Shown: piece after piece, positions 1-64,000 of the stretch
Numbering within the stretch: position 1 is the first letter of the stretch
Layout: the number at the start of each line of letters is the position of its first letter
Virus record (IMG/VR): IMGVR_UViG_3300037485_001979
Location: 62,001 to 126,000 of that record
Length of the DNA: 64,000 bases
Strand: one strand, 5' to 3'
From: a virus
Translations under genes and position numbers: made by a program
Notes under the pieces: generated by a model
The model's database searches: none
The model's input: the letters and a program-made list of their open reading frames with translations, nothing else
Told to the model about the DNA's origin: nothing

Positions 1-1442
1 CTATTGTTGGCATCAGTGATCGTAAACTTGGAGAAATCGAACACGTAGTTGTCGCGTCGAAGCGTGACATTGTTGTTCGCGTAATTTATAGTTAAACCAG
101 TTTCGACCACAGTAAGCGCGAAAGTCCATGTGAGCGCAGAGTCAATGGCAAGCCCGAAGACTTTGGAGCCCAGGGTAAGATTGCCGGTGCCCGCAGGGGA
201 GTCACCCCCGATGAAAAAGTAATGGTTGGTGTTCAGCCCACTCGCGGTGAGCCCACCTGCGAAGGTGTTCGCCCCGGTGACATGGAAACCGTTGTCATTC
301 TCCATGGTGTTCTTAGTGGTCTGGGACACACAGGACAGCCCGGCCGAATAGCCGATCTCACTGCCGATGGCCCCTGACAAGTTGACCCGGCACCCCGCAC
401 TGGTCGGCATGATTATGAATGTGCGTGTCCCGGCACCATTGAGCAGCGTAATCGCACCTGTGAAATTCACAGGGCTCTGCGCTCTCACATGGAGCTTTAC
501 AGTGCCCCCGACTTCGATGGCACCACTAAACGTGTAATTGGCACTCAAGCCCGCAGGCATCGAGATCGTAGAAGTCGTGTTGCCGATCCCCAGTGCCATG
601 TTGGTCGCAAAGGTTCGGGTAGCTCCTGCATCGACATACCACTCGAAGTAGGAGCCCTCGTAGAGGGAGATCTTTCCGGTTCCAAAGGAGTGAGTAGTCG
701 TGGCGCCAGAGTAACTCAAGGAGAGTTGAACCCCAGCGGCGACTACTGTATTCCGGTGAGCCGGGAATGTCGTCGAACTCGAGTGCGCGTAAGCCCCACC
801 ATTGACCAGGATGTCATGTGCACCGGTCACAGAACCCGTGGTGAGCAGGAATCCCGAGCTCGTGTTGTCGATCGTGAAATCCGTCTTCAGCAGAAGCGGA
901 GCCGAGATCGTAACAGTGTTGGATCCCGAGACCTGGTAGTACCGGGAGATCGAGAGGTTGCCACCATTCGATGCCGCCAGGGTCTTTTCACCACTGGAGT
1001 CACTGGTGATGGTCAATATCGTGGTGTCCCCGTAGAAGGTGAATACCTTGGTCCCCGAGTTCGTGAGATGTAACTTGGTGATGACTTTACCAGCGAAGTC
1101 GTAAGTAGCCGTGGATTCAATGACCCATCTACCCGTGGCATCGCTTACAGTCACCCCACTGGATAACGCGAGAGCGGTGACCCCAGCAGCCATAACTGCG
1201 AAATCAAAGGTGCCTAAGCTGAGGGTGCCCGTGTAACCCGTGAAGACCGCAGTGTTGACCGTGAGATTCGCACTCAGGGTACACGCATCATTGTTCCCCG
1301 CACCACTGCCATCAAAACGGATGTCATCGGCGGCAAGAGAGCCCGCGGCGGCCGCAGTGGTGCCCCCGATGTCCGTGGTGTAGTTCTGACGCTTATTCGC
1401 GTCGGAGTCGCCGACTTTGTTGTGCCAATAAAGGGTGGCCAT
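1..1442 (-). CDS. Beta-rich virion appendage-like protein, C-terminus off the window
   Basis: The frame is open from the ATG at 1442 to the left edge (480 codons seen), so the C-terminus is missing. After an N-terminus reading MATLYWHNKVGDSD the protein is a long run of short Thr/Ser/Gly/Asn-rich segments alternating with hydrophobic residues, such as SSGVTVSDATGRW and NGGAYAHSSSTTF. That pattern suits stacked beta-strands or a beta-helix, as in phage tail fibres and other appendages. No enzymatic motif was seen. A TGAGG-type SD lies about 9 nt upstream. The role is inferred from composition and from neighbouring virion-like genes; a cell-surface adhesin is an alternative. Confidence 0.6.
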   Translation of the reverse strand, partial: MATLYWHNKVGDSDANKRQNYTTDIGGTTAAAAGSLAADDIRFDGSGAGNNDACTLSANLTVNTAVFTGYTGTLSLGTFDFAVMAAGVTALALSSGVTVSDATGRWVIESTATYDFAGKVITKLHLTNSGTKVFTFYGDTTILTITSDSSGEKTLAASNGGNLSISRYYQVSGSNTVTISAPLLLKTDFTIDNTSSGFLLTTGSVTGAHDILVNGGAYAHSSSTTFPAHRNTVVAAGVQLSLSYSGATTTHSFGTGKISLYEGSYFEWYVDAGATRTFATNMALGIGNTTSTISMPAGLSANYTFSGAIEVGGTVKLHVRAQSPVNFTGAITLLNGAGTRTFIIMPTSAGCRVNLSGAIGSEIGYSAGLSCVSQTTKNTMENDNGFHVTGANTFAGGLTASGLNTNHYFFIGGDSPAGTGNLTLGSKVFGLAIDSALTWTFALTVVETGLTINYANNNVTLRRDNYVFDFSKFTITDANN

Positions 1443-1452
1443 TGTGCTGGCC

Positions 1453-2079
1453 TCAGAACTTGATCAGGCCGGTATGGTACCCAAATGACTTCGAGGTGTA
1501 GTCTCCAAAGCAGCAGAGATGGAAGGCGGTGAGACTGTCGAGGGCATCCGTCCAATCTGACTTCAGGCGGCCCGTGACGTCTTCGACACCACCACTGGGG
1601 ATCGCTTGGATCCAGGACAGCAGCTTGATGTTGATCTCCGACGTCAGGTAGTAGGCGTCCTGACTCAAGGTGACCACGGCGCGTGCAATCGAGAGGGCCT
1701 GAGCATTGATCTCATTGGCAGGGGTCGAGTTCCCGGCGTCCATCCAGACCGCGCAGGTCGTGGCCACCGCAGACTTCGTGGTCTTGGGGTCCACGGCTGC
1801 CAGCGTTGGCGCGGAATCATTGTTGACCGAGTAGAGGCGCCAGAGATCGGATCCCAGGGCGTACCATTTATCGACGGTGCGGCCATCACCACGCCAGTTC
1901 TCGAAACGTGCAGCACGTGTTCCCGGGGCAACCCCCAGCGCAGGGATCATGTCGGCAAGCCAGACATCACGGAAGACTCGCCCGATCTGGGCAAGCTCTT
2001 TCTGGAGACGCATGATGTTGCGTGCGGTGTCCTGAATGCGGGTTTCGGTTTCACGTACCCGTGTTTCGATGATTGACAT
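1453..2079 (-). CDS. Hypothetical protein with N-terminal coiled-coil, possibly virion-associated
   Basis: 208 residues from the ATG at 2079, which follows an AGGGGTG SD; the frame is open further upstream without a better start. The first 35 residues (MSIIETRVRETETRIQDTA onward) are strongly helical and coiled-coil-like. The rest is mixed, with WYALGSDLWRLYSV and a Cys-Cys pair near the C-terminus. No family is recognised. It sits directly upstream of the beta-rich appendage gene, 10 nt away, so it could be an accessory or attachment factor for it; that is context only. Confidence 0.7.
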   Translation of the reverse strand: MSIIETRVRETETRIQDTARNIMRLQKELAQIGRVFRDVWLADMIPALGVAPGTRAARFENWRGDGRTVDKWYALGSDLWRLYSVNNDSAPTLAAVDPKTTKSAVATTCAVWMDAGNSTPANEINAQALSIARAVVTLSQDAYYLTSEINIKLLSWIQAIPSGGVEDVTGRLKSDWTDALDSLTAFHLCCFGDYTSKSFGYHTGLIKF

Positions 2080-2135
2080 GTTGGCACCCCTATCGATTCG
2101 AGAGCTTATGTACGCCCCGGCGTCAGCAAGACCGC

Positions 2136-2645
2136 CTACTTGGTCACCGCGGTGTCGACAAGGGTATCCATCAGGGTATCCCAATCCGGGTACTTGATAC
2201 GGCTGGGATCAATGCTGGGGCCCCCTGCAGTCAACGCAGTCGCGGGATCCAGGGAGGCCATGAGATCGAGGCGGACCCCACGGACGTACTCGGCAAGGAA
2301 GGCATACTGGTCGACGAGCTCGGCCTCGGCCTGGGCGAGCTCCCCGACGGCATACCAGGCGTGCCGGGCGTAACCCAGCCTGGCCTCTACGAGGAGGGCT
2401 CTGGCACTGCCCACATGCTTGCGCGCACAATCCAGGCATGTCGGCCGATTCGCGAGCTCGGCATTGATCTCGGTGAGGTCGACCCCACGCTCCTGGGCTT
2501 CCACGGCGTTCATGATAACCGTAGGGGGCACCCTTCGATCCTCGAGCCCTTCCATCATGGCGCGTACCCTTGGGAACGTATCCCTGGTGATGCCCTCTGG
2601 GGCCGCATCAGGCTTGACGTAGCGGGTGTCGAATTCATGTGGCAT
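2136..2645 (-). CDS. Phage hypothetical protein with CLDC-ARKH motif
   Basis: 169 residues. The central segment from about residue 67 contains PTCLDCARKHVGSARAL, then GYARHAWYAVGELAQAEAEL, and an acidic helical end. I recognise this Cys-x-x-Cys plus RKH plus helical arrangement as a pattern that recurs in uncharacterised phage proteins; its biochemical role is unknown. C70 and C73 alone give only half a typical zinc site, so metal binding is uncertain. It lies 10 nt downstream of the HAD/methyltransferase gene and is probably cotranscribed with it. Confidence 0.75.
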   Translation of the reverse strand: MPHEFDTRYVKPDAAPEGITRDTFPRVRAMMEGLEDRRVPPTVIMNAVEAQERGVDLTEINAELANRPTCLDCARKHVGSARALLVEARLGYARHAWYAVGELAQAEAELVDQYAFLAEYVRGVRLDLMASLDPATALTAGGPSIDPSRIKYPDWDTLMDTLVDTAVTK

Positions 2646-2655
2646 GGGTGGGCTC

Positions 2656-5133
2656 CTATTTGATCACGGTGAGATAATTGGTAAGCCTGTTGAACTCCAA
2701 CTCAGCAAGAATCTGGTTGTGATGAAGCGGCTTCAGAAGGGCTGCTAGGGCGTCTGAAGCCGGGTGCGTACGACTCACGAGAACCCCGAGCCCAAACACC
2801 GCTGGGATCAGATATAGATCAAAATCCCCTGACCACATCTTGATGAAGTCCTCGATGGCAGTCAGGACTCCATTGCGCTCGCCCCCCGCGCGTAACGCGA
2901 TGAAAAACTTTCCATTGCTCCGGAAACCAGATCCGGAGTGCACCATATCATTCAAGTCGACCCCAACGGAAGACGAGTTCGGTAGCAGGAACTCATCGGG
3001 GATACTGCTGGGGTCGTAATACTGGTCACGCCGCCCCCAGGGCCACCCTACATCGTAGATGACTGCTAAAAGCGGTTTCTTGTGGCGATCACAGCTGACC
3101 TTAATAGCAGTCAACTCGTTATAGACGGTAAACCAGTTGTGATCGCCATCCAGCGACCACATATCGATGGCACCCGCACGGGGGATGGCGTCCAAACTGC
3201 GCCCACAGAACTTAGACAGCCTTTCTCCCTCGTTGAATTGCTGTAGCGAGTTGGGGTCGGTGTCCACCATTAACACTTTGCCGATGGCGCGCCCCGCACA
3301 GTAGTCCACCCATCGGCGCGTCATCCCACCGCCCTCAACACCGATCTCACAAACCGTGTTCACGCCGGCGGTCTCCGCGATATCCAGCAAGAGATTTGAG
3401 AACGTGCTCAAGGAGTGAAGCAGCGGGGGGCGTGAGAATCCATGCTTGGGGTTCACGTTAAAAAGAGCGTTGGCGAGATCGTACGCCTTAGGGGCTTCTG
3501 TGATCCTGGTGGCCTGGGCGACCTCAGGGGGCACATCAACCTGGGGGTGTCGCCACATGATATCGATCTCGCGGTACGTGATCGTGGATGAATGCCGTGT
3601 AATCGTGGCGGCGACTCCACCGGGGGTAATCCCACTGAGATCTGGTTTATACAGGGGCCATAGGGCGACCGCGGCGTCCACAGCCTTATGAGCGACATCA
3701 ATGAGATCGGGATGATTCTCATGGGGAGCCCGAACAGGGGTGTCCCCTCTATACGTGATCAGAGAACCCACGACATCTTGATTGAAACTCTCGATACTCC
3801 ACTTGGCACGCGTGAGTTCAGGTGGCATCATGACTGGAATGCAGTTCACGTTCGTATTGATACCTGCGAGGGCAACCATGCTGAACTGATCCATGGGGCC
3901 TAACCCGAGGCGCGCCCATGCCCCCTTGAGAGATCTCCCACTCGCACGGATGTCGACCACTGTACGATCACGCAAGCACCCACGTAGATAGGCGGCATAG
4001 GCGCCATCTGCGCTGGCCTCCGCCAAAGCGTTTCGGGATATGTTGACGATCTCAGCCTTCTTGCCCGTGATGCACTCGTACAGCTTGGTGAGTAAACAAC
4101 AGTCCCGATAAATGAAAACTGGCTCGCGTTTCAAGGTCTCCTGCAGCCACTTCACGCCCATGCACAAGAACGGGATGTTCATGAGGACCTGCTCGGTCCA
4201 CAACTGAGATCTCACACAATCCTTGGAGATGTGATATGGGTTGCTCCGCACGACATGACGCAACCAGGGGTACAAGGAGGGTACGTGTTTCGCGTACTCC
4301 CAGATATTACTGTCCCTGAAGAATAGCGCCTCGAGCCCGGCGGCGCGTGGGTTCGCGACATCACCATGGACGGCATCCCCGTAATGGCACTGCGTGGTGC
4401 GCGCCAGGGGATCCCGCCACGTCGCCCCCGATGACTTGCCACCATAGGTAACCAGGATCTCGACACTCGCGGTGAGTCCGCACTTCACGAGAATCCGTCT
4501 GATGGCCTCAGCGGGGAGATACATGTCGGAGATGATGAGATCACCGTCTCGCACGAGACCCATGTTGGCCACGATTGGGTAAGCCTGGTTGACCTCCTCA
4601 TCGATCTCCCGTGCCTTGGCAGCTGCGGTCTCGGATTCCGACCACTTGAACACCCCTGCAAGGCTGGCATAGATGGCATCAAGGGTGGAGCGCGTCGCCC
4701 CCTCGGCGGCGCGCCGTGCAGCCGTGAATCCAGGGATCCCGGTGGCCTTCTCGATGATCTCGAACACGGCAACGGGGTGTACACAGCGCCGGCCCACCAA
4801 GGTGTCAAAGCAATCCCAGCTCTGACGCCCCGTGAGATGCTCGGGCTCATGAATGGGTAACAGGTAGTGATATAAATTGGTGGTGTGGTAGTGACCTAGG
4901 AAACAATCCCACTTCATATCCTGGATATTGAAAGTTGAGGTCACCCCACCGGTCTGGTTCAGGAGAACCAAGGAGCCCTCGCGCAACTCCCATGACGACT
5001 CATTGGCGTGCGCGTACTCCCCGATCTTACCCCCTGGCAATAATCGCATGGGGCCGTAGGGCTGATACACCCCGTCCTTCCAGACCCTGCCAAACATGTA
5101 ACGTCGCTGGAGAAACTCGGGGCTCGCTGCCAT
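2656..5133 (-). CDS. HAD-like hydrolase fused to a class I methyltransferase-like domain
   Basis: 825 residues. Residues 15-75 form a small Gly/Asn-rich domain (PGGKIGEYAHANESSWEL). Residues 105-285 carry a HAD-like set: motif I WDCFDTLV (D107, D110), IISDMYLP at 200-207 as motif II, GGKSSG near 231, and a motif IV-like YGDAVHGDV (D253, D258). From about residue 594 there is VCEIGVEGGGMTRRW, then LMVDTDPNS and WSLDGDHNW, which resembles the SAM site of sugar-type methyltransferases. Such fusions are known to me from polysaccharide-modification loci. The adjacent three-part glycosyltransferase supports glycan modification. SD GAGGTGAT precedes the ATG. The substrate is unknown. Confidence 0.75.
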   Translation of the reverse strand: MAASPEFLQRRYMFGRVWKDGVYQPYGPMRLLPGGKIGEYAHANESSWELREGSLVLLNQTGGVTSTFNIQDMKWDCFLGHYHTTNLYHYLLPIHEPEHLTGRQSWDCFDTLVGRRCVHPVAVFEIIEKATGIPGFTAARRAAEGATRSTLDAIYASLAGVFKWSESETAAAKAREIDEEVNQAYPIVANMGLVRDGDLIISDMYLPAEAIRRILVKCGLTASVEILVTYGGKSSGATWRDPLARTTQCHYGDAVHGDVANPRAAGLEALFFRDSNIWEYAKHVPSLYPWLRHVVRSNPYHISKDCVRSQLWTEQVLMNIPFLCMGVKWLQETLKREPVFIYRDCCLLTKLYECITGKKAEIVNISRNALAEASADGAYAAYLRGCLRDRTVVDIRASGRSLKGAWARLGLGPMDQFSMVALAGINTNVNCIPVMMPPELTRAKWSIESFNQDVVGSLITYRGDTPVRAPHENHPDLIDVAHKAVDAAVALWPLYKPDLSGITPGGVAATITRHSSTITYREIDIMWRHPQVDVPPEVAQATRITEAPKAYDLANALFNVNPKHGFSRPPLLHSLSTFSNLLLDIAETAGVNTVCEIGVEGGGMTRRWVDYCAGRAIGKVLMVDTDPNSLQQFNEGERLSKFCGRSLDAIPRAGAIDMWSLDGDHNWFTVYNELTAIKVSCDRHKKPLLAVIYDVGWPWGRRDQYYDPSSIPDEFLLPNSSSVGVDLNDMVHSGSGFRSNGKFFIALRAGGERNGVLTAIEDFIKMWSGDFDLYLIPAVFGLGVLVSRTHPASDALAALLKPLHHNQILAELEFNRLTNYLTVIK

Positions 5134-5139
5134 ATCAGA

Positions 5140-7584
5140 TCACCTCGTCATGAAAGTGTAGGGGCCGACACCATCCCGGAAGTACCAGGCCGCGCCGACT
5201 AATGACCATGTTGGTTCCCCTGCGTTCGGGACCCCACGCGCCTTCGCCACGGGGTCAAAGTACCACCAGGGGAGTTCAACGAAATCAGTGGCCCTGATGT
5301 TGTCTGAGAGCACGGAGTCAAGCGACTGCATGGGAACCTGATTCATCCTAACCCTGGCCTTGCAGGCATCCCCCCAGGCCTCAACAGTGACTGATGTGGC
5401 CGCAGCTCCGACTACCCTGGTCTGCACCTTGCCCTGGAGATCCTTGTAGCCAAAGGCCCCGGCACCAAGAGCACGGAGAGCGCTGGGGTCCCGGAGGACT
5501 TCGACATCAGCGTCGATGCAGATGCCACCGCTGGACGCGCTGAGTACCGCTGGCTTCGCGATCTCATTCAGGAGATCACGGGGGAGATCGGAGATCTTGG
5601 CCGCGAGGTCGTCTATGGCATCAGAGTCAAGACTATCGCCGGCGGCATAGAAACTAACAATGACAGCGTTGGTCTCAGGGGTGCTCTGCCACAAATTGAC
5701 ATCCCAGCCCAGGGCCGACAGCTTCTTGATGTTGTTGGCCACAGTGGCGGCAACCTCGCCCTCGATGGCGATGCCAATGCTCATGATGTGGATAACCTTG
5801 GGGATCGTGGGCTCATCAGCAGTCGGGGGATCCAGGGGATCCAAGCCGAATCCTTCGAGGTCGGTGAAGACGCCGGCCTGTTTGAGGAACCTGAGGTACA
5901 GGCGTTCCTGTGGGGTATAGGCGCCCGCAGGGGGCTCCCCCCAGTACCGCATGTGCTTGGATTCAATGTGAGTGTCGATACCAGCGGTTACAATAGTCTC
6001 CGCCCAGGTCTGTGCCCATCGAATCGCTTCGGCACCCGTGGAGAGCCCCCATGTCTCATGAATCAAGGGTGACTGTAGGAGGCGCTGGGCATACGCGGGA
6101 TCCCAGACATCTGGCTTGGTCGCACTGATGTGCCGCAGTCTCGCGAGCACCTCGGCATACCGGGCACCCTGCACGGGATGGTCAAGCACTCGAGGCCGGA
6201 TTACAACTACACGCCAGGGCCTCAGTAGGGCCAGCCCGATCTCGAGGTCGTCGAGTGCACGGGGATGCAAGGGGTTCAACACCCAGTAATCCGTGCGGGT
6301 ACCCACGGGGTAACCGTCAAGACGCGGGAAGTTGACCCGTATAACGATGTCATCACTTTCGATGCCATCGACGCTTTCATCCCCGAGCACCTTGGCAGTG
6401 GACCCATTGCCCACGATGACGGCCCTGCGGCTCCCATCGAGCTTATCGTTGTGCACCTTGATGGGCTTCGTGGACCCCGGGATATTCCAGGCACCATTGC
6501 GCGGTGGCATCCCCGCAGCGGCGAGAGCCTTGTCCTCGAGTTCGGCGAGGCGTTCAGTGGGCTTCCCGGGAGGTGTAGCCACGATCTCAGCAGTGTAGGC
6601 TGCCCATGCCGCCCTGACCCCGTCAACACTGAGTCCAGCCGAGTACCCCCAGGCGAGATCACGCAACGAATCCGTTACTATAGGGGGTGCGATTCGAGGC
6701 CTCGCTGAATCCACGGGATCCTTGAAGTGGCCGTCGTAGAGACCAGCCGAGGACTCCCTGGGGTTCACCTTGGAGTCATTGGTGGCCTGAGCCCTGGCAT
6801 CAATGAAGGACTTGTAGGGGAAAGCAGTGAGCCCAGAGATCTGGGTGGTATTGAATACCTCGAATCCATGGTGGAGAAACTCGACCTGGAGCTGGGTGAA
6901 CAATCCATTGAGGTACTCGAAGAGAGTATTGTTCTTAGCAGCGACTGCGGCGTCGACGACCTGATCATGGTTGTAGGCCCTCTTGGGATCCATCTTGAAG
7001 TCGGCACCAACGAGGTAGACCCGCTTGAAACCCAGGATGTAGAGGATGCGGAGTGCAGCGACCATGGTGCTGCGACCACCTCTTACGGTATCACTACCCT
7101 CCTGCCCCCAGTTGATGGTGTCCTCGTTCAGCCAGGTCTTGGCATCGAACTTGTCATTGCGCCGGATGAACCAGGTGTTCGGGCAATCCCGTGGGGTCTT
7201 CGCGAGGTGCTCACGAAGTGGCATGTCCTGGTAGGCCAGGGGATAGAACTTCGTGATCCCGGGATCCAGCCAGATCGAGTTCAGGAAGCGATGGGGTTCA
7301 TCGAGGCCACACCAGAGCTGGGGACGCCAGCCCTGGGCGGCATTGTTGACCGCCATCGTGACGACCCCAGGAGTCGCTGAGAGCGCTTTGAGGTCGATGT
7401 CCCCTGCGCTGGGGCCCCCGCAGACCAGGAACGCCGTGGCGCCCTGGTAAGCGTGCCCCAGCCACGCGTTCTCCATCTGTGATGTAAAGAACACGGCGGG
7501 CTGGGAGCGCAGCACCCTCCCAGCCCGGGCCTCAGTTGAAGTCGTGATCTTGAAGACATCGTGACGCCCGGGGTGGGTGGTCAT
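5140..7584 (-). CDS. Three-part glycosyltransferase-like protein (DUF115-like, GT29-like, GT32-like)
   Basis: 814 residues. The N-terminal part has FLVCGGPSAGDIDL at about 52-65 and VYLVGADFKMD near 187, as in the Rossmann-like DUF115/MptE-type domain. The middle part, about 383-435, has AVIVGNGSTAKVLG, then DDIVIRVNFP and VGTRTDYW, resembling the sialyl motif L of GT29 sialyltransferases. The C-terminal part starts IPKVIHIMSIG (about 591) and contains ICIDADVEVL (about 685), a DxD motif as in GT32. Three sugar-transfer modules on one chain is unusual. It is 7 nt from the HAD/methyltransferase gene and has SD AAGGAG. Donor and acceptor sugars cannot be read from sequence. Confidence 0.75.
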   Translation of the reverse strand: MTTHPGRHDVFKITTSTEARAGRVLRSQPAVFFTSQMENAWLGHAYQGATAFLVCGGPSAGDIDLKALSATPGVVTMAVNNAAQGWRPQLWCGLDEPHRFLNSIWLDPGITKFYPLAYQDMPLREHLAKTPRDCPNTWFIRRNDKFDAKTWLNEDTINWGQEGSDTVRGGRSTMVAALRILYILGFKRVYLVGADFKMDPKRAYNHDQVVDAAVAAKNNTLFEYLNGLFTQLQVEFLHHGFEVFNTTQISGLTAFPYKSFIDARAQATNDSKVNPRESSAGLYDGHFKDPVDSARPRIAPPIVTDSLRDLAWGYSAGLSVDGVRAAWAAYTAEIVATPPGKPTERLAELEDKALAAAGMPPRNGAWNIPGSTKPIKVHNDKLDGSRRAVIVGNGSTAKVLGDESVDGIESDDIVIRVNFPRLDGYPVGTRTDYWVLNPLHPRALDDLEIGLALLRPWRVVVIRPRVLDHPVQGARYAEVLARLRHISATKPDVWDPAYAQRLLQSPLIHETWGLSTGAEAIRWAQTWAETIVTAGIDTHIESKHMRYWGEPPAGAYTPQERLYLRFLKQAGVFTDLEGFGLDPLDPPTADEPTIPKVIHIMSIGIAIEGEVAATVANNIKKLSALGWDVNLWQSTPETNAVIVSFYAAGDSLDSDAIDDLAAKISDLPRDLLNEIAKPAVLSASSGGICIDADVEVLRDPSALRALGAGAFGYKDLQGKVQTRVVGAAATSVTVEAWGDACKARVRMNQVPMQSLDSVLSDNIRATDFVELPWWYFDPVAKARGVPNAGEPTWSLVGAAWYFRDGVGPYTFMTR

Positions 7585-7585
7585 A

Positions 7586-7894
7586 TCAACTCCTTCGAGT
7601 CTTTTTCTTCTTGGCGTGCTCGCGGCGTGCGCGTGCCTTGATAACGCTGCTACGCTCTCTCAGGATCTTGAGCTGGCGGGCCTTCTCGGCCTCACGTGCC
7701 TCCAGGATTCGCTTGCGCCTGAGCGCACGGGCTTTCTCCAAGTGGTCATCACGGCTACCGGGGTGATCCCCGGTGGCCTTCTCATAGGCCGCACGTTCCT
7801 CGGGGGTCAGGATTCCCGGGGCTGCCTTGGGTTTCTCGGTCTCCTCGAGAACTGATGCCGTCGCGGCATCGATGACAGCGCTGAGGTCCTTCAT
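7586..7894 (-). CDS. Small basic coiled-coil protein
   Basis: 102 residues, mostly one long charged helix (EKARALRRKRILEAREAEKA) ending in a poly-lysine tail (AKKKKTRRS). The ATG overlaps the stop of the upstream gene as ATGA, with an AAGGTGA SD. The strong basic tail suggests nucleic-acid or acidic-protein binding, for example a scaffold or assembly helper. No family is recognised. Confidence 0.7.
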   Translation of the reverse strand: MKDLSAVIDAATASVLEETEKPKAAPGILTPEERAAYEKATGDHPGSRDDHLEKARALRRKRILEAREAEKARQLKILRERSSVIKARARREHAKKKKTRRS

Positions 7895-8385
7895 GACTTC
7901 ACCTTCTTAGCCTTCGCCTTCTTCGACTTCGCAGTCTCGACACTGGAGACTTTCTTTTTCTTACTGGCTGCGGGCTGCTGAGATTTCACTGTCTTCAACT
8001 TTTCCAGGACCTCCTTGGTAGCCATTGTCAGAGTTTTGACGATATCCTGGGTACCCTTGAATGTCGCCACCGCGGTACTCTTCAGGGCATCGATGTGGGC
8101 CTGGGCAACCATGTTGTCCCCTTTGCGCGTGACCACCCATTGTATCCCCGCGATGGTGAGGCGCTGGGCTTCAGTCTCCACAGAACTGGCATTACCAGGG
8201 ATCAGGCTCATGAGGCGTGACTGGGCCTTCAAGTAGAGCTCGCCCACGCCGCGTGGGGTCCTGATGGGGTTGATGGCTATGACTTTAGCGGTCTGGACGA
8301 CGACGTTTAACATCGCGTCGATCTCCTTCATACGCTCGTAATGAGCCTGGCTGGCCGGGCTGGGGCATGCGGATTCCGATGACAT
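7891..8385 (-). CDS. Hypothetical protein with Lys-rich C-terminal tail
   Basis: 164 residues from the ATG at 8385, chosen because an ideal SD (AGAGGAG) sits 6 nt upstream; the frame extends further but without an SD. The body is helical and ends in repeated Lys/Ala/Ser segments (KKKKVSSVETAKSKKAKAKK), like an H1-type tail. It is the first gene after one copy of the recurring palindrome at 8419-8437 and is coupled to the following basic protein by ATGA. A DNA- or virion-packing role is possible but not shown. Confidence 0.75.
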   Translation of the reverse strand: MSSESACPSPASQAHYERMKEIDAMLNVVVQTAKVIAINPIRTPRGVGELYLKAQSRLMSLIPGNASSVETEAQRLTIAGIQWVVTRKGDNMVAQAHIDALKSTAVATFKGTQDIVKTLTMATKEVLEKLKTVKSQQPAASKKKKVSSVETAKSKKAKAKKVKS

Positions 8386-8418
8386 ATAGTCTCCTCTGGG
8401 CGTGAGCCCATGTGGGTG

Positions 8419-8437
8419 GGTTGACTGACAGTAAACC
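8419..8437. promoter_or_regulatory. Recurring 15-bp near-palindrome, copy 1 (inverted orientation)
   Basis: GGTTGACTGACAGTAAACC on the plus strand; the arms match as GGTTkACTG/CAGTmAACC. It lies 33 nt upstream of the start at 8385. This copy points the opposite way from the other copies relative to its downstream gene, which argues for an operator-like dyad over a strictly directional promoter. Confidence 0.5.
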
Positions 8438-8453
8438 ATGACTCCGTGCGGTG

Positions 8454-8735
8454 TCAAGTCGGTGGGGTGTCCGGGATATCCTTGATGGCCTGACGGGTGC
8501 GCGCGATTCCACCGGTAGCCGCGATAAACAAGTTCTGGATGTAATCCGTGCTCGCGCGTTCCTTGAACTCCTGTGCAGTTATTCCAGGGGTCCCCCCGAG
8601 CTGGGCAAGCGAGTTCCGCAAAGTCAGGGAGACCTGGTGGAGCTCAGCTGCACAGTTGATCACATTCTGAATCTCCGGTGGCAACTTGGTTGCCTGTGCC
8701 GGCTTCGAGGAGTTCAGCATTATCGTGTCCATCAT
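8454..8735 (-). CDS. Small helical hypothetical protein
   Basis: 93 residues; AAGGGA SD 6 nt before the ATG. Predominantly amphipathic helix with one Cys (INCAAELHQVS), and no family recognised. It directly follows the two-domain glycosyltransferase gene (8 nt) and precedes a palindrome-bearing gap. Its stop codon lies within a second TTGAC sequence, TTGACACCG. Confidence 0.65.
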   Translation of the reverse strand: MMDTIMLNSSKPAQATKLPPEIQNVINCAAELHQVSLTLRNSLAQLGGTPGITAQEFKERASTDYIQNLFIAATGGIARTRQAIKDIPDTPPT

Positions 8736-8743
8736 ATAGTCCC

Positions 8744-10489
8744 TTAATCAATTGGTTTGAGCCCGAAGCGTTGGAGAACATCCCCAATGCTCGATGTACG
8801 CTGAACTCTAAGTGCCCAGTACCCGGCGAGAAGACGCTCGCGGTGGCGCCAGGGGTGGACCTGCAGGGGGCACTTCCCCAAGGCGACCACGGGCACCCCA
8901 ATCATGGCGGCCTCGATCAACGAGGTCGAATTGATTCCGACGACGACCTCGCTGACACGGGCGGCGTCATAGAAGTCCTTGACGACCTCGCGGCCCTCAA
9001 TGCTGGCCCGTGCTGACCTCCAGGGCCGCTGGGACCCCGACTTGGGATGCGGGCGCACCACGATGTCATGACTCGGGTACATCGCGGCGACGTGTTCAAC
9101 AAACTCGCCCATGTTGCGGTAGGCACAGTGATACAAGATCTGGGAGTCATTCTCGATCTGGAGGGGGACGAGGACTCGCGATTTCTTGGGTTCCAGGGGA
9201 TACTTGGCGCGGAGTTCAGAGACCCCCTCGCGGTATGCCTTGAGGTCGGCGTCGGTAACCCAGCCCAGGGGGCGCATGAGCATCGAATCCCCAGCGAAGC
9301 CATCGAGGTCGACGAGGAATGTTGAAGCCTGCGGGGCCACCCCCCACTCGAAGAAGGCATAGGGGATCTTCATGGCCTCACAGAGCGCCTTGGCGTTGCG
9401 ACCATTGTGCTGGGCGCCATTCCAGATCACGACGAAGGCGGCCCTCTTGAGATCCCCGGCGACCTTGAAGAACTCGGTGTCGATGCCAATGAAGGCGTAG
9501 GGGCGCCCCAGGGACTCCGCCCAGCGCTTCACGAAGCCCTGGCACTCGCTGCCATTCCAGCCAATGTAAACAATGGCGCCGTCATCGGCACGGCGACCCG
9601 GGGCCTCCTCGGGCTCACATTCGCCCTGGGGGACCTCGTGGAGGCTCTCCTTGCCCGGCCAGGGATCAATGGGGGCCAAGACGGCATCGGAGGCCCTGAC
9701 CTCGTAACCCATGGTGGCCCTGGTGTACACCGAGGTGAGCTCGCGTTCCAAGCGATCCGCCCACTTCGAGGGGGTCACAATCATGGTGGCACGGGTGACC
9801 CGGGCATGAAGCACGGCGACCCCGGCGTGGTGGAGGTAGAACCTCTGCGGCGACATCCAGGGACTCAGGGGTTCCTCGACGAACCCTGTGGGATTCCTGC
9901 CGAGCTCACGGTTGAGATGGTTGACCTGAAAGGGGAACTCGGCGATGACGCGCTGGGCAAAAATGACGTCATGGTTACGCATGACACCCTGGGGATACGT
10001 GATGCCCGCGTCTACAATGGCGGCGCGGCGGAAGAACGCGGCGTTATACCTCAGCGGGAACTTGCCCTCCAGGGACTGCCGGGTCACCGAATAATCGCCC
10101 CAGACCACGGAGTTGCGGACCACGGCTTCACTCGCCTTGAGCTCATGGGTCCACAACACGATGTCAGGAGACTTCTCGGCTTCCTGTTCGAGGACTGCGA
10201 TACGGACTTCTTCGGAGAAATCCCTGTCGCCGTGGACCAAGATGAAGTCAGCTCTTGAGCGTGCGATGAGGAAGTTGAGGGCGGCACCGGGGCCAATGCG
10301 GTACGCACTCGTGAAGACCTCAATCCTGGAGTCAATCCCGCGTTCCTCCTCGATGAGCTCAGCGGTCTCCGCTGTGGCGGCATCACTGAACACTAGGACG
10401 CGGTTGACCCCGCGAATCTTGAGGATGTTCTGGAGGGTGGCCTCGATGTGGGAGTTGTCATGGGTGACTAAGACGACGTCAGTGGTCAT
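8744..10489 (-). CDS. Two-domain glycosyltransferase: GT-A-like plus capsule-transferase-like
   Basis: 581 residues. Residues 1-200 look like a GT-A (GT2-type) fold: MTTDVVLVTHDNSHIEATL, then HGDRDFS at 86-92 as the metal-binding acidic motif. Residues about 330-560 resemble KpsC/KpsS/LipB-type capsule transferases: VLVPLQIENDSQIL, VRPHPK, and VGINSTSLIEAAMIGVP. In those families the enzymes transfer Kdo or related sugars onto glycan chains. SD GGAGG precedes the start, which is ATGA-coupled to the upstream gene. With the two genes at 2656-7584 it makes a glycan-building set inside a virion gene block. Confidence 0.75.
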   Translation of the reverse strand: MTTDVVLVTHDNSHIEATLQNILKIRGVNRVLVFSDAATAETAELIEEERGIDSRIEVFTSAYRIGPGAALNFLIARSRADFILVHGDRDFSEEVRIAVLEQEAEKSPDIVLWTHELKASEAVVRNSVVWGDYSVTRQSLEGKFPLRYNAAFFRRAAIVDAGITYPQGVMRNHDVIFAQRVIAEFPFQVNHLNRELGRNPTGFVEEPLSPWMSPQRFYLHHAGVAVLHARVTRATMIVTPSKWADRLERELTSVYTRATMGYEVRASDAVLAPIDPWPGKESLHEVPQGECEPEEAPGRRADDGAIVYIGWNGSECQGFVKRWAESLGRPYAFIGIDTEFFKVAGDLKRAAFVVIWNGAQHNGRNAKALCEAMKIPYAFFEWGVAPQASTFLVDLDGFAGDSMLMRPLGWVTDADLKAYREGVSELRAKYPLEPKKSRVLVPLQIENDSQILYHCAYRNMGEFVEHVAAMYPSHDIVVRPHPKSGSQRPWRSARASIEGREVVKDFYDAARVSEVVVGINSTSLIEAAMIGVPVVALGKCPLQVHPWRHRERLLAGYWALRVQRTSSIGDVLQRFGLKPID

Positions 10490-11331
10490 ATCAGGCCTCC
10501 GACACCGTAGTCGATGGCAGCGAAGTTAATCTCCCCTCGTGGCGCCGTGGTATCGATGCCGAGGCCATGCCAGATCTCAGTGGTGACCTCGAAGGTGCCC
10601 TTGTCACCCATGGTGATCCGTGGCCATACCGCATCAGCGATGACGACGTGGTGACCACAGAAGCCCCCGCGGAGCACACATGTCTTATGGGGCAACGCGG
10701 AGGCCTTAGGAGCCCCGACGACAACCCTGGCGCCGACGTCACGCGCCAGCAGGGGATTCGCGGACAGCCTGGCCTTAATGGCAGCGCTGAGCAGCCATGC
10801 CTCGGGGTACACGACGAGATCACATGCGGAGACCATCACCGAGGTGACCTGCTCACCTGGCTTACTGGCATCGAGAAGGGTGGCACGCGAGATCACGGAG
10901 TCGAGAACCCCGAGCACCCTGGTGTCCACTGCGAATGCAAGAGGAGTGAGGATATCACGGGTGTACCAGTCCCAGAAGGATTCACCTGTCTTCAGGAGAT
11001 CCGCGATTGATGACTTCGCGGTCACCGGGGTGCGCAGGATCGAGAACTTTACATCTCCCTTTACACCGGGTTCGACGACATTGGCGACGAGGACGTCCTT
11101 GGGGTTCGCGGCGAAGTGTGCCCTGGCAGCGTCGACATTGGCAGCAGGGGCATCCAGGGCGACACCGAAGACCTCGGCGAGGCTGCGGCGTGTCGGGGGC
11201 CACCACTTCATCGTGGTCGCCACGTTCTCCAACCACTCCAGGGTCCAGACCCCGAGGATGGCGTTGAATGCCACGGGGTCGGACTTCACGGAGTCCAGGA
11301 GACCAACAGGGGATCCAGTGAATGGAGTCAT
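10486..11331 (-). CDS. Probable virion structural protein, unassigned
   Basis: 281 residues without enzymatic motifs. It contains a long hydrophobic and Val-rich beta-type half (LPHKTCVLRGGFCGHHVVIA, MGDKGTFEVTTEIWHGL) after a helical N-terminus. It is ATGA-coupled on both sides, to a 455-residue unknown upstream and to the capsule-transferase-like enzyme downstream. Composition and size would suit a capsid or tail component, but no known capsid signature is visible. Confidence 0.6.
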   Translation of the reverse strand: MTPFTGSPVGLLDSVKSDPVAFNAILGVWTLEWLENVATTMKWWPPTRRSLAEVFGVALDAPAANVDAARAHFAANPKDVLVANVVEPGVKGDVKFSILRTPVTAKSSIADLLKTGESFWDWYTRDILTPLAFAVDTRVLGVLDSVISRATLLDASKPGEQVTSVMVSACDLVVYPEAWLLSAAIKARLSANPLLARDVGARVVVGAPKASALPHKTCVLRGGFCGHHVVIADAVWPRITMGDKGTFEVTTEIWHGLGIDTTAPRGEINFAAIDYGVGGLI

Positions 11332-12695
11332 GAGTTCCTCGTCAAACGGAGACCACGGAAGGCGTCAGCGAAATCGATGACGCATGTATAACTCAGGGTG
11401 ACTTCAAGAATGCCGGATTTCGCTGCCTTTGTCTTCTCAGCCTTGGCTACCTTGAGTTCCTTTTCCTCAGCGCAGGCACGAACAAGGGCCTCCTCGAGCT
11501 CAAGAGACTTGTCACTCCTGGCCTGGGCGACCTCAGTGGCGAACTCGGGAAGCACGGGTTCCTGAGGTGTCTTCAAGAAGTCCTCAAGGGCCTGCTTGGC
11601 TGTTGCCGCCTTGATCACGGCGGCGCTATGGGCTTTCGTGGCCTCGTCGGCCGCAATCTTCCCGATGTCCTTGATGCGGATGCCATAGGCCCAGTGGTCT
11701 TCCTTGAACACACCGCCAGGACGCTTGAACACCGCGATGCCATGTGGCAGCGGTGTCGGGTCTTCCACGGCGACCTGGGCTGCCTTGAGATCTCCGATGA
11801 CTTCACCATTGGCGAGACCAATGGCAGCGTACATCTTGGAGTCCATGAGCACGGCATCGTTATCCAGGGTCAGCCTGACGAGAACATCGTGCTCGGGCCT
11901 CGTGGTGTCCACAAAGATGGTGTGGCCATCCAACGCGATATCCAGGTAATCCGCGATGCCCCTGCAGAGATGGTTGGCGAACCATTGCCGGAATGTCACA
12001 CCTTGATTCGCGATATCACCGAGATCGACGACAGCCTTGACCACGAATATCTTGGCAGTCCCGTTCTCAGCGATGCCCTCGTGGCCATCGATGAAGTCGT
12101 GACGGAGCCCGGAGAGCTCAGGGATCACGGTGCCCTGGATCTCGGGTTTCCAGAGGCGTTGAAGACAAGAGTTCTCGAGCATCCACCACGCCGCGAACTC
12201 CCTGCAGGTCTGGAACCCCATGAGGGCGTCCTCGAGGACCGCGGCGTAGAACGCAGCATTGAGCTCCCGGGCACGCTCGGGCCCCGGACTCGCGAGTTCC
12301 ACTGGTGGTACGTACCTCGGGGGTGCCGAGAGCGAATCGATATGAGCACCAATGGTCTTCCAATCCGGGGCTGCCACGATGCCGTCGAGCTCGGGATCCT
12401 TGATGTAATTCACTGAGTTGTTTAATACGAGGTTGCCATTGGGGAGCCGAGTCATCAGGATCTTGCCGGCATTGGCACGCGCCGCCGCAATGGCCTGCCT
12501 GAGCTCCATGGTCATCGGGAGACCATCGGGCAACGAAGCCGGGTCAACGATCTGGGCCTTGTCGACGACATGAAGCCCTTTGGCCGCGATGTGATTCTGT
12601 CGCCATTGCCCCAGGATCTCATCCCGTTTGTGGGCAAACGAGGATCCCAAGTTGATCTCAAAACCGCCTGAGACCATGTCGCCTTCGCGCAGCAT
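11328..12695 (-). CDS. Hypothetical protein, probable structural or assembly role
   Basis: 455 residues; SD AGGAGA 5 nt before the ATG. The N-terminal 120 residues are mixed, the centre has ILMTRLPNGNLVLNNSV and IFVDTTRPEHDVLVRLTL, and residues about 370-425 form a charged coiled-coil (LELEEALVRACAEEKELKV). No family is recognised. It is the first gene after palindrome copy 2 and is coupled by ATGA to the likely structural gene that follows, so the two are probably made together. Confidence 0.65.
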   Translation of the reverse strand: MLREGDMVSGGFEINLGSSFAHKRDEILGQWRQNHIAAKGLHVVDKAQIVDPASLPDGLPMTMELRQAIAAARANAGKILMTRLPNGNLVLNNSVNYIKDPELDGIVAAPDWKTIGAHIDSLSAPPRYVPPVELASPGPERARELNAAFYAAVLEDALMGFQTCREFAAWWMLENSCLQRLWKPEIQGTVIPELSGLRHDFIDGHEGIAENGTAKIFVVKAVVDLGDIANQGVTFRQWFANHLCRGIADYLDIALDGHTIFVDTTRPEHDVLVRLTLDNDAVLMDSKMYAAIGLANGEVIGDLKAAQVAVEDPTPLPHGIAVFKRPGGVFKEDHWAYGIRIKDIGKIAADEATKAHSAAVIKAATAKQALEDFLKTPQEPVLPEFATEVAQARSDKSLELEEALVRACAEEKELKVAKAEKTKAAKSGILEVTLSYTCVIDFADAFRGLRLTRNS

Positions 12696-12735
12696 AAACT
12701 CTCCTGGTTGGGGTGTGCCCTTACTGTGACCAGGG

Positions 12736-12750
12736 TTTACTGTGCGTCAA
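12736..12750 (-). promoter_or_regulatory. Recurring near-palindrome, copy 2
   Basis: Minus strand TTGACGCACAGTAAA, followed 9 nt further on by a second half-site (CACAGTAAG). It is 40 nt upstream of the start at 12695 in a 67-bp gap. No -10 box at a 16-18 nt spacing is visible. Confidence 0.55.
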
Positions 12751-12762
12751 GTCTGCTGGGGG

Positions 12763-13704
12763 TCAGCCTTCTTCATCGGAGTCTTCGGATTCGCCCTTAC
12801 CCATCGTCTTGTATAACAAGGCGGCGAGGAGAGCTGCGGCGCCGCCACCAATGGCGATCTTGCCCCAGGGCAGCCCGGGTTCATCTGGCTTCGGTTTCCC
12901 GATGACATTGGAGACCCCGGTGATCGCGGCATCGCGGACACCACGATACGGGGCGCCACCCCATGAGGGTGCATTGGGATCCCCTGGCTTCGATGACAAC
13001 TTGTCGCCAGTGGTCTGCAGAGCATTGAGAGCTGGAGTCGACGCGAGACCTGCGGCACCTGCGATGACTGCATTGCGATCCGCGGAGCGTTCTTTGCCAG
13101 GGGCCTGGTTGGCCTTGATGGCATCCACGGTCTGCTGACCAGTGTCCACTAGGGACTGGGCCTGTTCGATGGGGGCTGTCTTCGCTTTAAGCGCGGCCTC
13201 ATTGGCGGCGTGATCCGCGACTGCCTTGGCATCGATCATGGGATCCTTGCCCTGGGCCTTCCCGGCGTCCCATACCAAGTCGTGCTGCTGTTTGTTTCTT
13301 TGTGCCACCGGGGTCGCCAGGGCTGCGGCGTATTCAGGACTGTACTTGATGCCGTTGGCATCAAGGGCAGCCAGAGATTTGTCGTGGACATCTTGCTCGG
13401 GGAGAACATCCTTGGGGGACTTGATGCCTGCCCTGCCGAGTTCGACTTTAAGATTGTCTTTGGCACCCCGGAGGAACCTCTGGGGCTGCTTGAGTGCGCG
13501 ACCTCGGTTGAACGCACTTGCGGCCCCCATGACACCCTGAGTACCCAGGGCAGTGATCGCCGCTGAGTTGGCTTCGTCATTGGTGGCCCCGGCGACCTGA
13601 TTGGCGCCATAGGCGAGCCCCGTAGGAGCCAAGGTGCGGAGAGCCTTGCCGCCAAGGCTAGGAAACTGGGCTTGGGTCCACCACTTCGGTACTGGGTTTG
13701 GCAT
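12763..13704 (-). CDS. Ala/Gly-rich protein with C-terminal membrane segment
   Basis: 313 residues from the ATG at 13704, preceded by AGGAGGAC; an upstream in-frame start lacks an SD. The body is Ala/Lys/Gln-rich and low in complexity. Near the C-terminus comes IAIGGGAAALLAALLYKTM, a single transmembrane segment, followed by an acidic tail (GESEDSDEEG). This layout would suit an internal virion protein that meets the membrane, or a membrane-anchored assembly protein. No lysozyme motif was found. Overlaps the HTH gene by 47 nt. Confidence 0.65.
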   Translation of the reverse strand: MPNPVPKWWTQAQFPSLGGKALRTLAPTGLAYGANQVAGATNDEANSAAITALGTQGVMGAASAFNRGRALKQPQRFLRGAKDNLKVELGRAGIKSPKDVLPEQDVHDKSLAALDANGIKYSPEYAAALATPVAQRNKQQHDLVWDAGKAQGKDPMIDAKAVADHAANEAALKAKTAPIEQAQSLVDTGQQTVDAIKANQAPGKERSADRNAVIAGAAGLASTPALNALQTTGDKLSSKPGDPNAPSWGGAPYRGVRDAAITGVSNVIGKPKPDEPGLPWGKIAIGGGAAALLAALLYKTMGKGESEDSDEEG

Positions 13705-14338
13705 GACGTGTCCTCCTGCTCCTGAGTCGGCGACCATCGGGTCGGTAAAATCTCAGGATATGATAGACGCGCCCCGAGGATAGCCCTGAGGCCTGGGCGA
13801 CCTTCCTGAGACTCTTGAGATCCGCGTAGAGGGTGTGCACTGCTTTGATGTCCTCGGCTTCACCAGGAAGCAGCGCCGGCCTCTTGAGGCCAAACTTCTG
13901 GGCGACATAGAAGATGGTCGCGGGTGCCTTCCCCAGCTTCTCGGCGATGTCAGACAAACGGTCTCCAGCGTCGAGACGTTCTTGCATCCACTTCAGGATC
14001 CCGGGATCCATGTTCCGTTTCGTGAACGCATACTTGGCGTGGAACCCAGGACCATGCTTGTAATACGCGGCGCGAACACTGGAGAGCTTGTGAGCCGTGC
14101 GCACCGAGATGACCTCGAGGTCCTGAGTCTTCGCGAACTCGGCTGCCCATTCATCTGGGGACATCGGCTTGGGGCGCGGACGCTTGGGTTTCGAGGGCTT
14201 CGATCTCCGGAGATCGCTGGGCAACGGCGCCGGCTTCGAGAGGTCAATGAACCCCTTGGGGATCTCTGAGAAGGCAACCACAGGGGCGTATCGGATCCTG
14301 TCGCCCTGCGGACTCGGTCTTCCGATATCAATGGTCAT
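13658..14338 (-). CDS. DNA-binding protein with two helix-turn-helix motifs
   Basis: 226 residues. After a Pro/Lys-rich basic linker (about 45-60) there are two HTH-like units: RLSDIAEKLGKAPATIFYVA at 127-146 and SLRKVAQASGLSSGRVYHIL at 176-195. Both have the spacing of resolvase or sigma-region-4 type HTHs. The C-terminus is Arg-rich. This is a regulator or a DNA-recognition subunit; a small-terminase role is possible but nothing specific supports it. It is a candidate reader of the recurring palindrome, but that link is speculation. Confidence 0.75.
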   Translation of the reverse strand: MTIDIGRPSPQGDRIRYAPVVAFSEIPKGFIDLSKPAPLPSDLRRSKPSKPKRPRPKPMSPDEWAAEFAKTQDLEVISVRTAHKLSSVRAAYYKHGPGFHAKYAFTKRNMDPGILKWMQERLDAGDRLSDIAEKLGKAPATIFYVAQKFGLKRPALLPGEAEDIKAVHTLYADLKSLRKVAQASGLSSGRVYHILRFYRPDGRRLRSRRTRHAKPSTEVVDPSPVS

Positions 14339-14339
14339 C

Positions 14340-14648
14340 TCACCACTTCCCCAGTGGGCACTTGGATTCCGGGATCATGGTGAACTTGCTGACAAAGCAG
14401 TTGCACTTGGCACAGCGGCGGGCCCTGACTGGCGCTGCCACCGGTGATGACTCCACGCACTCCGAGCATTTGGCTAGGCGGATCAAGATGGTGCCTTGAT
14501 CCGCGTGTCCTGGCCGCGGGGGTAGCGACTGCTGCTGCTGCTGGGGTAGTGGAGGTGCCACCACAGAACTCACGGCGAGGACCGCCTTGGTGATCGGACC
14601 CGCGTTAGACGGATTCTGGCCCCACGGGGGCTGTGTTGTCGCCGGCAT
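14340..14648 (-). CDS. Zinc-ribbon protein ending CPLGKW (paralogue 1)
   Basis: 102 residues. A Pro/Gln-rich N-terminus (including five consecutive Gln) leads into CSECVESSP, then RCAKCNCFVSKFT and a final SKCPLGKW. The Cys pattern C-x2-C, C-x2-C-x-C, C matches small phage zinc-ribbons of the DUF6171-like type, in which the sequence CP.GKW ends the protein. Function is unknown. It shares the motif and exact C-terminus with the gene at 15131-15430. SD ACGAGG. Confidence 0.75.
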   Translation of the reverse strand: MPATTQPPWGQNPSNAGPITKAVLAVSSVVAPPLPQQQQQSLPPRPGHADQGTILIRLAKCSECVESSPVAAPVRARRCAKCNCFVSKFTMIPESKCPLGKW

Positions 14649-14671
14649 TAGTGTTACCTCGTAATGGGGGT

Positions 14672-15067
14672 TTAATCTTTTGGATGCGCGCCTGTGAGCT
14701 CAGGAGGCCTTGGATTCTTGATGTCGTTATCTGCGATGACATCTGGGTTCTGGGGTTTCTGCAGGACTCGCGAGCAGAGTCCCGGCGGTGTCGGCAGTAT
14801 GCTCTTCTGCGTTTCCCGGAGAACCCGAGATTCTTCCTCAGATAGTGTGCGCGGTTTTGTCTTCTCCGCGCTCTCGAGATACCGCGTGTAGTCCTCAGTG
14901 GTCTCGATAGCCCTGAGCATGGGGTACACGACGCCGATCTCACGCCCGGACTTGATGCCATCTCCAATGGCCTGCCTGGCCAGGATCAGAAGCATCTGGA
15001 GCTCCTTGAACGTCGGGGCACGAGGAGGGGTCATCTTTGGCATCTCAGGGGGAGGTGTGGGTGTCAT
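14672..15067 (-). CDS. Hypothetical Pro-rich protein
   Basis: 131 residues with a Pro-rich start (MTPTPPPEMPKMTPPRAP), a helical middle (KELQMLLILARQAIGDGI) and a polar Pro-rich tail. No family is recognised. The start at 15067 is only 19 nt from palindrome copy 3, so the leader would be very short if transcription begins near that site; no strong SD is visible. A different-frame reading of the same DNA was rejected because it has no start signal. Confidence 0.6.
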   Translation of the reverse strand: MTPTPPPEMPKMTPPRAPTFKELQMLLILARQAIGDGIKSGREIGVVYPMLRAIETTEDYTRYLESAEKTKPRTLSEEESRVLRETQKSILPTPPGLCSRVLQKPQNPDVIADNDIKNPRPPELTGAHPKD

Positions 15068-15086
15068 GGCTGCAAGGATGCCGGGG

Positions 15087-15101
15087 TTTACTGGGGGTCA
15101 A
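15087..15101 (-). promoter_or_regulatory. Recurring near-palindrome, copy 3
   Basis: Minus strand TTGACCCCCAGTAAA in the 63-bp gap between 15067 and 15131. It has the conserved CTTGAC and AGTAAACCCC flanks found at copy 2. Confidence 0.5.
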
Positions 15102-15130
15102 GATGCGGGTGGTGCGTGAAACGTGTACAT

Positions 15131-15430
15131 CTACCACTTACCAAGTGGACACTTAAAAACTCTAACTCCGACGAACTTAGCAATAAAGTCACCAGCGGAC
15201 TCAGCGCACTGCCTCTCCCGTGCAGGGGAATTGCTTGGGGACGACTGCATGCAGTCATGACAGATTTCCAGCCTACTCTGCACAGTTATGCGGTCAGCCA
15301 CATTGCTGACATGGAGGGGGCCATCGACACCGACAGAGGGGTCGTCTGGGGAGTTGGGGGGTGGTGCCCCCAAGACCACCAGTGCATGCCAAATCGTACC
15401 GAAGTTACTCTGTGGCTGATGTGGTGTCAT
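15131..15430 (-). CDS. Zinc-ribbon protein ending CPLGKW (paralogue 2)
   Basis: 99 residues from the ATG at 15430, chosen because it overlaps the upstream stop as ATGA. The C-terminal half reads ICHDCMQSSP, then RQCAESAGDFIAKF, and ends FKCPLGKW. It aligns with the gene at 14340-14648 but has lost the second Cys pair (CAKC became CAES), so zinc binding may be altered. The N-terminus differs completely from its paralogue. The local base composition is more AT-rich than in surrounding genes. Confidence 0.7.
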   Translation of the reverse strand: MTPHQPQSNFGTIWHALVVLGAPPPNSPDDPSVGVDGPLHVSNVADRITVQSRLEICHDCMQSSPSNSPARERQCAESAGDFIAKFVGVRVFKCPLGKW

Positions 15431-16326
15431 GGTGGAATACATGTCGACGTAAAGTTCCATGCGGTCCCCGAACCACCCTCGCAGTTCGGTATTACGATTA
15501 TGCGAATTACACGTGATCCCGTGGGCACCAACGCATTAAAGGTGACACCAGTGATACCCACGCACCCGGTATCAAATAGGACCGTGCCTGTGGCAGCGGC
15601 TACAGTGGGTGAGCGTGGATTCGTTGGGTTCGAGGTCACGATAATACGATCCTTTTGCGTATATGTCGTGATCACGAATCTGATGGTTGTGCCTGCTGCG
15701 GGGGCACCCCAGTCTCTGCAGTAGCCTTCATCACCACCAGCGGCACTCAAGACGAGATCGCACAGCGGAGACACGCAGACACCACATGCAATCGTGTTGA
15801 TATCAAATGGAATAGTTGTCTCGGGCCCACCCCCAAACGCGGAATCGCCCATAATTCTATTCATAATGGGGTGCCCGTCTCCCTGGGCCTCGCAGACCTG
15901 AAACAACGTCATAGACCCTATGTTACCAACATTACTCCAATTGATGCTATCTAGGATAATATGGTAAGCAGAGAACTCAGCGATTACAGGAATGTTCGGC
16001 GAGAAATGAAGCTGAGTATTAACTCCTCCAGCGATGAAGTCTGTCATCGCTGGAGTCGGTGGCAGCGCCGCTGGGAACTCACATTGCGCCTTCGTGAATG
16101 AGGAGAACCTCTCGGGGATAATGAGCTGCCCTGCGTAACCACCACCACTACCTAGCGTCAGCCATACCGGGTTCCCCAGGTTATTCTTGATCAGTCTGCC
16201 GTTTACCTTGATTACGAAGGAGTGCGTTAGAAGACCAAGATCATCTGCGATCCAGATGCCGAGATCCCCTGTAGGGCAGGGTACCAGGGGGTTACAACAC
16301 GAACACGTCGTAGGCCACTTGATCAT
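15427..16326 (-). CDS. Cys-containing virion-like protein
   Basis: 299 residues, rich in beta-type sequence and Cys (TTCSCCNPLVPCP at the start; CGVCVSPLCD near 185). It has no enzymatic motif. The DNA is visibly more AT-rich than the flanking genes, which may indicate separate acquisition. It is ATGA-coupled to the large protein upstream and the zinc-ribbon downstream. The arrangement suggests a small tail or decoration protein; this is inference from context. Confidence 0.6.
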   Translation of the reverse strand: MIKWPTTCSCCNPLVPCPTGDLGIWIADDLGLLTHSFVIKVNGRLIKNNLGNPVWLTLGSGGGYAGQLIIPERFSSFTKAQCEFPAALPPTPAMTDFIAGGVNTQLHFSPNIPVIAEFSAYHIILDSINWSNVGNIGSMTLFQVCEAQGDGHPIMNRIMGDSAFGGGPETTIPFDINTIACGVCVSPLCDLVLSAAGGDEGYCRDWGAPAAGTTIRFVITTYTQKDRIIVTSNPTNPRSPTVAAATGTVLFDTGCVGITGVTFNALVPTGSRVIRIIVIPNCEGGSGTAWNFTSTCIPP

Positions 16327-18377
16327 GAGTACATCTCAGAGCACAGCACGATGATCTTCTTCACGGAGTCATCACTGGAATCACAGATCTCGATCTCCCG
16401 GAACTTCAAGGGCAACGCGGCCTCCGCATTGGGGTTGCCATTCAGAATCGGGATGAGGTCCTGGTCATGATTGAGGATCAGGGCGTCATCGAAGGTGCCC
16501 CCACTATCCGTGGTGTATCTCCAGGCCCAATCATGGGCCTGGTACTCCGTGGCGATGTCCCAGACGACCTTGCGGTAACGCTTGTCGTAGTCACCCACCC
16601 CCGCAGGTGAATGCGTACCAAACTCAGGGCACGTGTACCACTTCATCACCGTATAGTAGCCGTCTTGGACGTTGACGAGACCACCAATCACGGTGTTTCC
16701 GGGGCCGAAGTCGTTCCCCTTGCTAACCGGTGTCCAGGACAGGCAGTAATCTTGGAGTTCAGCGAAATCGTAGGCATCACCAATACGGGCGTCATCCTCG
16801 TAATCCATGTAGAACACGAGTTGCCCCGGACGGGTGGGTGCCGTGAAATCCAATTCAGGTATCGTGGTCTGATCTGGGTTCCCCGCGATGACGAGGTCGA
16901 GGCGCTTCATCACGAAGGCCCTGCGTTCATAGAGCTCAGAGGTGAACCAGGACATGACATCCCAGGATTCCGGGGCCTGGCCCAATGGGGCCTCTGGTGA
17001 TGTCCCCTTCTCACCATCGGGGAGATCATCGGGATCCGGCATCACCGAGGGGCGATCACGGAACCTGAGCAGAGCAGTCGCCGTGGTGGGGTCATTGTAG
17101 TAGAACCAATCGAATGCGATCTCAGCGATGTTGAAGACCTCGGGGGACACCCCGGAATCGACACCGTACCGCCACGCCATGGCATGGTCGATTACGGGCT
17201 CCACGATCATGCACCACCCCTTGGTGTAGTGGCGGAAGATGGGCCGAGTCATCACGGCGTTGCCAGGGGGCTCCGAGGTCCACATCCCCGGGCTGTGGTC
17301 ATCCGTGGGAGAGTTCTCGTAATTCGCCGCGGGGTCCAAGTAATACGTGGTGTGGCCTCTCAGGGGATGTGAGGCCGGGTTAATCCAGAAGCGACCCGAG
17401 ACCACGACGGCGACGTTGCCATCGGCGTCCTGATCCGACCACAGGGCGACCCCGACTTCCTGCTGGGGATCCCTGACATTGACATTGGCGAACGTGGAGG
17501 CATCGCAGCTCGCGAGTTCCCATATCGCGGGGACGACATCGGTGCGGCGTGTCATAATCGCGGGCTGCACGATGTGTGCTGGGTTCTCGACATTGTTGGG
17601 GGTATCTGGCTTCAACTTCAGGATCTTGGCATCCGGGGATCCCGAGGGCTTAATAGCCCAGACCGCGATGTGATCCGTGGACCCCGTGTCGACGTGGTGG
17701 ATCATGGCGACCACGGGGCTCCAGACCTGAAGCGGTGGGGCATGGTAGTCATTCCAGCCATCCACGATTACGGGGTCACCCTCGGGGAAATCTGTGCTGT
17801 CTGGCGTGAAGACATCGGGGTAGTACCCAAGGGGGATCCTGATGCCATCGGTCTCCTCCCCCTTGTCGCCATACATGGAGCCATCGGGGGCTATGAAAGC
17901 AAGACGGGCATAACGCCCCGGGAAGACGACCCCAGGACCGGCCTTGTTGGCTACTGCGAAACTCTGATCGGGGACCACGGCACCGGGGCCACCACCACTG
18001 AGTCCGAGGACGACGGCGTTGAACACCGCTGAGGTCGGGATCTCGACACAGGTGACCCCAGTGAACTCCCGGTACAACCGGATAACCAGGGCACCGGGTT
18101 CCCGGGCATGGGTGACATCTATCTCATAGGTCCGGCGGCCCTCGCCATCAATGGACACCGTGGCATCCAGGGTTCCAAAGAAGTAGATCGCGGCGGCGTA
18201 CCAGGGCATCGGGGAGCCCGTTGATGATGTCACATGCGCGGGGATCCGGGTCGCCGTGAACTCACCGCTGAGGACCTCGACTTCGACTTCGCACGGGGGG
18301 TCGATGCCACCGGCGCCCCCAGGGGCCACGGAATCACGAATCTTACCGGTGAGCCGGCCCAGGTAGACATCAGCCAT
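16323..18377 (-). CDS. Large probable tail or baseplate structural protein
   Basis: 684 residues, mostly beta-type with many Trp, Tyr and Asp (IYFFGTLDATVSIDGEGR, VVVSGRFWINPASHPLRGHT). No transmembrane segment or catalytic motif is evident. Size, composition and position in a block of virion-like genes favour a tail, baseplate or fibre component. SD GAGGTCACC precedes the ATG. The stop overlaps the next start as ATGA, suggesting joint production with the following Cys-rich protein. Confidence 0.6.
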   Translation of the reverse strand: MADVYLGRLTGKIRDSVAPGGAGGIDPPCEVEVEVLSGEFTATRIPAHVTSSTGSPMPWYAAAIYFFGTLDATVSIDGEGRRTYEIDVTHAREPGALVIRLYREFTGVTCVEIPTSAVFNAVVLGLSGGGPGAVVPDQSFAVANKAGPGVVFPGRYARLAFIAPDGSMYGDKGEETDGIRIPLGYYPDVFTPDSTDFPEGDPVIVDGWNDYHAPPLQVWSPVVAMIHHVDTGSTDHIAVWAIKPSGSPDAKILKLKPDTPNNVENPAHIVQPAIMTRRTDVVPAIWELASCDASTFANVNVRDPQQEVGVALWSDQDADGNVAVVVSGRFWINPASHPLRGHTTYYLDPAANYENSPTDDHSPGMWTSEPPGNAVMTRPIFRHYTKGWCMIVEPVIDHAMAWRYGVDSGVSPEVFNIAEIAFDWFYYNDPTTATALLRFRDRPSVMPDPDDLPDGEKGTSPEAPLGQAPESWDVMSWFTSELYERRAFVMKRLDLVIAGNPDQTTIPELDFTAPTRPGQLVFYMDYEDDARIGDAYDFAELQDYCLSWTPVSKGNDFGPGNTVIGGLVNVQDGYYTVMKWYTCPEFGTHSPAGVGDYDKRYRKVVWDIATEYQAHDWAWRYTTDSGGTFDDALILNHDQDLIPILNGNPNAEAALPLKFREIEICDSSDDSVKKIIVLCSEMYS

Positions 18378-18395
18378 GGTGACCTCGTGAGGGCA

Positions 18396-19292
18396 TCATG
18401 GCTGAGTTGGCACCGGGGACAACTCGGCAAGGGCAGCGGTGATCTCCGATTTGTTGATCTCGATGATGTACGTGGCCTGGTCCTGGATCCCCGCGATGAC
18501 CTCATAGTTCCCTGTCCGCGCACTCTCCCGGATCCCCATGGGGAACACAACAGACTTGATCTTCCGGGTCTCCCATGACGGCGGCGTCAGCCCACATGTC
18601 GCGATGAGTTCATCGGTGTCCAAGAACATGGGTTCGTAGGCGATGCCAGAGTTGTCCACGAAGCCCAGCCAGCCCTCGTAGACGTAGCCCTGCATGGTCA
18701 GCGTCGTGGTATGGAATGCTGCCAGCGACCACTCCGGAGTGATCCTAAGTGGTACGGAGCCCCCGCGGATATCAATCTCCAGGGGGCGCAGATTCTTGAT
18801 GACTTCAAGCTCCCACCAGCACATGGTCTCCCGGCGTCCGGGGTGATAGATGATGACGTCGTCATGGGGGATCACGTTCTTGTGGCTGACCCCTGGTGGT
18901 CTCGGGATCTCACGGATATCATAGACCTTCAGTTTGACGAGATCGAGGGGGGCATAGCGCTGCCCCCAGACCACACCACCTCGAGGGCCTCTCCCCGTCG
19001 CATACGCCCAGATCACGGCGGGCCCGAGATGGGGATGCCAGAACGGACGGACATCATGGGGTGCCATGCCCCCGGCTTCACCGAGTTCTATCAAGTGGGT
19101 GTGAAAGCGAGTTGACTTCGTGGGCCTGGCGTCCAGGGGGCCCGAGATCAGCATGAAGGCCCGGGGACCGGCTTCATCCCGGATCCGCGCCGTCATGACT
19201 TCACCGGTGCGGAAATTACCATACCCCATGTTGTACGCCGAGATCTTCTCGATGCCGAACTCGCGCCAAGACTTTGGTTTGATGATCCTCAT
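18396..19292 (-). CDS. Hypothetical protein, probable structural
   Basis: 298 residues of mixed alpha/beta sequence with aromatic-rich stretches (FWHPHLGPAVIWAYATGR, HTTTLTMQGYVYEGWLGF). No known family. The gene is 18 nt upstream of the 684-residue probable tail protein, and the SD before its ATG is weak. It may be a tail-associated or chaperone-like protein, but nothing in the sequence decides this. Confidence 0.6.
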   Translation of the reverse strand: MRIIKPKSWREFGIEKISAYNMGYGNFRTGEVMTARIRDEAGPRAFMLISGPLDARPTKSTRFHTHLIELGEAGGMAPHDVRPFWHPHLGPAVIWAYATGRGPRGGVVWGQRYAPLDLVKLKVYDIREIPRPPGVSHKNVIPHDDVIIYHPGRRETMCWWELEVIKNLRPLEIDIRGGSVPLRITPEWSLAAFHTTTLTMQGYVYEGWLGFVDNSGIAYEPMFLDTDELIATCGLTPPSWETRKIKSVVFPMGIRESARTGNYEVIAGIQDQATYIIEINKSEITAALAELSPVPTQP

Positions 19293-19298
19293 GCGTGG

Positions 19299-19487
19299 CT
19301 ACAGCGGGGTGCCGTCATCATTGAGGATCTCGATAGCGGTGACCACACAGGTCATGCCGTCATGCCAGCGCTCGGTGAGCAGGCAGTCCGCGGACACCCC
19401 CTCCTCGAAGATCGTGCGCTTAATGGGGAGACACTTGCACGTACTGAAGTCCTGCTGATTGGACAACACAGTGATCTTGGTCTTCAT
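19299..19487 (-). CDS. Small hypothetical protein
   Basis: 62 residues with three Cys (STCKCLPIKR, SADCLLTERW). SD AAGGAT precedes the ATG. Its start is overlapped as ATGA by the stop of a 42-residue reading frame upstream. No function can be assigned. Confidence 0.6.
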   Translation of the reverse strand: MKTKITVLSNQQDFSTCKCLPIKRTIFEEGVSADCLLTERWHDGMTCVVTAIEILNDDGTPL

Positions 19488-19612
19488 GGTTGATCCTTTG
19501 GTGGCGTATAAGTCATCCAGGCCCGGTACTTGTCGCAGCAGGACTTCAGGGAGTCTCGCAGCGCACGGGCTGTGTTGACGACGTAGGCATAGACTGCGTA
19601 GGCGTAGAACAT
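19484..19612 (-). CDS. Possible 42-residue protein
   Basis: Reads MFYAYAVYAYVVNTARALRD and continues to TYTPPKDQP. Its TGA overlaps the next start codon as ATGA, the coupling used throughout this strand, and this is the main argument for it. Against it: the SD is weak and its 5' part overlaps the preceding gene out of frame by 67 nt. The Tyr/Ala-rich N-terminus could lie in or on a membrane. Confidence 0.45.
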   Translation of the reverse strand: MFYAYAVYAYVVNTARALRDSLKSCCDKYRAWMTYTPPKDQP

Positions 19613-19857
19613 GGTTTATCTCGCTTGTTCAGAGTGATGAGGGTAATTATGAGGGCAGCCATCGCGAGTGAGAGGCCGGCGAGGGCGATGCCCTTGGATA
19701 CCTCGGAGTTCACATTGAACCAGTGGCCTCGGATCCCCGAGATCTCAAACCAGTGGTCTCGACGCCCACAGCGCTGGCAATCCCTGTGCTTGATGCTGAT
19801 TGTCGTGGGTTGGAACACGATCCAGTCGTGACCTCTAAAGAAACATTTTAGGTTCAT
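19546..19857 (-). CDS. Zinc-ribbon membrane protein (DUF1660-like)
   Basis: 103 residues. It starts MNLKCFFRGHDW and continues HRDCQRCGRRDHW, giving a Cys...CxxC ribbon with the GH(D/K)W signature of small prophage proteins of the DUF1660 type. Residues about 55-76 (GIALAGLSLAMAALIITLIT) form a transmembrane helix, followed by a polar Thr/Pro tail. SD GGGGTAG. It is paralogous in layout to the gene at 20157-20480. Function unknown; probably an inner-membrane protein. Confidence 0.7.
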   Translation of the reverse strand: MNLKCFFRGHDWIVFQPTTISIKHRDCQRCGRRDHWFEISGIRGHWFNVNSEVSKGIALAGLSLAMAALIITLITLNKRDKPCSTPTQSMPTSSTQPVRCETP

Positions 19858-19860
19858 GGG

Positions 19861-20160
19861 CTACCCCACTATGGATTCAATGACGTCTCTGCCGGCACGA
19901 GGCCCCCAGATGACGAGGTGGAAGAAACCGAAGCCCAGGGCCCCAGCACACGCCAGGGCGGCGCCGAGGTGCCACAGCGGCGACATCAGGATCTCGGACG
20001 TGGTTGTCGTACCCAGGTAGTCCGCGTGGGAGGGCGGCCCCGTGAGAACCATGATGACGTGGCCGAAGAACACCGCAGGGACCGCGAGGGCGAGCACGGG
20101 GCACAGCAGGGTGCCCAGGATGCCCCGGGTGATCGCTAAGACGAGCTGATGTGTGGTCAT
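19861..20160 (-). CDS. Small membrane protein with two or three helices
   Basis: 99 residues from the ATG at 20160, which overlaps the upstream stop as ATGA. Hydrophobic segments at about 6-42 (ILGTLLCPVLALAVPAVFFG) and 65-85 (LGAALACAGALGFGFFHLVI) should span the membrane. No charged catalytic residues. Holin-like size, but its neighbours are zinc-ribbon membrane proteins and not lysis genes, so it is left unassigned. Confidence 0.7.
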   Translation of the reverse strand: MTTHQLVLAITRGILGTLLCPVLALAVPAVFFGHVIMVLTGPPSHADYLGTTTTSEILMSPLWHLGAALACAGALGFGFFHLVIWGPRAGRDVIESIVG

Positions 20161-20480
20161 GGCTTCTCTGCCTGAACTGGTGGTGGTGGGTTCGGGGTCT
20201 TGAAGCACAGAATAGGTGCAATGCACAGGAAGACGAAGAAGGCGAGGACAAACAGGAGGATCAGGATCACCTTCCATTTCGGGGGCTCGTAATCCGTGTT
20301 CTCCCAGGACCCCCGGGAAGAACCTCCCCACCCCGGCAACCAATACTGGGCGCGCCCGCATCTCATGCAGACCCTTACCGGGGGGTCATAGGGTACCATG
20401 GGGTACGGAAAGATGTCCGCTGTGGTACGTGGGCGTGACTGTTCCCATTTATGGATGCCGAAGCAGCACAGTAAGCTCAT
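20157..20480 (-). CDS. Zinc-ribbon membrane protein (DUF1660-like), paralogue
   Basis: 107 residues from the ATG at 20480, ATGA-coupled upstream. MSLLCCFGIHKWEQ plus VRVCMRCGRAQYW gives the same Cys / GxHxW / CxxCG ribbon as the gene at 19546-19857, again followed by a transmembrane helix (VILILLFVLAFFVFLCIAPI) and a Pro-rich tail. The pair points to duplication of a ribbon-plus-anchor protein. Confidence 0.7.
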   Translation of the reverse strand: MSLLCCFGIHKWEQSRPRTTADIFPYPMVPYDPPVRVCMRCGRAQYWLPGWGGSSRGSWENTDYEPPKWKVILILLFVLAFFVFLCIAPILCFKTPNPPPPVQAEKP

Positions 20481-21658
20481 GACTCGACTCCCTCGGATAA
20501 CGTGGCCGCCAGGGCCCACTCATTCGTTTTACCAGATTTGATCAGGAGCACGAGCTGGTGGATGTGGTGGACCCCCTGCTTACCCATGGTCTCCTTTATG
20601 TACCTTTGTTGGATGTCGAATCCAGGTGCACCCAGGACTACGGCGAGAACCCCTGCGGTATCACTGAGAACGAACTGAGCGGTCTCCTTGCAATACGCAT
20701 CCGAGTAAAGAATGCGCGCCTTTTTATTCGCTATATTCGCAAGGGTGCTCTCACACACGTTAAAGCGGGATAGGTGTGGTTCATAGACGATGAGCAGTTT
20801 TGTGTCCCGCAGCGCCGCCAGGGGGATCCCTGGGGACATCGCGGCGACAACTGCTTTGACCACAGTGGATACCCGGGTGTCCGGATCCGAGATACCAGAG
20901 ACGATGGTTCCTAACAATGTCTCCGGAGAAAGGGACGTGAAGTCCTGGATGCCGGAGATATGAACCCCGCCTCGGAGGATATCCGCTGGGGTGAGCTCCG
21001 TGCTAATACCACCTGTATCTCTGATCTCTGGGGTACTCACCAAGGTGGCATTGTGCTCATAGGGCACCGAGGCTGCAGTGAGCTTGCGGGTCACCGCGAC
21101 GACATGCCATGCCACGTTGTTCTCATTGTTGGAATCCACCATGATGTAGAGGTGGTCAACCGCAAGGTTTGTACCAAGGCCTGCCCATAGCCTCTTGAGC
21201 TTGGGAAAGATGTCCTTCATGGTTGTCGTGAGGTAGACTTGTGCTCTCTCGGCCTCCTGGAGCTGGGTGAACTCCATGTGCGTCTTCGCGTAGACATCAC
21301 TGGATATCACATGCTTGCTCTCGAGGTCATCGACCAGGGAAGGCAGGGTGTGCTTCATGATGACTTCCACGAAACCCTCGCGATCCGAGTTCCTGGAAAC
21401 CTGAACCATGGAGGTCGCCGGCAGGAAGGCGAACCTCTCGTCCTGGGAAACCAAGGTGGCATCACGAAGGCGCACCCAGGTGTCCACGAGAACCTGTCTC
21501 TGGGGATCATGGAGAGCGAACTCCTTCTCAAGGAGTTTGAGACGATGGCACTGATTGATGCCACCCATGAAGCCTAAATACCCGGAATCACCGTGTGTGG
21601 TATCGGCTCGGCTATAGTTGAGGACATCCTTGATGGCCGTGTAGAGTTCAGGGGTCAT
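20477..21658 (-). CDS. Hypothetical protein, member of a local helical family
   Basis: 393 residues from the ATG at 21658 (SD AAGGAGAG, ATGA overlap). N-terminus MTPELYTAIKDVLNYSRADT, then a Gln/Leu-rich helical stretch; the C-terminal third has ALRDTKLLIVYEPHLSRFNV and LVLLIKSGKTNEWALAATL. The N-terminal start-helix and the C-terminal beta-type end resemble the genes at 21655-22311 and 22927-23586, so these look like diverged paralogues. Function unknown. Confidence 0.65.
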   Translation of the reverse strand: MTPELYTAIKDVLNYSRADTTHGDSGYLGFMGGINQCHRLKLLEKEFALHDPQRQVLVDTWVRLRDATLVSQDERFAFLPATSMVQVSRNSDREGFVEVIMKHTLPSLVDDLESKHVISSDVYAKTHMEFTQLQEAERAQVYLTTTMKDIFPKLKRLWAGLGTNLAVDHLYIMVDSNNENNVAWHVVAVTRKLTAASVPYEHNATLVSTPEIRDTGGISTELTPADILRGGVHISGIQDFTSLSPETLLGTIVSGISDPDTRVSTVVKAVVAAMSPGIPLAALRDTKLLIVYEPHLSRFNVCESTLANIANKKARILYSDAYCKETAQFVLSDTAGVLAVVLGAPGFDIQQRYIKETMGKQGVHHIHQLVLLIKSGKTNEWALAATLSEGVES

Positions 21659-22311
21659 GATTGCTCTCCTTGGGGTTGGGCGGGGGTGGTGACCACGGGG
21701 AAGTCCCCGTTGGGTGTCGGGTTTCCGAGATCGACGCAACACGTGATGCGCTGGGTGTTCTCAACGATGACGACAAGGCACCACTGAAGCATCATGGAGT
21801 ACCTGGAGTCCACAAATAGGATTGCCTTACGGAGCCGGGTTGGGTACCCAAGCCTGCCCACAGCGGCGGCGACCTCGGGGGCACACATGGCTACCATACG
21901 ACGTGACATCTCGGCGGGGTCATGGAGGTGCCAGGGATCACTGGGGCTCCAGGTTTCCTTGGCGTAGACCTCGGAGCGCAGTGCACTCGTGAATGGTTTG
22001 CCGAGCCCAGAGTAATCCATACAGAAGTTTCCCACGCATGTCCGGATATTGAGAGGGTTGTCAAGTGCAGCATGGGGCATCTCAACAGTGAAGTCCCCGA
22101 GATCCATGCCGGTATCCTTGAACTCCTTGAAGATCCACGCCGACAGGGCCTCCTGAGGAGACCCCAGGTGCGCCCTATAGGCGTCGTGGAGATCGACGAG
22201 GAGCCCAACCATGTTGGCCTGCCTGACGTGCTCCGCGGGGTACACGAAGTTGCCATGACTCTTATGGGCGTCGAGGATGGCCTCGATGGCGTCGCGAAGT
22301 CTGGTGCTCAT
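21655..22311 (-). CDS. Hypothetical protein, member of a local helical family
   Basis: 218 residues from the ATG at 22311 (SD AGGAGAG, ATGA overlap); the long upstream in-frame extension is Arg/Cys-rich and unlikely to be protein. It starts MSTRLRDAIEAILDAHKSHG and has VYPAEHVRQANMVGLLVDLH; near the C-terminus AILFVDSRYSMMLQWCLVVI corresponds to the end of its neighbour at 20477-21658. No known family. Confidence 0.65.
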   Translation of the reverse strand: MSTRLRDAIEAILDAHKSHGNFVYPAEHVRQANMVGLLVDLHDAYRAHLGSPQEALSAWIFKEFKDTGMDLGDFTVEMPHAALDNPLNIRTCVGNFCMDYSGLGKPFTSALRSEVYAKETWSPSDPWHLHDPAEMSRRMVAMCAPEVAAAVGRLGYPTRLRKAILFVDSRYSMMLQWCLVVIVENTQRITCCVDLGNPTPNGDFPVVTTPAQPQGEQS

Positions 22312-22529
22312 GGTTGGTCTCTCCTGGAGTCCAGGTAGTCGATGAATCTCTTGGTGGCCACATACATCCCGATCCCCCATGCACCGACGAGAGCATAGGC
22401 GAAACCAAAGGACATCGTCAGCTTGGGGTACGGGGAGACCCCGGTGATGCCGAGAACAAATAGGGAGACGCCTCCCGACACAATGATCAGCCCTAGGGCA
22501 AGGCCTTGCTTGGGTGTAGGTGGCTTCAT
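22308..22529 (-). CDS. Small two-helix membrane protein
   Basis: 73 residues. Two hydrophobic segments, GLALGLIIVSGGVSLFVLGI (about 9-28) and FGFAYALVGAWGIGMYVA (about 41-58), then a charged C-terminus. ATGA-coupled on both sides. Holin-like topology is possible, but its place between two helical unknowns gives no support for lysis. Confidence 0.7.
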   Translation of the reverse strand: MKPPTPKQGLALGLIIVSGGVSLFVLGITGVSPYPKLTMSFGFAYALVGAWGIGMYVATKRFIDYLDSRRDQP

Positions 22530-22930
22530 GACTTAGCCTTCTCCGTAGAACGGAGCGCAGAAATAATGGAATCCGAGTAACCCGTGTTAAGGGCGATGTC
22601 ATCTGCCTCGGCCTCTGCGGCTTTCTCGAGACGCTCGAGTCGAATCCACGCGTCTGTACCCTCTAGGATCTGCTGGGGAGCATGCGAGGTCTCAGTGACC
22701 ACAAAGCAGGCCAGGAAGGCAGATGAATGCAAAACGAGCGCCTGCAGTGTATCCGTGGTATCTGGCAGAAGGGTAGCCTGGGCTACTGCGGCATCCAGGT
22801 TTCTCAGCCTTTCGCAGGACTCCGAACCATTCAAGACCTGACCTGGGGCGGAAAGCTCCGGTGGCAGCGTATAGTTCGAGATGACTAAGCCAACTGCTCT
22901 AAGCAGGGCTACGCGGGCGTCTAAGCTCAT
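22526..22930 (-). CDS. Small helical protein of the local family
   Basis: 134 residues from the ATG at 22930, with SD AAAGGAG and ATGA overlap. Contains ALLRAVGLVISNYTLPPEL, then two similar helical stretches around APGQVLNGSESCERLRNL and APQQILEGTDAWIRLERL, which look like an internal repeat (AP-Q-(V/I)-L-x-G-x-(E/D)-x). The same type of start is found in the genes on either side. Function unknown. Confidence 0.6.
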   Translation of the reverse strand: MSLDARVALLRAVGLVISNYTLPPELSAPGQVLNGSESCERLRNLDAAVAQATLLPDTTDTLQALVLHSSAFLACFVVTETSHAPQQILEGTDAWIRLERLEKAAEAEADDIALNTGYSDSIISALRSTEKAKS

Positions 22931-23586
22931 GACTTCTCCTTTAGAGATGGTTTGGTTTTCTTCTTCGACTTCACCCAGTTCGCAGTTACAACAACACACA
23001 TGTCACCCATGCGATCCCGGAACAAGATGATCTCACCGAGGACCACACGGAACCCGGGGGCATGGAGTTCATTGAAATACTTTGCAGCCCCTGGCAGCGT
23101 GGAGTAGAGCAGGACCTTAGCAAGACTGACCATGTCATGGGAACTCCGCTCCCTGAGATACGATGACCTGATGACTGGGGAGCGCCACACCGTGCAGTCG
23201 ACATCCACACGCTCGAGCTGCACGGCCTTGGCATCATCATTGACATGCTCGACGCGCCGGGCACTCCACGTCGTGTTCTTATAGGCCAGACAGCTCATTT
23301 CCTTGGAGAGCAGGTATTCCCCGTACTCGATGACCGTAGAGGCCACCGGGGTCTTCTCGCCCCTCCTGGCGTCCAGCTTCCGCTTCCAGTTCTGCCAACA
23401 GACATCAAGGGCACGCATGAGCTTGATGGACATCGCCCCGGTCTGCATCTGCTGGGGGGCCAGGCAGCCCTGAGGGGTCGGGTACGCCGCGATCACGGCT
23501 GCGATGGCATCACTGAGATCCCCTGAGCACCCCAGGAAGTCGTCATCTGGGGTCGAGGGCGGAGTCGTCATAGCTGATGAGGTCAT
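22927..23586 (-). CDS. Hypothetical protein, member of a local helical family
   Basis: 219 residues. N-terminal part LSDAIAAVIAAYPTPQG plus LAPQQMQTGAMSIKLMRALD resembles the helical start of its neighbours; the C-terminal part has FRVVLGEIILFRDRMGDMCV and a Lys-rich tail (KSKKKTKPSLKEKS). The start at 23586 overlaps the stop of a 32-residue frame as ATGA. A second ATG five codons later is also possible. Confidence 0.65.
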   Translation of the reverse strand: MTSSAMTTPPSTPDDDFLGCSGDLSDAIAAVIAAYPTPQGCLAPQQMQTGAMSIKLMRALDVCWQNWKRKLDARRGEKTPVASTVIEYGEYLLSKEMSCLAYKNTTWSARRVEHVNDDAKAVQLERVDVDCTVWRSPVIRSSYLRERSSHDMVSLAKVLLYSTLPGAAKYFNELHAPGFRVVLGEIILFRDRMGDMCVVVTANWVKSKKKTKPSLKEKS

Positions 23587-23681
23587 CGGGATCCCACTGT
23601 CTCGACGCTGGAGACTGTTGAGGGTTGGCGCCTACTGGCATTCTGAATTCGTGAATTCAGAACGGCAAAGCGTACTTTCAT
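23583..23681 (-). CDS. 32-residue protein bridging two genes by ATGA overlaps
   Basis: MKVRFAVLNSRIQNASRRQP followed by STVSSVETVGSR. The start overlaps the upstream stop as ATGA, the stop overlaps the next start as ATGA, and GGAGGCC lies 7 nt before the ATG. This exact fit makes translation likely. The product is basic and has no family. It contains a perfect 10-bp inverted repeat (23641-23662). Confidence 0.6.
   Translation of the reverse strand: MKVRFAVLNSRIQNASRRQPSTVSSVETVGSR
23641..23662. repeat. Perfect 22-bp inverted repeat with two GAATTC sites
   Basis: TTCTGAATTC-GT-GAATTCAGAA, 10-bp arms with a 2-nt centre, within the 32-residue gene. There is no T-tract after it on either strand, so it is not an obvious terminator. 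It could be a protein-binding site or an mRNA hairpin between coupled genes. Confidence 0.6.
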
Positions 23682-24493
23682 GATTTGGCCTCCACGGGGA
23701 GGAAGGTGTCGGGCTTGGAACCCGGGATGATGCCCTCGTAGTTCACCGGGGAGTGCCCGGCTTCTTTAGTCCCCCAGGTGCCCCGGACACTCCAGGTATC
23801 CGTGGCGACATCATACTGGATCGCCGAGAACGCGGCCCGCTTCCCGTACTCCCGAATCGTGCGGCCGTCAGGCCTCCACCGGAACCCCATCTCAGGGTTC
23901 GCCTTGAGATACTCGCGCTCCATGGCGACGACATCAAGGGTCAACACAGGCTTCCCCTGGGCCACTAAGTGCTTGTAGATCACGAGTTCCCGAAACCGGA
24001 ACTCGGTGAACACGCGAGGTGAGCTCCTCCCTGGGGTTGTGTGCACCCTGGCTTCCTCACACATCAGGGGCTCCAGGGCACGCCGGCGCGCCGCCTTGTG
24101 GACATGCTGGGGTTTCCCTGGGATCACCTCGGTCTTGTAGACCAAGTGATGCCTCGTCGTCCCCTCGATGGGCTCATAGCTCTCGGAGACCAGGATGCAC
24201 CCGATACCCCGGAGCCCAGCGAGATCCTTGATCGCGAGGTGTGCCCAGCCCCGCTTCGGGAACGCGACATAGACGGCATCGTAGACCCCCTTGCGGACAT
24301 GCTTCTCGGCTTGGGCGAGAACCCCGAGGTTCGCCGACGCCTTGACCTCGATGCCGATGAGACGCCCCTGGGGGTCCACCGCGGAGATATCACAGAGGGC
24401 GCCGAGCTCGGGGTACACCGTCCACCCCTGGGCGACGAGCTCCCGGGAAACTGTAACAGCGACGCGTTCTTCTGGGGGGACATACGTGGGCAT
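23678..24493 (-). CDS. PD-(D/E)XK nuclease-like protein
   Basis: 271 residues. Residues 22-60 carry the core: WTVYPELG, CDISAVD with D35, and LIGIEVKAS with E49-x-K51, matching the E...D...ExK layout of PD-(D/E)XK nucleases such as Hjc-like resolvases and restriction-type enzymes. VYDAVYVAFPKRG after it fits the next strand. The C-terminal 100 residues (FRFRELVIYKHLVAQGKP) are an unassigned, possibly DNA-binding domain. It heads the ATGA-linked string that runs to 19861 and follows the largest non-coding gap. Substrate unknown. Confidence 0.65.
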   Translation of the reverse strand: MPTYVPPEERVAVTVSRELVAQGWTVYPELGALCDISAVDPQGRLIGIEVKASANLGVLAQAEKHVRKGVYDAVYVAFPKRGWAHLAIKDLAGLRGIGCILVSESYEPIEGTTRHHLVYKTEVIPGKPQHVHKAARRRALEPLMCEEARVHTTPGRSSPRVFTEFRFRELVIYKHLVAQGKPVLTLDVVAMEREYLKANPEMGFRWRPDGRTIREYGKRAAFSAIQYDVATDTWSVRGTWGTKEAGHSPVNYEGIIPGSKPDTFLPVEAKS

Positions 24494-24703
24494 GGCATCA
24501 CTTTCAATTCAAGATTCGTAGGTCTGGATGACCCCATACCGCAGACAGTGGTTTCGCGGGGTCGACTAAATAGTAATAAAATACATGAAGATATGTTTGA
24601 TCGCCCACGTATTTTTGTCGGTACTGCTAGCGTGGTTTACTCAGAGTAATCCTCGTTCACGAAATGCAAGAGGCCTGGGTGACCCATAGATAAAAAAAAG
24701 GGG
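24494..24703. promoter_or_regulatory. Leader and gap before the nuclease-like gene
   Basis: Most of the largest non-coding stretch in the window. On the minus strand it runs from the terminator T-tract at 24692-24699, through palindrome copy 8, an AT-rich block (around 24565-24600) and a stem GACCCC...GGGGTC (24529-24562), to a weak SD (GAAAGTG) before the ATG at 24493. No gene is seen in it. A host-type promoter may lie in the AT-rich block but no convincing -35/-10 pair was found. Confidence 0.4.
24636..24650 (-). promoter_or_regulatory. Recurring near-palindrome, copy 8 (variant)
   Basis: Minus strand ATTACTCTGAGTAAA; its centre TTACTCTGAGTAA is a perfect 13-bp palindrome. The left half reads TTAC where other copies read TTGAC. 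It is 142 nt from the start at 24493, further than in other copies. Confidence 0.4.
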
Positions 24704-24735
24704 CAGCACTGATCCCCTCGCGGAGACCAGTGCTG
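24692..24735 (-). terminator. Intrinsic terminator
   Basis: On the minus strand CAGCACTG pairs with CAGTGCTG (plus two more pairs across a mismatch) around an 11-nt loop, followed by CCCC and eight T. It ends the transcript of the gene at 24759-25022. Confidence 0.75.
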
Positions 24736-24758
24736 TCCTCAGTTGTCATCTCGTGTCC

Positions 24759-25022
24759 TCAGCCGTCATCCTCGACGATGCCGGCGGGGAACTGGGACAC
24801 GAAAGCCTCAACCCTCCCGGTTAAGCAGGCATACGAGGATTCGATCTCCTTGAGGCGCTTCTGGTAATACATGATGACCTCGACGAAAGCGGCATCCCGT
24901 GTCTTCGCCCGCATGGCCAGATTCATGCCGCGGGTCTCATCATAGATCCAGAAGCCATCGTGGCATTCCGAGAGCGCTAGGGTGGGACTGAGTTCAGTGT
25001 GGGATATCGGGGGTCTCGCCAT
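24759..25022 (-). CDS. Small hypothetical protein
   Basis: 87 residues from the ATG at 25022 (SD AAGGAGCC). The same frame is open for 150 codons upstream, but that part is Ser/Pro/Arg-rich and antisense-like, and it overlaps the next gene. Contains HDGFWIYDETRGMNLAMRAK and a helical YYQKRLKEIESSYACLTGRV. No family. Last gene before the terminator. Confidence 0.6.
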   Translation of the reverse strand: MARPPISHTELSPTLALSECHDGFWIYDETRGMNLAMRAKTRDAAFVEVIMYYQKRLKEIESSYACLTGRVEAFVSQFPAGIVEDDG

Positions 25023-25512
25023 CTCTGGGCTCCTTGGGCTCCGGGGGTTCCGCCCCGATCTTGGTGTACCAATCACAGCGCATCGCGGCGACAGCGGCGA
25101 GGACATCCCTGGCGCGTTGGAGTCTGGACTCCGCGGATGCCACTTCAGTCTTCGCACGACAACACAGGTAAGCCCAGGCGTCATCCCAGGTATCGAAGTA
25201 GCGGTACTTGGTCTCATCGCAGTGGAAGCGCCTCTGGACCCCGTAATGAGGGAATCGTCGGTGGCCACCCCCGTAGAAGTTCCTGACCCCCTGGAAGTAA
25301 TCCCTCCCATCAACCCTGACCTTCTCGGTGTACGGGATTTTGAGGATGGCGAGCTCACTGATATCAATGGGGCCCGACTTCTCGACCTGAAAGGCGAAGA
25401 GAACACGGGGCTCCTGGGGCTTGGTAAAGTCGACAACCCCCTCTTTAGTGCGCGGGAACTCCACGCGACCATTCTTCAGGGCCTCCTTGACGTTTATCTT
25501 TTCTGTGCTCAT
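24994..25512 (-). CDS. Hypothetical protein
   Basis: 172 residues from the ATG at 25512, which is ATGA-coupled to the upstream AYKxNK gene. It has a beta-type N-terminus (RVEFPRTKEGVVDFTKP, RVLFAFQVEKSGPIDIS), a central GGGHRRFPHYGVQRRFHCDE with several His and one Cys, then a helical Ala/Arg-rich part and a Pro/Glu tail. No motif allows an assignment. It overlaps the next gene by 29 nt. Confidence 0.65.
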   Translation of the reverse strand: MSTEKINVKEALKNGRVEFPRTKEGVVDFTKPQEPRVLFAFQVEKSGPIDISELAILKIPYTEKVRVDGRDYFQGVRNFYGGGHRRFPHYGVQRRFHCDETKYRYFDTWDDAWAYLCCRAKTEVASAESRLQRARDVLAAVAAMRCDWYTKIGAEPPEPKEPRDGETPDIPH

Positions 25513-25814
25513 CCCGGGGTCCCCCCATCTAAGCGCTCGAGGACCTGACTGCGATGCCATCCCGAGGGCATGTTAGCGGCGAGCCATTTGAGGTCTTCCA
25601 GAGTCATCTCATCCAGGGAGTACACGATGACTCTGAAGGGCTCATGATTGTAGATCTTGGCCATGAGGGCCTTGAACTCCGGAAGTGTCCGGAGATCCTC
25701 GAGCTGGGGGTTCCTGAAGACTGTCCGGCTCACATAGCTCAGGAAGTAGTCGGTGTCGTACTGAACCTTATTGGCCTTGTAGGCCTCGATCAGGGGGTGG
25801 TAGACGATGGGCAT
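25509..25814 (-). CDS. AYKxNK-family protein, copy 1
   Basis: 101 residues, SD AAGGAGTCCC. Starts MPIVYHPLIEAYKANKVQYD, then LRTLPEFKALMAKIYNHEPF, IVYSLDEMTLEDLKWLAANM and a short C-terminus. This order (HPxxxAYKxNKxxYDxD, PEFxxLM, PFxxI, LxDLxWL) is shared by four consecutive genes and matches no family I know. It is all-helical by composition, without Cys or catalytic motifs. Probably a small adaptor or inhibitor-type protein. Confidence 0.75.
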   Translation of the reverse strand: MPIVYHPLIEAYKANKVQYDTDYFLSYVSRTVFRNPQLEDLRTLPEFKALMAKIYNHEPFRVIVYSLDEMTLEDLKWLAANMPSGWHRSQVLERLDGGTPG

Positions 25815-26332
25815 GTCTGGGACTCCTTTTTATCTGGCAGTATTACCTCGAGGAACTCACTGGGGTTCTGTCTGGCGTGCTCCAATGCCACCATCTCCTC
25901 AAGTGCTGGCTTCAGGGCGATCTTCTCGAACATGGCATCGAAATCATTTTCAACCCCAGCCTTGATCTCATCGAGGACAGGCTTGGTGCCCTGTGGGCAG
26001 GAACCCATGTTACCCCTGGCCAGCGCAAGTGCGGTGTCGATGCCTGGTCTGTGGTCGAAGTGATCCATGACCTTACTGTAATGCCACCCGATTGGCATCT
26101 CAACCATCAACCACTGGAGATCCTCCAGTGACATCTCCCCAAGGCTCTCGATGATGGCGTTGAATGGGTCCGGGTTCTTCACGGTAGCCATGAGACCCGT
26201 GTACCAGGGGTTCTCGCGAAGCCCGATGAGATGGGGGTTCCCCTGAACGCTCCAGTTCAGGGCCCCCAGGAAATAGTCTTGATCGTATTGTGCTTTATTG
26301 GCCTTGTAGGCCTCGACTAAATGGTGACCCAT
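25790..26332 (-). CDS. AYKxNK-family protein, copy 2, with extension
   Basis: 180 residues, SD GGAGGACC. The N-terminal 90 residues match the family (HHLVEAYKANKAQYDQDYFL, WYTGLMATVKNPDPFNAI, GEMSLEDLQWLMVEMPIGWH). A further 80 residues without similarity to copy 1 follow (VLDEIKAGVENDFDAMFEKI). Overlaps copy 1 by 25 nt. Copies 1 and 2 are the most alike, both with MPxGWHxS after the WL motif. Confidence 0.75.
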   Translation of the reverse strand: MGHHLVEAYKANKAQYDQDYFLGALNWSVQGNPHLIGLRENPWYTGLMATVKNPDPFNAIIESLGEMSLEDLQWLMVEMPIGWHYSKVMDHFDHRPGIDTALALARGNMGSCPQGTKPVLDEIKAGVENDFDAMFEKIALKPALEEMVALEHARQNPSEFLEVILPDKKESQTCPSSTTP

Positions 26333-26363
26333 GTGTGGTCCTCCGTTGTCATGTCTTGGTATG

Positions 26364-26780
26364 TTATCCCGTGCTAGATGCCACTGAGTCCCTGGGTTCG
26401 GGTTCCACCCAGGTCGAATTGTGAACCGAGTAGACGCGACGCGCGTACTCCTTTTCAGGAGGAGTCATGGCGTCGTGCATGGCCATGGCGAGATCCTGGA
26501 CTCGCCGGCGCAGCTTGCAGGTCGGCAGGAAGATCTCGAGCCAGCGGAGATCCGAGTATCCCAGGGTGTCCACGACGGCCTCGATATCCGCGAAGGGTTC
26601 TCGGGTGGTCACCGTGGCCATGAGAGCCCGGAACTCAGGGCGCTCCAGGAGTTCTCCGCATTCCCCAAAGGAACACGTCTTCATGCCCTGCTCAATGAAG
26701 ACCAGGGCGTTGTCGGCGTCGTAGCGCGCTTTATTGATCTTGTAGGCCTGCACCGAGGGGTGTGTGTGGGGTGTGGTCAT
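26364..26780 (-). CDS. AYKxNK-family protein, copy 3
   Basis: 138 residues from the ATG at 26780, chosen by alignment with the paralogues and an AGAAGGAAA SD; an in-frame ATG at 26846 with GGAG upstream would add 22 residues. Motifs: HPSVQAYKINKARYDADNAL, RPEFRALMATVTTREPF, LGYSDLRWLEIFLP. The C-terminus (MTPPEKEYARRVYSVHNSTW) differs from the other copies. It also has two Cys around CSFGECGELL. Confidence 0.7.
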   Translation of the reverse strand: MTTPHTHPSVQAYKINKARYDADNALVFIEQGMKTCSFGECGELLERPEFRALMATVTTREPFADIEAVVDTLGYSDLRWLEIFLPTCKLRRRVQDLAMAMHDAMTPPEKEYARRVYSVHNSTWVEPEPRDSVASSTG

Positions 26781-26847
26781 AGGGTTGTTTTCCTTCTGGG
26801 AGTTGGATTCCCCAGGCTCCCCGTGATCTCGGCGTCGGATTGGCATG

Positions 26848-27183
26848 TCATCTCCACCACCCCCCGTATGCACTCCAGATCTCCTTGTTACGGGAGATCA
26901 CGGGTGCATACGCCGGGGATGTAATGGGAAGATTCTTCTCCAACCAGTTGAGATCATAGAGATCGAGCTCGGGTATCGCGTCAACAATGGCCTTGAAGGG
27001 ATCAGGGTTCACCTGGGTCTTCATGAGGCCCTGGAACTCAGGGGTCCCCAGGACCCCCTGGAGTTCCCCCATCTGGGATTCCACCGAAGTCGAATCCCTG
27101 ATGAAGTTCAGATAGTTGTCGGTGTCGTACTGGGCCTTGTTAGCCTTGTAGGCCGCGACTGCGGGGTGGTCGACTTTACTCAT
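26848..27183 (-). CDS. AYKxNK-family protein, copy 4
   Basis: 111 residues from the ATG at 27183, ATGA-coupled to the DHH gene (SD TTGGAGCC). MSKVDHPAVAAYKANKAQYD, then TPEFQGLMKTQVNPDPFKAI, LDLYDLNWLEKNLP and a short aromatic end (YGGWWR). It is the first of the four in transcription order. Confidence 0.75.
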   Translation of the reverse strand: MSKVDHPAVAAYKANKAQYDTDNYLNFIRDSTSVESQMGELQGVLGTPEFQGLMKTQVNPDPFKAIVDAIPELDLYDLNWLEKNLPITSPAYAPVISRNKEIWSAYGGWWR

Positions 27184-28223
27184 CCCTGGGCTCCAAGGAC
27201 CCCGAGGTGCTCGGAGCCCTGGATCGAGGCCTTCATTTGCTCCACCGTGGGGGTGCCATCTCGTCTCATGGAGAGCTGGGAGTCCTGCAGGGGCAGGGTG
27301 AACCCCGCGGCACTGGGGTGCCCATTGCCACCCCATTTCCGAGCTATGGCGGAGACATCGACACCTCCCTTACGGGAGCGCAGACTGAATATCTTGGTCT
27401 CGTTCAATACCCGGTACATCACGGCGACGTCGATCCCGGGATCCCCGAGGAGTAAAGCGTTCCCGATCTCGGAGACCAGAGTCGTCGCGTTGACAACCCC
27501 GACGCGGTACCCAAACATGTCAGTCTTGACGGCCTCGTAGACATGACGCGAGATCACGCCGGCCTCATACTTCAAGATGGCCTCGCCGACATCATAGAAC
27601 TCATCGGGGCCCCTCCGATACTCATTCAGGGCCTCCAGGAAGCCCTGAGGAGTCATCGGGAACAACATGAGGTGCGCCGTCGCCGCCTTGGTCTGGGGAT
27701 CCCTGAAGCGCCAGAGATCCCGATCCCCGATGTGGGCGACGAGACGCCGCGCACACGAGAAGACATGCGTGGAGCCCTCCCAGGAGGGGCTACCCAGCGG
27801 GGTGGCATCCTTGACCTCAAAGAACTCTTGTATGCAGAGCTCGGCACCACTGAAATCAGAGTTGAATCGGGTGAATAGATTATCCCAACATGGATCCCCC
27901 TTGAGACCCAAAAGGGAGGTCATGGCATCGACGTGGTGATCAATGATGAAAACCTTGCTGGCGACACCGGCTATCTCGGCCAGCGAGGCACGATCACATG
28001 TAAAGTCGACCAAATAGACCTCACGGGGCTTCATCGCCTTGATCTCGGCAACAATATCGGCGAGCCCCTTGGGGTCATTGTACGCGCACCCCCGGGTCTC
28101 CGGGGTCTTAAATGGAGTCCCCTTGGGGTGCTCCAAACAATGACGCTCAAATAAACCCTGAGAGGTCACCGCGGCAGCGGCAGCACCGTCCCAGCAATTC
28201 GCGTGGTAGATAATAAATTGCAT
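27180..28223 (-). CDS. DHH-family phosphoesterase
   Basis: 347 residues from the ATG at 28223 (SD GAGGAGATCTCC); a GTG 12 codons upstream is possible. Motifs in order: YHANCWDGAAAAAV (D12), VDFTCD (D73), IIDHHVDA (DHH at 95-97), HIGDRDLW, and near the C-terminus GGNGHPSAAGF, the DHHA1 substrate loop. Members such as RecJ and NrnA degrade single-stranded DNA, nanoRNA or cyclic dinucleotides. Family identity is clear; which phosphodiester it cuts is not. A phage enzyme of this kind could recycle oligonucleotides or remove cyclic-nucleotide signals. Confidence 0.85.
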   Translation of the reverse strand: MQFIIYHANCWDGAAAAAVTSQGLFERHCLEHPKGTPFKTPETRGCAYNDPKGLADIVAEIKAMKPREVYLVDFTCDRASLAEIAGVASKVFIIDHHVDAMTSLLGLKGDPCWDNLFTRFNSDFSGAELCIQEFFEVKDATPLGSPSWEGSTHVFSCARRLVAHIGDRDLWRFRDPQTKAATAHLMLFPMTPQGFLEALNEYRRGPDEFYDVGEAILKYEAGVISRHVYEAVKTDMFGYRVGVVNATTLVSEIGNALLLGDPGIDVAVMYRVLNETKIFSLRSRKGGVDVSAIARKWGGNGHPSAAGFTLPLQDSQLSMRRDGTPTVEQMKASIQGSEHLGVLGAQG

Positions 28224-28255
28224 GGAGATCTCCTCGGGCATCATGTGCCCTGGCA

Positions 28256-28675
28256 TCACTTGGGTTTCTCGGCACTGGGGTCAATCTTTTTTTCCAGCGA
28301 CATCAAGGTGACGATGTCGAGTTCGTGGAGGCTGCAGCCATAGTAGGTGACCCCGGTGCCTATGATGCCCCTGGAGTATGCAAACGATATGGAGTCCACC
28401 TTGGCGTTCAAAGGAATCATGTGATAGCTCTCATTTAAGTACGCACACATATACATGATACCTTTGAGATCAATCCAGATCTGGCCGTGCTCCGGCTTGG
28501 GTTGCTCATGGGCGAGTTCCCGTCGATCCGCGGCATGGGCTTCCTCCATCTGCTGGAGATGGTACTTCGAGGTCGCCACGCGATCTCGGAGTCCTTTGAG
28601 ATGGGCGACGCGTTCTGCAGGGGTGCCCTGGAATCTCGAGTGCACCCCTGCGCTTTCTGTGGTCATATCAGGCAT
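28256..28675 (-). CDS. GQ(V/I)W-domain protein
   Basis: 139 residues; SD AAGGAAACC. A charged helical N-terminus (VAHLKGLRDRVATSKYHLQQ) is followed by HGQIWIDLKGIMYMCAYL, then MIPLNAK and, at the end, LHELDIVTLMSLEKK. The GQIW-x-G-x-Y-x-V layout with a later IPL strand is the beta-domain that recurs in seven or more proteins of this window. Function unknown. Confidence 0.7.
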   Translation of the reverse strand: MPDMTTESAGVHSRFQGTPAERVAHLKGLRDRVATSKYHLQQMEEAHAADRRELAHEQPKPEHGQIWIDLKGIMYMCAYLNESYHMIPLNAKVDSISFAYSRGIIGTGVTYYGCSLHELDIVTLMSLEKKIDPSAEKPK

Positions 28676-28697
28676 GTGGTTTCCTTGTTCTCAAGGG

Positions 28698-29435
28698 TTA
28701 TGTGTTCTTGGTGTACTTGGCCTTGATCTTCGCCATGGTCTTCAGGGACTTGATGGCAGCGGTGTACTCGTCGTGGTATTGGGTACCCGGCTTGTACGTG
28801 GAGTCCACCCTGCGCTTGAACTCCGCCATGGTACCCATCCAGCAATCCGACCAGACGACATCCCGGGTGGCATTCCATGTCACCATGTCGCGTCGATCCC
28901 CTATCTGGGTAGTCGAGACCACGATGTCGTCGAGGATGGCCTCGCTGAAATCAACACCGGTGAAATCAGCGAAACTGGTGGAGGTCTCCCAGCTGCCGAT
29001 GTCGGACTTGATGAGATAGGCACGGCGAAGGCATGCCCACTTCAGTGAAGCCCCGGACAGCTTGGTCTGGTCGAGCATGGCACCCGTGAGATTAGCCCTG
29101 TTTAGAACTGCCCGACGGAGGTCAGCACCGGTGAGAGTCGCCCCGGCTAAATCTGCGTCGCTGAGATACGCGTTCATGAGCCTGGTGCCCCGGAGCCCCG
29201 CATTACTCAGGTCAGCGCCTTCTAAGCTGGCGCCCTCCAGATTTGCACGATTCAAGTTGATGCCTGGCATAAAAGCCTTGTACAAATTGGCACCTCGGAG
29301 ATCGGCTCCACTGAGGGAACACCCGACGAGACTGGTTTCACTGAGGACCGCACGTTCCCCTTTGGTGGTGTGACCCAGCCATCGTGCATGGGAACTCAAC
29401 ACTTTATCCAAGTATTCCTGCGATATCGTTTTCAT
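28698..29435 (-). CDS. Pentapeptide-repeat protein
   Basis: 245 residues. From about residue 35 to 150 it is an A(D/N)LxX array (GADLRGANLYKAF, NRANLEGASLEGADLSNAGL, DADLAGATLTGADLRRAVL), which folds as a right-handed quadrilateral beta-helix. The last 95 residues are not repetitive and end in Lys-rich helices. Some pentapeptide proteins mimic DNA and inhibit gyrase, while others are only scaffolds; the sequence does not separate these. SD AAGGGG; 4 nt from the upstream gene. Confidence 0.9.
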   Translation of the reverse strand: MKTISQEYLDKVLSSHARWLGHTTKGERAVLSETSLVGCSLSGADLRGANLYKAFMPGINLNRANLEGASLEGADLSNAGLRGTRLMNAYLSDADLAGATLTGADLRRAVLNRANLTGAMLDQTKLSGASLKWACLRRAYLIKSDIGSWETSTSFADFTGVDFSEAILDDIVVSTTQIGDRRDMVTWNATRDVVWSDCWMGTMAEFKRRVDSTYKPGTQYHDEYTAAIKSLKTMAKIKAKYTKNT

Positions 29436-29438
29436 GAC

Positions 29439-29978
29439 CTACCCCTTCTTGGGTTTCTGAGTATTCTCGGCATCACGCTGGCGGGACATCGCGATGTATG
29501 CAGCGGTAACCGCATCGATCTTCTTCTTGATGTATCGTAGAATGAGATCCCGGTTCTTCGGCTTGGTACGCAACCATGCCGACCAGGGCCGGGCTCCACC
29601 CATGCCGTCTGCGAACCTGCATACCGATGCCTCGGTGAGGTCATTCATGATCTGTCTCCCGGTCTCATTCATGGCCTCGGTGACCTCGACGTCACCTCCG
29701 GGGTTCGGCTTCGCGGCCCCCGGGTGGGACTTCTGAGCACGTGAGATCGCGATAAACGTCGCGATGGCCTGTTTCATCTTGTAAGTGACCACTGCGATGA
29801 CGAGATCCCGATTCGGAGTCTTCTTCACCTTACGGGTCCAGCTCGAGTTCCCCTGAGTGCCCCCCATTAGGTTGATATGCCGAACCATGCGGGCATCCTC
29901 GAGGTCGGCAAGAAAAGCGTCCGAGGCTTTAATCATGGTGTCAGTGATTTCAACATCTGGTTTTCGTGGTTTCCCCAT
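29439..29978 (-). CDS. Hypothetical protein made of two tandem repeats
   Basis: 179 residues built from a duplication. Unit 1 (about 8-84): DVEITDTMIKASDAFLADLE, HINLMGGTQGNSSWTRKV, NRDLVIAVVTYKMKQAI, ISRAQK. Unit 2 (about 96-170): DVEVTEAMNETGRQIMNDL, FADGMGGARPWSAWLRT, NRDLILRYIKKKIDAVT, AMSRQRDA. Each has a helix, a MGG...(S)W-x-(R) turn and an NRDL(V/I) helix. No known family. SD AAGGGGGT. Confidence 0.75.
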   Translation of the reverse strand: MGKPRKPDVEITDTMIKASDAFLADLEDARMVRHINLMGGTQGNSSWTRKVKKTPNRDLVIAVVTYKMKQAIATFIAISRAQKSHPGAAKPNPGGDVEVTEAMNETGRQIMNDLTEASVCRFADGMGGARPWSAWLRTKPKNRDLILRYIKKKIDAVTAAYIAMSRQRDAENTQKPKKG

Positions 29979-29995
29979 GGGGACCCCCTTCTTGG

Positions 29996-31285
29996 TTATT
30001 TGATGAAGCCTTGGTTCACGGCATCGGCGACACTGCCGATGTACGCGAAAGACTTCTTGATGGAGTCGACATGTGCGCTTCTCCCCTGGATGCAGCCGTG
30101 GTCGGCGCGACCCGTGGGCATCAGGGCATGGAGCACGATGTTGCGATTCGTGATCGCCGTGATCATGTAACAGATCCCGGCTTGAATCCAGACCTGGTTG
30201 ATGTCTGCCTTCAGGGGACCCCCGGAGGTCATACAGTCCAGGAGTCTGGTCTTGATCTTCTCGAGATCATGAAGCGCGGCTTCGGCGACGATGGCACTGG
30301 GGTATGCGGTACCTATGCGCCCCGCGATCTGTGAGATGAGTTCGAGATCAGTGGGCAGCTTGGTGAACTCGGGATCCTCGAGATCGGGTATGGTGGTCTT
30401 GGCGACACAGTTGGGGTTGCCTACCCCAACACCGCATTTGGTGTAACATGGCTGGTTGATGATAGACCCCGGGAAACCCCCGAGCTGAGCGGTCGCCGGA
30501 GGTGCCGCAGGGGCATGTGCCATCGGGATCACCTTGGCAGCAATGGATACGAACAGAGTGCGATCTGGGCCTTCGGGATCCCCGAGATGCTCGATACACG
30601 CGGCGGCATAGCACTCGAACTTACCCTCGAACAAGCACTCCCTCTGGCTAATGATCTGGATGTCACGATCAATGAAGTGTTCCCGATTGACACCCTGGGG
30701 GCTCCGCGTGACCACCTTGAGTTCGTAGCGCTTGGTATCCTTGCTGTACTTGAAGTCAGCGATCTCAATGGGGTACTCGTTGAACCCCTTGGTACGCAGG
30801 ATCAGCTTGCGGTCCTTGTGGAGCTCCGGGGGCAGCTCGGTGACCTCTGGCTCCACCAGAGTTTTCGGAGTCTCGATACCCTTCAGACCCGGAAACATGT
30901 CCTGAAGGAACTCGGGCCCAGGGGTAATCCCATCCCCTGCGAAGAAACTCACTCGGAGCTTCGAGAAATCATCCATGTTTCCGTTGTCGTCCCCGATGAA
31001 TCGCATCGGCCAGGCAAATAGCTGTGGAAATACACGCGCACCCACGGCTGTGATCCTGGGGTCTCCTATCAAGACATCGTCGCCTACCCCGGGGATCACT
31101 GACAAACCATCGGGGTCCTCGATATCCAGGGTGAACACGTATTCACGGCGTACCGGGCTCCATATCGGGCTCCTGATCTTTGCCTTGAACCCATGAGTCG
31201 CCATCAACCAGCATTTTACCTCCAGTGCGAGTCTCCCCGCACTGAATGCCTTGGCAGCCTCGGTAACTAATTTTTCTTCTGACAT
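29996..31285 (-). CDS. Large unknown protein with C-terminal GQ(V/I)W-type domain
   Basis: 429 residues; SD GGAGACACG. The N-terminal 250 residues are beta-rich and unassigned (RREYVFTLDIEDPDGLSVIP, HKDRKLILRTKGFNEYPIEI). A linker of Ala/Pro and a Cys-containing stretch (CYTKCGVGVGNPNC) follow. The last 75 residues have the domain NQVWIQAGICYMITAITN, VLHALMP and FAYIGSVADAVNQGFIK. Its C-terminal end aligns closely with the gene at 32001-32477 (YIG(S/G)(V/I)ADA). Confidence 0.65.
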   Translation of the reverse strand: MSEEKLVTEAAKAFSAGRLALEVKCWLMATHGFKAKIRSPIWSPVRREYVFTLDIEDPDGLSVIPGVGDDVLIGDPRITAVGARVFPQLFAWPMRFIGDDNGNMDDFSKLRVSFFAGDGITPGPEFLQDMFPGLKGIETPKTLVEPEVTELPPELHKDRKLILRTKGFNEYPIEIADFKYSKDTKRYELKVVTRSPQGVNREHFIDRDIQIISQRECLFEGKFECYAAACIEHLGDPEGPDRTLFVSIAAKVIPMAHAPAAPPATAQLGGFPGSIINQPCYTKCGVGVGNPNCVAKTTIPDLEDPEFTKLPTDLELISQIAGRIGTAYPSAIVAEAALHDLEKIKTRLLDCMTSGGPLKADINQVWIQAGICYMITAITNRNIVLHALMPTGRADHGCIQGRSAHVDSIKKSFAYIGSVADAVNQGFIK

Positions 31286-31309
31286 CTCGTGTCTCCTCGA
31301 TGTAAGTGG

Positions 31310-31999
31310 TTATGGTAATACCAGGCCGTCCTGGACGAACCCATAGGTCGCCAGGAACTCAGCCATGGGGACTTCTTGGATCAGGCCCCCCTCGGCCTCA
31401 AATTGCTTCTTGACATCAACTCGCATCAACTTTACGGTTGATGTGCAGTACACACTGATCACGGAGTGGTAGCCGTCATGACAGTGCACCCAGAGACCGC
31501 CAACCTTAACCGGCTTTGGGTTAATAGCGTATAGCTTTGCCCTGGCATTGGTGAGGCGTTCATGTGTCTCCACCCTCGCCTTATGTGCGGTGACAGCTTT
31601 GATCTCCTTGAAGAACTCGAGATCCCTCTTGGCGTAATACTGAAGCAAGGATGCCCCCAATGGGGTGCCCAGGTGGCCCAGGTACACGAATCGCGTGTAG
31701 ACCGCGTGCCCTGGGAAATCATCGAGGACTCCCTGGTCCACTCCAGCCCCGCTCGTCGGGGTGACAGGGTACAACCGAAACTTGCAAGGCGAGGCTTTTC
31801 TCTCCAGCACGTACAAGGTGTAGTCATCGGGGTCCAGGACCAAGGCCCCATTGGTGTAGTATTCCTCCCCTACCGTTTTTGGTGCCGCGCGCAGAGCGGC
31901 TTGGTAATGGGTATCCCGATCACCAACGGCCCATACGGCAGCCATGATGCTCTCCCGCGTGATCGCTGCCTCATCGGGAGTCTCATTGGATTTAGACAT
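31310..31999 (-). CDS. Unknown protein with C-terminal GQ(V/I)W-type domain
   Basis: 229 residues; SD AAGGGGGG. The N-terminal 150 residues are mixed (NGALVLDPDDYTLYVLERKA, GTPLGASLLQYYAKRDLEFF). The C-terminal 70 residues carry a divergent version of the repeated domain: VGGLWVHCHDGYHSVISVY, VKLMRVD, and TYGFVQDGL in the place of the YIG end. The Q of GQ(V/I)W is replaced by G-L. Confidence 0.65.
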   Translation of the reverse strand: MSKSNETPDEAAITRESIMAAVWAVGDRDTHYQAALRAAPKTVGEEYYTNGALVLDPDDYTLYVLERKASPCKFRLYPVTPTSGAGVDQGVLDDFPGHAVYTRFVYLGHLGTPLGASLLQYYAKRDLEFFKEIKAVTAHKARVETHERLTNARAKLYAINPKPVKVGGLWVHCHDGYHSVISVYCTSTVKLMRVDVKKQFEAEGGLIQEVPMAEFLATYGFVQDGLVLP

Positions 32000-32000
32000 C

Positions 32001-32477
32001 TTACCCCCCTTTCGGGTTCTTGGATTTTAAGAAACCGGAATCGATGGCATCCGCGATACCCCCGATATAGAAGAAATTGCGTCGGAGGTCCACAGAGTCG
32101 ACCTTGGTCTCGGCATCCCCGGGGACCCCTGGCATCAGGGGTAACAGGGAGACGTGGTCCTCGGCGCATCGACTCACAATGCAGGGTACCCCGTGGTGCA
32201 GCCAGACCTGAGCGACTTCGACCTTCAATGGGTTCTCCTCATTGAAGCGCTGCACGATTCTCCTGCGGAGATTATCGATGTCCTCGGCCAAGTGGGCGAG
32301 TTCGGAGAGCAGGGTGTCCTCATAGGCCCGGGCACCCATGACAGCGCCAATAGCCCCACTCAAGTTATCAATGAGTTCTTCGTTGTTGAAGGGGCGGGCT
32401 TGTCGAGGGAATCTGGTGTCAGTTGCCAGGGCTTCTGCGAGTTTATTCGCCAACCCTTGCTTTGTATGTGATTTCAT
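32001..32477 (-). CDS. GQ(V/I)W-domain protein
   Basis: 158 residues; strong SD GGAGGTAAAA. A helical N-terminus (GLANKLAEALATDTRF, LAHLAEDIDNLRRRIVQRFN) precedes the domain VAQVWLHHGVPCIVSRCAED, LLPLMPGVPG and FFYIGGIADAIDSGF. The end aligns with the C-terminus of the 429-residue protein. It probably uses the helical part to bind a partner; this is inference. Confidence 0.7.
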   Translation of the reverse strand: MKSHTKQGLANKLAEALATDTRFPRQARPFNNEELIDNLSGAIGAVMGARAYEDTLLSELAHLAEDIDNLRRRIVQRFNEENPLKVEVAQVWLHHGVPCIVSRCAEDHVSLLPLMPGVPGDAETKVDSVDLRRNFFYIGGIADAIDSGFLKSKNPKGG

Positions 32478-32479
32478 TT

Positions 32480-32794
32480 TTACCTCCGTGGGGTAGCCCC
32501 AATGGGGATGATGATGTCCATGGTGCCCGCGTACAGGAACTCCCTGCGGAGGCCCTGGGGTACCGCGGAGAGCTCAAGTGTCTTCGCTTTCAGGGGGACC
32601 ATGAAGAGACCAGAATTTCCGATGTTCAAGTAGGGTGCACGTGCGGGGTCCACGATGACATGGGCCTTGAGCCCGTCACCAACCCAGATCTGCCCATGCT
32701 TGATTTCCTCGGGGTTGATACGCTCGAGCTGATCCCCGGTGATCTCGAACCCGAAACCACGGGGTTCGAGGGGTTCTTTCTTTTTCTTAGCCAT
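32480..32794 (-). CDS. GQ(V/I)W-domain protein
   Basis: 104 residues from the ATG at 32794 (SD AGGAGGCC); the upstream extension lacks a start signal. A Lys-rich N-terminus is followed by HGQIWVGDGLKAHVIVDPA, FMVPLKAKTLEL and EFLYAGTMDIIIPIG. This is nearly the bare domain, so it defines its limits at about 70-75 residues. Confidence 0.7.
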   Translation of the reverse strand: MAKKKKEPLEPRGFGFEITGDQLERINPEEIKHGQIWVGDGLKAHVIVDPARAPYLNIGNSGLFMVPLKAKTLELSAVPQGLRREFLYAGTMDIIIPIGATPRR

Positions 32795-32816
32795 TGCTGG
32801 CCTCCTGTTATCCGAG

Positions 32817-33116
32817 TTATTTGTAATTCGAGAGGCGCTTCCAGCCGACCTGGGCGGGGCCCCATCCCTTGGTGCCCCCTCCCATTTCAGCAGGGCACCT
32901 CGAGGCGTCGACCAGGAGCTCCTCATCGAGGTGCTCCGCTGAGTTGAACTTGTAGAGCCAGTAACCAGCAGCCCACCCCCTCCCCGCAGGTTTCACGGCG
33001 ATGAGGCATCTGGTGTTCTCTGGCAGGGCTAGATAGACGTCCCCCAGGCGCCCATAGGGGACCTGGTTACGCTCGAATATCGGAGCCTTGATTTTACGTG
33101 GCGGTGGAAATGGCAT
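32817..33116 (-). CDS. Hypothetical protein
   Basis: 99 residues from the ATG at 33116 (SD GGGAGGCC). Basic N-terminus (FPPPRKIKAPIFERNQVPYG), then VYLALPENTRCLIAVKPAGR and a Gly-rich end with WKRLSNYK. Small beta-type protein, no family. The position among GQ(V/I)W genes suggests the same operon. Confidence 0.6.
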   Translation of the reverse strand: MPFPPPRKIKAPIFERNQVPYGRLGDVYLALPENTRCLIAVKPAGRGWAAGYWLYKFNSAEHLDEELLVDASRCPAEMGGGTKGWGPAQVGWKRLSNYK

Positions 33117-33129
33117 CTTTGGCCTCCCA

Positions 33130-33702
33130 TTACGTGGGTTTATTGTGCTTTCTGCTGAACATGTTCTCGAACAGTCTCCATTCTTCTTCACTGGCCTTCA
33201 TCAAGGCGTCCTCACACTTATCTATTCTCCGCATCAACTTGGCGAATGAGTTGGCCTTTACATCGATGTCCCAGTCCACTCCGGGTTCACCGGCATGACT
33301 TGAGTACGGCACACATTTAACAAAGGCGTCATAATTAGTGATGCCTTTGTATCCAGCCTGTATCGCCAACTCATTTGCCTTCTCGTAGTCTCCACCGGCC
33401 TGCTTCAAGAACTCCTTGGCCTCCTCGTAGTCGTCATCGAGCAGGCCCACGGTGTCCATGAGGGAACTGGGTTCGTCCCATTCTTCCCATACCGCACCTG
33501 TGGCCACCCACATACTAGGAGATATGCGTTTAATTGTGACTTCCAGGAATCGGATCTCTTTGCGTGGGCCTGAATATATTGTCATCTCCTCGCCGGGTTT
33601 GAGTGCCTTTATCTGGGAATACACGCCGGGGGCATAGTCCTCCCAGTGGCCTTCACATGTTGACCAGCAGCCCCATTTCAAATCTACGTTTATGATACTC
33701 AT
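33130..33702 (-). CDS. Hypothetical acidic protein
   Basis: 190 residues; SD AAGGAGAG. The beta-type N-terminal half (INVDLKWGCWSTCEGHWEDY, MTIYSGPRKEIRFLEVTIKR) is followed by an acidic helical half (LDDDYEEAKEFLKQAGGDYE). The repeats EEAKEFLKQAGGDYEKANEL and AIQAGYKG look like TPR- or UBA-type helices. The DNA is somewhat AT-rich. It follows the candidate structured RNA directly. Confidence 0.65.
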   Translation of the reverse strand: MSIINVDLKWGCWSTCEGHWEDYAPGVYSQIKALKPGEEMTIYSGPRKEIRFLEVTIKRISPSMWVATGAVWEEWDEPSSLMDTVGLLDDDYEEAKEFLKQAGGDYEKANELAIQAGYKGITNYDAFVKCVPYSSHAGEPGVDWDIDVKANSFAKLMRRIDKCEDALMKASEEEWRLFENMFSRKHNKPT

Positions 33703-33844
33703 GATTCTCTCCTTGGTGGTTGTTTCCGGGTTATGCCCCGGCCACCGTGGAGAGCTGCTTTAGTAGTGCAGCCCATTGCTCCTGATACTGCGCTCCCTTA
33801 TTGGGCGTGTATGATCAGGACCCCGGCTGAGCCGGGGCGGGTAA
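33703..33844 (-). ncRNA. Candidate structured RNA: four consecutive stem-loops
   Basis: In minus-strand order: CCCCGGC-loop-GCCGGGG (33821-33837); a long stem TCCTGAT...ATCAGGA enclosing CGCCC-AATAA-GGGaGCG (33780-33820); GGGCTGC...GCAGCTC (33752-33774); and CCGGG...CCCGG (33726-33741). They occupy most of the gap and end just before the SD of the next gene. This may be a regulatory leader, a processed small RNA or a terminator set without a T-tract. No known riboswitch class is recognised. Confidence 0.35.
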
Positions 33845-34492
33845 TCAGTTCAGCTTGCTGCTCGCAGACATGCCCTTATGGGGTGTCGTCTTCGAGATTC
33901 CTGCACAGCTCAAGAGAACCATGCAAGCGAATTTCTCCAGGCTGTTGGCGTCTTCGCCCAGCAGCTTCTTCATTGCAATACGCTCGATGTCATTGAGGCA
34001 TCCCTCAATTAAATCAAAGTCCACATACAGGTATGCAGGCTGGATCCCCAACAAACCGGTATGTGTGCATTGCGCTTTTAACCCATCCCTGAGTTGCTCC
34101 ATGAGCGACAGTTGGGATTTTTCTTGTTCGAGTGTAGGTTTAGCCATTTGTGATCCCCCCTTGGTTATTTGACTGGTCTCAGGATTGCTGGGCGTACTCC
34201 ATGAGTTGCCACACCCACATACGAAATGTATGGGGCCAACTCGCTTGCCGACGTGGTCAGTCTTGCCCAGCAAGGCATGGTCACCGTCGCCATCATCGAT
34301 TTGGCACCGGACGCGGGCTGTCATCTCAACGAACTGAGGTCTACACCCGCACCTGGGACACTTGGGCTCACATCTCTTATCAAAGACAGGGAGTGGGATG
34401 GACTCTCTTTGTTTTTGAAGAGGGGGGCCGAAGAGCTCCTCGTAGGCTTTTTTCCTGGCAGCTATCCATGCCTGATCTTTATCTTTCCCCAT
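33845..34492 (-). CDS. Zinc-ribbon protein fused in frame to a helical protein
   Basis: 215 residues from the ATG at 34492 (SD GGAGG 9 nt upstream). Residues 41-100 hold a Cys-rich ribbon (CEPKCPRCGC, RCQIDDG, CGCGNSW). From residue 116 a different helical protein begins (MAKPTLEQEKSQLSLMEQLR), whose ATG at 34147 has its own SD, AAGGGGGG; a separate 100-residue product is likely. The joint lies in a segment duplicated at 34572-34640, where a stop codon separates the two parts. Here a one-base difference has removed that stop. Confidence 0.65.
   Translation of the reverse strand: MGKDKDQAWIAARKKAYEELFGPPLQKQRESIPLPVFDKRCEPKCPRCGCRPQFVEMTARVRCQIDDGDGDHALLGKTDHVGKRVGPIHFVCGCGNSWSTPSNPETSQITKGGSQMAKPTLEQEKSQLSLMEQLRDGLKAQCTHTGLLGIQPAYLYVDFDLIEGCLNDIERIAMKKLLGEDANSLEKFACMVLLSCAGISKTTPHKGMSASSKLN
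34141..34205. repeat. Duplicated segment, copy A (inside the fused gene)
   Basis: Shares TTATTTGA-TGGTCTCAG, GCTGGG and GTACTCCATGAG with 34572-34640 in the same order and spacing, apart from small indels. On the minus strand it covers the end of one coding unit and the start of another (ATGGCTA...GAACAAG). Confidence 0.7.
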
Positions 34493-34512
34493 ACTTATTG
34501 CCTCCAAAATAA

Positions 34513-34537
34513 GGACCCAGCAGATCATGCTGGGTCC
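34513..34537 (-). terminator. Hairpin with T-rich tract leading into the next SD
   Basis: 10-bp stem GGACCCAGCA / TGCTGGGTCC with loop TGATC, then TTATTTT and GGAGG on the minus strand. The hairpin ends 20 nt before the ATG at 34492. Confidence 0.65.
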
Positions 34538-34578
34538 TGGTTAATCAACTCGGCTTGTTCAAGTGTGCACGTAGCCAT
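34525..34578 (-). pseudogene. Short remnant of the helical protein start
   Basis: Reads MATCTLEQAELINQDPA then stop. It resembles the first residues of the helical unit inside the downstream gene (MAKPTLEQEKSQL) and sits at the equivalent place in the duplicated segment, so it looks like a truncated copy. The stop falls within the terminator hairpin. Confidence 0.4.
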
Positions 34579-34640
34579 TCATAATCCCCCTCCCTGGGTT
34601 ATTTGAATGGTCTCAGCGTTGCTGGGATGTACTCCATGAG
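34572..34640. repeat. Duplicated segment, copy B
   Basis: Counterpart of 34141-34205. Here the minus-strand reading LMEYIPATLRPFK ends at a TAA, which copy A lacks because its sequence is one base shorter at GTAC(AT/G)CCCAG. Confidence 0.7.
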
Positions 34641-34787
34641 CACCTCGTTGCTGCACATCCCATTTGCCTTCGCGGCAGCTGGGGTTGGAAACAGTTGAGC
34701 ATCCTCTGGATGTTTAACATAAGAGTGATGACTGCCACTGGGGGCGACATAACCTTTGTTGTCAGTATTCCGGACGATATAGCCCAT
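34599..34787 (-). CDS. Small hypothetical protein
   Basis: 62 residues; SD AAGGAGTAAAC. MGYIVRNTDNKGYVAPSGSH followed by SYVKHPEDAQLFPTPAAAKA and a C-terminus lying in the duplicated segment. The YVAPSGSHHSYVKH..DAQLF type pattern, with a modified-residue look, is seen in small phage proteins; no function is known. Confidence 0.65.
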   Translation of the reverse strand: MGYIVRNTDNKGYVAPSGSHHSYVKHPEDAQLFPTPAAAKANGMCSNEVLMEYIPATLRPFK

Positions 34788-34789
34788 GT

Positions 34790-35002
34790 TTACTCCTTGT
34801 CTTCTGGGAACTCTGCATTGAAGAGTTCAAGGGCTTCGTCTTGGGTGTACCCGAAGTACATCTTGGACGCCCGGGTACCCCCACGCATCGCAGAGATGAG
34901 CAGGGCCCCAGAGTGGTGGATGGTTTCGATGGAGACATCACCGATGCACGTAGATGCGTTCCCGGGTTCCTTGAGGTAAGGGCCATCACTTGCTGTCGGC
35001 AT
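34790..35002 (-). CDS. Small hypothetical protein
   Basis: 70 residues; SD AAGGGGGT. STCIGDVSIETIHHSGALLI and SKMYFGYTQDEALELFNAEF suggest a short beta sheet with a terminal helix. It overlaps the end of the 601-residue gene by 17 nt. No family. Confidence 0.65.
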   Translation of the reverse strand: MPTASDGPYLKEPGNASTCIGDVSIETIHHSGALLISAMRGGTRASKMYFGYTQDEALELFNAEFPEDKE

Positions 35003-36791
35003 GTGTACCCCCTTTGATGGCAGCAGTGATTAGCTCATCGATGTAGCCAACGAAGACAAGTCCATGCTTCCACAGCAGCTCACCGCCGATGAAAACACGA
35101 TCAAATGGTTTCTGCATGCGCATCGCATACTTATCCCCGGTATCCTCTGCACCCTGGACTATGAGGTCGAGATTACCCGCTGAGTCCTCCCATACCTGCC
35201 CCACCTCTAACTCAGGGACCAAGCGGTCGAGCTCACGCTGGTTCACCTCAATCTCAGTTTTGAGCTTCTGCATCCGGGCTACCAATGTGCGTGCATACGA
35301 AATCCTCAACGAGGAGGGTGCCATGCACTCGTTGATATCCTTGGCGGCCTGGTCAACCATGGCCCCTACGAGATCCACCCCAGCCATGGACTTCGCGAGG
35401 TCGACCTCGGGGGGTTGCTTGCCATTCGTGAATCCGATGGGTGGTGGGTTCTCGGTTTCATCGATGACCACCATCGAGGAGTCCTGGCCACGGATAACAC
35501 CATCCTCGGGGAAGTGAACCTTCAGGGGATCATACTTCTTGAGATCTGACTCCGCGAACTCTTTTTCGTACTCGGCTAAATGCGTGGAGTTCAGATAAGG
35601 AACCCAGTTAAATGCCACAGGGTCATCGACGTGTTCACAGCTCACCGGGATCCCAGTGACATGGTAACAATTAAGCACCTTATTAAACATGGTGCGTGTA
35701 ATCTTTACGACTTGTTTGTAGAAAGTGCTCTCCTTTCTAACTACAACTGCGAGATCACCGGTAACAAACTTGGGCTGGTAGGTATGTGAACACCCTGTGG
35801 CCTGGGGCTCATCGGCCCCCGTAGACGACGTGCAGCACTCAAGGTTGGATTTGGACTGCGCCATGCGGCTCTCTTCCTTGGCAGCCTCGGCATCGGCCAT
35901 CACGGTGAGTGCGGGTGCCGGCGTGGTATCCCGGGACTTCCGGACAGTCTCGGTTCCTGGCTTCGGACCCAGACGACGTGACATCGCCATGAGTTCCTTG
36001 ACCTGGGAGAGATCCTGGATGTCCAAGCCGGGGCGATCTACCTTCCGGGTGTCCAGTGTGATCTTGAGCCCCTCGATGGTGGGGGCTCGGGTGCGCTCGC
36101 CCGCCTTGCTGAACTTGGTCTTGAACTCCTCGATGACATCCGGGATCCGGATGTTCTCCAGTGAGCGCTGGAGGAGGTAGCGCGCCCCCGAGGCATTCAT
36201 CACCGAGGTATCCATCATGCGATGCGCGGTATATGTGAGGACCTGAATCGCCAATCTGGGGGTCTTGCTGCCCAGGGCTGTCATCGCAGCCGGGATGTCG
36301 ATGATAGCCTTGACGGCATTGCTCACGGCGCGTGATGTGCGCTCGGAGTTGCGGTCATAGTGACGCACGATCTCGGGGAGGCGCTTGAGGACGATGTCTT
36401 CTACGATCTCGGTATGGGAGGTAATCGGCATGCTGAATCCTTTCGATTCAATGGTTTTTGGGTTACTGCCAGTTGAAGGTTTATTCAATACCTTTTCTTC
36501 GGCATCGCTAACCGAAACTGCTTCTCGGAGACAACAGAGAATCTTCTCTTCCTCGGGGGATCCTTTAACCGCATCGATTTTGTTTACGATATTGATGAGT
36601 TTCTGGGCATGGCGTGGGCTCGTTCCGTTCCTCCACCCATATTGGTTTTTCAGGGTGTCCGCGATGTTGTTCTTTAGATTTCCACCCCGAGATTGAATCT
36701 CGGGGTGCGCTATTAGATCACGCACTAAGAGTACCATATCGAGTACGGTGAGTTGGCGTCGATGCAAACTGATCAAATGAGGCGTATCCAT
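34986..36791 (-). CDS. Multi-domain unknown protein with C-terminal GQ(V/I)W domain and possible internal start
   Basis: 601 residues; SD GGAGG before the ATG at 36791. Residues 1-119 are one unit (LVRDLIAHPEIQSRGGNL). At M121 (36431) an internal ATG with AAAGGATT just upstream starts a second, helical unit (MPITSHTEIVEDIVLKRLPE) followed by a polar linker. A beta-type part (FVTGDLAVVVRKESTFYKQV, DPVAFNWVPYLNSTHL) comes next, and the last 80 residues are VGQVWEDSAGNLDLIVQG, RVFIGGELLWKHGL and FVGYIDELI. Two nested products are plausible. Function unknown. Confidence 0.65.
   Translation of the reverse strand: MDTPHLISLHRRQLTVLDMVLLVRDLIAHPEIQSRGGNLKNNIADTLKNQYGWRNGTSPRHAQKLINIVNKIDAVKGSPEEEKILCCLREAVSVSDAEEKVLNKPSTGSNPKTIESKGFSMPITSHTEIVEDIVLKRLPEIVRHYDRNSERTSRAVSNAVKAIIDIPAAMTALGSKTPRLAIQVLTYTAHRMMDTSVMNASGARYLLQRSLENIRIPDVIEEFKTKFSKAGERTRAPTIEGLKITLDTRKVDRPGLDIQDLSQVKELMAMSRRLGPKPGTETVRKSRDTTPAPALTVMADAEAAKEESRMAQSKSNLECCTSSTGADEPQATGCSHTYQPKFVTGDLAVVVRKESTFYKQVVKITRTMFNKVLNCYHVTGIPVSCEHVDDPVAFNWVPYLNSTHLAEYEKEFAESDLKKYDPLKVHFPEDGVIRGQDSSMVVIDETENPPPIGFTNGKQPPEVDLAKSMAGVDLVGAMVDQAAKDINECMAPSSLRISYARTLVARMQKLKTEIEVNQRELDRLVPELEVGQVWEDSAGNLDLIVQGAEDTGDKYAMRMQKPFDRVFIGGELLWKHGLVFVGYIDELITAAIKGGTHADSK
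36683..36707. repeat. 12-bp inverted repeat inside a coding region
   Basis: CACCCCGAGATT-G-AATCTCGGGGTG, about 85 nt after the start at 36791, encoding AHPEIQSRGG. The arms are perfect. No T-tract follows. It may be an mRNA hairpin affecting early translation or a protein-binding site. Confidence 0.6.
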
Positions 36792-36821
36792 ATCCTAGCC
36801 TCCAGAAGTGGATTGTGGTGC

Positions 36822-37364
36822 TCAGAACATCTTGCGGATGTCGCTATCAGTGAGGGTCACCCACTTGTTGCCATCGCGCTGGCTGAGGTCGACCTCGGGG
36901 AACTGCTTGAGGTTGTACTTTGTCTTGATGGTGTTGCAGCGATCCGCTGCATTACGTGCACGACGTGCCGAGGCCTTCCAGGCCTGACGAGGTGGCTTCG
37001 TGGAGTAGCGCCCCCGGTAAGCCAAGATGAGATCAGGGTGGGCTTCGTAGAGTGCCGTGGAGTTGTGGCAGACATGGCGGCGTGCGGCACCGATGACATT
37101 GAAAGACAGGATGTACGGAGTCGCCTCGACCAGGACTTCACGGGGTTTCGTGAGGCCATGGTAGACATTGGCGTCCATGCCTTCGGCGAAGGCGATCTCG
37201 GCGACCAGGACCCCCACCGTGGAGTTGATGTGGTGCGGATTCGCGATCAGGAAGCGTTCAACGGCGATGCAGGCCGCGGAGAAGTCGAGAGCTGGTTTTG
37301 GGAGCACATCAGTGCTCGAAAACAAAGGAGGCAGAGTGGCGGAAGTGGACTTTTGCTTGGACAT
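36822..37364 (-). CDS. Hypothetical basic helical protein
   Basis: 180 residues from the ATG at 37364 (SD GGGGGAATCC); a TTG further upstream lacks an SD. It has an Ala/Val-rich helical core (VGVLVAEIAFAEGMDANVYH) and a basic C-terminal half with KASARRARNAADRCNTIKTK. No family recognised. Nucleic-acid binding is possible from charge only. Confidence 0.65.
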   Translation of the reverse strand: MSKQKSTSATLPPLFSSTDVLPKPALDFSAACIAVERFLIANPHHINSTVGVLVAEIAFAEGMDANVYHGLTKPREVLVEATPYILSFNVIGAARRHVCHNSTALYEAHPDLILAYRGRYSTKPPRQAWKASARRARNAADRCNTIKTKYNLKQFPEVDLSQRDGNKWVTLTDSDIRKMF

Positions 37365-37449
37365 GGATTCCCCCGATTCGACTGGATGAGTCGACTGGTT
37401 ATGGGGTTTCTTCAACACGGTGTGGCCCCTCTCGGGGCGATTTTGGATT
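37365..37449. promoter_or_regulatory. 85-bp gap with short hairpin and direct repeat
   Basis: Holds GCCCC-TCTC-GGGGC (37425-37438), weak as a terminator on the minus strand because no T-tract follows, and two CCAGTCGA direct repeats ahead of the SD for the start at 37364. No copy of the recurring palindrome. Confidence 0.35.
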
Positions 37450-38133
37450 TTATGCTGCGACGACCTCGGCCTCGAGCCGAGTGATCATGGGCAGAAGACG
37501 CTTGGTGATGTGGTCGACCACGGTGAAGTAGTCAGGGGTATCTACTGGGAACTCTTTGGCAGCTTGTTGCTCGCACTGGGCACGCATGAGTTTCAACCTG
37601 GGCAGGATGGCCTCGTCGATTTTGGCTAGGGAATCCTGTATCTTTGGAGATGATCTTGGCGATTGAAGCCTGACGCTTGACTCACATGCAGTGCCCCTCT
37701 TCAACTCACGCTTGGCCCCACGTCCAGCATCGTGTCTCTTAGACTGGTCTAAGGTGCGCTCATACAGTGAACGATGTGACCGCAAGATTTTGGCAGCAAC
37801 CATTAGATTTGCGCTCGACGTGTCCTTTCGGAGCCCATACTTTCTACAAAACTTGTATTTTTCTTTCGGTTGTGCGAATATATTTGGATCAACATTCACG
37901 ATGTCACGGGCTACATCGGGATGCTTGAGTGGGTGAAATCCACCATTCCTACACAAAAAGGAGTCCCATACAGAACATACTGTGTCGCAAGTTATCTTCT
38001 GCAACACTCCAGCGGTTCCCCATTTTTCTGCACGTACCAGCTGCCTAAGTGTTTCAGTGCGATTTGGAGCACTAGCCACCTTTTCTGCGTTATTCACGAT
38101 CAGCCAGCGTAGGCGTTCTCTGATGTTTTTCAT
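37450..38133 (-). CDS. Hypothetical basic protein in AT-richer DNA
   Basis: 227 residues; SD GGAGAC. It is Lys/Arg-rich throughout (MKNIRERLRWLIVNNAEKVA, LRSHRSLYERTLDQSKRHDA, GRGAKRELKRGTACES) with a helical C-terminus (AILPRLKLMRAQCEQQAAKE). Codon use is more AT-leaning than in its neighbours, suggesting a different origin. It may bind nucleic acid. It follows a strong hairpin whose tract runs into the SD. Confidence 0.6.
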   Translation of the reverse strand: MKNIRERLRWLIVNNAEKVASAPNRTETLRQLVRAEKWGTAGVLQKITCDTVCSVWDSFLCRNGGFHPLKHPDVARDIVNVDPNIFAQPKEKYKFCRKYGLRKDTSSANLMVAAKILRSHRSLYERTLDQSKRHDAGRGAKRELKRGTACESSVRLQSPRSSPKIQDSLAKIDEAILPRLKLMRAQCEQQAAKEFPVDTPDYFTVVDHITKRLLPMITRLEAEVVAA

Positions 38134-38154
38134 TGTCTTGTCTCCAAAGAATGA

Positions 38155-38179
38155 ACCCCTGCGGGATCACCGCAGGGGT
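38155..38179. terminator. Perfect 10-bp hairpin, probably bidirectional terminator
   Basis: ACCCCTGCGG-GATCA-CCGCAGGGGT. T-rich sequence follows on both strands: CTTGATTTTTCTTT on plus and TTCATTCTTT on minus, the latter continuing into the SD GGAGAC of the gene starting at 38133. Confidence 0.7.
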
Positions 38180-38262
38180 CTTGATTTTTCTTTATCTATG
38201 GGTCCTCGGGGGCCTTGTGTCCCCAGCCCTCGGTTTACGCTTGGTCGCCCTCAGGAGACCAC

Positions 38263-38361
38263 ATGCGTAAGATCGAACAGAGCGAGAAATCCCGTGTCAT
38301 GTTCTTGATCATCATTGTTCTCGTCATCGCTGGGCTCGCCGTGTTATCCCACTTCCTGTAG
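38263..38361 (+). CDS. 32-residue single-span membrane protein on the plus strand
   Basis: MRKIEQSEKSRVMFLIIIVL followed by VIAGLAVLSHFL and TAG. It has a charged, positive N-terminus and an 18-residue hydrophobic helix at the C-terminus. CAGGAG sits 6 nt before the ATG. It is one of only two plus-strand genes and overlaps the end of the papain-like lysis gene tail to tail by 18 nt. Size and topology would suit a small holin, antiholin or membrane regulator. Confidence 0.6.
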   Translation: MRKIEQSEKSRVMFLIIIVLVIAGLAVLSHFL

Positions 38362-38847
38362 GGTGTGGCCATCCCTGGCGTACAGGAACTCACGTGGGCT
38401 AACGAGTCTCTCGCCGGCTTCCAATAACTTGTTGGCCAGCCGAACCGGGGTGTACTGGTGGGCCTTGATGCCCCTGACATCCCCGTAATCGCCTTCCTGG
38501 AGCCCGCGAATCGTGAGCTCAGAGCAGAACCACTTATCAGCGGTCTGCCGCCCCCAGGGCAGCACGATGGAAAAGGCGACGCCAAGCCAGTCGTATTCGG
38601 CACCCACCTGGGAGTCACAGAATGCCCGCACCTTGGCCTCATCACCACCGCGGACCCCAATGCAGTCCCAGTCATTGGGATTCCAGCCCTGGGGGTCTAA
38701 GAGGTATCTGGCCTCATAGGCCGAGGAGACCCCAAAACGAGTGCCATCTGAAAACAAGAGTTCGCAGTGGCTATAGGGGCCTCTGCTGAAACAACGGATG
38801 AGGCGATCCTGAAGCGAATGGCCTCCCTTCCAGAATAACACGTACAT
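38344..38847 (-). CDS. NlpC/P60-like or permuted papain-fold hydrolase
   Basis: 167 residues from the ATG at 38847 (SD AAGGGAC). It has GPYSHCELLFSDG with H27 and the later KWFCSELTI with C108, the His-first, Cys-later order of the permuted papain-like (YiiX/YebB, DUF830-type) group. Related enzymes cut peptide or amide bonds, often in peptidoglycan or lipids. It is next to a lytic transglycosylase, so a cell-wall role is likely. No signal peptide, so export would need a holin or the virion. Confidence 0.7.
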   Translation of the reverse strand: MYVLFWKGGHSLQDRLIRCFSRGPYSHCELLFSDGTRFGVSSAYEARYLLDPQGWNPNDWDCIGVRGGDEAKVRAFCDSQVGAEYDWLGVAFSIVLPWGRQTADKWFCSELTIRGLQEGDYGDVRGIKAHQYTPVRLANKLLEAGERLVSPREFLYARDGHTLQEVG

Positions 38848-38857
38848 GACGTCCCTT

Positions 38858-39352
38858 TCATGGCCCCCGGGGTTGACGCTTCGCACGTGCCACGACGCCC
38901 TCACGCGGGGCGGGGTGGATGCGCTGCGCCCACGTCTTCACGTCATCGAGGTAATCATTACCCCTGCCCAGTAGGGCCCCGCGGACCCCCACATTGTAGG
39001 CGCGGACACTGGCGTCCCAAGAGCCCAAGCGGGCGTAGAGATCCTGCATGCGCCGGATGAATACGCTCTGGGCGAACTCGGTGTCCACGGCGAGATCGTC
39101 TACATCGCCGACTCCCATGGTTTCCCTGAAGACCGCAGGGGTCATCTGGAAGGGCCCACGTTCGCCGGCGCGACCACGCTTGCGGTTGATGTAGACGATC
39201 TCCCCAGTGGGGGCATAGAACGATGAGGTCTCGACACCGAGGATCCCATGGAGTACCCACTGGGGGACTTCAGGGATCTCGGGGAGTGTGGCGGATACCG
39301 CTGAGAACACGGGTGCAAGACACAGTAACGCAATCAGGACTACTACTCGCAT
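38858..39352 (-). CDS. Lytic transglycosylase (SLT-type) with signal peptide
   Basis: 164 residues. A signal peptide or signal-anchor (VVVLIALLCLAPVFSAVSA, 3-21) precedes the SLT core: VLHGILGVETSSF with catalytic E41, GERGPFQMTP as the Gly-x-x-Q motif (65-72), and AYNVGVRG followed by NDYLDDVKTW. It should cleave the MurNAc-GlcNAc bond after export. It may be the endolysin or an entry enzyme. SD GAGGAG. Overlaps the following upstream gene by 10 nt. Confidence 0.85.
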   Translation of the reverse strand: MRVVVLIALLCLAPVFSAVSATLPEIPEVPQWVLHGILGVETSSFYAPTGEIVYINRKRGRAGERGPFQMTPAVFRETMGVGDVDDLAVDTEFAQSVFIRRMQDLYARLGSWDASVRAYNVGVRGALLGRGNDYLDDVKTWAQRIHPAPREGVVARAKRQPRGP

Positions 39353-39693
39353 GTAGACTCCTCGGGTAGTCGTGGTTGTGGAAACTCGATCTCGGCTTCG
39401 AGATCGAGGTGGACATCGGGGTCATCTGGGTTCTCGGAAACCCCGATGCGGGCTTCTAAGGATGCCGGGTAGACCTTGCGAAGGAAGGGAAGCGCCATCG
39501 CGGCGTTCTCGGCAGAGAATCCATGGAACTCGGCCTCGTCTCCGAAATCAGAGATCTCGGCCTCCAGCAAGGCACGCTGAATCCTGGCATCGGAGATGCC
39601 AAGTATCCAGTGCACCCTGCGGAGATGAACCAGCGCCAAGATCTCCAGCTTAGGAGACAGGGCAGCCATAATGGTGTACAGGGGTCGGAGCAT
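39343..39693 (-). CDS. Hypothetical protein in lysis cluster
   Basis: 116 residues with a helical N-terminus (YTIMAALSPKLEILALVHL) and an acidic, Pro-rich C-terminus (HLDLEAEIEFPQPRLPEEST). No membrane span of full length. Overlaps the transglycosylase start, so the two are probably coexpressed. Function unknown. Confidence 0.6.
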   Translation of the reverse strand: MLRPLYTIMAALSPKLEILALVHLRRVHWILGISDARIQRALLEAEISDFGDEAEFHGFSAENAAMALPFLRKVYPASLEARIGVSENPDDPDVHLDLEAEIEFPQPRLPEESTCE

Positions 39694-39708
39694 GCCTTGC
39701 CCCAGGAC

Positions 39709-40092
39709 TCAGATCTTGATTCGCCGACCCACGGTTTCCAGGCGCTCACGGAGCGCATTGATAACACGCACCTTCTCGAAGATGTCACGCTTGGCCTGGT
39801 GGGACAGCTTCCCCGACTTCTTGGACTTCGAGGTGATGCCATCCAGGATGCCTACGATGCCAGAGGCGGCGTCGCGGAGAGCATCAATAAAGGACCCGGC
39901 ATCGACCTGGATCTGTGGGTTACCCCCGGTGGTCGGCAGCTTGAGCACGAGCTCTTGCCGCCAGGGGCGAGCTGGTATCTTGTAGACCCCCTTGCGGATC
40001 ACCTTGCAGCCATGGGCACCCTTCATGGATCCCGGCTTGCGTGGGGCCTCAACGGGCACAGTGGGGGCTTCAACGGGTTTGCGGGATGCCAT
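39709..40092 (-). CDS. Hypothetical basic protein
   Basis: 127 residues; SD GAGGAG. A Pro/Val/Lys-rich N-terminus (ASRKPVEAPTVPVEAPRK) precedes a helical C-terminal half (AKRDIFEKVRVINALRERLE). First gene after palindrome copy 4, so it may open the lysis-type transcript (39709 down to 38344). Confidence 0.65.
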   Translation of the reverse strand: MASRKPVEAPTVPVEAPRKPGSMKGAHGCKVIRKGVYKIPARPWRQELVLKLPTTGGNPQIQVDAGSFIDALRDAASGIVGILDGITSKSKKSGKLSHQAKRDIFEKVRVINALRERLETVGRRIKI

Positions 40093-40125
40093 GTGATCTC
40101 CTCTTCGGCGAGATGATCACTACCC

Positions 40126-40140
40126 TTTACTTTCAGTCAA
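40126..40140 (-). promoter_or_regulatory. Recurring near-palindrome, copy 4
   Basis: Minus strand TTGACTGAAAGTAAA, 33 nt upstream of the start at 40092. It overlaps the stop codon of the preceding gene. Confidence 0.5.
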
Positions 40141-40525
40141 GTGCGTCAGTCTTGGCGGTCGGCGTGACCTGCATGCTGACCATGCCCATCCCCGCCATAC
40201 GCGCCGCCATCTCCGGCGAACACAGGTTACCCAGCACTGTACGTGGTGTCAGTAGTTTCCAGAGGCCCAGCGCTGCACCCAGGCCGATTAGCAACAGTGC
40301 CGCGCCTTGGTCTCCAACCCACCCACCCAACTCGATGTAATTGTGTTCCTTGCCATCCAGGGGGTCCATCTCGCAGAACACGCCCTTGTGGGCCGCCATC
40401 GCTGACTTCAGCGCGTCGGCCGTGGCATCAGGTGCCTTGCGCACACCGAAAAAGATCACATCGGCGTCGGCGTCTTCCGACTTACAATGGATGGAATTGC
40501 TTTGCAAATAGTCGATTAAACTCAT
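40133..40525 (-). CDS. Membrane protein with SD inside a hairpin
   Basis: 130 residues from the ATG at 40525. The N-terminal half is soluble and Asp-rich (CKSEDADADVIFFGVRKAPD), followed by a transmembrane helix (GAALLLIGLGAALGLWKLLT) and a Met-rich C-terminus (MAARMAGMGMVSMQV). The SD AAAGGAAAC is part of a 7-bp hairpin. Holin-like features are partial; position upstream of the lysis genes keeps that option open. Confidence 0.65.
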   Translation of the reverse strand: MSLIDYLQSNSIHCKSEDADADVIFFGVRKAPDATADALKSAMAAHKGVFCEMDPLDGKEHNYIELGGWVGDQGAALLLIGLGAALGLWKLLTPRTVLGNLCSPEMAARMAGMGMVSMQVTPTAKTDALD

Positions 40526-40527
40526 GG

Positions 40528-40546
40528 TGTTTCCTTTCGGGAAACA
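40528..40546 (-). promoter_or_regulatory. Hairpin covering the Shine-Dalgarno sequence
   Basis: Minus strand TGTTTCC-CGAAA-GGAAACA, 7 bp, ending 2 nt before the ATG at 40525. The SD is in the loop and 3' arm, so folding would reduce initiation. Confidence 0.45.
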
Positions 40547-40581
40547 GTGGTTATTAAACACGACCAGTATGGTTATGGGTG

Positions 40582-41187
40582 TTATGGGGCCGCTGTTGCC
40601 GCCGCCGCAGATGCCGCCCTTAGCTCGGCCTGGCTCCACATCACTGACTTGCTTTCGCCCTTGTAGGGCAAAGCAAGTTTTTTATCCAGCAAATAGGCAT
40701 TCAGGGATATTCCATCTTTATCATAGAACTCGACGATAGCTCTGCCGTATTTATCGAGTGACTTGGATTCACATGTCACGGCGCGCTTCATCCATTCCAC
40801 AACAATGGCTCGAACAGCGAGCCCAACTGGCTTCTGGGGGCCGGTGACTTCAGGGGTATCAAGCCCCTCGAGGCGGTAACACACCTTGCGCGAGATCTGG
40901 AATCCGAGGTCGAGGTTCACCCAACCCGAATCCCCGTCGTGGACATCGATGATGGACAGCACGGGATAAACGTAGGGTTTCATGCCTTTCAAGTATCGGG
41001 GTTTCTCGGCGGCGTCCACATACGCGGGACACTGGGGCAACACGGTTGTGGCCTCCACTGTAGTTACTGTCACCCTTGGCTTGTCACATGCAGCCGCGAT
41101 GTATATGAATATCATAGATAGCGAGAACACTACGAGGAGTAACCCAATAGCAGCTAGTATGGGCTTTACTAACTCAGAGTATTTCAT
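40582..41187 (-). CDS. Membrane-anchored staphylococcal-nuclease-like protein
   Basis: 201 residues. A transmembrane segment near the start (ILAAIGLLLVVFSLSMIFIY) precedes the SNase core: IDVHDGDSGWVNLDLG, CYRLEGLDTPEVTG with the Arg and Glu of the active site, and YGRAIVEFYDKDG with the second Arg. SNase cuts DNA and RNA with Ca2+. Anchoring on the outer face of the inner membrane would place it in the periplasm, where it could degrade incoming DNA of rival phages or recycle host DNA. SD AAAGGTGGGG; TAATG overlap upstream. Confidence 0.8.
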   Translation of the reverse strand: MKYSELVKPILAAIGLLLVVFSLSMIFIYIAAACDKPRVTVTTVEATTVLPQCPAYVDAAEKPRYLKGMKPYVYPVLSIIDVHDGDSGWVNLDLGFQISRKVCYRLEGLDTPEVTGPQKPVGLAVRAIVVEWMKRAVTCESKSLDKYGRAIVEFYDKDGISLNAYLLDKKLALPYKGESKSVMWSQAELRAASAAAATAAP

Positions 41188-41732
41188 TACCCCACCTTTC
41201 TGGCGACCTGGTATTGGTAGGTCTGCCTAATCAGGAGTGCGGAACCCGCCTTAATTGAGGCTGCAATGATTTCATCCTGGGTAGCCCGTGAGGACAACGT
41301 GAGATCACGGAATGCCATGAGATTGATACCACTGCGTGTCGCATCACCGAGCACGCTGACGTAATCACTGAAGACTGCGGATAACGAATTGATGACCCCC
41401 TGACGAGGTGCCGCCCACTCGAACGTGGGTAACGCCGCTGCAATGGGGCCATCCGAATCGAACCTGACATATGTGAACCCGTCATGCCACGCCTGACGGA
41501 GGATGTTGTCAAATGCCGGGCTGAACCCGAACATACTGGGCGTGTTTTCCTCGTCATAATCAGCGCAGTAGACCCAGTAGCCCCCATTGGTGTCATCCAG
41601 CATGAGTATCGGGTTGTCGGGCTCCCTGAGCCCGTCATGAATGGATTCTAGGATGTCGTGGTCAAGATGGGTGAGATGCGCTGTCGACAGCACGGCGACC
41701 TTCATGATCTCCTGAAATACGGACTTAGTCAT
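41187..41732 (-). CDS. DUF5983-like protein
   Basis: 181 residues; SD AGGAGGTAG. VAVLSTAHLTHLDHDILESI, then MLDDTNGGYWVYCADYDEEN and AFDNILRQAWHDGFTYVRFD. The STAHL start and the Trp-Val-Tyr segment are what I recall of DUF5983-type proteins found in phages and plasmids; function is unknown. ATGA-coupled upstream. Confidence 0.6.
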   Translation of the reverse strand: MTKSVFQEIMKVAVLSTAHLTHLDHDILESIHDGLREPDNPILMLDDTNGGYWVYCADYDEENTPSMFGFSPAFDNILRQAWHDGFTYVRFDSDGPIAAALPTFEWAAPRQGVINSLSAVFSDYVSVLGDATRSGINLMAFRDLTLSSRATQDEIIAASIKAGSALLIRQTYQYQVARKVG

Positions 41733-41962
41733 TCTACCTCCTGTGAGGCTTCATGGGGTTCAGCAACGGTATCGTGGCCCTCCAGGAACACGAGGCACTC
41801 GGCACGGGTGGGCTTCCGGCCAAGGAGTTTGATAAGTGCAGGCTCATCCTCGACGACAGCCCAGTCGTAGCCATCGTAGGGTGTGATGTCGATACCTGCG
41901 GCGAGGGCGTCGCGTGCTGACTTAGCACCGAGCTCGCGAATAGCAGCAAGGCTAATGCTCAT
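41729..41962 (-). CDS. Small hypothetical protein behind a possible RNA switch
   Basis: 77 residues: MSISLAAIRELGAKSARDAL, GYDWAVVEDEPALIKLLGRK and an acidic end. SD GGAGG. Its leader has a terminator hairpin that can refold into a 13-bp stem hiding the SD and start (41961-42014). No family. Confidence 0.65.
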   Translation of the reverse strand: MSISLAAIRELGAKSARDALAAGIDITPYDGYDWAVVEDEPALIKLLGRKPTRAECLVFLEGHDTVAEPHEASQEVE

Positions 41963-42014
41963 GTCGTGGCCTCCAAAAAAAAGAACGAGGCCACGACATC
42001 GCTGCCGTGGCCTC
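41961..42014 (-). terminator. Terminator with alternative SD-hiding hairpin
   Basis: Minus strand order: arm 1 GAGGCCACG (42006-42014), arm 2 ATGTCGTGGCCTC (41987-41999), T-rich loop GTTCTTTTTTTTG, arm 3 GAGGCCACGACAT (41961-41973). Arm 2 pairs with arm 1 over 9 bp as an intrinsic terminator, or with arm 3 over 13 bp, covering the SD and the AT of the start codon. The two folds exclude each other. Confidence 0.7.
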
Positions 42015-42036
42015 TTGGGTTCATGAAATCAGCGGT

Positions 42037-42864
42037 CTACTTGCGACCGTGCCCTTTGCCATGCTTGGGTGCTGGCTTCTCGACTTCGACAGCCTTGGGG
42101 GCCTCGACTTCGGGGGTGTCATCATGGACCACGATGACAGGGTCAACTTTGTCTCCAGTGTCGAGACTGGTCTCGGGCTCTGAATCCCCCACGTGGCACA
42201 GGGAAACGGGTTCACTGGGTTCGACTGGCGCCACAGGAGCCGCTGGGGTGACCACTGGGGCGACCACTGGGGCTGCCACTGGGGCGATGGCACCGGCTTG
42301 ATCCAGGATCGCACGTTCGGCGCTGAGATCGCGAGTAATCGCGGCTGCAGCGGTGAACACGGGCTTGGCGTTGAGCTTGGCGTAACGCCGAGCCAACTTG
42401 TCCCGGTTGCTCTGCCAACGCTTGACCTGGGTGCCCTCGATACGTGAATCCAGGAGAGCCTGGTACCAGTCGACATCACCGGATTCCTCGAGTAGGTTGG
42501 TGAGATCCAGTTGTTTCCCATCATACATCGCCTTGATCAAGGCCTGGACGAGTTCGCCGGCTTCAGTGGCGATACCAACAATGGCATGGAAAATCTGGGG
42601 ATCCACGGGGAACGGTTTCGGTGCGGGTAGGGCACCGGCAACCATGGGGGCTGGGAATGGCTTCCCGTAGACCGTTGTTTTCTTGACGTGGTCGAGGACC
42701 TGGGATGCCTGCAGGAAGTCTTCGAGAGACTTCTTGAGGACCCCTCGATGCAGGCGATCCTCGAGATCAATCGCGGAGTCCGGGCATGCCGTGGACAACG
42801 CGGCTTCAGAGTAGGCCTCGGGGGTCGAAATGACGACCTGGCCATCCAATGGGTGATTTATCAT
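42037..42864 (-). CDS. MazG-like nucleotide pyrophosphohydrolase with low-complexity tail
   Basis: 275 residues; SD AAGGAGTT. Residues 90-140 hold the MazG signature: HAIVGIATEAGELVQAL with E101 and E104, and LLEESGDVDWYQAL with E126, E127 and D130. MazG enzymes hydrolyse NTPs or ppGpp-type nucleotides and phage versions may keep host metabolism active. After residue 190 comes an Ala/Pro/Val tail (VAAPVVAPVVTPAAPVAP) and a Lys/His end, not part of the family. ATGA-coupled to the next gene. Confidence 0.8.
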   Translation of the reverse strand: MINHPLDGQVVISTPEAYSEAALSTACPDSAIDLEDRLHRGVLKKSLEDFLQASQVLDHVKKTTVYGKPFPAPMVAGALPAPKPFPVDPQIFHAIVGIATEAGELVQALIKAMYDGKQLDLTNLLEESGDVDWYQALLDSRIEGTQVKRWQSNRDKLARRYAKLNAKPVFTAAAAITRDLSAERAILDQAGAIAPVAAPVVAPVVTPAAPVAPVEPSEPVSLCHVGDSEPETSLDTGDKVDPVIVVHDDTPEVEAPKAVEVEKPAPKHGKGHGRK

Positions 42865-43220
42865 TTAGCAACTCCTTTTTGAGTGTCTTGACATGGTGGA
42901 GGTCCATTTTCTCCGGATTCGCAGGGCCCACGACATGCACAGGGCTGACACGCCGAGCACCTCGTGGTATGGAAGTCTGCGTTCAGGCGAGCAATCGCGA
43001 TCTTACTCCACGTGTTCGTGATCAGATAGGTGATGAGAACAGCACCCGTGGTGATCAAGAGGATGGGGTCAGTGAAGATGCCCTTGGCGAACCAGACCAC
43101 GGCGAGGAAGCCGAGGACGAGTAAGAATCGTGAGGACGTCATCAATGTGGAGTCCTTGACGATTGGTTTCGTGGCATCGACGACTTGAGATCGCGAGATC
43201 TCGAATCCGAGGATATTCAT
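42861..43220 (-). CDS. Membrane protein with Cys-rich C-terminus
   Basis: 119 residues; SD AAAGGGAC. Two hydrophobic helices (FLLVLGFLAVVWFAKGIF and ILLITTGAVLITYLIT) are followed by TTRCSACQPCACRGPCES, a cluster of five Cys likely to bind metal or be cross-linked. No family recognised. Confidence 0.7.
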   Translation of the reverse strand: MNILGFEISRSQVVDATKPIVKDSTLMTSSRFLLVLGFLAVVWFAKGIFTDPILLITTGAVLITYLITNTWSKIAIARLNADFHTTRCSACQPCACRGPCESGENGPPPCQDTQKGVAK

Positions 43221-43232
43221 GGGGTCCCTTTC

Positions 43233-43832
43233 CTAGAACCTGGCTTGTACGGAGAGCCCAGCAACAAGGCCAGGCTGGAGAGAACTATTACCGCCGTAAG
43301 GAAGAGTGTACCAGCAGCCCAGGCCGAAGCAGTCCAAGGGCTCCGGAAAGTAATCCCGGGGCGCATACACGCTGGCACCGACGCCGAAGCGGTCATTGGT
43401 GAGTACGAGATCGGGAGATAGTGTACCGAAGAAGACGCGGACAGGGCTGGCGCGGAGGCCGACCTCGAGCTTTTGGTCGGCAAAGGACATTCCAGCAATG
43501 GCACCGAAATCCCAGGCGTACTCGCCGAGATAAGTATCGGGCTTGTAGCTGACCTTGAAGGGGAACTTGGGGTCATTGGCTTGTCCGGGGTCCTCGTAGA
43601 GCACGCCACGGTTATCAGTGACAAACACACCAAGGACACCGTTAGTAGACTTGTCACGGAGGAAAAGAGTCCCGGTACCATCGGTGTCTTTCTTCCAATT
43701 CCAGTGCATCGAGGTGGCATCATACTTGATCACATCCTTCCCTGCAATTGAACTCCCGGGTTGCGCGGTCAGCGATGAATAGATCACCCAGCCCACAAAT
43801 GCAATGATCGCGAAACCGAATATCTGATTCAT
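43233..43832 (-). CDS. Membrane-anchored beta-rich protein
   Basis: 199 residues from the ATG at 43832 (SD GGGGTGAA). An N-terminal anchor (FGFAIIAFVGWVIYSSL) leads into an extracytoplasmic beta-rich domain with alternating aromatic residues (WNWKKDTDGTGTLFLRDKST, YLGEYAWDFGAIAGMSF) and a terminal GLVAGLSVQARF, the pattern of outer-membrane or lipoprotein-like barrels. No family. Confidence 0.65.
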   Translation of the reverse strand: MNQIFGFAIIAFVGWVIYSSLTAQPGSSIAGKDVIKYDATSMHWNWKKDTDGTGTLFLRDKSTNGVLGVFVTDNRGVLYEDPGQANDPKFPFKVSYKPDTYLGEYAWDFGAIAGMSFADQKLEVGLRASPVRVFFGTLSPDLVLTNDRFGVGASVYAPRDYFPEPLDCFGLGCWYTLPYGGNSSLQPGLVAGLSVQARF

Positions 43833-43881
43833 GAGTATTTCACCCCATACGGCTGGGCTCGATTTCGCGCACACTCACGAC

Positions 43882-43909
43882 TTGGCTAATCAAGAATGCA
43901 CGCTATGTT
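43882..43909 (+). promoter_or_regulatory. Possible sigma-70-type promoter for the plus-strand gene
   Basis: TTGGCT, 16 nt, TATGTT, about 40 nt before the ATG at 43951. The hexamers match the consensus only in part. The 118-bp gap also separates the divergent minus-strand gene starting at 43832. Confidence 0.35.
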
Positions 43910-43950
43910 GAGCGCGCATGCTATGAGATCGGACTCAAAAGGAAAGCCTC

Positions 43951-44388
43951 ATGGATACCCCGACGACGACAAGCACCAGACGACGGACAGTGCTGAGACT
44001 TGACTACGATATCAACGGAGTCAGCGCGATCAGTGGATCCACTCAGGCCTGGTGCTCGCGTACGGCGTCGGATCCATTCAGTCTCCTGGATCGTGTGAAA
44101 TCAGCGAAACCAGAAGAAGACATCGCATTGCATGTTCATGGGTTCACGAACTCGATAGCGGTTGCACACTTGATGACCCTGTGGCGTGAATGCTCGAATC
44201 GTGGCGCCCACTTACGAGTCATCCTGCTTAATCACCAATCACTTCAAATCCTCAAAGTTCTCGGTCTCGGTGAAATCCTGGATGCCAGACTGTGTCCATT
44301 TAATTCTCGCAATCATGTGACCTGGGAACCCCCTACGGAACGGAATTGCGAATCCTGCAACAAACTGGACTGTGCAGTAGGGAATTAA
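43951..44388 (+). CDS. STAS-like protein with C-terminal Cys cluster (plus strand)
   Basis: 145 residues; SD AAGGAAA. Residues 55-112 resemble a STAS / anti-sigma-antagonist domain: DIALHVHGFTNSIAVAHLM, then WRECSNRGAHLRVILLN and LQILKVLGLGEILD, matching the helix-strand-helix end of SpoIIAA-type proteins. The usual phosphorylated Ser or Thr region is not clear. Residues 130-145 carry NCESCNKLDC, a possible metal site. It is divergent from the membrane gene and its stop overlaps the stop of the gene on the other side. It may control transcription in the host or phage. Confidence 0.6.
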   Translation: MDTPTTTSTRRRTVLRLDYDINGVSAISGSTQAWCSRTASDPFSLLDRVKSAKPEEDIALHVHGFTNSIAVAHLMTLWRECSNRGAHLRVILLNHQSLQILKVLGLGEILDARLCPFNSRNHVTWEPPTERNCESCNKLDCAVGN

Positions 44389-44882
44389 GCCGGTGGGTTT
44401 AATTGTCGCCCGGCTTGCTCCCAGCCTCGATCCCAGCCTTCATGCAGCAGAGTACCCGTGGGATGCGGGTTCCCTGAGCGCGGTCTCCCGGCCTCGCGTG
44501 CCTTGGCACCCCTGACTCCTGAATCCCTGATGACCTCCCAGGATATCCTGGAAGGCTTGCCCACGTTGAGGTGGGGGTCCAAGGCCATCGCAATCGCGGC
44601 CTTGGCGTCGTCGACGAGATCCCCAGTGGCCCCATTGCGATCCATCCAGGCCACGAGAGCCTGGAGGGCGCGAAGCATGACTGCCTCGGAGCCATCACGG
44701 ATGCAGATGGCATCGGGCTCAAAGGTGTCCATCCAACTCTCGGGCGTCGTATAAGCGACGACGAGGTGGAGGGCGTGATCGAAGTCTTCCTGGGGATCCG
44801 TGACGACACCGGAGTATCGACCATCGAGTCCCCTGGCGACGATACGCCAAGCATTGGATACAGGGTACTTGGGGGTCTCCAT
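44385..44882 (-). CDS. Hypothetical protein
   Basis: 165 residues; TGAGG before the ATG. It has a mixed core (DHALHLVVAYTTPESWMDTF, AVMLRALQALVAWMDRNGAT) and a C-terminal part with REAGRPRSGNPHPTGTLLHE. No family. Its stop shares the TTAA with the convergent STAS-like gene. Confidence 0.65.
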   Translation of the reverse strand: METPKYPVSNAWRIVARGLDGRYSGVVTDPQEDFDHALHLVVAYTTPESWMDTFEPDAICIRDGSEAVMLRALQALVAWMDRNGATGDLVDDAKAAIAMALDPHLNVGKPSRISWEVIRDSGVRGAKAREAGRPRSGNPHPTGTLLHEGWDRGWEQAGRQLNPPA

Positions 44883-44886
44883 AACC

Positions 44887-46404
44887 TCAGGCCTGCGCCG
44901 GGGGTGTCACGTGGGCCTCAATAGTTGCAGGGATCTCCGTGTGGCCCTTGGTGTCACCACCAGGGACCTCGCCAGGGGTACCCTGGGGCTCCTCGGCATT
45001 CTTGGGTGAATGGGCGAGATACAGAGTGGTCAGCAGTGCCTTGGTCTTCTCCAGGGCCTCATCGATGAGGATATCCCCAATCAGGGGTTCCAGGAGCTCG
45101 CGGACTTGTGACAGCGAGTTCTGGGCCTGGCTGATCACGATGTTGCCCCAGTAGATGAGTTCGTGTTGCTCGTTGAGAGCGGCGACCCCACCTGCTGCCT
45201 TGATATCGGCGAGGACATCATCGATGACCGGGATGATCTCTCCTGCCATCTCGGATTCCGCGATGGGGATAGCCTCGGTCGTAATCGTGTGGACCACCTT
45301 CAGGGAGTTCACGGCACGACGTGCCTCGTCCTCATCGAGCTGCATGTGGATCCAGGCCACGGTCTCGGCGACCGCGTTCTGGATACTGCCTTTGCCTTCC
45401 AGCATGGCCCTGAACTCAGGGCTGGCTTCTGCGGATCTCTTGATCTTGGCGTCGAGCCGAGGCGACTTCATGCAGGCGAGCTGAAGCGTGTTGTGGAGCC
45501 GAGCATTGTACTCAGCAGATGCCTCGGCAGCGTAGACCTCCTCCTCGCTGGGCTCCACAACGGTGTCACGGAGCTCAATGGTCTTCGCACGGGAGACCCC
45601 ATAGGTGATGCCACTGACGACGCGATCGAGGAGCCAGTCATCGAACGATGGCTTGTCATCCCCGGCGTCTGCGGTCTCCAAGACGTAATCGGTCTGCTGC
45701 TTCGCCTTGTCCAGGCTAGCACACCTCGCCTTGGCTTCCTGCAGGATGACCTCGGTCTGCGTGGCCATGTGTTCATGCACCAGCTTACTAATCTCATCAG
45801 CGGTGTACTTCGGCACGGGCTTCATCGTGAACCCGGGGTCACGCCTCCAGTCCTTGCCTGGCTTCCACTGCAGGTCCTCAATCAAGGCCTCGCGGATCCC
45901 GGCGAGCATCCTGCGCTCCCTGTCAGTCAAGGAGACCTTGTCGCCCTCGGCAACGGTTTCCACAGAACTGTCCTGGACCTCGATCTTGAATGGGGAATCC
46001 ACGGGAATCGCACCACCCCCTGTTGAGGGTTGAACCGGTACGAACACGAAGGCGTGCTTCCAGATCAGCTTCGCTGTCGGCAGCATGTAGAACTCAGTCC
46101 CGGTATCCCAGCCAATGGGCTGGTAAGGGGAATCCCCGTACTTGACGAAGACCACCTTGTTGTCAATGAACACACCGGTCTGGCACCAGAAGGTGCCAGC
46201 GTAGAGGCGGGAGAGCAGGATACGACCTTGCATGCCGTGACGGATGACCTTGGTGAGGAACCGATAGAGATGCACACGATCCAGCTTGCCCTCAGCGATT
46301 TCCTCAGGGGTCTTGGTGTCAGGTTTCAAGGCTTCCATGACCTGCTTGCGCAGGGCTTCCTTGCGTGCCTGGGCCTCGTCTTGGGCTACTTCGATCTCCG
46401 CCAT
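44887..46404 (-). CDS. Large helical protein with N-terminal GQ(V/I)W-like segment
   Basis: 505 residues; SD GAGGAG. After a charged helix (AQDEAQARKEALRKQVMEAL), residues about 60-130 contain LYAGTFWCQTGVFID, VVFVKYGDS and KLIWKHAFVFVPV, a divergent relative of the recurring domain. The remainder is long and helical (TQTEVILQEAKARCASLDKA, AYIHMQLDEDEARRAV-type stretches). It may act as a structural or regulatory hub. First gene after palindrome copy 7. Confidence 0.65.
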   Translation of the reverse strand: MAEIEVAQDEAQARKEALRKQVMEALKPDTKTPEEIAEGKLDRVHLYRFLTKVIRHGMQGRILLSRLYAGTFWCQTGVFIDNKVVFVKYGDSPYQPIGWDTGTEFYMLPTAKLIWKHAFVFVPVQPSTGGGAIPVDSPFKIEVQDSSVETVAEGDKVSLTDRERRMLAGIREALIEDLQWKPGKDWRRDPGFTMKPVPKYTADEISKLVHEHMATQTEVILQEAKARCASLDKAKQQTDYVLETADAGDDKPSFDDWLLDRVVSGITYGVSRAKTIELRDTVVEPSEEEVYAAEASAEYNARLHNTLQLACMKSPRLDAKIKRSAEASPEFRAMLEGKGSIQNAVAETVAWIHMQLDEDEARRAVNSLKVVHTITTEAIPIAESEMAGEIIPVIDDVLADIKAAGGVAALNEQHELIYWGNIVISQAQNSLSQVRELLEPLIGDILIDEALEKTKALLTTLYLAHSPKNAEEPQGTPGEVPGGDTKGHTEIPATIEAHVTPPAQA

Positions 46405-46444
46405 GTCGTGCTCCTCTTGGTGTGAGCACGCAGTTTGATTCAGG

Positions 46445-46459
46445 TTTTCCCTGAGTCAA
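46445..46459 (-). promoter_or_regulatory. Recurring near-palindrome, copy 7 (degenerate)
   Basis: Minus strand TTGACTCAGGGAAAA, 40 nt upstream of the start at 46404, with GG and CC flanks as at copy 1. The right half has GGAAAA in place of AGTAAA. Confidence 0.4.
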
Positions 46460-46466
46460 CCCCGCA

Positions 46467-47114
46467 CTAATCCAGGCGATGGAGTAACCATGCCTTGAGG
46501 AGCGCCCACTTCATCTTGAGGCGTGACCTCAGCCCTGGTTTGGCTGGGCATTCACCCGGAGTGAGTTGTACAACCGCCCCAATGTTTTTTGGAGCGGAGA
46601 CATGGTGTTCCGTTATGGGCCGCCTGGCGAGCTCACGCTTGGCTTCAGCATTCCACATCTCACTCTGGATTCTACATCTGAAGTCGTCACTGGTCGGCTC
46701 GTTTTCGAGACGGATGCCTTGCTTGGCGAACTGCTCGATGGCGCGTTCTCTGGCGACATCATCGAGATCCTTCAGGGTCTCCTGGGCATCCTCGGCGTAT
46801 TCAGTGAACGGGACCATGGGGCCATTCGTGCCAAAGCATCGCGAGTAGATCGCGATCATGCGGGCCTCACCGTTGAGGGTGATCTCATCAGGGAGGTTGA
46901 GGTCCTCCTGTGTCCACATCTGGGCCGGCGGGGGTGCGTGAATGTCGAACCCCCAACTAAATGCGGCGTCGACGAGATTAGCGCGTACCCAAGCCTCGGC
47001 TTGATCTCGTGCAACAACTTGATTCTCGGAGTCCGTGTAGACGGGTACGCGAACAATGACTTCAGTCATGAACCTTTTGCGAGACGTCTTGGGTTCGTTC
47101 GATGTGGCCACCAT
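46467..47114 (-). CDS. Hypothetical protein
   Basis: 215 residues from the ATG at 47114 (SD GGAGGTCTC); an ATG at 47069 overlaps the upstream stop as ATGA and would remove 15 residues. TEVIVRVPVYTDSENQVVAR with AWVRANLVDAAFSWGFDI suggests an alpha/beta unit; the centre is acidic helical (DAQETLKDLDDVARERAIEQ) and the end basic. No family. Confidence 0.6.
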   Translation of the reverse strand: MVATSNEPKTSRKRFMTEVIVRVPVYTDSENQVVARDQAEAWVRANLVDAAFSWGFDIHAPPPAQMWTQEDLNLPDEITLNGEARMIAIYSRCFGTNGPMVPFTEYAEDAQETLKDLDDVARERAIEQFAKQGIRLENEPTSDDFRCRIQSEMWNAEAKRELARRPITEHHVSAPKNIGAVVQLTPGECPAKPGLRSRLKMKWALLKAWLLHRLD

Positions 47115-47761
47115 GAGACCTCCAGATCTTTATTGCTGATTGTTTTTCTTATGATCCTGCCGTCCCCAGGAGTATTGGGGCCTATATCCGGAGGGAACCT
47201 AGACCGCGTCATGATCCCCAACCCGACTTCATAGTTGTCAGTACAGTGCCCACAGAGGACTCCATGCTCTAGGCGGGACCCCACACCCTCAGTGATTGTG
47301 ATCCCACACACGGCGCACTCGCCTACGATGAGCTTACCTGTCAAATCGAAACACTGCTGCACATGAGGTGCTCTCCACTTGTTCTTGGAGCGTGGATGCT
47401 CGACAACACAGGCGTCCAGGAACTCCTGCGCGATCCGTGCTTGCGCATCTTCTGCTTTACGTGAGTGCTTTTTGTATTGGTCTGGTTTCGTTGGCTTCTC
47501 GGGAGCATTTTTACGCGGCCTTCCCCTAGTAACATATTTCTTGGGAGGGGTATAGTTGGGCTGCGTGTACACTGGGGGCTCATGCTTTGGCTTATACTCC
47601 GGGTAGCCATCGCCGAGTCGCTGCAGCCAGGCATCAATGCTCACCGTCTCAGCAGCATGCCTCCCATCCTCGTCGATGGCTCCCTGGGTTTTCGCCGAGC
47701 TGGCCAAGACGTTCTGAATACCGCATTCTATCTGCGCATTCAAATCTTCTTTGCTTGACAT
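47066..47761 (-). CDS. Zinc-ribbon protein with AT-hook-like segment
   Basis: 231 residues; SD AAAGGAGG. The centre has TRGRPRKNAPEKPTKP, an AT-hook-like GRPRK core, and the C-terminal half ECAVCGITITEGVG with CGHCTDNY, a CxxC...CxxC zinc site. DNA or RNA binding is plausible. Several phage homologues with a CxxC pair followed by such a pair are of unknown role. Confidence 0.65.
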   Translation of the reverse strand: MSSKEDLNAQIECGIQNVLASSAKTQGAIDEDGRHAAETVSIDAWLQRLGDGYPEYKPKHEPPVYTQPNYTPPKKYVTRGRPRKNAPEKPTKPDQYKKHSRKAEDAQARIAQEFLDACVVEHPRSKNKWRAPHVQQCFDLTGKLIVGECAVCGITITEGVGSRLEHGVLCGHCTDNYEVGLGIMTRSRFPPDIGPNTPGDGRIIRKTISNKDLEVSWWPHRTNPRRLAKGS

Positions 47762-47773
47762 ACAGGCCTCCTT

Positions 47774-48007
47774 TCAAGTATCCATACGCTGTATCGTGAT
47801 CCCCCACTTGGCCTGAAACTCGGCTTCATCCTTAACCTGTTTTTCCAGGTTCGCCATGGCCCTCTTATCGGCCTCCATTCTGGCGAGAATCTTGGCGCGG
47901 CGGATCATGATTTCATTGTCTGGGAGCCCCAGGTACACCCGGGGGTTCAGATTTAAGTTGTTGGACAAGATGGTTGACATAGGCACTACAGCTATTTTTG
48001 CAGACAT
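47774..48007 (-). CDS. Small hypothetical protein
   Basis: 77 residues from the ATG at 48007 (SD GGAGGTTAAAG); the same frame is open upstream without a good start. MSAKIAVVPMSTILSNNLNL, then a charged helix (RRAKILARMEADKRAMANLE) with KWGITIQRM. It overlaps the 3' end of the previous gene by 95 nt out of frame. Confidence 0.6.
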   Translation of the reverse strand: MSAKIAVVPMSTILSNNLNLNPRVYLGLPDNEIMIRRAKILARMEADKRAMANLEKQVKDEAEFQAKWGITIQRMDT

Positions 48008-48476
48008 CTTTAACCTCCTGCATCGGGATGTTGTGGTCCCAGGTGGCATGCCTGACCCAGGAACGCCACGTCGACCACGGAGTGGTGTGAACTGGTGCCG
48101 CAAAAGCCGGGTTGCCCCTGATGTTCTTATAGAACTTGATCGTGACCTGGCGCCCCTTGGTATTGACTTCGATGACGAAGCGTCGACTCGGCCCCTTGGT
48201 GAAAGTATCACCGGGTTGTGGGAACACGTTGGGATCCCGGGGTACGGGATCCTGGTTGCCCGGCTTCCACAGGGGGTAATGGGGGTCGCTGACCAGTGCC
48301 CAGCCCTCGATGTCATCGTGGAGACGATACCGGATCTTGAGATCCCGGCTGTCCCTGAGTTGGGCCTTATTCCTCGAGACGGAGACCACACTGAATTCAG
48401 CCCCCTTACGAGACTTCCAGACCTGACCGGGGTGGAAGCTATGAACACGTTCATCAGGTATCGATGTCAGCATCAT
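47913..48476 (-). CDS. GQ(V/I)W-domain protein
   Basis: 187 residues from the ATG at 48476, ATGA-coupled, SD GGAGGAAG. FHPGQVWKSRKGAEFSVVSV near residue 15 is the recurring domain start, followed by RNKAQLRDSRDLKIRYRL. The centre has SRRFVIEVNTKGRQVTIKFY and the C-terminus is Cys/Gln-rich. It shows the domain also occurs at an N-terminus. Confidence 0.65.
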   Translation of the reverse strand: MMLTSIPDERVHSFHPGQVWKSRKGAEFSVVSVSRNKAQLRDSRDLKIRYRLHDDIEGWALVSDPHYPLWKPGNQDPVPRDPNVFPQPGDTFTKGPSRRFVIEVNTKGRQVTIKFYKNIRGNPAFAAPVHTTPWSTWRSWVRHATWDHNIPMQEVKDVCKNSCSAYVNHLVQQLKSEPPGVPGAPRQ

Positions 48477-48760
48477 GACTTCCTCCGGGGACCCACGAAG
48501 AAGTGATGGATGCCACTCCACTTCATGACCACACAGGGATTCCCGCAATAGACCCCCTTGTAGTACCTGACTGCCCAATCATTGCGCAGGAGGAGACCGT
48601 ATTTGCGGCCATACTTGTTGGCCTCCATCCATTCCTTGAGATCCTCTTTATCCGCATACTTCACGAAGGTGCGATAAGTGATCTCGCGGGAGCTGTCATC
48701 GAAAGCGTCGACGTGACACCCGCAGGCGCCCACGCAGGTTCCAATTAGGCAGTAGCTCAT
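48473..48760 (-). CDS. Small Cys-containing protein
   Basis: 95 residues from the ATG at 48760 (SD GAGGAGG, ATGA overlap). MSYCLIGTCVGACGCHVDAF gives four Cys and a His in 16 residues, a possible metal site, followed by a basic helical and aromatic part (EWMEANKYGRKYGLLLRNDW). No family. Confidence 0.65.
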   Translation of the reverse strand: MSYCLIGTCVGACGCHVDAFDDSSREITYRTFVKYADKEDLKEWMEANKYGRKYGLLLRNDWAVRYYKGVYCGNPCVVMKWSGIHHFFVGPRRKS

Positions 48761-49479
48761 CTGACCTCCTCGAACTCGGCGAGCCATTGGGACGGTAGGG
48801 TCTCGTAGATCTTTTCTACGACTTCACGGGGGCTCGCCGTGCTGACATCAAGGACTGAGGTTGTAAAGGAGTGACCACTGAGATCGTGGAGCTCAATGGT
48901 GACCTGTTCGGCGCCCAGGTAACCGTCATCGACCCGACGGCGGAAGTCATCGTTCGCGGATTCAAAGCGATCCTTGCCACGATCACCGACGAGGCGACTG
49001 CGGCGGACCTCAGGGGAAGCCCGCAGGAACACGTAGTGGATGTGCTGGGACACCGGGATGTACTTGTCGAACAGATACAGCGCAGTGGAGATCACGAGCT
49101 GTAGGGGCACCCCGTTGCCGTAACTCTGATAGGCCACCGTGCTCGGCCACAGGCGATCCATGATCACGGTGTAGCCATGGGAGAGAAGCCTGGCGGCCTC
49201 AGCCATGAGTTCAGCACGTGCTGCCAGGAATCCGAAGAACAGAGTGGGCACCTCTGCCTTCTGGTTGGGATCCAGCAGGATCGTGCGGAGCTTCTCGCCC
49301 AAGGCGGTGGTCCCAGGATCCCTGAGGATCTTCACCTTGTCCATTGAAGTCACCTTCCAGGGTGCCACACTTTGATCGATGACACACTGGGGGGTCACCA
49401 GGAACTCGGCGAGGTTGTGACATGCCAGGCTCTTGCCCGAGCCGTCTGGGCCATCCAGAATTATGAGTTTTGCAGTCAT
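48757..49479 (-). CDS. tmk: Thymidylate-kinase-like protein
   Basis: 240 residues from the ATG at 49479 (SD GGAGG, ATGA overlap). LIILDGPDGSGKSLACHNLA has the P-loop at 10-17, and VIMDRLWPSTVAYQSYGNGV the DR...S..AYQ signature of thymidylate kinases. LVGDRGKDRFE lies in the lid region. The family phosphorylates dTMP to dTDP. In a phage it supports DNA synthesis; other nucleoside-monophosphate kinases of similar fold are an alternative. Confidence 0.75.
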   Translation of the reverse strand: MTAKLIILDGPDGSGKSLACHNLAEFLVTPQCVIDQSVAPWKVTSMDKVKILRDPGTTALGEKLRTILLDPNQKAEVPTLFFGFLAARAELMAEAARLLSHGYTVIMDRLWPSTVAYQSYGNGVPLQLVISTALYLFDKYIPVSQHIHYVFLRASPEVRRSRLVGDRGKDRFESANDDFRRRVDDGYLGAEQVTIELHDLSGHSFTTSVLDVSTASPREVVEKIYETLPSQWLAEFEEVR

Positions 49480-49859
49480 GAAATAAAACCTCCATGAATG
49501 AGTGGTTTGGAATAGGGACGGATCATCAGAGGTGCAGTCTTTACTCCAACGATGTGCATTCGCAAGGCGAGATGCTGGGGGCGGAACGTGACGACGCCAC
49601 CGTTGTGGCGGTAACACGCCGGTCTCTTGTAACGCGTGAAACTGATGAAGACACCGGCCTCAGTACGCTCGATGGCGTAATGGGTGAGGTGATGATCAGG
49701 ACGGGGACCCAGGGCACGCTGGATGCGATCCGCAGTGGGGCTGAGATCGGCGCCTTCAATCCAGGCCTTGGCGGCCTCATGGATCACGTAGTCGTTGATA
49801 TCACCGGTGGCCACGCAACACGCCCCGGTGTCCTCTGCACGAATAACAACCGAATTCAT
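49476..49859 (-). CDS. Hypothetical protein
   Basis: 127 residues from the ATG at 49859 (SD GGGAGG). MNSVVIRAEDTGACCVATGD, YVIHEAAKAWIEGADL and a basic beta-type C-terminal half with KRPACYRHNGGVVTFRPQHL. It is coupled to the thymidylate kinase by ATGA. Function unknown. Confidence 0.65.
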   Translation of the reverse strand: MNSVVIRAEDTGACCVATGDINDYVIHEAAKAWIEGADLSPTADRIQRALGPRPDHHLTHYAIERTEAGVFISFTRYKRPACYRHNGGVVTFRPQHLALRMHIVGVKTAPLMIRPYSKPLIHGGFIS

Positions 49860-49882
49860 AGTACCTCCCTGAATAAAAAGAA

Positions 49883-49909
49883 ACGTCGGTGTACTGAGTA
49901 CACCGACGT
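49883..49909 (-). terminator. Intrinsic terminator leading into the next SD
   Basis: 12-bp perfect stem ACGTCGGTGTAC / GTACACCGACGT with a 3-nt loop, then TTCTTTTTATT and the SD GGGAGG of the gene starting at 49859. Confidence 0.75.
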
Positions 49910-49935
49910 CGTGGGACATCTAATTAAAGACGGCC

Positions 49936-50277
49936 TCAAAACTTCGTGGTCGCCGGGGCTCCTACCTGTGGGGGTTCCGCCTCGGCTTTTTCTTTTTCCT
50001 CGGCATCAGCGCCGACTTCGGGGACTTTAATGCCGGCGGCTGCAAAGGAAGTCGACAGGGCATCCACCAGGGGCTCTTCCTTGGTGAACGTGGCACCGTG
50101 CTTGATATGCAGGACGACCTGCTTGCCACCATCAAGGGTGAGCAACAGGGTGTTGGCGTTGAGGAACGAGAAGCGACCTTGCAGCAGGGCGACACGAGCC
50201 GAGGCCTCGCAGACCTCAATGTTATTGGGGGTGCGGCCACCGGGGTTCAGGGTACCGGTACGCAGAAAGTTGATCAT
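49936..50277 (-). CDS. Small hypothetical protein
   Basis: 113 residues from the ATG at 50277 (SD TGGAG). MINFLRTGTLNPGGRTPNNI, ALLQGRFSFLNANTLLLTLD and an acidic Pro-rich tail (EEKEKAEAEPPQVGAP). Flanked by palindrome copy 5 upstream and a terminator downstream, so it appears to be a one-gene unit. Confidence 0.65.
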   Translation of the reverse strand: MINFLRTGTLNPGGRTPNNIEVCEASARVALLQGRFSFLNANTLLLTLDGGKQVVLHIKHGATFTKEEPLVDALSTSFAAAGIKVPEVGADAEEKEKAEAEPPQVGAPATTKF

Positions 50278-50334
50278 GTTGACTCCAGGGTGTTGTGCTG
50301 TCTTGCAGCGGGTGATGTCAGGATTCTGTAGCGG

Positions 50335-50349
50335 TTTACTCTCAGTCAA
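50335..50349 (-). promoter_or_regulatory. Recurring near-palindrome, copy 5
   Basis: Minus strand TTGACTGAGAGTAAA, 57 nt upstream of the start at 50277. A short hairpin GCCCC...GGGGC (50350-50365) lies directly before it on the minus strand. Confidence 0.55.
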
Positions 50350-50365
50350 GCCCCTCTGCGGGGGC
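50350..50365 (-). terminator. Short GC hairpin without T-tract, possible weak terminator
   Basis: GCCCCC-GCAGA-GGGGC on the minus strand, immediately after the ruvA stop codon and immediately before palindrome copy 5. No run of T follows. Confidence 0.3.
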
Positions 50366-50944
50366 TCATTTCCTCGCCTTACTGATCAGAGACTGGGCGA
50401 TAAAGTTGGCGTCTCGTCCCGGGTTACTCAGAACCACATCCTTGATCTCACCGATGTCGAAACGTGCGCCGAGTCCGAGTGCCGAGAGAATAGCATAGAC
50501 CGCTGAAGTCGTCTGGTCGTATTGGAGATTCTCACGGGATTGGAATCGCACCTGAAGGGAGTCCACGAGTTTCTTGGCACCCGTGGGTCCAAACCCCTTA
50601 GTGATCTTCGCCAACGCGGCGACATCACCATTGGCAACCGCAGCGATGACCACTGCGGCGTCGACTGCGGTGGCCAAGCGATGTGCAGTCTTCGCTCCGA
50701 TGCCGTCGACGTCCATGAGCTCTAAGGCAAGACGTCGAGAATCATATGTGTTGAACCCGAAGAGCACCTGCGACTTCTCAGTGAAGTGATGGTAAATCCA
50801 ATAGGAGGCGTCTCGCCCACACTGGGCGAGGTCTCCGTTGGTGTCGTGGATGGGGCGCACGAGGGCATAACCGATGTCCCCTGTACGCAAAACTACTTCA
50901 GTGGGGTTCACGGCGATGACACGTCCTAAGATATTGGCAATCAT
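50366..50944 (-). CDS. ruvA: RuvA-like Holliday-junction-binding protein
   Basis: 192 residues from the ATG at 50944 (SD GGTGAAAAC). The RuvA order is clear: MIANILGRVIAVNPTEVVLR and GDIGYALVRPI (OB fold), YHHFTEKSQVLFGFNTYDSR, then two HhH units, LMDVDGIGAKTAHRLATA (about 76-93) and LAKITKGFGPTGAKKLVDSL (about 109-128). The C-terminal RuvB-binding domain is diverged. RuvA recognises four-way junctions. No RuvB or RuvC is in the window, so it may borrow host RuvB or act alone on replication intermediates. Confidence 0.85.
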   Translation of the reverse strand: MIANILGRVIAVNPTEVVLRTGDIGYALVRPIHDTNGDLAQCGRDASYWIYHHFTEKSQVLFGFNTYDSRRLALELMDVDGIGAKTAHRLATAVDAAVVIAAVANGDVAALAKITKGFGPTGAKKLVDSLQVRFQSRENLQYDQTTSAVYAILSALGLGARFDIGEIKDVVLSNPGRDANFIAQSLISKARK

Positions 50945-50948
50945 GTTT

Positions 50949-51503
50949 TCACCAGGGTTTGTTGAGGTGGTTGGCATTGGCGGGGCGGCTGACCAGCTCG
51001 CCCTTCAGGAAGTCGGATCCATTGGAGCCCATGTTGTTGCACGGCACCTCGAGGAAGTCGTCGAGGTTGGCATCAATGAGGCGCAGTGCCCTGGCAGCAT
51101 ACCGCAGGGCTCCACGCGAGGACACCGAGTTGCACTGGAAAATGGGGCAATAAACGCCATGCAGTCTAGCTTCCAGTATAAAACTTTCGTCACTGCACCC
51201 CTGCGATTCGCGCAGTTCCGCCCAGAAACTCTTCGGCTGATATTGCCGAAGTGCGATGTACACCAAAGCGTTATATGGGTACTTGTCTGGTCGCGCATGT
51301 GAACGCGGGTTTCCAATTTGACTCACCTCAATCCCTGCCACGACAGGCTCGCCATTTACATTGTTACATGGGCGCAGGACCCCTGCGTAATAATAATCGC
51401 TGCCGCAATCATATGTGCACCGCACCTTCCAGGGGTGTGCTGGAAGTGGGCCGAGTTCCTCGATGAGGTTGGTGTACCGGATGTCAGGGATGGTTGTTGG
51501 CAT
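50949..51503 (-). CDS. Hypothetical protein
   Basis: 184 residues from the ATG at 51503 (SD AAGGGAGCC); the upstream extension is Ser/Pro-rich and discarded. Beta-type centre KVRCTYDCGSDYYYAGVLRP, then ARLHGVYCPIFQCNSVSSRG. Four Cys but no canonical ribbon. No family. Confidence 0.6.
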   Translation of the reverse strand: MPTTIPDIRYTNLIEELGPLPAHPWKVRCTYDCGSDYYYAGVLRPCNNVNGEPVVAGIEVSQIGNPRSHARPDKYPYNALVYIALRQYQPKSFWAELRESQGCSDESFILEARLHGVYCPIFQCNSVSSRGALRYAARALRLIDANLDDFLEVPCNNMGSNGSDFLKGELVSRPANANHLNKPW

Positions 51504-52182
51504 TGTCGGCTCCCTTGTCGCTATGGCCGCGGAGGAACTCCTCGGCGGTGTCTGGTGCTTTGAACTTGGTGTCGGACTGGATGTCGTGGAGGATATCAAT
51601 GGCATACCCATTGATCGTGGCGCTGATGGTCCCGTTGGTGGGGGTAGTATCAACTACCAAATGCACCAAGTGCTGGATAGGGAACCTGACCTCGGGGTGC
51701 CGCCGGTACATGGAGGCTATCACTACGTTGCGCATCAAGCCATGAATTGTGGTGATCGTCGCAGCGGCGAGAAGACGAAACAATACACTTGGGGTAGTCT
51801 CTTTCATTGCGTCGAAGACACCCTTGGCTTCGGGTTCGGCATCGATGTGTGCCAGGAGCATACGCATCATTGAAATCAGATCCTGAGTCGCCGCGAAGTC
51901 TTCACCTGGGGAAGACGAGTCAGCGATATCCATGACACCTGCGAGCTCTTCGACCTGCGCGACATGACTCGAATGGATACTCGAAGGGGGTCTCTCTGAA
52001 AAGCGCTGGGAGACCCGCTCATTAACAAACGAATAAACGGTTTCATCAGCCTCCCGTTGCCTTATGGCCACGAACAGGCTTCTCGTGGCGATCAGAGATG
52101 TGAGCTCGCGCCGCGCCTGGGCGTCGAGCTCGATGGGACCAATGGGGAACAAGCGTTGGAGATCGCTGAGACTTGGAATCAT
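51484..52182 (-). CDS. Hypothetical helical protein
   Basis: 232 residues; SD AAAGGAATCC. Helical N-terminal half (ELTSLIATRSLFVAIRQREA, FVNERVSQRFSERPP) and a mixed C-terminal half with HPEVRFPIQHLVHLVVDTT. No family. ATGA-coupled upstream. Confidence 0.6.
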   Translation of the reverse strand: MIPSLSDLQRLFPIGPIELDAQARRELTSLIATRSLFVAIRQREADETVYSFVNERVSQRFSERPPSSIHSSHVAQVEELAGVMDIADSSSPGEDFAATQDLISMMRMLLAHIDAEPEAKGVFDAMKETTPSVLFRLLAAATITTIHGLMRNVVIASMYRRHPEVRFPIQHLVHLVVDTTPTNGTISATINGYAIDILHDIQSDTKFKAPDTAEEFLRGHSDKGADNANNHP

Positions 52183-53480
52183 AACGGGATTCCTTTCTTT
52201 GTTTTCTGATACGCGTTGACCAACCTGATGATCTCACTAACGGCGGCGTGGGAACTCTGGGTTCTCGCCGCGGAGTTCATGACCATGGCCAACAAGACCA
52301 GGACATGATCGTTGAGCATGGAGTGCTCTTGTATCCCCGGGGCCTGGACTCCCATAGCCTTAGCGGTGTGGGCCTGGATTCGGGCAAGCATGAAGTCGCG
52401 GATATTCACGGCGTCTCGGGTGCGCCCGTTGTCCTTGAGGATCTCGAGCCCCCCTTTATCGGTTACCGCGACGATGACATCGCGTTCACGACGCAGGGAC
52501 TCAGCGATGCGATCCACGGTATCCGCATGCAGGGCCTTCATGGCTACAACAAAGGCAGGGACGAGTTCCGTGTTCGCATTGGACTCCATTGCGAACTCAC
52601 CGGGTTCAGTCCACCCCAGCGAGGCCCGTGCGAAGATGCCCCCCTTGGCGAGGTGCTCCATGTACTGCTTCGTGGGCCACGTCCTGGGTTGATCGGGTTC
52701 CCGGAGGATCTCGAGGCGCTCCAAGAGCACCTGGGTGCAGAAGTCGTAATCGATGTCCTCGATGACGTGACCGATGTGCTGGCCCAGGTTGTAACGCCAG
52801 CTCTCGAGGACGGTCTCGGGGTTGATGCAGTGGGGGACCCACCACGACCACATCGCGATACCCAGGAGGTTCAGGTACTGGGCTACAAATGCTGCCCAGG
52901 GGGTCTCATAGCCGTATTCATTATTACCGAAGTACCCGAATACTGACTGACAACTCCGGAGACCCGAGCAGTCGGTTTCCCAGTACCCGGCCTGCCAGTC
53001 CGAGAGCAGGTATAGCCGGGAGTTGTCTTGACTCGCGGATTCCCAGTTGAGCTCCCAGTAATCCTTTTTGTTGCCACGCCGCTTCGAGGACCAGTAACAA
53101 CTGAATCTATCGAAGCGCTTCCCGTAGTCGCTGAGAATATCGGAGTCCCGGAGATCACGGGTGAGGCGTTCCTGGACATCGTAGAGGAGCCCATAGAAGT
53201 GGTCGTTATTCCCAATCTTACCACAGTGTTTCTGGACATCGGGGTAGCTGCGTGGCTCCATGTTCACCTTGAGTGCGTAGACACTCTTACGATTCGCATG
53301 GAACTCGGTGAGGCCGGCAACACATGAATCAATGAATGACTTGGTGTCCGCGTTGAGCCCGCCGTCTTCGTCGTGCCCGAACCCCAGGGACTTCAGGAAG
53401 TCCTCGGTGATCGGGTCAGTTTCTGATGCGGGCAGCCAGGGCTTCAGGCCTGCCCAGTCCTGGATTTCAAGTGTGTTCAT
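52179..53480 (-). CDS. Hypothetical protein
   Basis: 433 residues; SD GAGGGGAG. Trp/Tyr-rich centre (RFDRFSCYWSSKRRGNKKDY, FGYFGNNEYGYETPWAAFVA) and a helical C-terminus (FMLARIQAHTAKAMGVQ, SEIIRLVNAYQKTKK). No motif gives a function. It is in a run of five ATGA-linked genes (51484-55520), all of unknown role. Confidence 0.6.
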   Translation of the reverse strand: MNTLEIQDWAGLKPWLPASETDPITEDFLKSLGFGHDEDGGLNADTKSFIDSCVAGLTEFHANRKSVYALKVNMEPRSYPDVQKHCGKIGNNDHFYGLLYDVQERLTRDLRDSDILSDYGKRFDRFSCYWSSKRRGNKKDYWELNWESASQDNSRLYLLSDWQAGYWETDCSGLRSCQSVFGYFGNNEYGYETPWAAFVAQYLNLLGIAMWSWWVPHCINPETVLESWRYNLGQHIGHVIEDIDYDFCTQVLLERLEILREPDQPRTWPTKQYMEHLAKGGIFARASLGWTEPGEFAMESNANTELVPAFVVAMKALHADTVDRIAESLRRERDVIVAVTDKGGLEILKDNGRTRDAVNIRDFMLARIQAHTAKAMGVQAPGIQEHSMLNDHVLVLLAMVMNSAARTQSSHAAVSEIIRLVNAYQKTKKGIPL

Positions 53481-53995
53481 GCGATCTCCCCTCTCAGGTT
53501 GTAATCGGATCGTCCAATGTAGGCGACACCGCCATCAGCGTTCTCGAACACCCAGAAGTTATGGTTGAGCCCACTCACGATGCCAAGCCGGGATTCATAG
53601 AAGACATCGGGGAGGCATCGGATATTACTCACCGCGATTCTGGTGTGGGGGAGTCCCCCGGGGCCATGGCGGAGGCGGACAACTCGTGTAGCGGAACCCT
53701 CGTACCCAAGGTACTCGATTCCTGGTTTATTGGTCTCAATAAACTTGTCAGAGCTTCGCATCTTCTTACGCATATACTTCAGAGTTACATCGGTCCATGC
53801 CACTGGATTGGCCTGGCAGTCCAGAATGCAGACGAGCAGTGGCCAGAGCCGAAAGGGAACACTGCCTAGGATGCCCAACTTAATCGGCTTCTGGAGTAAG
53901 GTGACGACGCCATCGCTGTTCCCGAACTCTGTCGGGAACCCGGGGACATCGGGGAGATCTGTTTCAGTGTTACGAATCCAATCGGGAAGACTCAT
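53477..53995 (-). CDS. Hypothetical protein
   Basis: 172 residues; SD AAGGGGGTC. A Leu-rich hydrophobic stretch (LGILGSVPFRLWPLLVCILD) near residue 40 may contact a membrane; the C-terminal half is beta-type (RHGPGGLPHTRIAVSNIR, HNFWVFENADGGVAYIGRSD). ATGA on both sides. No family. Confidence 0.6.
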   Translation of the reverse strand: MSLPDWIRNTETDLPDVPGFPTEFGNSDGVVTLLQKPIKLGILGSVPFRLWPLLVCILDCQANPVAWTDVTLKYMRKKMRSSDKFIETNKPGIEYLGYEGSATRVVRLRHGPGGLPHTRIAVSNIRCLPDVFYESRLGIVSGLNHNFWVFENADGGVAYIGRSDYNLRGEIA

Positions 53996-54312
53996 CTGAC
54001 CCCCTTATAGGTGAAGTACACCTTGTTCTTGTGGATGCTTGTCTTGATGTCGGGGTGGTCGCGCAAAAACTTGTCGATGGCACCCCATCCGCACTTGAGG
54101 TGCAGGCCCTGCAGGTACCCCATAGACACCGGACGCTTGGCGATGCGGACCTCCTCGAAGGCCCGCTGGAGGTCGTGCACGAAGACCTCGACACGCCGGT
54201 GTGCATACTCGCTCTCCCTGGACTGGAAGGAATCGAAGACGTTCATGGCAACCCTTGCAGCACTCTCTGGGGTGACCTCTGGCACATCTGGGTTCTTGTC
54301 GACTTGGTTCAT
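53992..54312 (-). CDS. Small hypothetical protein, possible nucleic-acid-binding fold
   Basis: 106 residues; helical N-terminus (RVEVFVHDLQRAFEEVRIAK) and GYLQGLHLKCGWGAIDKFLR with a basic C-terminal strand pair (SIHKNKVYFTYKGVR). The layout could be a winged-helix-like or HU-like small protein, but no specific motif is met. Confidence 0.6.
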   Translation of the reverse strand: MNQVDKNPDVPEVTPESAARVAMNVFDSFQSRESEYAHRRVEVFVHDLQRAFEEVRIAKRPVSMGYLQGLHLKCGWGAIDKFLRDHPDIKTSIHKNKVYFTYKGVR

Positions 54313-55520
54313 AGGTGCCCCGCTGATAGTAAAGTGATTGTGGTCTCACGGACACGATCCGGGAGATCTTTCCAGCGCACGTGGCGCTGGTGCTCAAAGC
54401 AATGCGATGCCATATTCGTCGTGATCTCCACGGTAACCCCCTTGCCGTGATCCCGCAACACGTAGCCCACGAGATCCCCTGGATTCGTGGGTTTCCCGAA
54501 ATCATGAGACGTCGGGGTCCTGAGGAGGTAGACACTGGGGTCGTAATCGGAGACCAGGAGTGTGGCGTTCACGGGCTCGAGGTCCGGCAACAAGGCCTTC
54601 TCGATATCCTCCAGAGAAGGCTGACGTTGAGCGTGGCCGGCGTCATCGATCTCGATTTTATCATCGAGCTGCCGGCGGGGGTCGTCGGAGTATCGTGTGG
54701 ACTCGAGGAGCAACCGCATTGGCTTCTCGGGCATCCCGGCCCACTCCGACAACGTGGTCAGGTGATCCTCGACGACTTCATCCCAGATCTTGTCCTTGGC
54801 CCTGCACTCGGCCTCAGAGAACGCGAGGTCATCGAGGATGGGGTAGTTCTCCAGGGATCCCTTGATCTCGAGAAGTGTCTTGACCACAAGGTATGTGTGG
54901 ACCTTACCATCATAATTGTTGGCGATGCAGACGTAGAGGCTGTTATCAGAATACGTGTAGATGTCAAATGCCTTTTCACGAAGATCGTTTAACGTCTTCA
55001 TGACTGCGTCATAGTTGACCCTGCCAGCAATAGAATTCCGGGTACAGATATGGTCTGGCATAAATCGAATCCAGAACCCGGTTTCCAATATGTTTGCAGT
55101 CGAAGGCCTCGGGGTCACTTTATCTGGGGCAGCCCCCTCGAACTCTTCGTCACCATCCATCTTAACCTTCATCGAGGCGAGGTCCCCAATCTTGTTCAGG
55201 AAGTCGCTATCGAGATCATGAAATGAAGGTGGGCGTTCTCGTGTGACGTAAATGAACTTATTGTTCTTGACCTCTCCGTAATTCGGTGCTGTGGGCTCCG
55301 GCCAGCCATCAAATGGCTTCTCGCCCTCGGAGAGGGCTTCGAGGCTCTCGCGCCAGGCTAGATCCCGGGAGATCGAAGGTTTGAACTTGCCTTCACAGCT
55401 CGGGCACCCCATGCCACGGATGAGCTGGTCATAGGAATGCCAGGGGAGATCGGAATGCGTGAAGTGGAGGCCCCCGGTGCTATCCCAGGGTTCCCCACAC
55501 CGGCAAATAATGTCGGCCAT
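54309..55520 (-). CDS. Zinc-ribbon protein of a phage-specific type
   Basis: 403 residues; SD GAGGAG. The first 45 residues form a ribbon: IICRCGEPWDSTGGLHF and GCPSCEG. Then IYVTRERPPSFHDL, FDIYTYSDNSLYVCIANNYD and YPILDDLAFSEAECRAKDKI. The C-R-C-G-x-P-W-D opening and the YPILD(D/E) segment are shared, as I recall, by uncharacterised actinophage and jumbo-phage proteins. Role unknown. Confidence 0.65.
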   Translation of the reverse strand: MADIICRCGEPWDSTGGLHFTHSDLPWHSYDQLIRGMGCPSCEGKFKPSISRDLAWRESLEALSEGEKPFDGWPEPTAPNYGEVKNNKFIYVTRERPPSFHDLDSDFLNKIGDLASMKVKMDGDEEFEGAAPDKVTPRPSTANILETGFWIRFMPDHICTRNSIAGRVNYDAVMKTLNDLREKAFDIYTYSDNSLYVCIANNYDGKVHTYLVVKTLLEIKGSLENYPILDDLAFSEAECRAKDKIWDEVVEDHLTTLSEWAGMPEKPMRLLLESTRYSDDPRRQLDDKIEIDDAGHAQRQPSLEDIEKALLPDLEPVNATLLVSDYDPSVYLLRTPTSHDFGKPTNPGDLVGYVLRDHGKGVTVEITTNMASHCFEHQRHVRWKDLPDRVRETTITLLSAGHL

Positions 55521-55547
55521 AATGGCTCCTCTGTCTCGACATGGAGA

Positions 55548-55694
55548 CTATTTCTTGGATTGGAATCCCCGAACGGCCTCCAGAGGCCACTTCAGGGCGT
55601 GGATGACACGTTCCCCGGAACTCATGGTTTCCGGGGACTTGGCGTAGGCGATGCCGACACCGATGAGATAGACCACAATGAGGATATCAATCAT
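55548..55694 (-). CDS. 48-residue single-span membrane protein
   Basis: MIDILIVVYLIGVGIAYAKS, then PETMSSGERVIHALKWPLEA and VRGFQSKK. N-terminal hydrophobic helix and a basic C-terminus. SD GAGGAATCC, and the start overlaps the end of the upstream gene by 8 nt. The DNA also contains a 9-bp inverted repeat (TCCCCGGAA/TTCCGGGGA). Probably a small inner-membrane protein. Confidence 0.65.
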   Translation of the reverse strand: MIDILIVVYLIGVGIAYAKSPETMSSGERVIHALKWPLEAVRGFQSKK

Positions 55695-56343
55695 GGGATT
55701 CCTCGTCACGTAACACGGGTTCTAGGAGATCATGGATCAGGGCGTCCAACTGGGAGCTCACATAACCATGGACCACTCTGACGTAGCCATGGTTGATCTT
55801 CTTGGCCCCGAAGTGGTCGACGCCATATAGGTGGACGTCAAACTCGCGAGTATCATGGAAGTCCTGGTCACGTAACCAGGACTCCAAGCTATCGAGGTCC
55901 ACTGGTGGTATCAGTGCCCTGCGGAGGAACTCGTCAAGTGGGATATTAGAACGTGTGTCGTGCGAAGGTGTCCCGATGAGAACCCCATATCGCTTATGGT
56001 GTTCTGCGATGTTCTCCATGACGATATCGGCGACGTGCTCCCATCCCTTCTTGGTATCCCGTGGGCGGTGGTCGTCGTAGACCTGCCAGGCCTCGAGACG
56101 GACATTGGGGACCCCAAACGTGGGGGTAATCGCGAAGACTCGTGTGGTCGTCTTCTTGTTCGAGATTTGAGAAGTCACGATGTCATGCCGCAGAAATGCG
56201 GGCAAGTCATCAATGCACACGGGTGGGAACAATGCCGCTGCCTTAATGCGATCTGGATTCATGTCCTTTATGGGCAGCTTGTCAAAGGAATCAATGACCA
56301 CGGCATATTTCGTCAGGGGTTCTCGTGAGGTGTCATCACACAT
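55687..56343 (-). CDS. Hypothetical protein with internal duplication
   Basis: 218 residues from the ATG at 56343 (SD GAGGAGGCC). Two similar segments occur: AALFPPVCIDDLPAFLRHD (about 35-55), followed by RVFAITPTFGVPN, and RALIPPVDLDSLESWLRDQD (about 140-160), followed by FDVHLYGVDHFGAK. The pattern A-L-(F/I)-PPV-x2-D-x-L-x2-(F/W)LR repeats with a beta-type follow-up. Function unknown. Confidence 0.65.
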   Translation of the reverse strand: MCDDTSREPLTKYAVVIDSFDKLPIKDMNPDRIKAAALFPPVCIDDLPAFLRHDIVTSQISNKKTTTRVFAITPTFGVPNVRLEAWQVYDDHRPRDTKKGWEHVADIVMENIAEHHKRYGVLIGTPSHDTRSNIPLDEFLRRALIPPVDLDSLESWLRDQDFHDTREFDVHLYGVDHFGAKKINHGYVRVVHGYVSSQLDALIHDLLEPVLRDEESHD

Positions 56344-56345
56344 GG

Positions 56346-56816
56346 TTAGGCCTCCTCGGTGCAGGGTGAACACGCGGTAACCTCGCCTTGGTCGACGCAG
56401 ACATAGTAGGTGCCGTGGGTCTTATTGTGGAGATAGAACTCGTTGCTGACCCCGGTCTCGGGACCAGTCACGGTAGCCCACTTCGTCTTGTTCGGGGCTC
56501 CAGACGCCGAGCGAACCGCGGCGAGAGCCTTGTCGTAGTCCGATGACCCCTCGGGGGCCTTATCAAGGATCTCACGGGTGACTTCATGCCACTCCGAGTT
56601 CACGAATGCGAAGCACACCGCGTACTCACAAGATGGACACTTGATGTTGGCCTTGTGTTGGCCTCGCTTTCCAGCGGTGCCCAGTGAACCCACCCCAATG
56701 GGTACCATGCCCCAAATCAGGGCGCCATAGGGTATCTTCGTGGTATGAATCTTCGGAAGCGTGCCGGGCTCAGCCCCCAGAGGTGGACGGCGGGGATCTG
56801 TATGCTTTTCAGTCAT
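56346..56816 (-). CDS. Zinc-ribbon-like protein
   Basis: 156 residues from the ATG at 56816 (SD GAGG). KANIKCPSCEYAVCFAFVNS and a C-terminal YYVCVDQGEVTACSPCTEEA give two Cys pairs, one at each end of the core. YYVCVDQG resembles the closing beta-strand of other ribbon proteins. Third member of a local zinc-protein cluster. Confidence 0.6.
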   Translation of the reverse strand: MTEKHTDPRRPPLGAEPGTLPKIHTTKIPYGALIWGMVPIGVGSLGTAGKRGQHKANIKCPSCEYAVCFAFVNSEWHEVTREILDKAPEGSSDYDKALAAVRSASGAPNKTKWATVTGPETGVSNEFYLHNKTHGTYYVCVDQGEVTACSPCTEEA

Positions 56817-57147
56817 CTTCGACCTCTTCCTCGTCGGCGAGATCATCGCAGACGGCAGCACTGGTTTGTTCTTCGATGTCATCCTGGCAGGACGAGCACA
56901 ACTTCTGCGCCTTCTCCTCGGGGATGAACTCGCACCCGCAGGACTGGCACTCTGTCTTCACGTCCTTCCAAGCACAGGGGCAGCCGCGCTCATGACAGAC
57001 CACCCCGTTGATACTGGCGAGCACACAGCTATCGCAGCTCAGGCTGGCAGCGTATTTATCCTTCATGGCGATTTGGGCACCTCGGATGGTGTCGAACTCC
57101 TGCTTGATCAGGCTACCATCCTCGTCGGTGTACGACGCTTTAATCAT
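56809..57147 (-). CDS. Multi-Cys zinc-binding protein
   Basis: 112 residues from the ATG at 57147 (SD CGGAG). FDTIRGAQIAMKDKYA, then LSCDSCVLASINGVVCHERG, CPCAW, ECQSCGCEF and CSSCQDD; nine Cys and a His in about 55 residues, ending in an acidic tail. The HERGCP segment resembles conserved phage small proteins. Probably binds two zinc ions. Confidence 0.7.
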   Translation of the reverse strand: MIKASYTDEDGSLIKQEFDTIRGAQIAMKDKYAASLSCDSCVLASINGVVCHERGCPCAWKDVKTECQSCGCEFIPEEKAQKLCSSCQDDIEEQTSAAVCDDLADEEEVEDD

Positions 57148-57865
57148 GTGGACTCCGTTTCTCCTTGCAATTATAGCATACAAAACTACGGGTATTCATG
57201 TATTCCATGAAACCATAACCCATGCGTATCTCCAGGGGGTTAACGAACTCCTGTTTGCATTTCTTACATGTTATTGGCTTCCCGTTATACGCGTCGAGAG
57301 CCCATCTCACTGAACACACTGGCTGCATGCAGTCATAACAAACAAATAATCCGTCTTCGTAGTACCCGCGTTGGGTAGTGTTGGCACGTGTGTCCACTCC
57401 CCCGCAAACCCTGCACACCGAAGACAACGGTGTATCGCCTAGCCTAACGCTGTCGGAATTACTAACCCGCATCTCGAGCTTCAAGCCCCCTGCCTCAACC
57501 CAGTACGATAATATCGAACGGGTAATCCGCATAATTTCAACTTTCTTGGGCACAAACTTCCCGTAATACTGATCCCTCCAGCGTGAATCTAAGATAAGCA
57601 CCCCACCCTCACCAACTATCGCAGGTAGAGTGGTTGGCTGTGGGCTGGCTGCGTATAGCTGGGTACCTGGCAATGCAGTGACAACCCACTTTGAAGTTTT
57701 TGGCGTCTTATATGAGTTACGCGCTCGAACTGGCGCCCCAATGGCTATCTTAGCCTCTCGGTTAGTATTGCGCATCTCCTCGGCATGCCTATTCATTGGC
57801 TTGCTCGATGCGGCACCAAGGGTCGTGTATTTTCCTTTAAGTAAACAAAAAGATGAGGAGTTCAT
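57140..57865 (-). CDS. Zinc-binding protein in AT-richer DNA
   Basis: 241 residues from the ATG at 57865 (SD AAGGGG). A basic N-terminal half (RARNSYKTPKTSKWVVTALP) is followed by SSVCRVCGGVDTRAN, FVCYDCMQPVC, ITCKKCKQEF and FVCYNCKEKR, four CxxC pairs fit for two zinc sites. Lower GC than the flanking genes. It may bind nucleic acid. First in transcription of a three-gene zinc cluster that follows the helicase. Confidence 0.65.
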   Translation of the reverse strand: MNSSSFCLLKGKYTTLGAASSKPMNRHAEEMRNTNREAKIAIGAPVRARNSYKTPKTSKWVVTALPGTQLYAASPQPTTLPAIVGEGGVLILDSRWRDQYYGKFVPKKVEIMRITRSILSYWVEAGGLKLEMRVSNSDSVRLGDTPLSSVCRVCGGVDTRANTTQRGYYEDGLFVCYDCMQPVCSVRWALDAYNGKPITCKKCKQEFVNPLEIRMGYGFMEYMNTRSFVCYNCKEKRSPHD

Positions 57866-57891
57866 ATAGGCTTCCCCTTTCTTTATTAGTG

Positions 57892-59598
57892 TCAGCTCAC
57901 GAATGGTTTGACCTCTGGTGCACAGAAAACGGCTTCTGGCACCCATGCGGACAACTTGAGACCCGCGAGGGTCCGAGTCCGCGATAACGCGACGTAGGCG
58001 AGGCCATGCCGGGAATCCCCGGGCATATAGGTAATCGACTTCATGTCGACCCAGGCCTTGTCCACGGTGGCCCCCTGGGCCTTGTGGATCGTCATCGCCC
58101 AGCCCAGGGACAACGGGAACCCCCTGAGGCTGAACTTGGGTTGTCCCAGGGGATCCTTGACCTCCTGGGTCACCTCGGTGACCTCAACGGTGGCACCGGT
58201 ACGATCCATGGTGACCAGGATGGACACCGGGACCGAGGCAGGCTTCGAGCCAACCTCAAAAGGATTTGGCTCCGGGGTGTCATTAATCCTGGTGCCCCCG
58301 GCGACCCTGGCCTCCACGATGAGACCGACGTCCCCGTTGACCCAGCGTTGCTCGCCTTCCTCGGAGTAGTCATTCATGGTGAAGACTACCCGGGCGCCAA
58401 CACGGAATACATCGTTGTGGGCGAGACGACCACTAGAGATCTCCCGGGCGATATCGGATTCCTTGAGAGCATACTTCTCCTTGATGTGGGTAGGCCGCGT
58501 ATCTAAGTATTTGGTATGCAATCTGAACAGGCGGTGGCCATCGGGGTTATGGGTGACCCGCTGGAGGTTGTAGTTGTCCGCGGTGGCATTGGTGGCATAG
58601 AGCCGAATAAAGGCGTCATCAGATGGGGGTGTATCGACGACACATGCCTTGAAGACTTCCTCCACGCTGGAGTCAACTTCCCCTCTGCGAACCTTGTTGA
58701 GAGCTCCGAGGAATACTACCTCACTCTGGCGATGACACTCCGTGAGCTTGATGACGTCGGCTTGGGTGATCAGCTTGGTCGACATCGCCCAGGTGTCCTT
58801 GACCGGCGCGGCTTGCCCCCAGTCGCCAACGATGACCAGAGACTTCCCATACTTCTGGGCCGTCGCGTAGAGATAGTTGGCCATGCAGGCCCCGATCATG
58901 GAGCCCTCGTCGATGATGATGACCTTGGGGGTCCCCCGCATCAGCTTCTCGAGCCGGATGGCATCCCGGGTCTTATTGAGCTCGCGATCATATGAGAACA
59001 TGGCATCCACGGTGCAGCCACCAACATTGATGGCGGCTTTACCCGTGGTCGCGCAGATCGCAGACGGGATCCGCTTGAGGACCTCGCGGATCACCGTGGA
59101 CTTCCCGGTACCCGCGTACCCCGTGAGGATGGTTACCGTGGCCCGTGTTGACGTCAGCTTGTTGAGTGCGGACTTCTGATCCGGACTCCAGGGGATCTCG
59201 GGCTCCTCGGGTTCATCGTCGTCGTCGAAGGCATCCCCTGCTCTGTTGTCACCCATCGATGGTGATGGCTTCGGCGCGGGGTCACAAAACGGGGAATCTC
59301 CTGGGGACAACGCTGCCGCCACGACCCGCTGAAAGGCGGCCTCTGGGGTAAGCCGTGGAGTAATCGGTGCCTGCAGTGGGTTTAGCGTCAGGGGATCGGC
59401 ATGACTGCCCCCGAGTTCCACCACGGCGTCCTCGGTATCCGCGTTGACTTCACTTTCAATAATCGCGGTGATGGCCTCCTGGGACAGGAAGACCTGGTTG
59501 AACTGCCTGACCACCTTGAGGCGTCTGGCATCATCATGGAGCCCGGGGAGGTCGAGTAACACTCCTTTCCCGGGGACTCTTGTGATTCTTGTGGGCAT
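57892..59598 (-). CDS. Pif1/RecD-like SF1 DNA helicase
   Basis: 568 residues from the ATG at 59598 (SD AGGAAA). The first 135 residues are an unassigned N-terminal domain ending in an acidic linker (DAFDDDDEPEEPE). The helicase core has TGYAGTGKSTVI (Walker A, 159-170), KVIIIDEGSMIGA (Walker B), VGDWGQAAPV, LTECHRQS, SLGWAMTIHKAQGATVD and AYVALSRTRTLAGL. This is the SF1B pattern of Pif1, RecD2 and Dda, 5'-3' helicases that act at forks and in recombination. Likely a replication helicase of the phage. Confidence 0.9.
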   Translation of the reverse strand: MPTRITRVPGKGVLLDLPGLHDDARRLKVVRQFNQVFLSQEAITAIIESEVNADTEDAVVELGGSHADPLTLNPLQAPITPRLTPEAAFQRVVAAALSPGDSPFCDPAPKPSPSMGDNRAGDAFDDDDEPEEPEIPWSPDQKSALNKLTSTRATVTILTGYAGTGKSTVIREVLKRIPSAICATTGKAAINVGGCTVDAMFSYDRELNKTRDAIRLEKLMRGTPKVIIIDEGSMIGACMANYLYATAQKYGKSLVIVGDWGQAAPVKDTWAMSTKLITQADVIKLTECHRQSEVVFLGALNKVRRGEVDSSVEEVFKACVVDTPPSDDAFIRLYATNATADNYNLQRVTHNPDGHRLFRLHTKYLDTRPTHIKEKYALKESDIAREISSGRLAHNDVFRVGARVVFTMNDYSEEGEQRWVNGDVGLIVEARVAGGTRINDTPEPNPFEVGSKPASVPVSILVTMDRTGATVEVTEVTQEVKDPLGQPKFSLRGFPLSLGWAMTIHKAQGATVDKAWVDMKSITYMPGDSRHGLAYVALSRTRTLAGLKLSAWVPEAVFCAPEVKPFVS

Positions 59599-59615
59599 GG
59601 TGTTTCCTAAAAAGG

Positions 59616-59646
59616 AGCCCCCATGTGGGGTCACCACATGGGGGCT
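59616..59646 (-). terminator. Intrinsic terminator leading into the helicase SD
   Basis: 13-bp stem AGCCCCCATGTGG / CCACATGGGGGCT with loop TGACC on the minus strand, then CCTTTTT and AGGAAA. It ends 17 nt before the ATG at 59598. Confidence 0.75.
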
Positions 59647-59668
59647 GGGTTCTCATGAGTAACCTGGG

Positions 59669-59971
59669 CTACGCCGTCTGCACTTTTTGACTCTTCTTTT
59701 CTTTTGCGGGTTTAACCGGTATTGCGATATCTGGTCGCGTGCATGGCGTGAGTCCTGCGGATAACAACTGTTTTTCCAGGCGAGATACCTCGGCCTGGGC
59801 GACGACAACAGCCCGTCTCGCGATTTGCTCGTTGCGTCCGGAAGTCCGGACATCTTCTTGAGCTCTGTGCAGGGCGTTTCGTAACTCGTCGGTTGCCTTA
59901 CCTAATTTCTCGAGTTCAGCCTTGTGGGCTTCCGTGAGAGTTTGGATTCGACGGTCTTGCGCAGTTATCAT
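59669..59971 (-). CDS. Small coiled-coil protein
   Basis: 100 residues from the ATG at 59971 (SD TTGGAG). An almost continuous charged heptad helix (EAHKAELEKLGKATDELRNA, AQAEVSRLEKQLLSAG) and a Lys-rich tail. No family. A one-gene unit between palindrome copy 6 and a terminator. Confidence 0.7.
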   Translation of the reverse strand: MITAQDRRIQTLTEAHKAELEKLGKATDELRNALHRAQEDVRTSGRNEQIARRAVVVAQAEVSRLEKQLLSAGLTPCTRPDIAIPVKPAKEKKSQKVQTA

Positions 59972-60002
59972 AGCGGCTCCAAGGGCGTAGCCTATACCCA
60001 AG

Positions 60003-60017
60003 TTTACTCAGCGTCAA
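60003..60017 (-). promoter_or_regulatory. Recurring near-palindrome, copy 6
   Basis: Minus strand TTGACGCTGAGTAAA, followed by CTTGGGTATAGG. It lies 31 nt upstream of the start at 59971, at the end of the GHKL gene. Confidence 0.55.
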
Positions 60018-60018
60018 G

Positions 60019-62127
60019 TCACCCGAGGTCCACGCCGAGTTCAAGGGTCGAGGACACCCCATGGGAATCCACCTTTGTGATCGCAATCTTTGATGCCTTG
60101 GGATCAATGCACACCGCAGTGACACTCTCGCGTTCTCGGAATGAACTCTCGAGCCCACACAACCTGAGGATGTCACGGTATGGCTTACCTATCTCGGCGA
60201 CCCTGGCGATCTCGGTGCGGAACCTGGCGAAGTCAGCCTCAACATCTTTAGCGGCGTCGTCGTCAGAATCCCCTGAACTCCGTATTATGTTCGTCATCGA
60301 GGATTCAACGCTATGTGTTAGCGCGACGACCTCATCCAAGGTGCCCATCCAGATACATTCTTGAACCCCCTTTTCATTCCCAGTATAGAAACTGAACGCG
60401 GGGAGCGCGAAGTCCTCCTGGCGCACCGCTGCCGATCTAATCGGGGCGAACTCGCTGAAGGACAGTGGAGTGTTCCCGGCATCCCGTAGGGGCTCCAGGA
60501 CATCGTCTGACGCGGGATCTGTGTCGACGTCGAAGAACAGGATCTGACCCTTGACGCCGTCATCAAGACGGATGAAGGAGTTGACCCTCATGTCCTGGGG
60601 GCGCGTGCACCAACGATTCGTGGCGATGTCGGCGAGCTTGCATGGGATATCGATGACCATCAGGGCGACCTGGGCTCCATGTGGATCATCCATGCCATGG
60701 ATGCCACGAACACTGACACAGACACCATTGGGGACCGCGGTTCCCGCGATGTCGTGACACCCCATTAATTTGCCCTCACGTCCCTCACGCAGCTTCCAGG
60801 ACGAGAGGTCCGCAGGGAAGTTGAAGCGTACGGAGACATCAGAGGCATCGGCGAGGCAGGAGTCGTCAAGACTCTCGATGAGAACTTGATTGTCTTGAGT
60901 CCGCAGGGCAATCATGGGTGCGAGTTCGGCGACACGTTCACCTCGGGGCAGCAGGGCTACCTCGAGTTCGCTGGAGTCATCACCCCTGGCCACAGGCCAG
61001 AGTACCTTGGGGGCCCCGATGTAGTGGGCATAGAAAGCCTGGAATACCTCGGGTTGTAACTCGTGGTTGTCATCCCGAGACCGGTAGCAGACCTCAGAAA
61101 ATGTGAGTTTCCCCTTCTCGTACTGGATGGCCCTGGTCTTAAACAGTTCCCGTAACTCGGTGACCTCAGACATGAACAGGGATTCGTAGATGCCCCAGAT
61201 GAACTCCACGGTTTTCGCATCGAGGATCAGGGACCCACGATCCGGGAGCTTGGGGGTCACCGGGGCGGCGCCGTGATCGATGGCGACACACCAGCCGCGT
61301 GCCGACCGGATCTCGGGGGTAGTGTCGAACTCGACGTCATCAAACTTGAAGTGCCGCTTGAGCTCGCGTGCATTCAGTTTGACCTGGATGCGCTGGCCAT
61401 GCCAGATCACACCGAGTTCACCATCACCGGGGTAGAAGCCTCGGGAGCCCCCACCTGTATCACGGTAGATCTCGTAGCCCCGGAAATTAAATGGTTTTTT
61501 ATCTGAGCCTTGCATGTGTTGAAAGCAATCACGAAACGTGCGAACCTTGACCTGCTCGGGTTGTCCTGGTTTCCGCATGTAGATGTCAAGGGCGGCGTGG
61601 TAGAATGCGGTTTCCTCGACAACCCTGATGACCTCGGAATCCGAGGGGATGCCATGGAGAGTGATCTCGACCCCCTCACAGTCCCAATGCGGGTCGATGT
61701 GGTTGAGGAGATCATCACGATACTCGGGGTCATTGAAGAACGCTTTGCCATGGATCTCTATGGTGCCGAACTTGGATACGATGACAGCGCGTTCTGAGAA
61801 CGCGAGGGCGGCACAGAGCCCCATGCCCGCGGGGTCCTGCTCGCGTTCCACGCTGTCATCCCACCCGGAGACCGCGATGCTCAGGGCAGCACCGATGTCG
61901 GTGATCCCCTTGCCGTAGTCGCGAACAGTCAGTGTGGTGACCCCCGTGGGATCAGTGTCCACGCAGACATCGACCCGAGGGCGGACTCCCGTGGTTTCAA
62001 TGGGCAAGCTGGCCCGATACGCGTTCTGCAGGATCTCGGTGACCGCGGAGCCAAAGTTGCTGAAGTATCGCGCAGCCTTGGCGAAGAAGTTGGAGGAAAC
62101 ATGAATCGGGGTCTGGGTATGAGTCAT
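60019..62127 (-). CDS. GHKL-type ATPase of unknown role
   Basis: 702 residues. The Bergerat ATP site is complete: AVTEILQNAYRAS (N box, E31 and N35), VRDYGKGITDIGAAL (D70, G72, G74) and DPAGMGLCAALAFS (G101-M-G-L). The following 500 residues are not of MutL, Hsp90, gyrase or histidine-kinase type as far as can be seen; they contain beta-type segments (VWHGQRIQVKLNARELKRH-like) and an acidic linker (SSGDSDDDAAKDVEADF). Such domains clamp on ATP binding. ATGA-coupled to three genes upstream. SD AAGGATTT. Confidence 0.75.
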   Translation of the reverse strand: MTHTQTPIHVSSNFFAKAARYFSNFGSAVTEILQNAYRASLPIETTGVRPRVDVCVDTDPTGVTTLTVRDYGKGITDIGAALSIAVSGWDDSVEREQDPAGMGLCAALAFSERAVIVSKFGTIEIHGKAFFNDPEYRDDLLNHIDPHWDCEGVEITLHGIPSDSEVIRVVEETAFYHAALDIYMRKPGQPEQVKVRTFRDCFQHMQGSDKKPFNFRGYEIYRDTGGGSRGFYPGDGELGVIWHGQRIQVKLNARELKRHFKFDDVEFDTTPEIRSARGWCVAIDHGAAPVTPKLPDRGSLILDAKTVEFIWGIYESLFMSEVTELRELFKTRAIQYEKGKLTFSEVCYRSRDDNHELQPEVFQAFYAHYIGAPKVLWPVARGDDSSELEVALLPRGERVAELAPMIALRTQDNQVLIESLDDSCLADASDVSVRFNFPADLSSWKLREGREGKLMGCHDIAGTAVPNGVCVSVRGIHGMDDPHGAQVALMVIDIPCKLADIATNRWCTRPQDMRVNSFIRLDDGVKGQILFFDVDTDPASDDVLEPLRDAGNTPLSFSEFAPIRSAAVRQEDFALPAFSFYTGNEKGVQECIWMGTLDEVVALTHSVESSMTNIIRSSGDSDDDAAKDVEADFARFRTEIARVAEIGKPYRDILRLCGLESSFRERESVTAVCIDPKASKIAITKVDSHGVSSTLELGVDLG

Positions 62128-62738
62128 TTCAGAAAATCCTTGTGACTGAGGTGTATGGGAACCGGGAGGTCGTGGACACGAGCCACGGCCTTCACGGCGA
62201 CCACGGGGTCATAGATGCCCTCACATGCCGAGAGGAGACCGTTGGCACTAACCCCGGCTTCAATGAAGTTCAACCACTTTTCGTTACCGGAACCCAAGGC
62301 GTAATCGACGACGTAGCGAGCCACCCCCTTGAGGTCCTGGAGACGGAAGGGTTCCGTGTATTCGACTTCGGTGCCAATCGCAGTCTTGAGCTTGATCGCA
62401 GAGATCCGGCGAAGCAGGGGGCGACACTCGTATTCACCGATCTCCGTCCACTTCCCGATGTCCTGGAGACACCAGGAGACCTCATTGGTGTCGATGAGGA
62501 AATGGTTGGATTCTGGATCGAACCATTCCACCCAGTGCGGGTTATCCGTGTTACCCTGTGTGGCCTCTTCCAGGCAGGCCACGAAGGTCCCGGGATCCGG
62601 GAGTTCGACCTTGGTATCCAGCATGGCCTCGAGACGTAGAAAACACGGAGGCCAGGCTTCGCAGTTATCAACTCCTGCGATGTATGCTCGAAACTCCTCG
62701 AGGATACCACGTAGGGTTTCTTTTTCTTCGGGGGTCAT
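62124..62738 (-). CDS. Hypothetical partner gene of the GHKL ATPase
   Basis: 204 residues; SD GAGGACCCC. PEEKETLRGILEEFRAYIAG, then PHWVEWFDPESNHFLIDTNE and a helical C-terminal half (WLNFIEAGVSANGLLSACEG). Acidic and without known motif. ATGA on both sides; likely made with the ATPase. Confidence 0.65.
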   Translation of the reverse strand: MTPEEKETLRGILEEFRAYIAGVDNCEAWPPCFLRLEAMLDTKVELPDPGTFVACLEEATQGNTDNPHWVEWFDPESNHFLIDTNEVSWCLQDIGKWTEIGEYECRPLLRRISAIKLKTAIGTEVEYTEPFRLQDLKGVARYVVDYALGSGNEKWLNFIEAGVSANGLLSACEGIYDPVVAVKAVARVHDLPVPIHLSHKDFLK

Positions 62739-62923
62739 GGGGTCCTCTTCTCCACGGTACCATCAAGGTAACCGTGGTGCCAAGTAATGAACTCAGACTC
62801 GAGGCCCTGACGCTCAATGAAGAGCGCCAGGGCCTCGATGAGCCCGGTTTTCGTGATGCCATCCACGGTGTCCTCAACCGCGGCGAGGTGGTCTAGGATT
62901 CCTGAGGTGGCGCCATCACTCAT
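62735..62923 (-). CDS. Small helical protein
   Basis: 62 residues from the ATG at 62923 (SD TGGAGGACC, ATGA overlap). MSDGATSGILDHLAAVEDTV, GLIEALALFIERQGLE and WHHGYLDGTVEKRTP. No family. Belongs to the four-gene string that ends with the GHKL ATPase. Confidence 0.6.
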   Translation of the reverse strand: MSDGATSGILDHLAAVEDTVDGITKTGLIEALALFIERQGLESEFITWHHGYLDGTVEKRTP

Positions 62924-64000
62924 TGGGTCCTCCAGGTCACCGCGGCGAACCGGAGGTCTTTGAGGTGGTGGATCTCGCATTTGCCATCATACGAGTTCAG
63001 TTGGCCGCCGGCGTCTTCACGGGCGACCTCATGACACCAGTCCAGCCAGTCCTGGTACTGCTTCGCATTGAGATCCTTCTGGGGATCCCATTGCTTGACA
63101 TGGATCTTGTCATCTTTACCGATAAACCCACGTGAACGCAGCCAGCACTGCTTGCCGTAGTCAGCGTAACCATTGTTGACCCCATGCGCAGCCAATGCGG
63201 CCACTGCGCCTTCAGGGGAGTATTCCTGGAGCGACGGCAACGCGATCATGACATATTTCTCGGGGCCATAACTGAAGGAGACCTCTGGCAACGGTTCGCC
63301 CTCGATGCCATCCGGGCTCAGGCAGCGGTGGAAGCTGTCGTTGTCGAGCTCGAAGCCATAACACTTCGTGATATCGAAGCGCATGGCGAGGGCGGGCTCA
63401 AAGGCTTCCTGGAAACCCTTGTGGCTCGCCTTGGGGAGTTCATTGGCGATGAACTCCTTGAGCTCAGTGGTGTCCCCAGAGAAATCATCGTACTCCTTGC
63501 GGAGTACCTCACATGCCTTGTCATATGGCAGGAAATTGCCGTCGTTATCACAGAGCAAGTGCATGTTCTCGGGGGGAATGACGAAATGGGCTTCCTTTAC
63601 AGTGTCGAGATCACGCACACTGAAACCGAGTTCACCAAAGGAACCAATGGTGATGTAAGGTTTCGCGCCCCTGTGGTTGTTGGTATCACTGAGGATGTGA
63701 GGCCAGCCTGCCTTGGCCATGCGCTGGTGTTCCATGCGCTGGGCTTCACCACCGGAGACCAGGATACCCGAGCTGCACCAGATCTGGAGCAGGGACTTCG
63801 CAAACCTCACCATCTTGGGGTCCGCATGCTTGGATTCCGTGACCAAGGCATACGCATTGTTCTCGATATAGGTCCGCAGTGCCGCGGGATCCGAGAGGGC
63901 TTCATCCAGGGTGCCCCAGGTGATGAGAACATCCACAATAGGTGAACACGTGAACTCATTGTGACCCCACCCCAGGAATGGTGGCATGTTGAACTTCCAC
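62920..64000 (-). CDS. Hypothetical protein, 5' end uncertain at the window edge
   Basis: At least 355 residues. The frame stays open past the ATG at 63987 to the edge (W-K-F-N before M), so the true start may be outside; GGAAG 6 nt before 63987 also allows a start there. Contains PFLGWGHNEFTCSPIVDVLI, YITIGSFGELGFSVRDL, VSFSYGPEKYVMIALP and a C-terminal EIHHLKDLRFAAVTW. No family recognised. It opens, or is in, the GHKL operon. Confidence 0.65.
   Translation of the reverse strand, partial: WKFNMPPFLGWGHNEFTCSPIVDVLITWGTLDEALSDPAALRTYIENNAYALVTESKHADPKMVRFAKSLLQIWCSSGILVSGGEAQRMEHQRMAKAGWPHILSDTNNHRGAKPYITIGSFGELGFSVRDLDTVKEAHFVIPPENMHLLCDNDGNFLPYDKACEVLRKEYDDFSGDTTELKEFIANELPKASHKGFQEAFEPALAMRFDITKCYGFELDNDSFHRCLSPDGIEGEPLPEVSFSYGPEKYVMIALPSLQEYSPEGAVAALAAHGVNNGYADYGKQCWLRSRGFIGKDDKIHVKQWDPQKDLNAKQYQDWLDWCHEVAREDAGGQLNSYDGKCEIHHLKDLRFAAVTWRTQ

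Follow-up and report, generated by a model that had tools for sequence, protein, structure and literature searches.

A large, uncultured phage encodes three multidomain glycan enzymes (P825, P814 and P581) in close proximity, and one of the three occupies a position that can be filled by unrelated enzymes in sister phages. The reading that we favor, with a probability of about one half, is that the phage owns a cytoplasmic, flagellin-type O-glycosylation system acting on virion fibers, with an exchangeable slot for the capping enzyme. The window analyzed is a stretch of 64,000 nucleotides (positions 62,001 to 126,000) from the 171.6-kb IMG/VR virus record IMGVR_UViG_3300037485_001979.

An earlier note on this DNA had proposed a cluster of three multidomain glycan enzymes next to structural-type genes. 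The cluster is borne out: all three are intact minus-strand ORFs, and two other IMG/VR contigs (the sister phages) carry P814 at 78-80% and P581 at 88-90% amino acid identity, full length where covered. Because of this conservation, and of bacterial homologs for the halves of P825, none can be regarded as a chance ORF. Small ORFs, two or three in all (102, 188 and about 93 aa), separate P814 from P581: the three genes are thus close, yet not strictly contiguous. No close relative of P825, P814 or P581 turned up among 50,697 phage records, searched at both the DNA and the protein level. The structural setting holds in part: fiber-type genes occur in the region, with a recognized tail-fiber-type gene about 12-15 kb off in the virus record, but the immediate flanks (genes of 455, 281 and 243 aa) have no convincing match in Pfam or PHROG. 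That these neighbors are not recognized as virion proteins, and that the phage is known from sequence alone, count against the favored reading. The adhesin-like homolog in sister phage G001 is a protein of 1122 aa, and the distant phage L013 has the CxxC..KH domain of the 169-aa gene joined to a GT9-like domain. A heptose-precursor role for a nearby Nudix-HAD protein, suggested by a PHROG phosphoheptose-isomerase match, is no more than a possibility, the NCBIfam matches above cut-off being generic (HAD-IIIA/HAD-IA) only.

Table 1. Features of the region, with domains as predicted; positions are those of the window.
Feature	Residues	Position	Strand	Remark
P825	825 aa	2656-5133	minus	slot enzyme, uninterrupted ORF
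P825, small N-terminal beta-type domain	26-98	4840..5058	minus	
P825, CrpP-like HAD phosphatase domain	~105-275	4309..4821	minus	
P825, CriT-like PRPP-dependent ribofuranosyltransferase domain	~276-480	3694..4308	minus	
P825, class I SAM methyltransferase (Methyltransf_24)	571-825	2656..3423	minus	
P814	814 aa	5140-7584	minus	conserved core enzyme, three glycosyltransferase-like domains
P814, DUF115/MptE-like domain (Maf_flag10; Cst-type sialyltransferase-like)	~45-265	6790..7452	minus	
P814, GT29-like domain	~380-545	5950..6447	minus	
P814, GT32-like domain	~590-780	5245..5817	minus	DAD motif
P581	581 aa	8744-10489	minus	GT2 + Capsule_synth
P581, GT2 (GT-A) domain	5-112		minus	Pfam 28.8 vs cut-off 23.3 bits
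P581, Capsule_synth/KpsC-like (GT-B) domain	432-539		minus	Pfam 36.7 vs cut-off 20 bits
Left slot junction, CACTTTCATGACGAGGT		5142..5160	minus	P814 gene end; identical in three phages
Right slot junction, TAGGAGCCCACCCATG		2643..2658	minus	slot gene stop, then ribosome-binding site and start of the following gene; same in all three phages
Conserved gene, far side of slot	169 aa	2136..2645	minus	
Upstream part, homolog of repetitive Ser/Thr-rich adhesin-like protein		1..1443	minus	

P825 combines domains of the HAD phosphatase, PRPP-dependent ribofuranosyltransferase and methyltransferase families, and is probably an enzyme that adds ribose and methylates. It had been described as a HAD/methyltransferase fusion: both domains are present, but the module between them was missed and emerges from profile matches to Bcs3 and to PDB entry 7shg ("Ribofuranosyl transferase"). 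A profile of P825 and Rctr41k_21 only matches Bcs3 at E=7e-14 and 7shg at E=3e-4; with eight sequences the two are matched at 3e-28 and 5e-26. The Bcs3 match of the P825 profile spans chain residues 377-713, corresponding to CrpP plus the start of CriT. The HAD motifs of P825 comprise the nucleophile D in DxFDTL, the S/D in SDMYL, a K, and GD....D; residues D, S and D...D are invariant in the eight-sequence alignment, and the motif III Lys is present in P825. The PRTase-like domain follows directly, and its RD and SR are invariant across the eight sequences: YRD of P825 corresponds to the S678-R679-D680 region of Bcs3 and SR to S707-R708, where R679-D680 and S707-R708 are PRPP-binding residues of CriT (PMC10299916). 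E818 of Bcs3 is an acidic residue of the phosphate-binding loop (PMC10299916); for this loop P825 has VVDIRASGRS and the sphingomonad homologs VDLGYNGS, two stretches that are probably equivalent but are left unaligned by MAFFT, and the Bcs3 match stops earlier. Methyltransf_24 scores just under the Pfam cut-off (24.2 vs 26.3 bits), and the AlphaFold model, from a single sequence, is unusable (pLDDT 35). The product of Bcs3 is a capsule and not a glycoprotein, which counts against fiber glycosylation.

The closest bacterial relatives of P825 are found in sphingomonads, as a unit of two genes (HAD-RibT of about 800 aa and Methyltransf_24 of about 270 aa) with the same module order. The HAD-RibT gene lies directly upstream of the methyltransferase gene in all ten loci; eight of the ten are housed in flagellar gene clusters, and three adjoin flagellin. 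The single-domain sphingomonad methyltransferase is 42-44% identical to that of P825; identity is about 24-30% between the HAD part and its bacterial homologs, and only about 25% for the RibT part. The phage thus has one fused gene where sphingomonads have two. No functional description of the pair was found in the literature searched, and this flagellar ribofuranosyltransferase-methyltransferase pair is apparently undescribed. Among viruses, parts of P825 are matched only by phage Rctr41k and two gut contigs (50,697 phage records), while a pattern search of other viral contigs returned no homolog and none occurs elsewhere in the sister phages. Rctr41k carries the modules as separate neighboring genes, just upstream of terminase and capsid; the small N-terminal domain recurs (43% identity) in a glycan-gene-rich gut contig, joined there to a sulfotransferase-like protein.

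The two remaining enzymes form the conserved core. The N-terminal domain of P814 matches PHROG_4603 (alpha-2,3-sialyltransferase; E=9e-7) and falls below the curated PF01973 cut-off for MptE/DUF115 (17.7 vs 34.6 bits): by sequence it resembles Maf without being classed as such. The GT29-like part bears the motifs VGNG..A, R-N..G.R.D.W..N and LSTGAEAI, with a Pfam score below cut-off. The GT32-like part has no direct Pfam match and has a homolog in the slot protein of G002, whose Gly_transf_sug domain scores 38.1 vs a cut-off of 23 bits; the two proteins are paralogous throughout (E about 4e-10), with DAD kept in P814. A PDB search with the C-terminal half of P814 gave no meaningful match, and its AlphaFold model (3 aligned sequences, mean pLDDT 30) is unusable. 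P814 may still be read as the DUF115/GT29/GT32-like triple protein first proposed, on the PHROG match and the G002 paralog; its domain calls are individually weak, and this, like the unusable model, counts against fiber glycosylation. The P814 profile, in a search that had no positive control, found no relative in 151 sphingomonad-family genomes, and a complete flagellin-type system is therefore not seen in one bacterial genome, a further point against the favored reading. P581 is, as had been suggested, a GT-A/capsule-transferase-like fusion, both domains scoring above the Pfam cut-offs.

Three fusions are indeed present, but a plain count hides part of the arrangement: P814 and P581 are constant, whereas the gene at the P825 position changes from one sister phage to the next. 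The position of P825 is a one-gene slot, filled in the two sister phages by GT25 plus radical-SAM/SPASM or by GT29 plus GT32 plus methyltransferase. Both flanks of the slot share 78-90% identity among the three phages, while homology inside is absent. GC content is 0.51-0.57 for slot genes vs 0.59-0.63 for neighbors.

A further question concerns the acceptor. A collagen-like protein whose long repeats are rich in Ser – (SG)n/(PSGSSHL)n, (GSSHHS)n or (SSQPSG)n – is encoded by each of the three phages and is, judged by its repeats, the best candidate for an O-glycan acceptor. Its gene lies about 60 kb off, at the contig end, which counts against the favored reading; in L013, poly-Ser proteins flank the glycan genes. 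The pathway that we infer, from activities, donor and order of action to purpose, would begin with P814 and P581, which most likely initiate a short glycan on Ser/Thr of virion fiber proteins and lengthen it. P825 would then add terminal ribofuranose from PRPP, its HAD domain would remove the ribofuranose 5-phosphate, and its methyltransferase would finally O-methylate the product. With a different slot enzyme acting on the same core, each sister phage would finish the glycan differently, and the varied end perhaps counters recognition of the virion by the host or in the environment. The fuller version – a dedicated "glycan cap" slot, a conserved O-glycosylation core, fibers with switchable terminal sugars, and a ribose-methyl cap taken from a bacterial flagellin-glycosylation operon – is offered tentatively, with the odds somewhat against it.

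The earlier note had left the target between virion and host surface. The flagellar clusters of P825 relatives, the Ser-rich collagen-like fibers and the lack of a thymidylate synthase/dCMP-hydroxymethylase in the record make a glycan on the virion likelier. That the enzymes instead remodel the LPS or capsule at the surface of the infected host, whether to exclude superinfection or to keep progeny from re-binding to debris, is rather unlikely. Under such remodeling the slot would vary because host surface sugars vary, and nearby fiber and adhesin genes make host-range co-evolution plausible; loci for surface polysaccharides typically carry Capsule_synth/KpsC-like, GT2 and GT25 (LPS) domains (that the KpsC-like and GT2 types are just as common there counts against fibers), and the relatives Bcs3 and 7shg act on surface glycans (PMC10299916). 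Yet in bacteria the close relatives of P825 are found in flagellar clusters rather than LPS or capsule ones, the Ser-rich fiber proteins provide a ready acceptor within the same genome, and transmembrane Gtr-type serotype-conversion enzymes went unnoticed, albeit with no dedicated search.

We think it unlikely that only the core enzymes act on fibers, with the slot a passenger (moron) site unrelated to P814 and P581 and aimed at host glycans or flagella. Slot genes are, like those of cargo sites, lower in GC and mutually non-homologous, and the flagellar setting of P825's closest bacterial relatives would make the infected host's flagellin a possible target; but each of the three phages has a glycan enzyme of a similar type in the slot (one a P814 paralog), and the slot gene runs in the same direction as the conserved genes on either side, lies tight against them and shares translation signals with them. 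To our knowledge the KpsC, GT2 and GT25 families include no DNA glycosyltransferases. It is very improbable that hypermodified phage DNA carries a glycan which these enzymes build or lengthen: phage glycosyltransferases do glycosylate DNA in other systems (as cited in PMC12619734), but a search of the 171.6-kb record, in which the positive controls worked, found no member of the thymidylate synthase/dCMP-hydroxymethylase family (PF00303; the record may be an incomplete fragment), the genes sit with fiber genes, away from the replication block, and P825's relatives are flagellar.

Few cases of phage virion glycosylation are known. If fiber glycosylation with a capping slot is correct, core and slot together would give bacteriophages an equivalent of surface-antigen variation, and sister virions are predicted to differ in terminal groups (pentose plus methyl vs others). 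P825 itself could find use as a multidomain reagent for making glycans from PRPP.

Comparison with known systems places P825 beside Bcs3, the Haemophilus influenzae b capsule polymerase with CrpP-CriT modules (PMC10299916), the middle and C-terminal domains of Campylobacter Cj1432 (PMC12096443) and 7shg: in all, a HAD phosphatase precedes a PRPP-dependent ribofuranosyltransferase, and catalytic and PRPP-binding residues are conserved in P825. P825 differs in being phage-encoded, beside fiber genes, and in that a methyltransferase, together with a small N-terminal domain, stands in place of a CroT or GT4 polymerase domain. The central domain of the Maf flagellin glycosyltransferase is PF01973 and resembles the sialyltransferase Cst-II (PMC11339370); the N-terminal domain of P814 is similar, and cytoplasmic Ser/Thr O-glycosylation is the chemistry proposed to be shared (PMC11339370, PMC4065374), although P814 falls short of the PF01973 cut-off and has GT29- and GT32-like domains in the same chain. 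PBCV-1 A064R and A111/114R are likewise encoded by a virus and combine several glycosyltransferase domains in one protein, and A064R ends in a sugar O-methyltransferase that caps the major capsid protein glycan (PMC9614988, PMC7826918); that system belongs to an algal virus, uses other GT folds, builds an N-linked glycan and is proven biochemically, whereas the phage system is known from genes. A further comparison is with mycobacteriophages (Freeman 2023, as related in PMC12619734), whose glycosyltransferases decorate virion proteins; they act on capsid and tail tube, whereas the present phage has large fusions, another candidate acceptor and a slot.

The window covers bases 62001-126000 of a 171,559-base IMG/VR virus record; nearly every gene is on the minus strand. 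A DNA polymerase of family A, a ribonucleotide reductase, a head-maturation-protease-like protein and a fused multisubunit-type RNA polymerase are encoded elsewhere in the record, which is therefore a large tailed phage. The RNA polymerase unites in a single 1515-aa protein domains of the beta type (Rpb2_6, Rpb2_3) and of the beta-prime type (Rpb1_1, Rpb1_2). Comparisons were made with two sister phage contigs, G001 (216 kb; loci L002/L004/L028-L030/L048) and G002 (73 kb; loci L003/L031/L032/L049), and with a distant relative (L013 on G003) that has one flanking gene domain in common. Since the reductase varies in length (1160 aa in the record, 1140 aa in G001, 850 aa in G002) and a LAGLIDADG_3 domain is present among the record's proteins, the reductase probably carries an intein. 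Two small paralogous genes, beginning MPIVYHPLIEAYKANK and MGHHLVEAYKANK, stand in tandem in the window.

Coordinates of the genes discussed (G000, record under study)
Feature	Contig	Position	Locus position
P825 (825 aa)	G000	window 2656-5133, minus	
P814 (814 aa)	G000	window 5140-7584, minus	
P581 (581 aa)	G000	window 8744-10489, minus	
Tandem paralogues	G000	window 25509-26332	
RNA polymerase	G000	28.7-33.2 kb	L007:8699-13246
Ribonucleotide reductase	G000	55768-59250	L008:13768-17250
Ribonucleotide reductase, sister versions			L012:15316-18738; L003:8370-10922
Nudix + HAD-IIIA fusion	G000	45.7-47.8 kb	L008:3744-5834
Spermine/spermidine-synthase-like	G000		L008:1940-2803
Collagen-like, RCC1-like repeats	G001		L048:6551-10867
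Virion-type poly-serine proteins	G003		L013:42-2354; L013:8905-9861

The three glycan-enzyme frames described in the earlier note are present and uninterrupted, and are not chance, because P814 and P581 are conserved in the sister phages (78-80% and 88-90% identity, respectively). The GT-A/capsule-transferase-like fusion proposed for P581 holds, GT2 and Capsule_synth both exceeding Pfam cut-offs; for P814, read earlier as a DUF115/GT29/GT32-like protein, the Pfam matches to GT29 and DUF115/MptE are weak, and a PHROG sialyltransferase matches at E=9e-7. Because its PF01973 score falls under the cut-off, P814 was not filed as Maf.

Nucleotide identity between the record and its sisters (~77-82% through most of the window's first 20 kb) breaks cleanly at P825. 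This slot is bounded on the left by the P814 gene's end, CACTTTCATGACGAGGT, and on the right by TAGGAGCCCACCCATG, which holds the slot gene's stop codon together with the ribosome-binding site and start of the next gene; both junctions are identical in the three phages. The slot is occupied in G001 by a 499-aa GT25 + radical-SAM/SPASM protein (radical-SAM from motifs and a SPASM match), and in G002 by a 639-aa GT29-like + GT32 + methyltransferase-like protein (methyltransferase from sequence motifs). The latter protein and P814's C-terminal half are paralogous (28%, E about 4e-10), so modules move between core and slot. The slot genes are lower in GC (0.570, 0.566 and 0.506) than the other measured genes (0.588-0.633). 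No P825 homologue was found elsewhere in the sister contigs, which are possibly incomplete.

P825 itself is predicted to be a three-enzyme protein: HAD phosphatase, ribofuranosyltransferase and methyltransferase. Both parts of the HAD/methyltransferase fusion proposed earlier thus stand (Methyltransf_24 scores slightly under its Pfam cut-off), and the description was incomplete, since it lacked the ribofuranosyltransferase module, which profiles built with P825 match to Bcs3 and 7shg. Bcs3 is the capsule polymerase of H. influenzae b, in which residues 377-713 span the CrpP phosphatase and the start of CriT, a PRPP-dependent ribofuranosyltransferase (PMC10299916). The first link, by phmmer, was weak (E=0.0026 for the middle of P825); a two-sequence profile that adds Rctr41k_21, the one homologue supplied by phage Rctr41k in tblastn, matched Bcs3 at 7e-14 across residues 377-713 and PDB 7shg, titled 'Ribofuranosyl transferase', at 3e-4. 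An eight-sequence profile reached 3e-28 and 5e-26 against the two PDB entries, Bcs3 and 7shg, the score being driven mainly by its bacterial members. Equivalents of the PRPP-binding residues of Bcs3 (R679-D680, S707-R708; PMC10299916), and the HAD residues, are invariant in P825, Rctr41k_21 and six sphingomonad-type proteins. A counterpart of E818 is probably present, at a point where the alignment is not firm; on all other sequence features tested P825 is assigned to the CrpP-CriT family. The equivalent two-domain unit of Campylobacter Cj1432 has been shown to move ribose-5-phosphate from PRPP and then to dephosphorylate it (PMC12096443). The N-terminal domain of P825 (26-98) also occurs on a sulfotransferase-like protein of a gut contig rich in glycan genes.

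Judged by its relatives, P825 looks like a fused operon. Among 36 loci from a bacterial genome scan the best were in Sphingomonadaceae. There, a methyltransferase of ~270 aa, with 42-44% identity to P825 571-824, comes after a HAD-RibT gene of ~800 aa. The methyltransferase occurs in 10 of 151 sampled Sphingomonadaceae genomes, each time with the RibT gene directly upstream on the same strand. Eight of the ten loci sit amid flagellar genes (FlhA, FliA, FliM, FliF, FlgF/G, FlgK, MotB, FlbD, FliG) and three adjoin flagellin (identities checked by Pfam on representative genes). As the loci share descent and some synteny, they do not count as eight separate events; flagellar arrangements of at least four kinds were seen. 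This HAD-ribofuranosyltransferase + Methyltransf_24 pair of sphingomonad flagellar clusters (L102, L103, L105-L110) is apparently undescribed. In phage Rctr41k the methyltransferase, a sulfotransferase-like gene and HAD-RibT are separate adjacent genes upstream of terminase and capsid genes, and on another viral contig a gene from the same methyltransferase family lies beside a GT2-like gene, adjoining terminase-like and portal-like genes (assigned by eye).

A candidate acceptor, by association, is a Ser-rich collagen-like protein at the left end of the record: about 400 aa of Gly-X-Y, then (SG)n and a PSGSSHL repeat in 16 copies, the frame being open at the contig end. In the complete G001 homologue (a 1326-aa open frame) the tracts are (GSS)n and (GSSHHS)n; the G002 version, which runs off its contig, has (SG)n and (SSQPSG)n. 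Ser-rich character is retained while the repeat sequence varies. Collagen-like glycoproteins are known from Bacillus and mimivirus (PMC8968730). In the distant phage, virion-type poly-Ser proteins, whose poly-serine and SSSSSLGLT tracts are very long, lie either side of a fused GT9-like protein, a methyltransferase, and sulfotransferase-like and GT8-like genes (the last two called by eye). A further 1439-aa collagen-like protein of G001 ends in many RCC1-like repeats (TVVATGxNxxGQxNVSxWTG), an unusual head for a phage fibre. Also encoded in the fibre-gene block are a 696-aa Nudix + HAD-IIIA fusion, shared with the sisters at 92-94% identity and perhaps a sugar-nucleotide or phosphosugar enzyme for the glycan system, and a spermine/spermidine-synthase-like protein (21.7 bits, just under the 22.9 cut-off).

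The most economical reading is cytoplasmic fibre O-glycosylation with a swappable finisher. The enzyme families, their key residues, the slot, the relatives in operons and the candidate acceptors are observed. We infer activities and an order of action in which the conserved P814 and P581 would glycosylate Ser/Thr of fibre proteins, presumably on the virion and to some benefit, and the slot enzyme would complete the glycan, in the P825 phage with a terminal O-methylated ribofuranose. The main rival is that the enzymes remodel the host surface. DNA hypermodification is disfavoured, because PF00303 is absent from the 171,559-base record.

The enzyme families are known and their combination is new; of an exchange slot like this one, the literature searched gave no description. 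The proposed fibre O-glycosylation would have two viral parallels in its way of working. One is the glycosylation of phage virions outlined in PMC12619734. The other is A064R of PBCV-1, a GT-GT-methyltransferase fusion encoded by the virus, which assembles a glycan on the capsid and caps it (PMC9614988).

What the first reader, a model, noticed from the sequence alone, without database searches (positions are those of the whole stretch)
41961..42014. Mutually exclusive terminator and SD-hiding hairpin
The middle arm can pair with the upstream arm (9 bp, then a T8 tract, an intrinsic terminator) or with the downstream arm (13 bp, covering the SD and the AT of the start codon of the 77-residue gene). 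Exact 13-bp complementarity that includes the start region is unlikely by chance and resembles a two-state attenuator or translation switch.
Basis: partly seen in the sequence, partly recalled or inferred. Interest (0 to 1): 0.75.

Follow-up and report, generated by a model that had tools for sequence, protein, structure and literature searches.

The report
Phage terminator arm hides next start
In an uncultivated bacterial virus, an ordinary stop signal for gene copying sits just before a small accessory gene whose start site happens to be an exact mirror copy of half of that stop signal, which probably dampens the small gene's translation; a related virus keeps the stop signal but has neither the gene nor the mirror copy, and nothing indicates a metabolite-sensing switch.

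Summary
The sequence observation holds, on the minus strand. Arm B (41999-41987) can pair with A upstream or with C downstream, and C covers the SD and the AT of the 77-aa gene's ATG. The terminator is 12 bp with a GCGA tetraloop (not 9 bp), followed by GUUC-U8 (-24.3 kcal/mol). The B-C hairpin is exactly 13 bp (-25.3). An exact 13-nt match is not ordinary chance (about 3e-5 for one SD-bearing leader; no other strict terminator candidate in this phage or its relative exceeds 8 nt).

The switch reading is weak. C is made only after RNA polymerase has passed the U-tract, so B-C cannot be an antiterminator. Only 22 nt separate the MazG-like gene's stop codon from arm A, too little for an aptamer, and Rfam finds none. 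It lacks the 77-aa gene too, so it does not test the hairpin's function.

Best reading: a conserved intrinsic terminator, with an accessory gene present in one phage whose leader is an inverted copy of the terminator's 3' arm. In read-through RNA the two near-equal folds would dampen translation, as in T4-type SD-hiding hairpins.

The parts
42037..42864 (-). MazG-like pyrophosphatase gene (275 aa) that the terminator follows; stop codon TAG at 42039-42037
   Evidence: PHROG 229 E 8.7e-22; 79% identical ortholog in the relative
42003..42014 (-). Arm A, 5' arm of the intrinsic terminator (GAGGCCACGGCA)
   Evidence: identical in the relative
41987..41999 (-). Arm B, 3' arm of the terminator (ATGTCGTGGCCTC); pairs with A (12 bp, from 41998) or with C (13 bp)
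   Evidence: identical in the relative
41975..41982 (-). T8 tract of the terminator (T5 in the relative)
41961..41973 (-). Arm C, third arm (GAGGCCACGACAT), exact reverse complement of B; covers GAGG of the SD and AT of the start codon
   Evidence: absent in the relative
41970..41974 (-). Shine-Dalgarno sequence GGAGG, 7 nt before ATG
   Evidence: sequence
41729..41962 (-). 77-aa accessory gene of unknown function; its stop codon overlaps the next start (ATGA)
   Evidence: codon score like other genes of the phage; no relative found in phages, IMG/VR, genome contigs or the relative phage
41187..41732 (-). DUF5983-domain gene, directly downstream and probably translationally coupled; in the relative it follows the terminator directly
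   Evidence: PF19419 E 4.8e-15

Best explanation
This is an ordinary intrinsic terminator that ends the MazG-like gene's transcription unit, conserved in a related phage, immediately followed in this phage only by an accessory 77-aa gene. The gene's ribosome-binding leader is an exact inverted copy of the terminator's 3' arm, most likely made by a short template switch at the hairpin when the gene was gained (or kept from an ancestral leader that the relative lost). Steps: RNA polymerase makes A and B, the hairpin plus U8 stops many transcripts (inferred from anatomy); those that read through carry C. B then exchanges between A and C, which are within about 1 kcal/mol (computed), so in part of the molecules the SD and start codon are closed. 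The expected effect (inferred) is a passive dampening of translation of the 77-aa gene and, through the ATGA overlap, of the DUF5983 gene. No ligand or regulator is needed or indicated.
For: Terminator identical over 28 of 28 bases in the relative, with other terminators of the two phages conserved and carrying compensatory changes. In the relative the terminator is followed by TTTTTGGAGAATCACTATG of the DUF5983 gene, without the 77-aa gene. C matches the reverse complement of B over 13 of 13 but arm A only over 11 of 12, so C looks copied from B, not from A. Energies -24.3 and -25.3, and the favoured fold flips with transcript length. The 77-aa frame has a normal codon score, SD and ATGA coupling. 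Template switching is proposed to create RNA hairpins (title and abstract, PMC8794818).
Against: There is no second leader carrying this gene, so no covariation or selection on B-C can be shown, and gain versus loss of the gene cannot be polarised with one relative. A rare chance match (about 3e-5 per leader, times perhaps ten leaders, times many windows scanned) is not excluded. With A-B enforced the SD is still partly paired, so the gain from switching folds may be small. No expression data exist.
Confidence: 0.52

Rival explanations
1. Functional two-state translation switch: a factor, a ribosome or RNA processing chooses between A-B (SD open) and B-C (SD closed), for example by cutting or covering arm A.
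For: The two folds are isoenergetic and mutually exclusive, with a modest computed barrier of about 10 kcal/mol. A second, imperfect three-arm terminator at another locus has an arm that tracks the change in its partner between the two phages.
Against: The third arm is absent in the one homologous leader. There is no aptamer space, no Rfam match and no known regulator. The A arm starts 22 nt after the MazG stop codon, probably beyond reach of a terminating ribosome (inference).
Confidence: 0.13
2. Neutral coincidence or mutational by-product: the inverted copy arose by chance or by template switching and has no noticeable effect on expression.
For: Unique among the terminators of both genomes and not conserved. 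Low computed SD accessibility is common in these phages: median unpaired probability about 0.3.
Against: A 13-bp GC-rich stem across SD and start codon would normally reduce initiation (established for T4 gene e, PMC3014915).
Confidence: 0.3
3. Classical transcription attenuator in which B-C acts as the antiterminator.
For: Arms overlap as in attenuators.
Against: C lies downstream of the U-tract; folding of the growing chain shows only A-B until C is complete. Antiterminators are encoded upstream of the terminator so that they can form first (PMC9226507).
Confidence: 0.02
4. Assembly artefact at an inverted repeat in a metagenome contig.
For: The record is an uncultivated virus contig, and no second read set was available.
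Against: Flanks are collinear with the relative on both sides, and the inserted frame is open, SD-bearing and ATGA-coupled.
Confidence: 0.03

Closest known systems
T4-type SD-sequestering hairpins (genes e, soc, 49, I-TevI; mobE of Aeh1)
   Same: Phage mRNA hairpin covers SD and/or start codon on long transcripts coming from upstream; several are accessory genes placed between conserved genes (PMC2988022, PMC3014915)
   Different: There a late promoter inside the 5' arm frees the SD and the hairpin is conserved; here no promoter was found, the 5' arm is the 3' arm of a terminator, and conservation could not be shown
B. subtilis vmlR leader (terminator SL-3 followed by SD-sequestering SL-4)
   Same: Terminator followed by an SD-hiding hairpin that may damp read-through mRNA (PMC9226507)
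   Different: vmlR has a uORF, an upstream antiterminator and an inducer; here none, and the two hairpins share an arm
Intrinsic terminators tightly packed against the next SD
   Same: Several other terminators of this phage end within about 20-25 nt of the next start
   Different: None of the others pairs exactly with the next leader over more than 8 nt

Membership tests
Intrinsic (Rho-independent) terminator | GC-rich stem directly followed by a U-tract | tested here: met
   12-bp stem, GCGA loop, GUUC then U8; -24.3 kcal/mol
Intrinsic (Rho-independent) terminator | Conserved after a gene in relatives | tested here: met
   Identical 28/28 after the MazG-like gene in the relative
Intrinsic (Rho-independent) terminator | Releases RNA polymerase | not testable with these tools
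   needs in vitro transcription or Term-seq
Transcription attenuator / riboswitch | Antiterminator arm synthesised before the terminator is complete | tested here: not met
   Arm C follows the U-tract
Transcription attenuator / riboswitch | Sensor (aptamer, leader peptide, T-box) upstream | tested here: not met
   Only 22 nt between stop codon and arm A; no Rfam match; leader peptides not exhaustively tested
T4-type SD-sequestering hairpin | Helix covers SD and/or start codon | tested here: met
   13-bp B-C helix
T4-type SD-sequestering hairpin | Promoter in or after the 5' arm gives transcripts lacking the hairpin | tested here: inconclusive
   No sigma-70-like site there; phage promoters of this group are unknown
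T4-type SD-sequestering hairpin | Hairpin conserved among related phages | tested here: inconclusive
   The relative lacks both gene and arm; no other leader with the gene found

The most novel reading that the evidence does not exclude
These phages use terminators whose 3' arm is shared with a downstream arm, so that termination and translation of the read-through mRNA are linked in one bistable element. The window locus would be a recent example, and a second locus (G000 about 170,350-170,215 minus, and its ortholog) an older imperfect one with a co-varying third arm.
Probability: 0.1. Interest if true: 0.55.

Novelty: new variant of a known kind. Interest (0 to 1): 0.3.

Why it matters
If the dampening is real, it shows how a phage can acquire an accessory gene behind a terminator and have its translation muted at once by a local inverted copy of the terminator arm: a simple route by which SD-hiding hairpins could arise. 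If it is neutral, it is a caution that terminator-plus-third-arm patterns can look like switches without being attenuators.

Tried and rejected
Rfam at gathering and permissive thresholds gave nothing credible. Searches for the 77-aa protein in phages (E up to 10), IMG/VR and genome contigs found no relative. Deeper searches with the MazG-like and DUF5983 pair alignments gave only the one relative. The terminator as an exact DNA pattern in IMG/VR hit only that relative. Antiterminator reading rejected on order of synthesis. C as a direct duplicate of arm A disfavoured because C follows B exactly.

Full report
Setting. The window is bases 62001-126000 of a 171,559-bp uncultivated virus record, with no end repeats. 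The genes in this part run on the minus strand: a MazG-like pyrophosphatase gene (42864-42037), the 77-aa gene (41962-41729), a DUF5983 gene (41732-41187) and a nuclease-like gene (SNase/endonuclease). The 77-aa stop and the DUF5983 start overlap as ATGA, with an AGGAGGT SD inside the 77-aa gene, so the two are probably translationally coupled.

Observation. Between the MazG-like stop codon and the 77-aa gene are 74 nt. On the minus strand they contain arm A GAGGCCACGGCA, loop GCGA, arm B (A)TGTCGTGGCCTC, GTTC, T8 and G, followed by arm C GAGGCCACGACAT. C includes GAGG of the SD and AT of the ATG. The terminator is better than described: 12 pairs with one G.U and a GNRA loop, -24.3 kcal/mol, against -17.6 for the 9-bp version. 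B-C is 13 Watson-Crick pairs with a 13-nt loop, -25.3 kcal/mol.

Chance. In 400,000 simulated leaders with GGAGG and ATG fixed, 11 gave at least 13 complementary bases, about 3e-5. Real SD leaders in this phage and its relative give at most 9. Of the strict terminator candidates in both genomes no other has an exact third arm over 8 nt, and in a looser scan of 365 T-tract hairpins this one ranks first. Multiplying by roughly ten terminator-gene junctions (my estimate) gives a few times 1e-4 per genome. That is notable, but not beyond a scan of many genomes.

Comparison. One relative was found, IMGVR_UViG_3300032236_001859 (216,043 bp), collinear with this phage at about 72-91% DNA identity in aligned blocks. 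After its MazG-like gene (79% identical protein) it has the same terminator letter for letter, then T5 and GGAGAATCACTATG, the start of its DUF5983 gene. The 77-aa gene and the third arm are both absent. It shows that the terminator does not depend on C; it does not test what C does here. Other shared terminators of the two phages carry compensatory changes, for example G000:111910 and 121646, so they are real structures. The one here is invariant, which over 28 bases is not surprising.

Mechanism. Folding the growing RNA gives only A-B until C is nearly complete; then B-C and A-B alternate as the favoured fold with length. C cannot influence the termination decision. In transcription attenuation the antiterminator is encoded upstream and can form first (PMC9226507). 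Any effect must be on read-through RNA, where B-C would close the SD and start codon. The computed path from A-B to B-C has a barrier of about 10 kcal/mol, so exchange is plausible on cellular time scales (an inference from a heuristic path). With A-B enforced the SD is still partly paired by other contacts, so the difference between states may be modest. There is no room for an aptamer (22 nt) and no Rfam family.

Origin. C equals the reverse complement of B over 13 of 13 but matches A over only 11 of 12: A carries G where C carries A, so the G.U of the terminator is a Watson-Crick pair in B-C. This favours C having been copied from B by an inverted, hairpin-mediated template switch, a process proposed to create RNA hairpins (title and abstract, PMC8794818). 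Whether the gene was gained here or lost in the relative cannot be decided with two genomes.

Comparison with the known. The nearest analogues are SD-sequestering hairpins of T4 genes e, soc, 49 and I-TevI, and of mobE in Aeh1, which silence translation from long upstream transcripts (PMC2988022, PMC3014915), and the vmlR leader of B. subtilis, where an SD hairpin follows a terminator. This case differs in that the terminator's own 3' arm is the anti-SD arm. It meets the structural feature of an SD-hiding hairpin. Conservation and an internal promoter, which support the function of the T4 cases, could not be shown.

Verdict. The anatomy is real and unusual, the switch interpretation only partly supported. 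The most likely role is passive dampening of an accessory gene, with a neutral by-product a serious rival.

Noticed in passing
L018 (G000 about 170,350-170,215, minus) and the orthologous place in L022 (G001 about 68,830-68,690, minus): A very long terminator hairpin (over 20 bp) is followed in both phages by the conserved block TTTTTTGCTATGACTCATTGTCTGGCAAA and then an imperfect repeat of its 5' arm just before the next SD. The repeat tracks a C-to-T change in the arm, and own-phage pairings fare better than swapped ones with the same third arm (C0 -28.5 own, -24.1 swapped; C1 -21.0 own, -17.6 swapped).
   Followed up: partly
46404-46435 (minus), leader of the 505-aa gene: SD-hiding hairpin CGTGCTC/GAGCACG; the relative has CGCTC/GAGCG with one U-A to C-G compensatory change, although two outer pairs are lost.
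   Followed up: partly
62923-62960 (minus), start of a 62-aa gene: The SD is complementary to sequence shortly upstream inside the preceding gene; in the relative this is a perfect 12-bp hairpin; in the window the start overlaps the preceding stop codon, suggesting translational coupling.
   Followed up: no
24704-24660 (minus), 38180-38200 (+), and G000:167753, 170287, 170707 (minus): Several terminators in both phages are followed by a shared motif like TTTAtCTATG(G/A)(G/C), possibly a phage promoter placed right after terminators.
   Followed up: no
44388-44882 (minus): The C-terminal part of a 165-aa protein resembles ribosome modulation factor (PF04957, E 3e-5, below the gathering score).
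   Followed up: no
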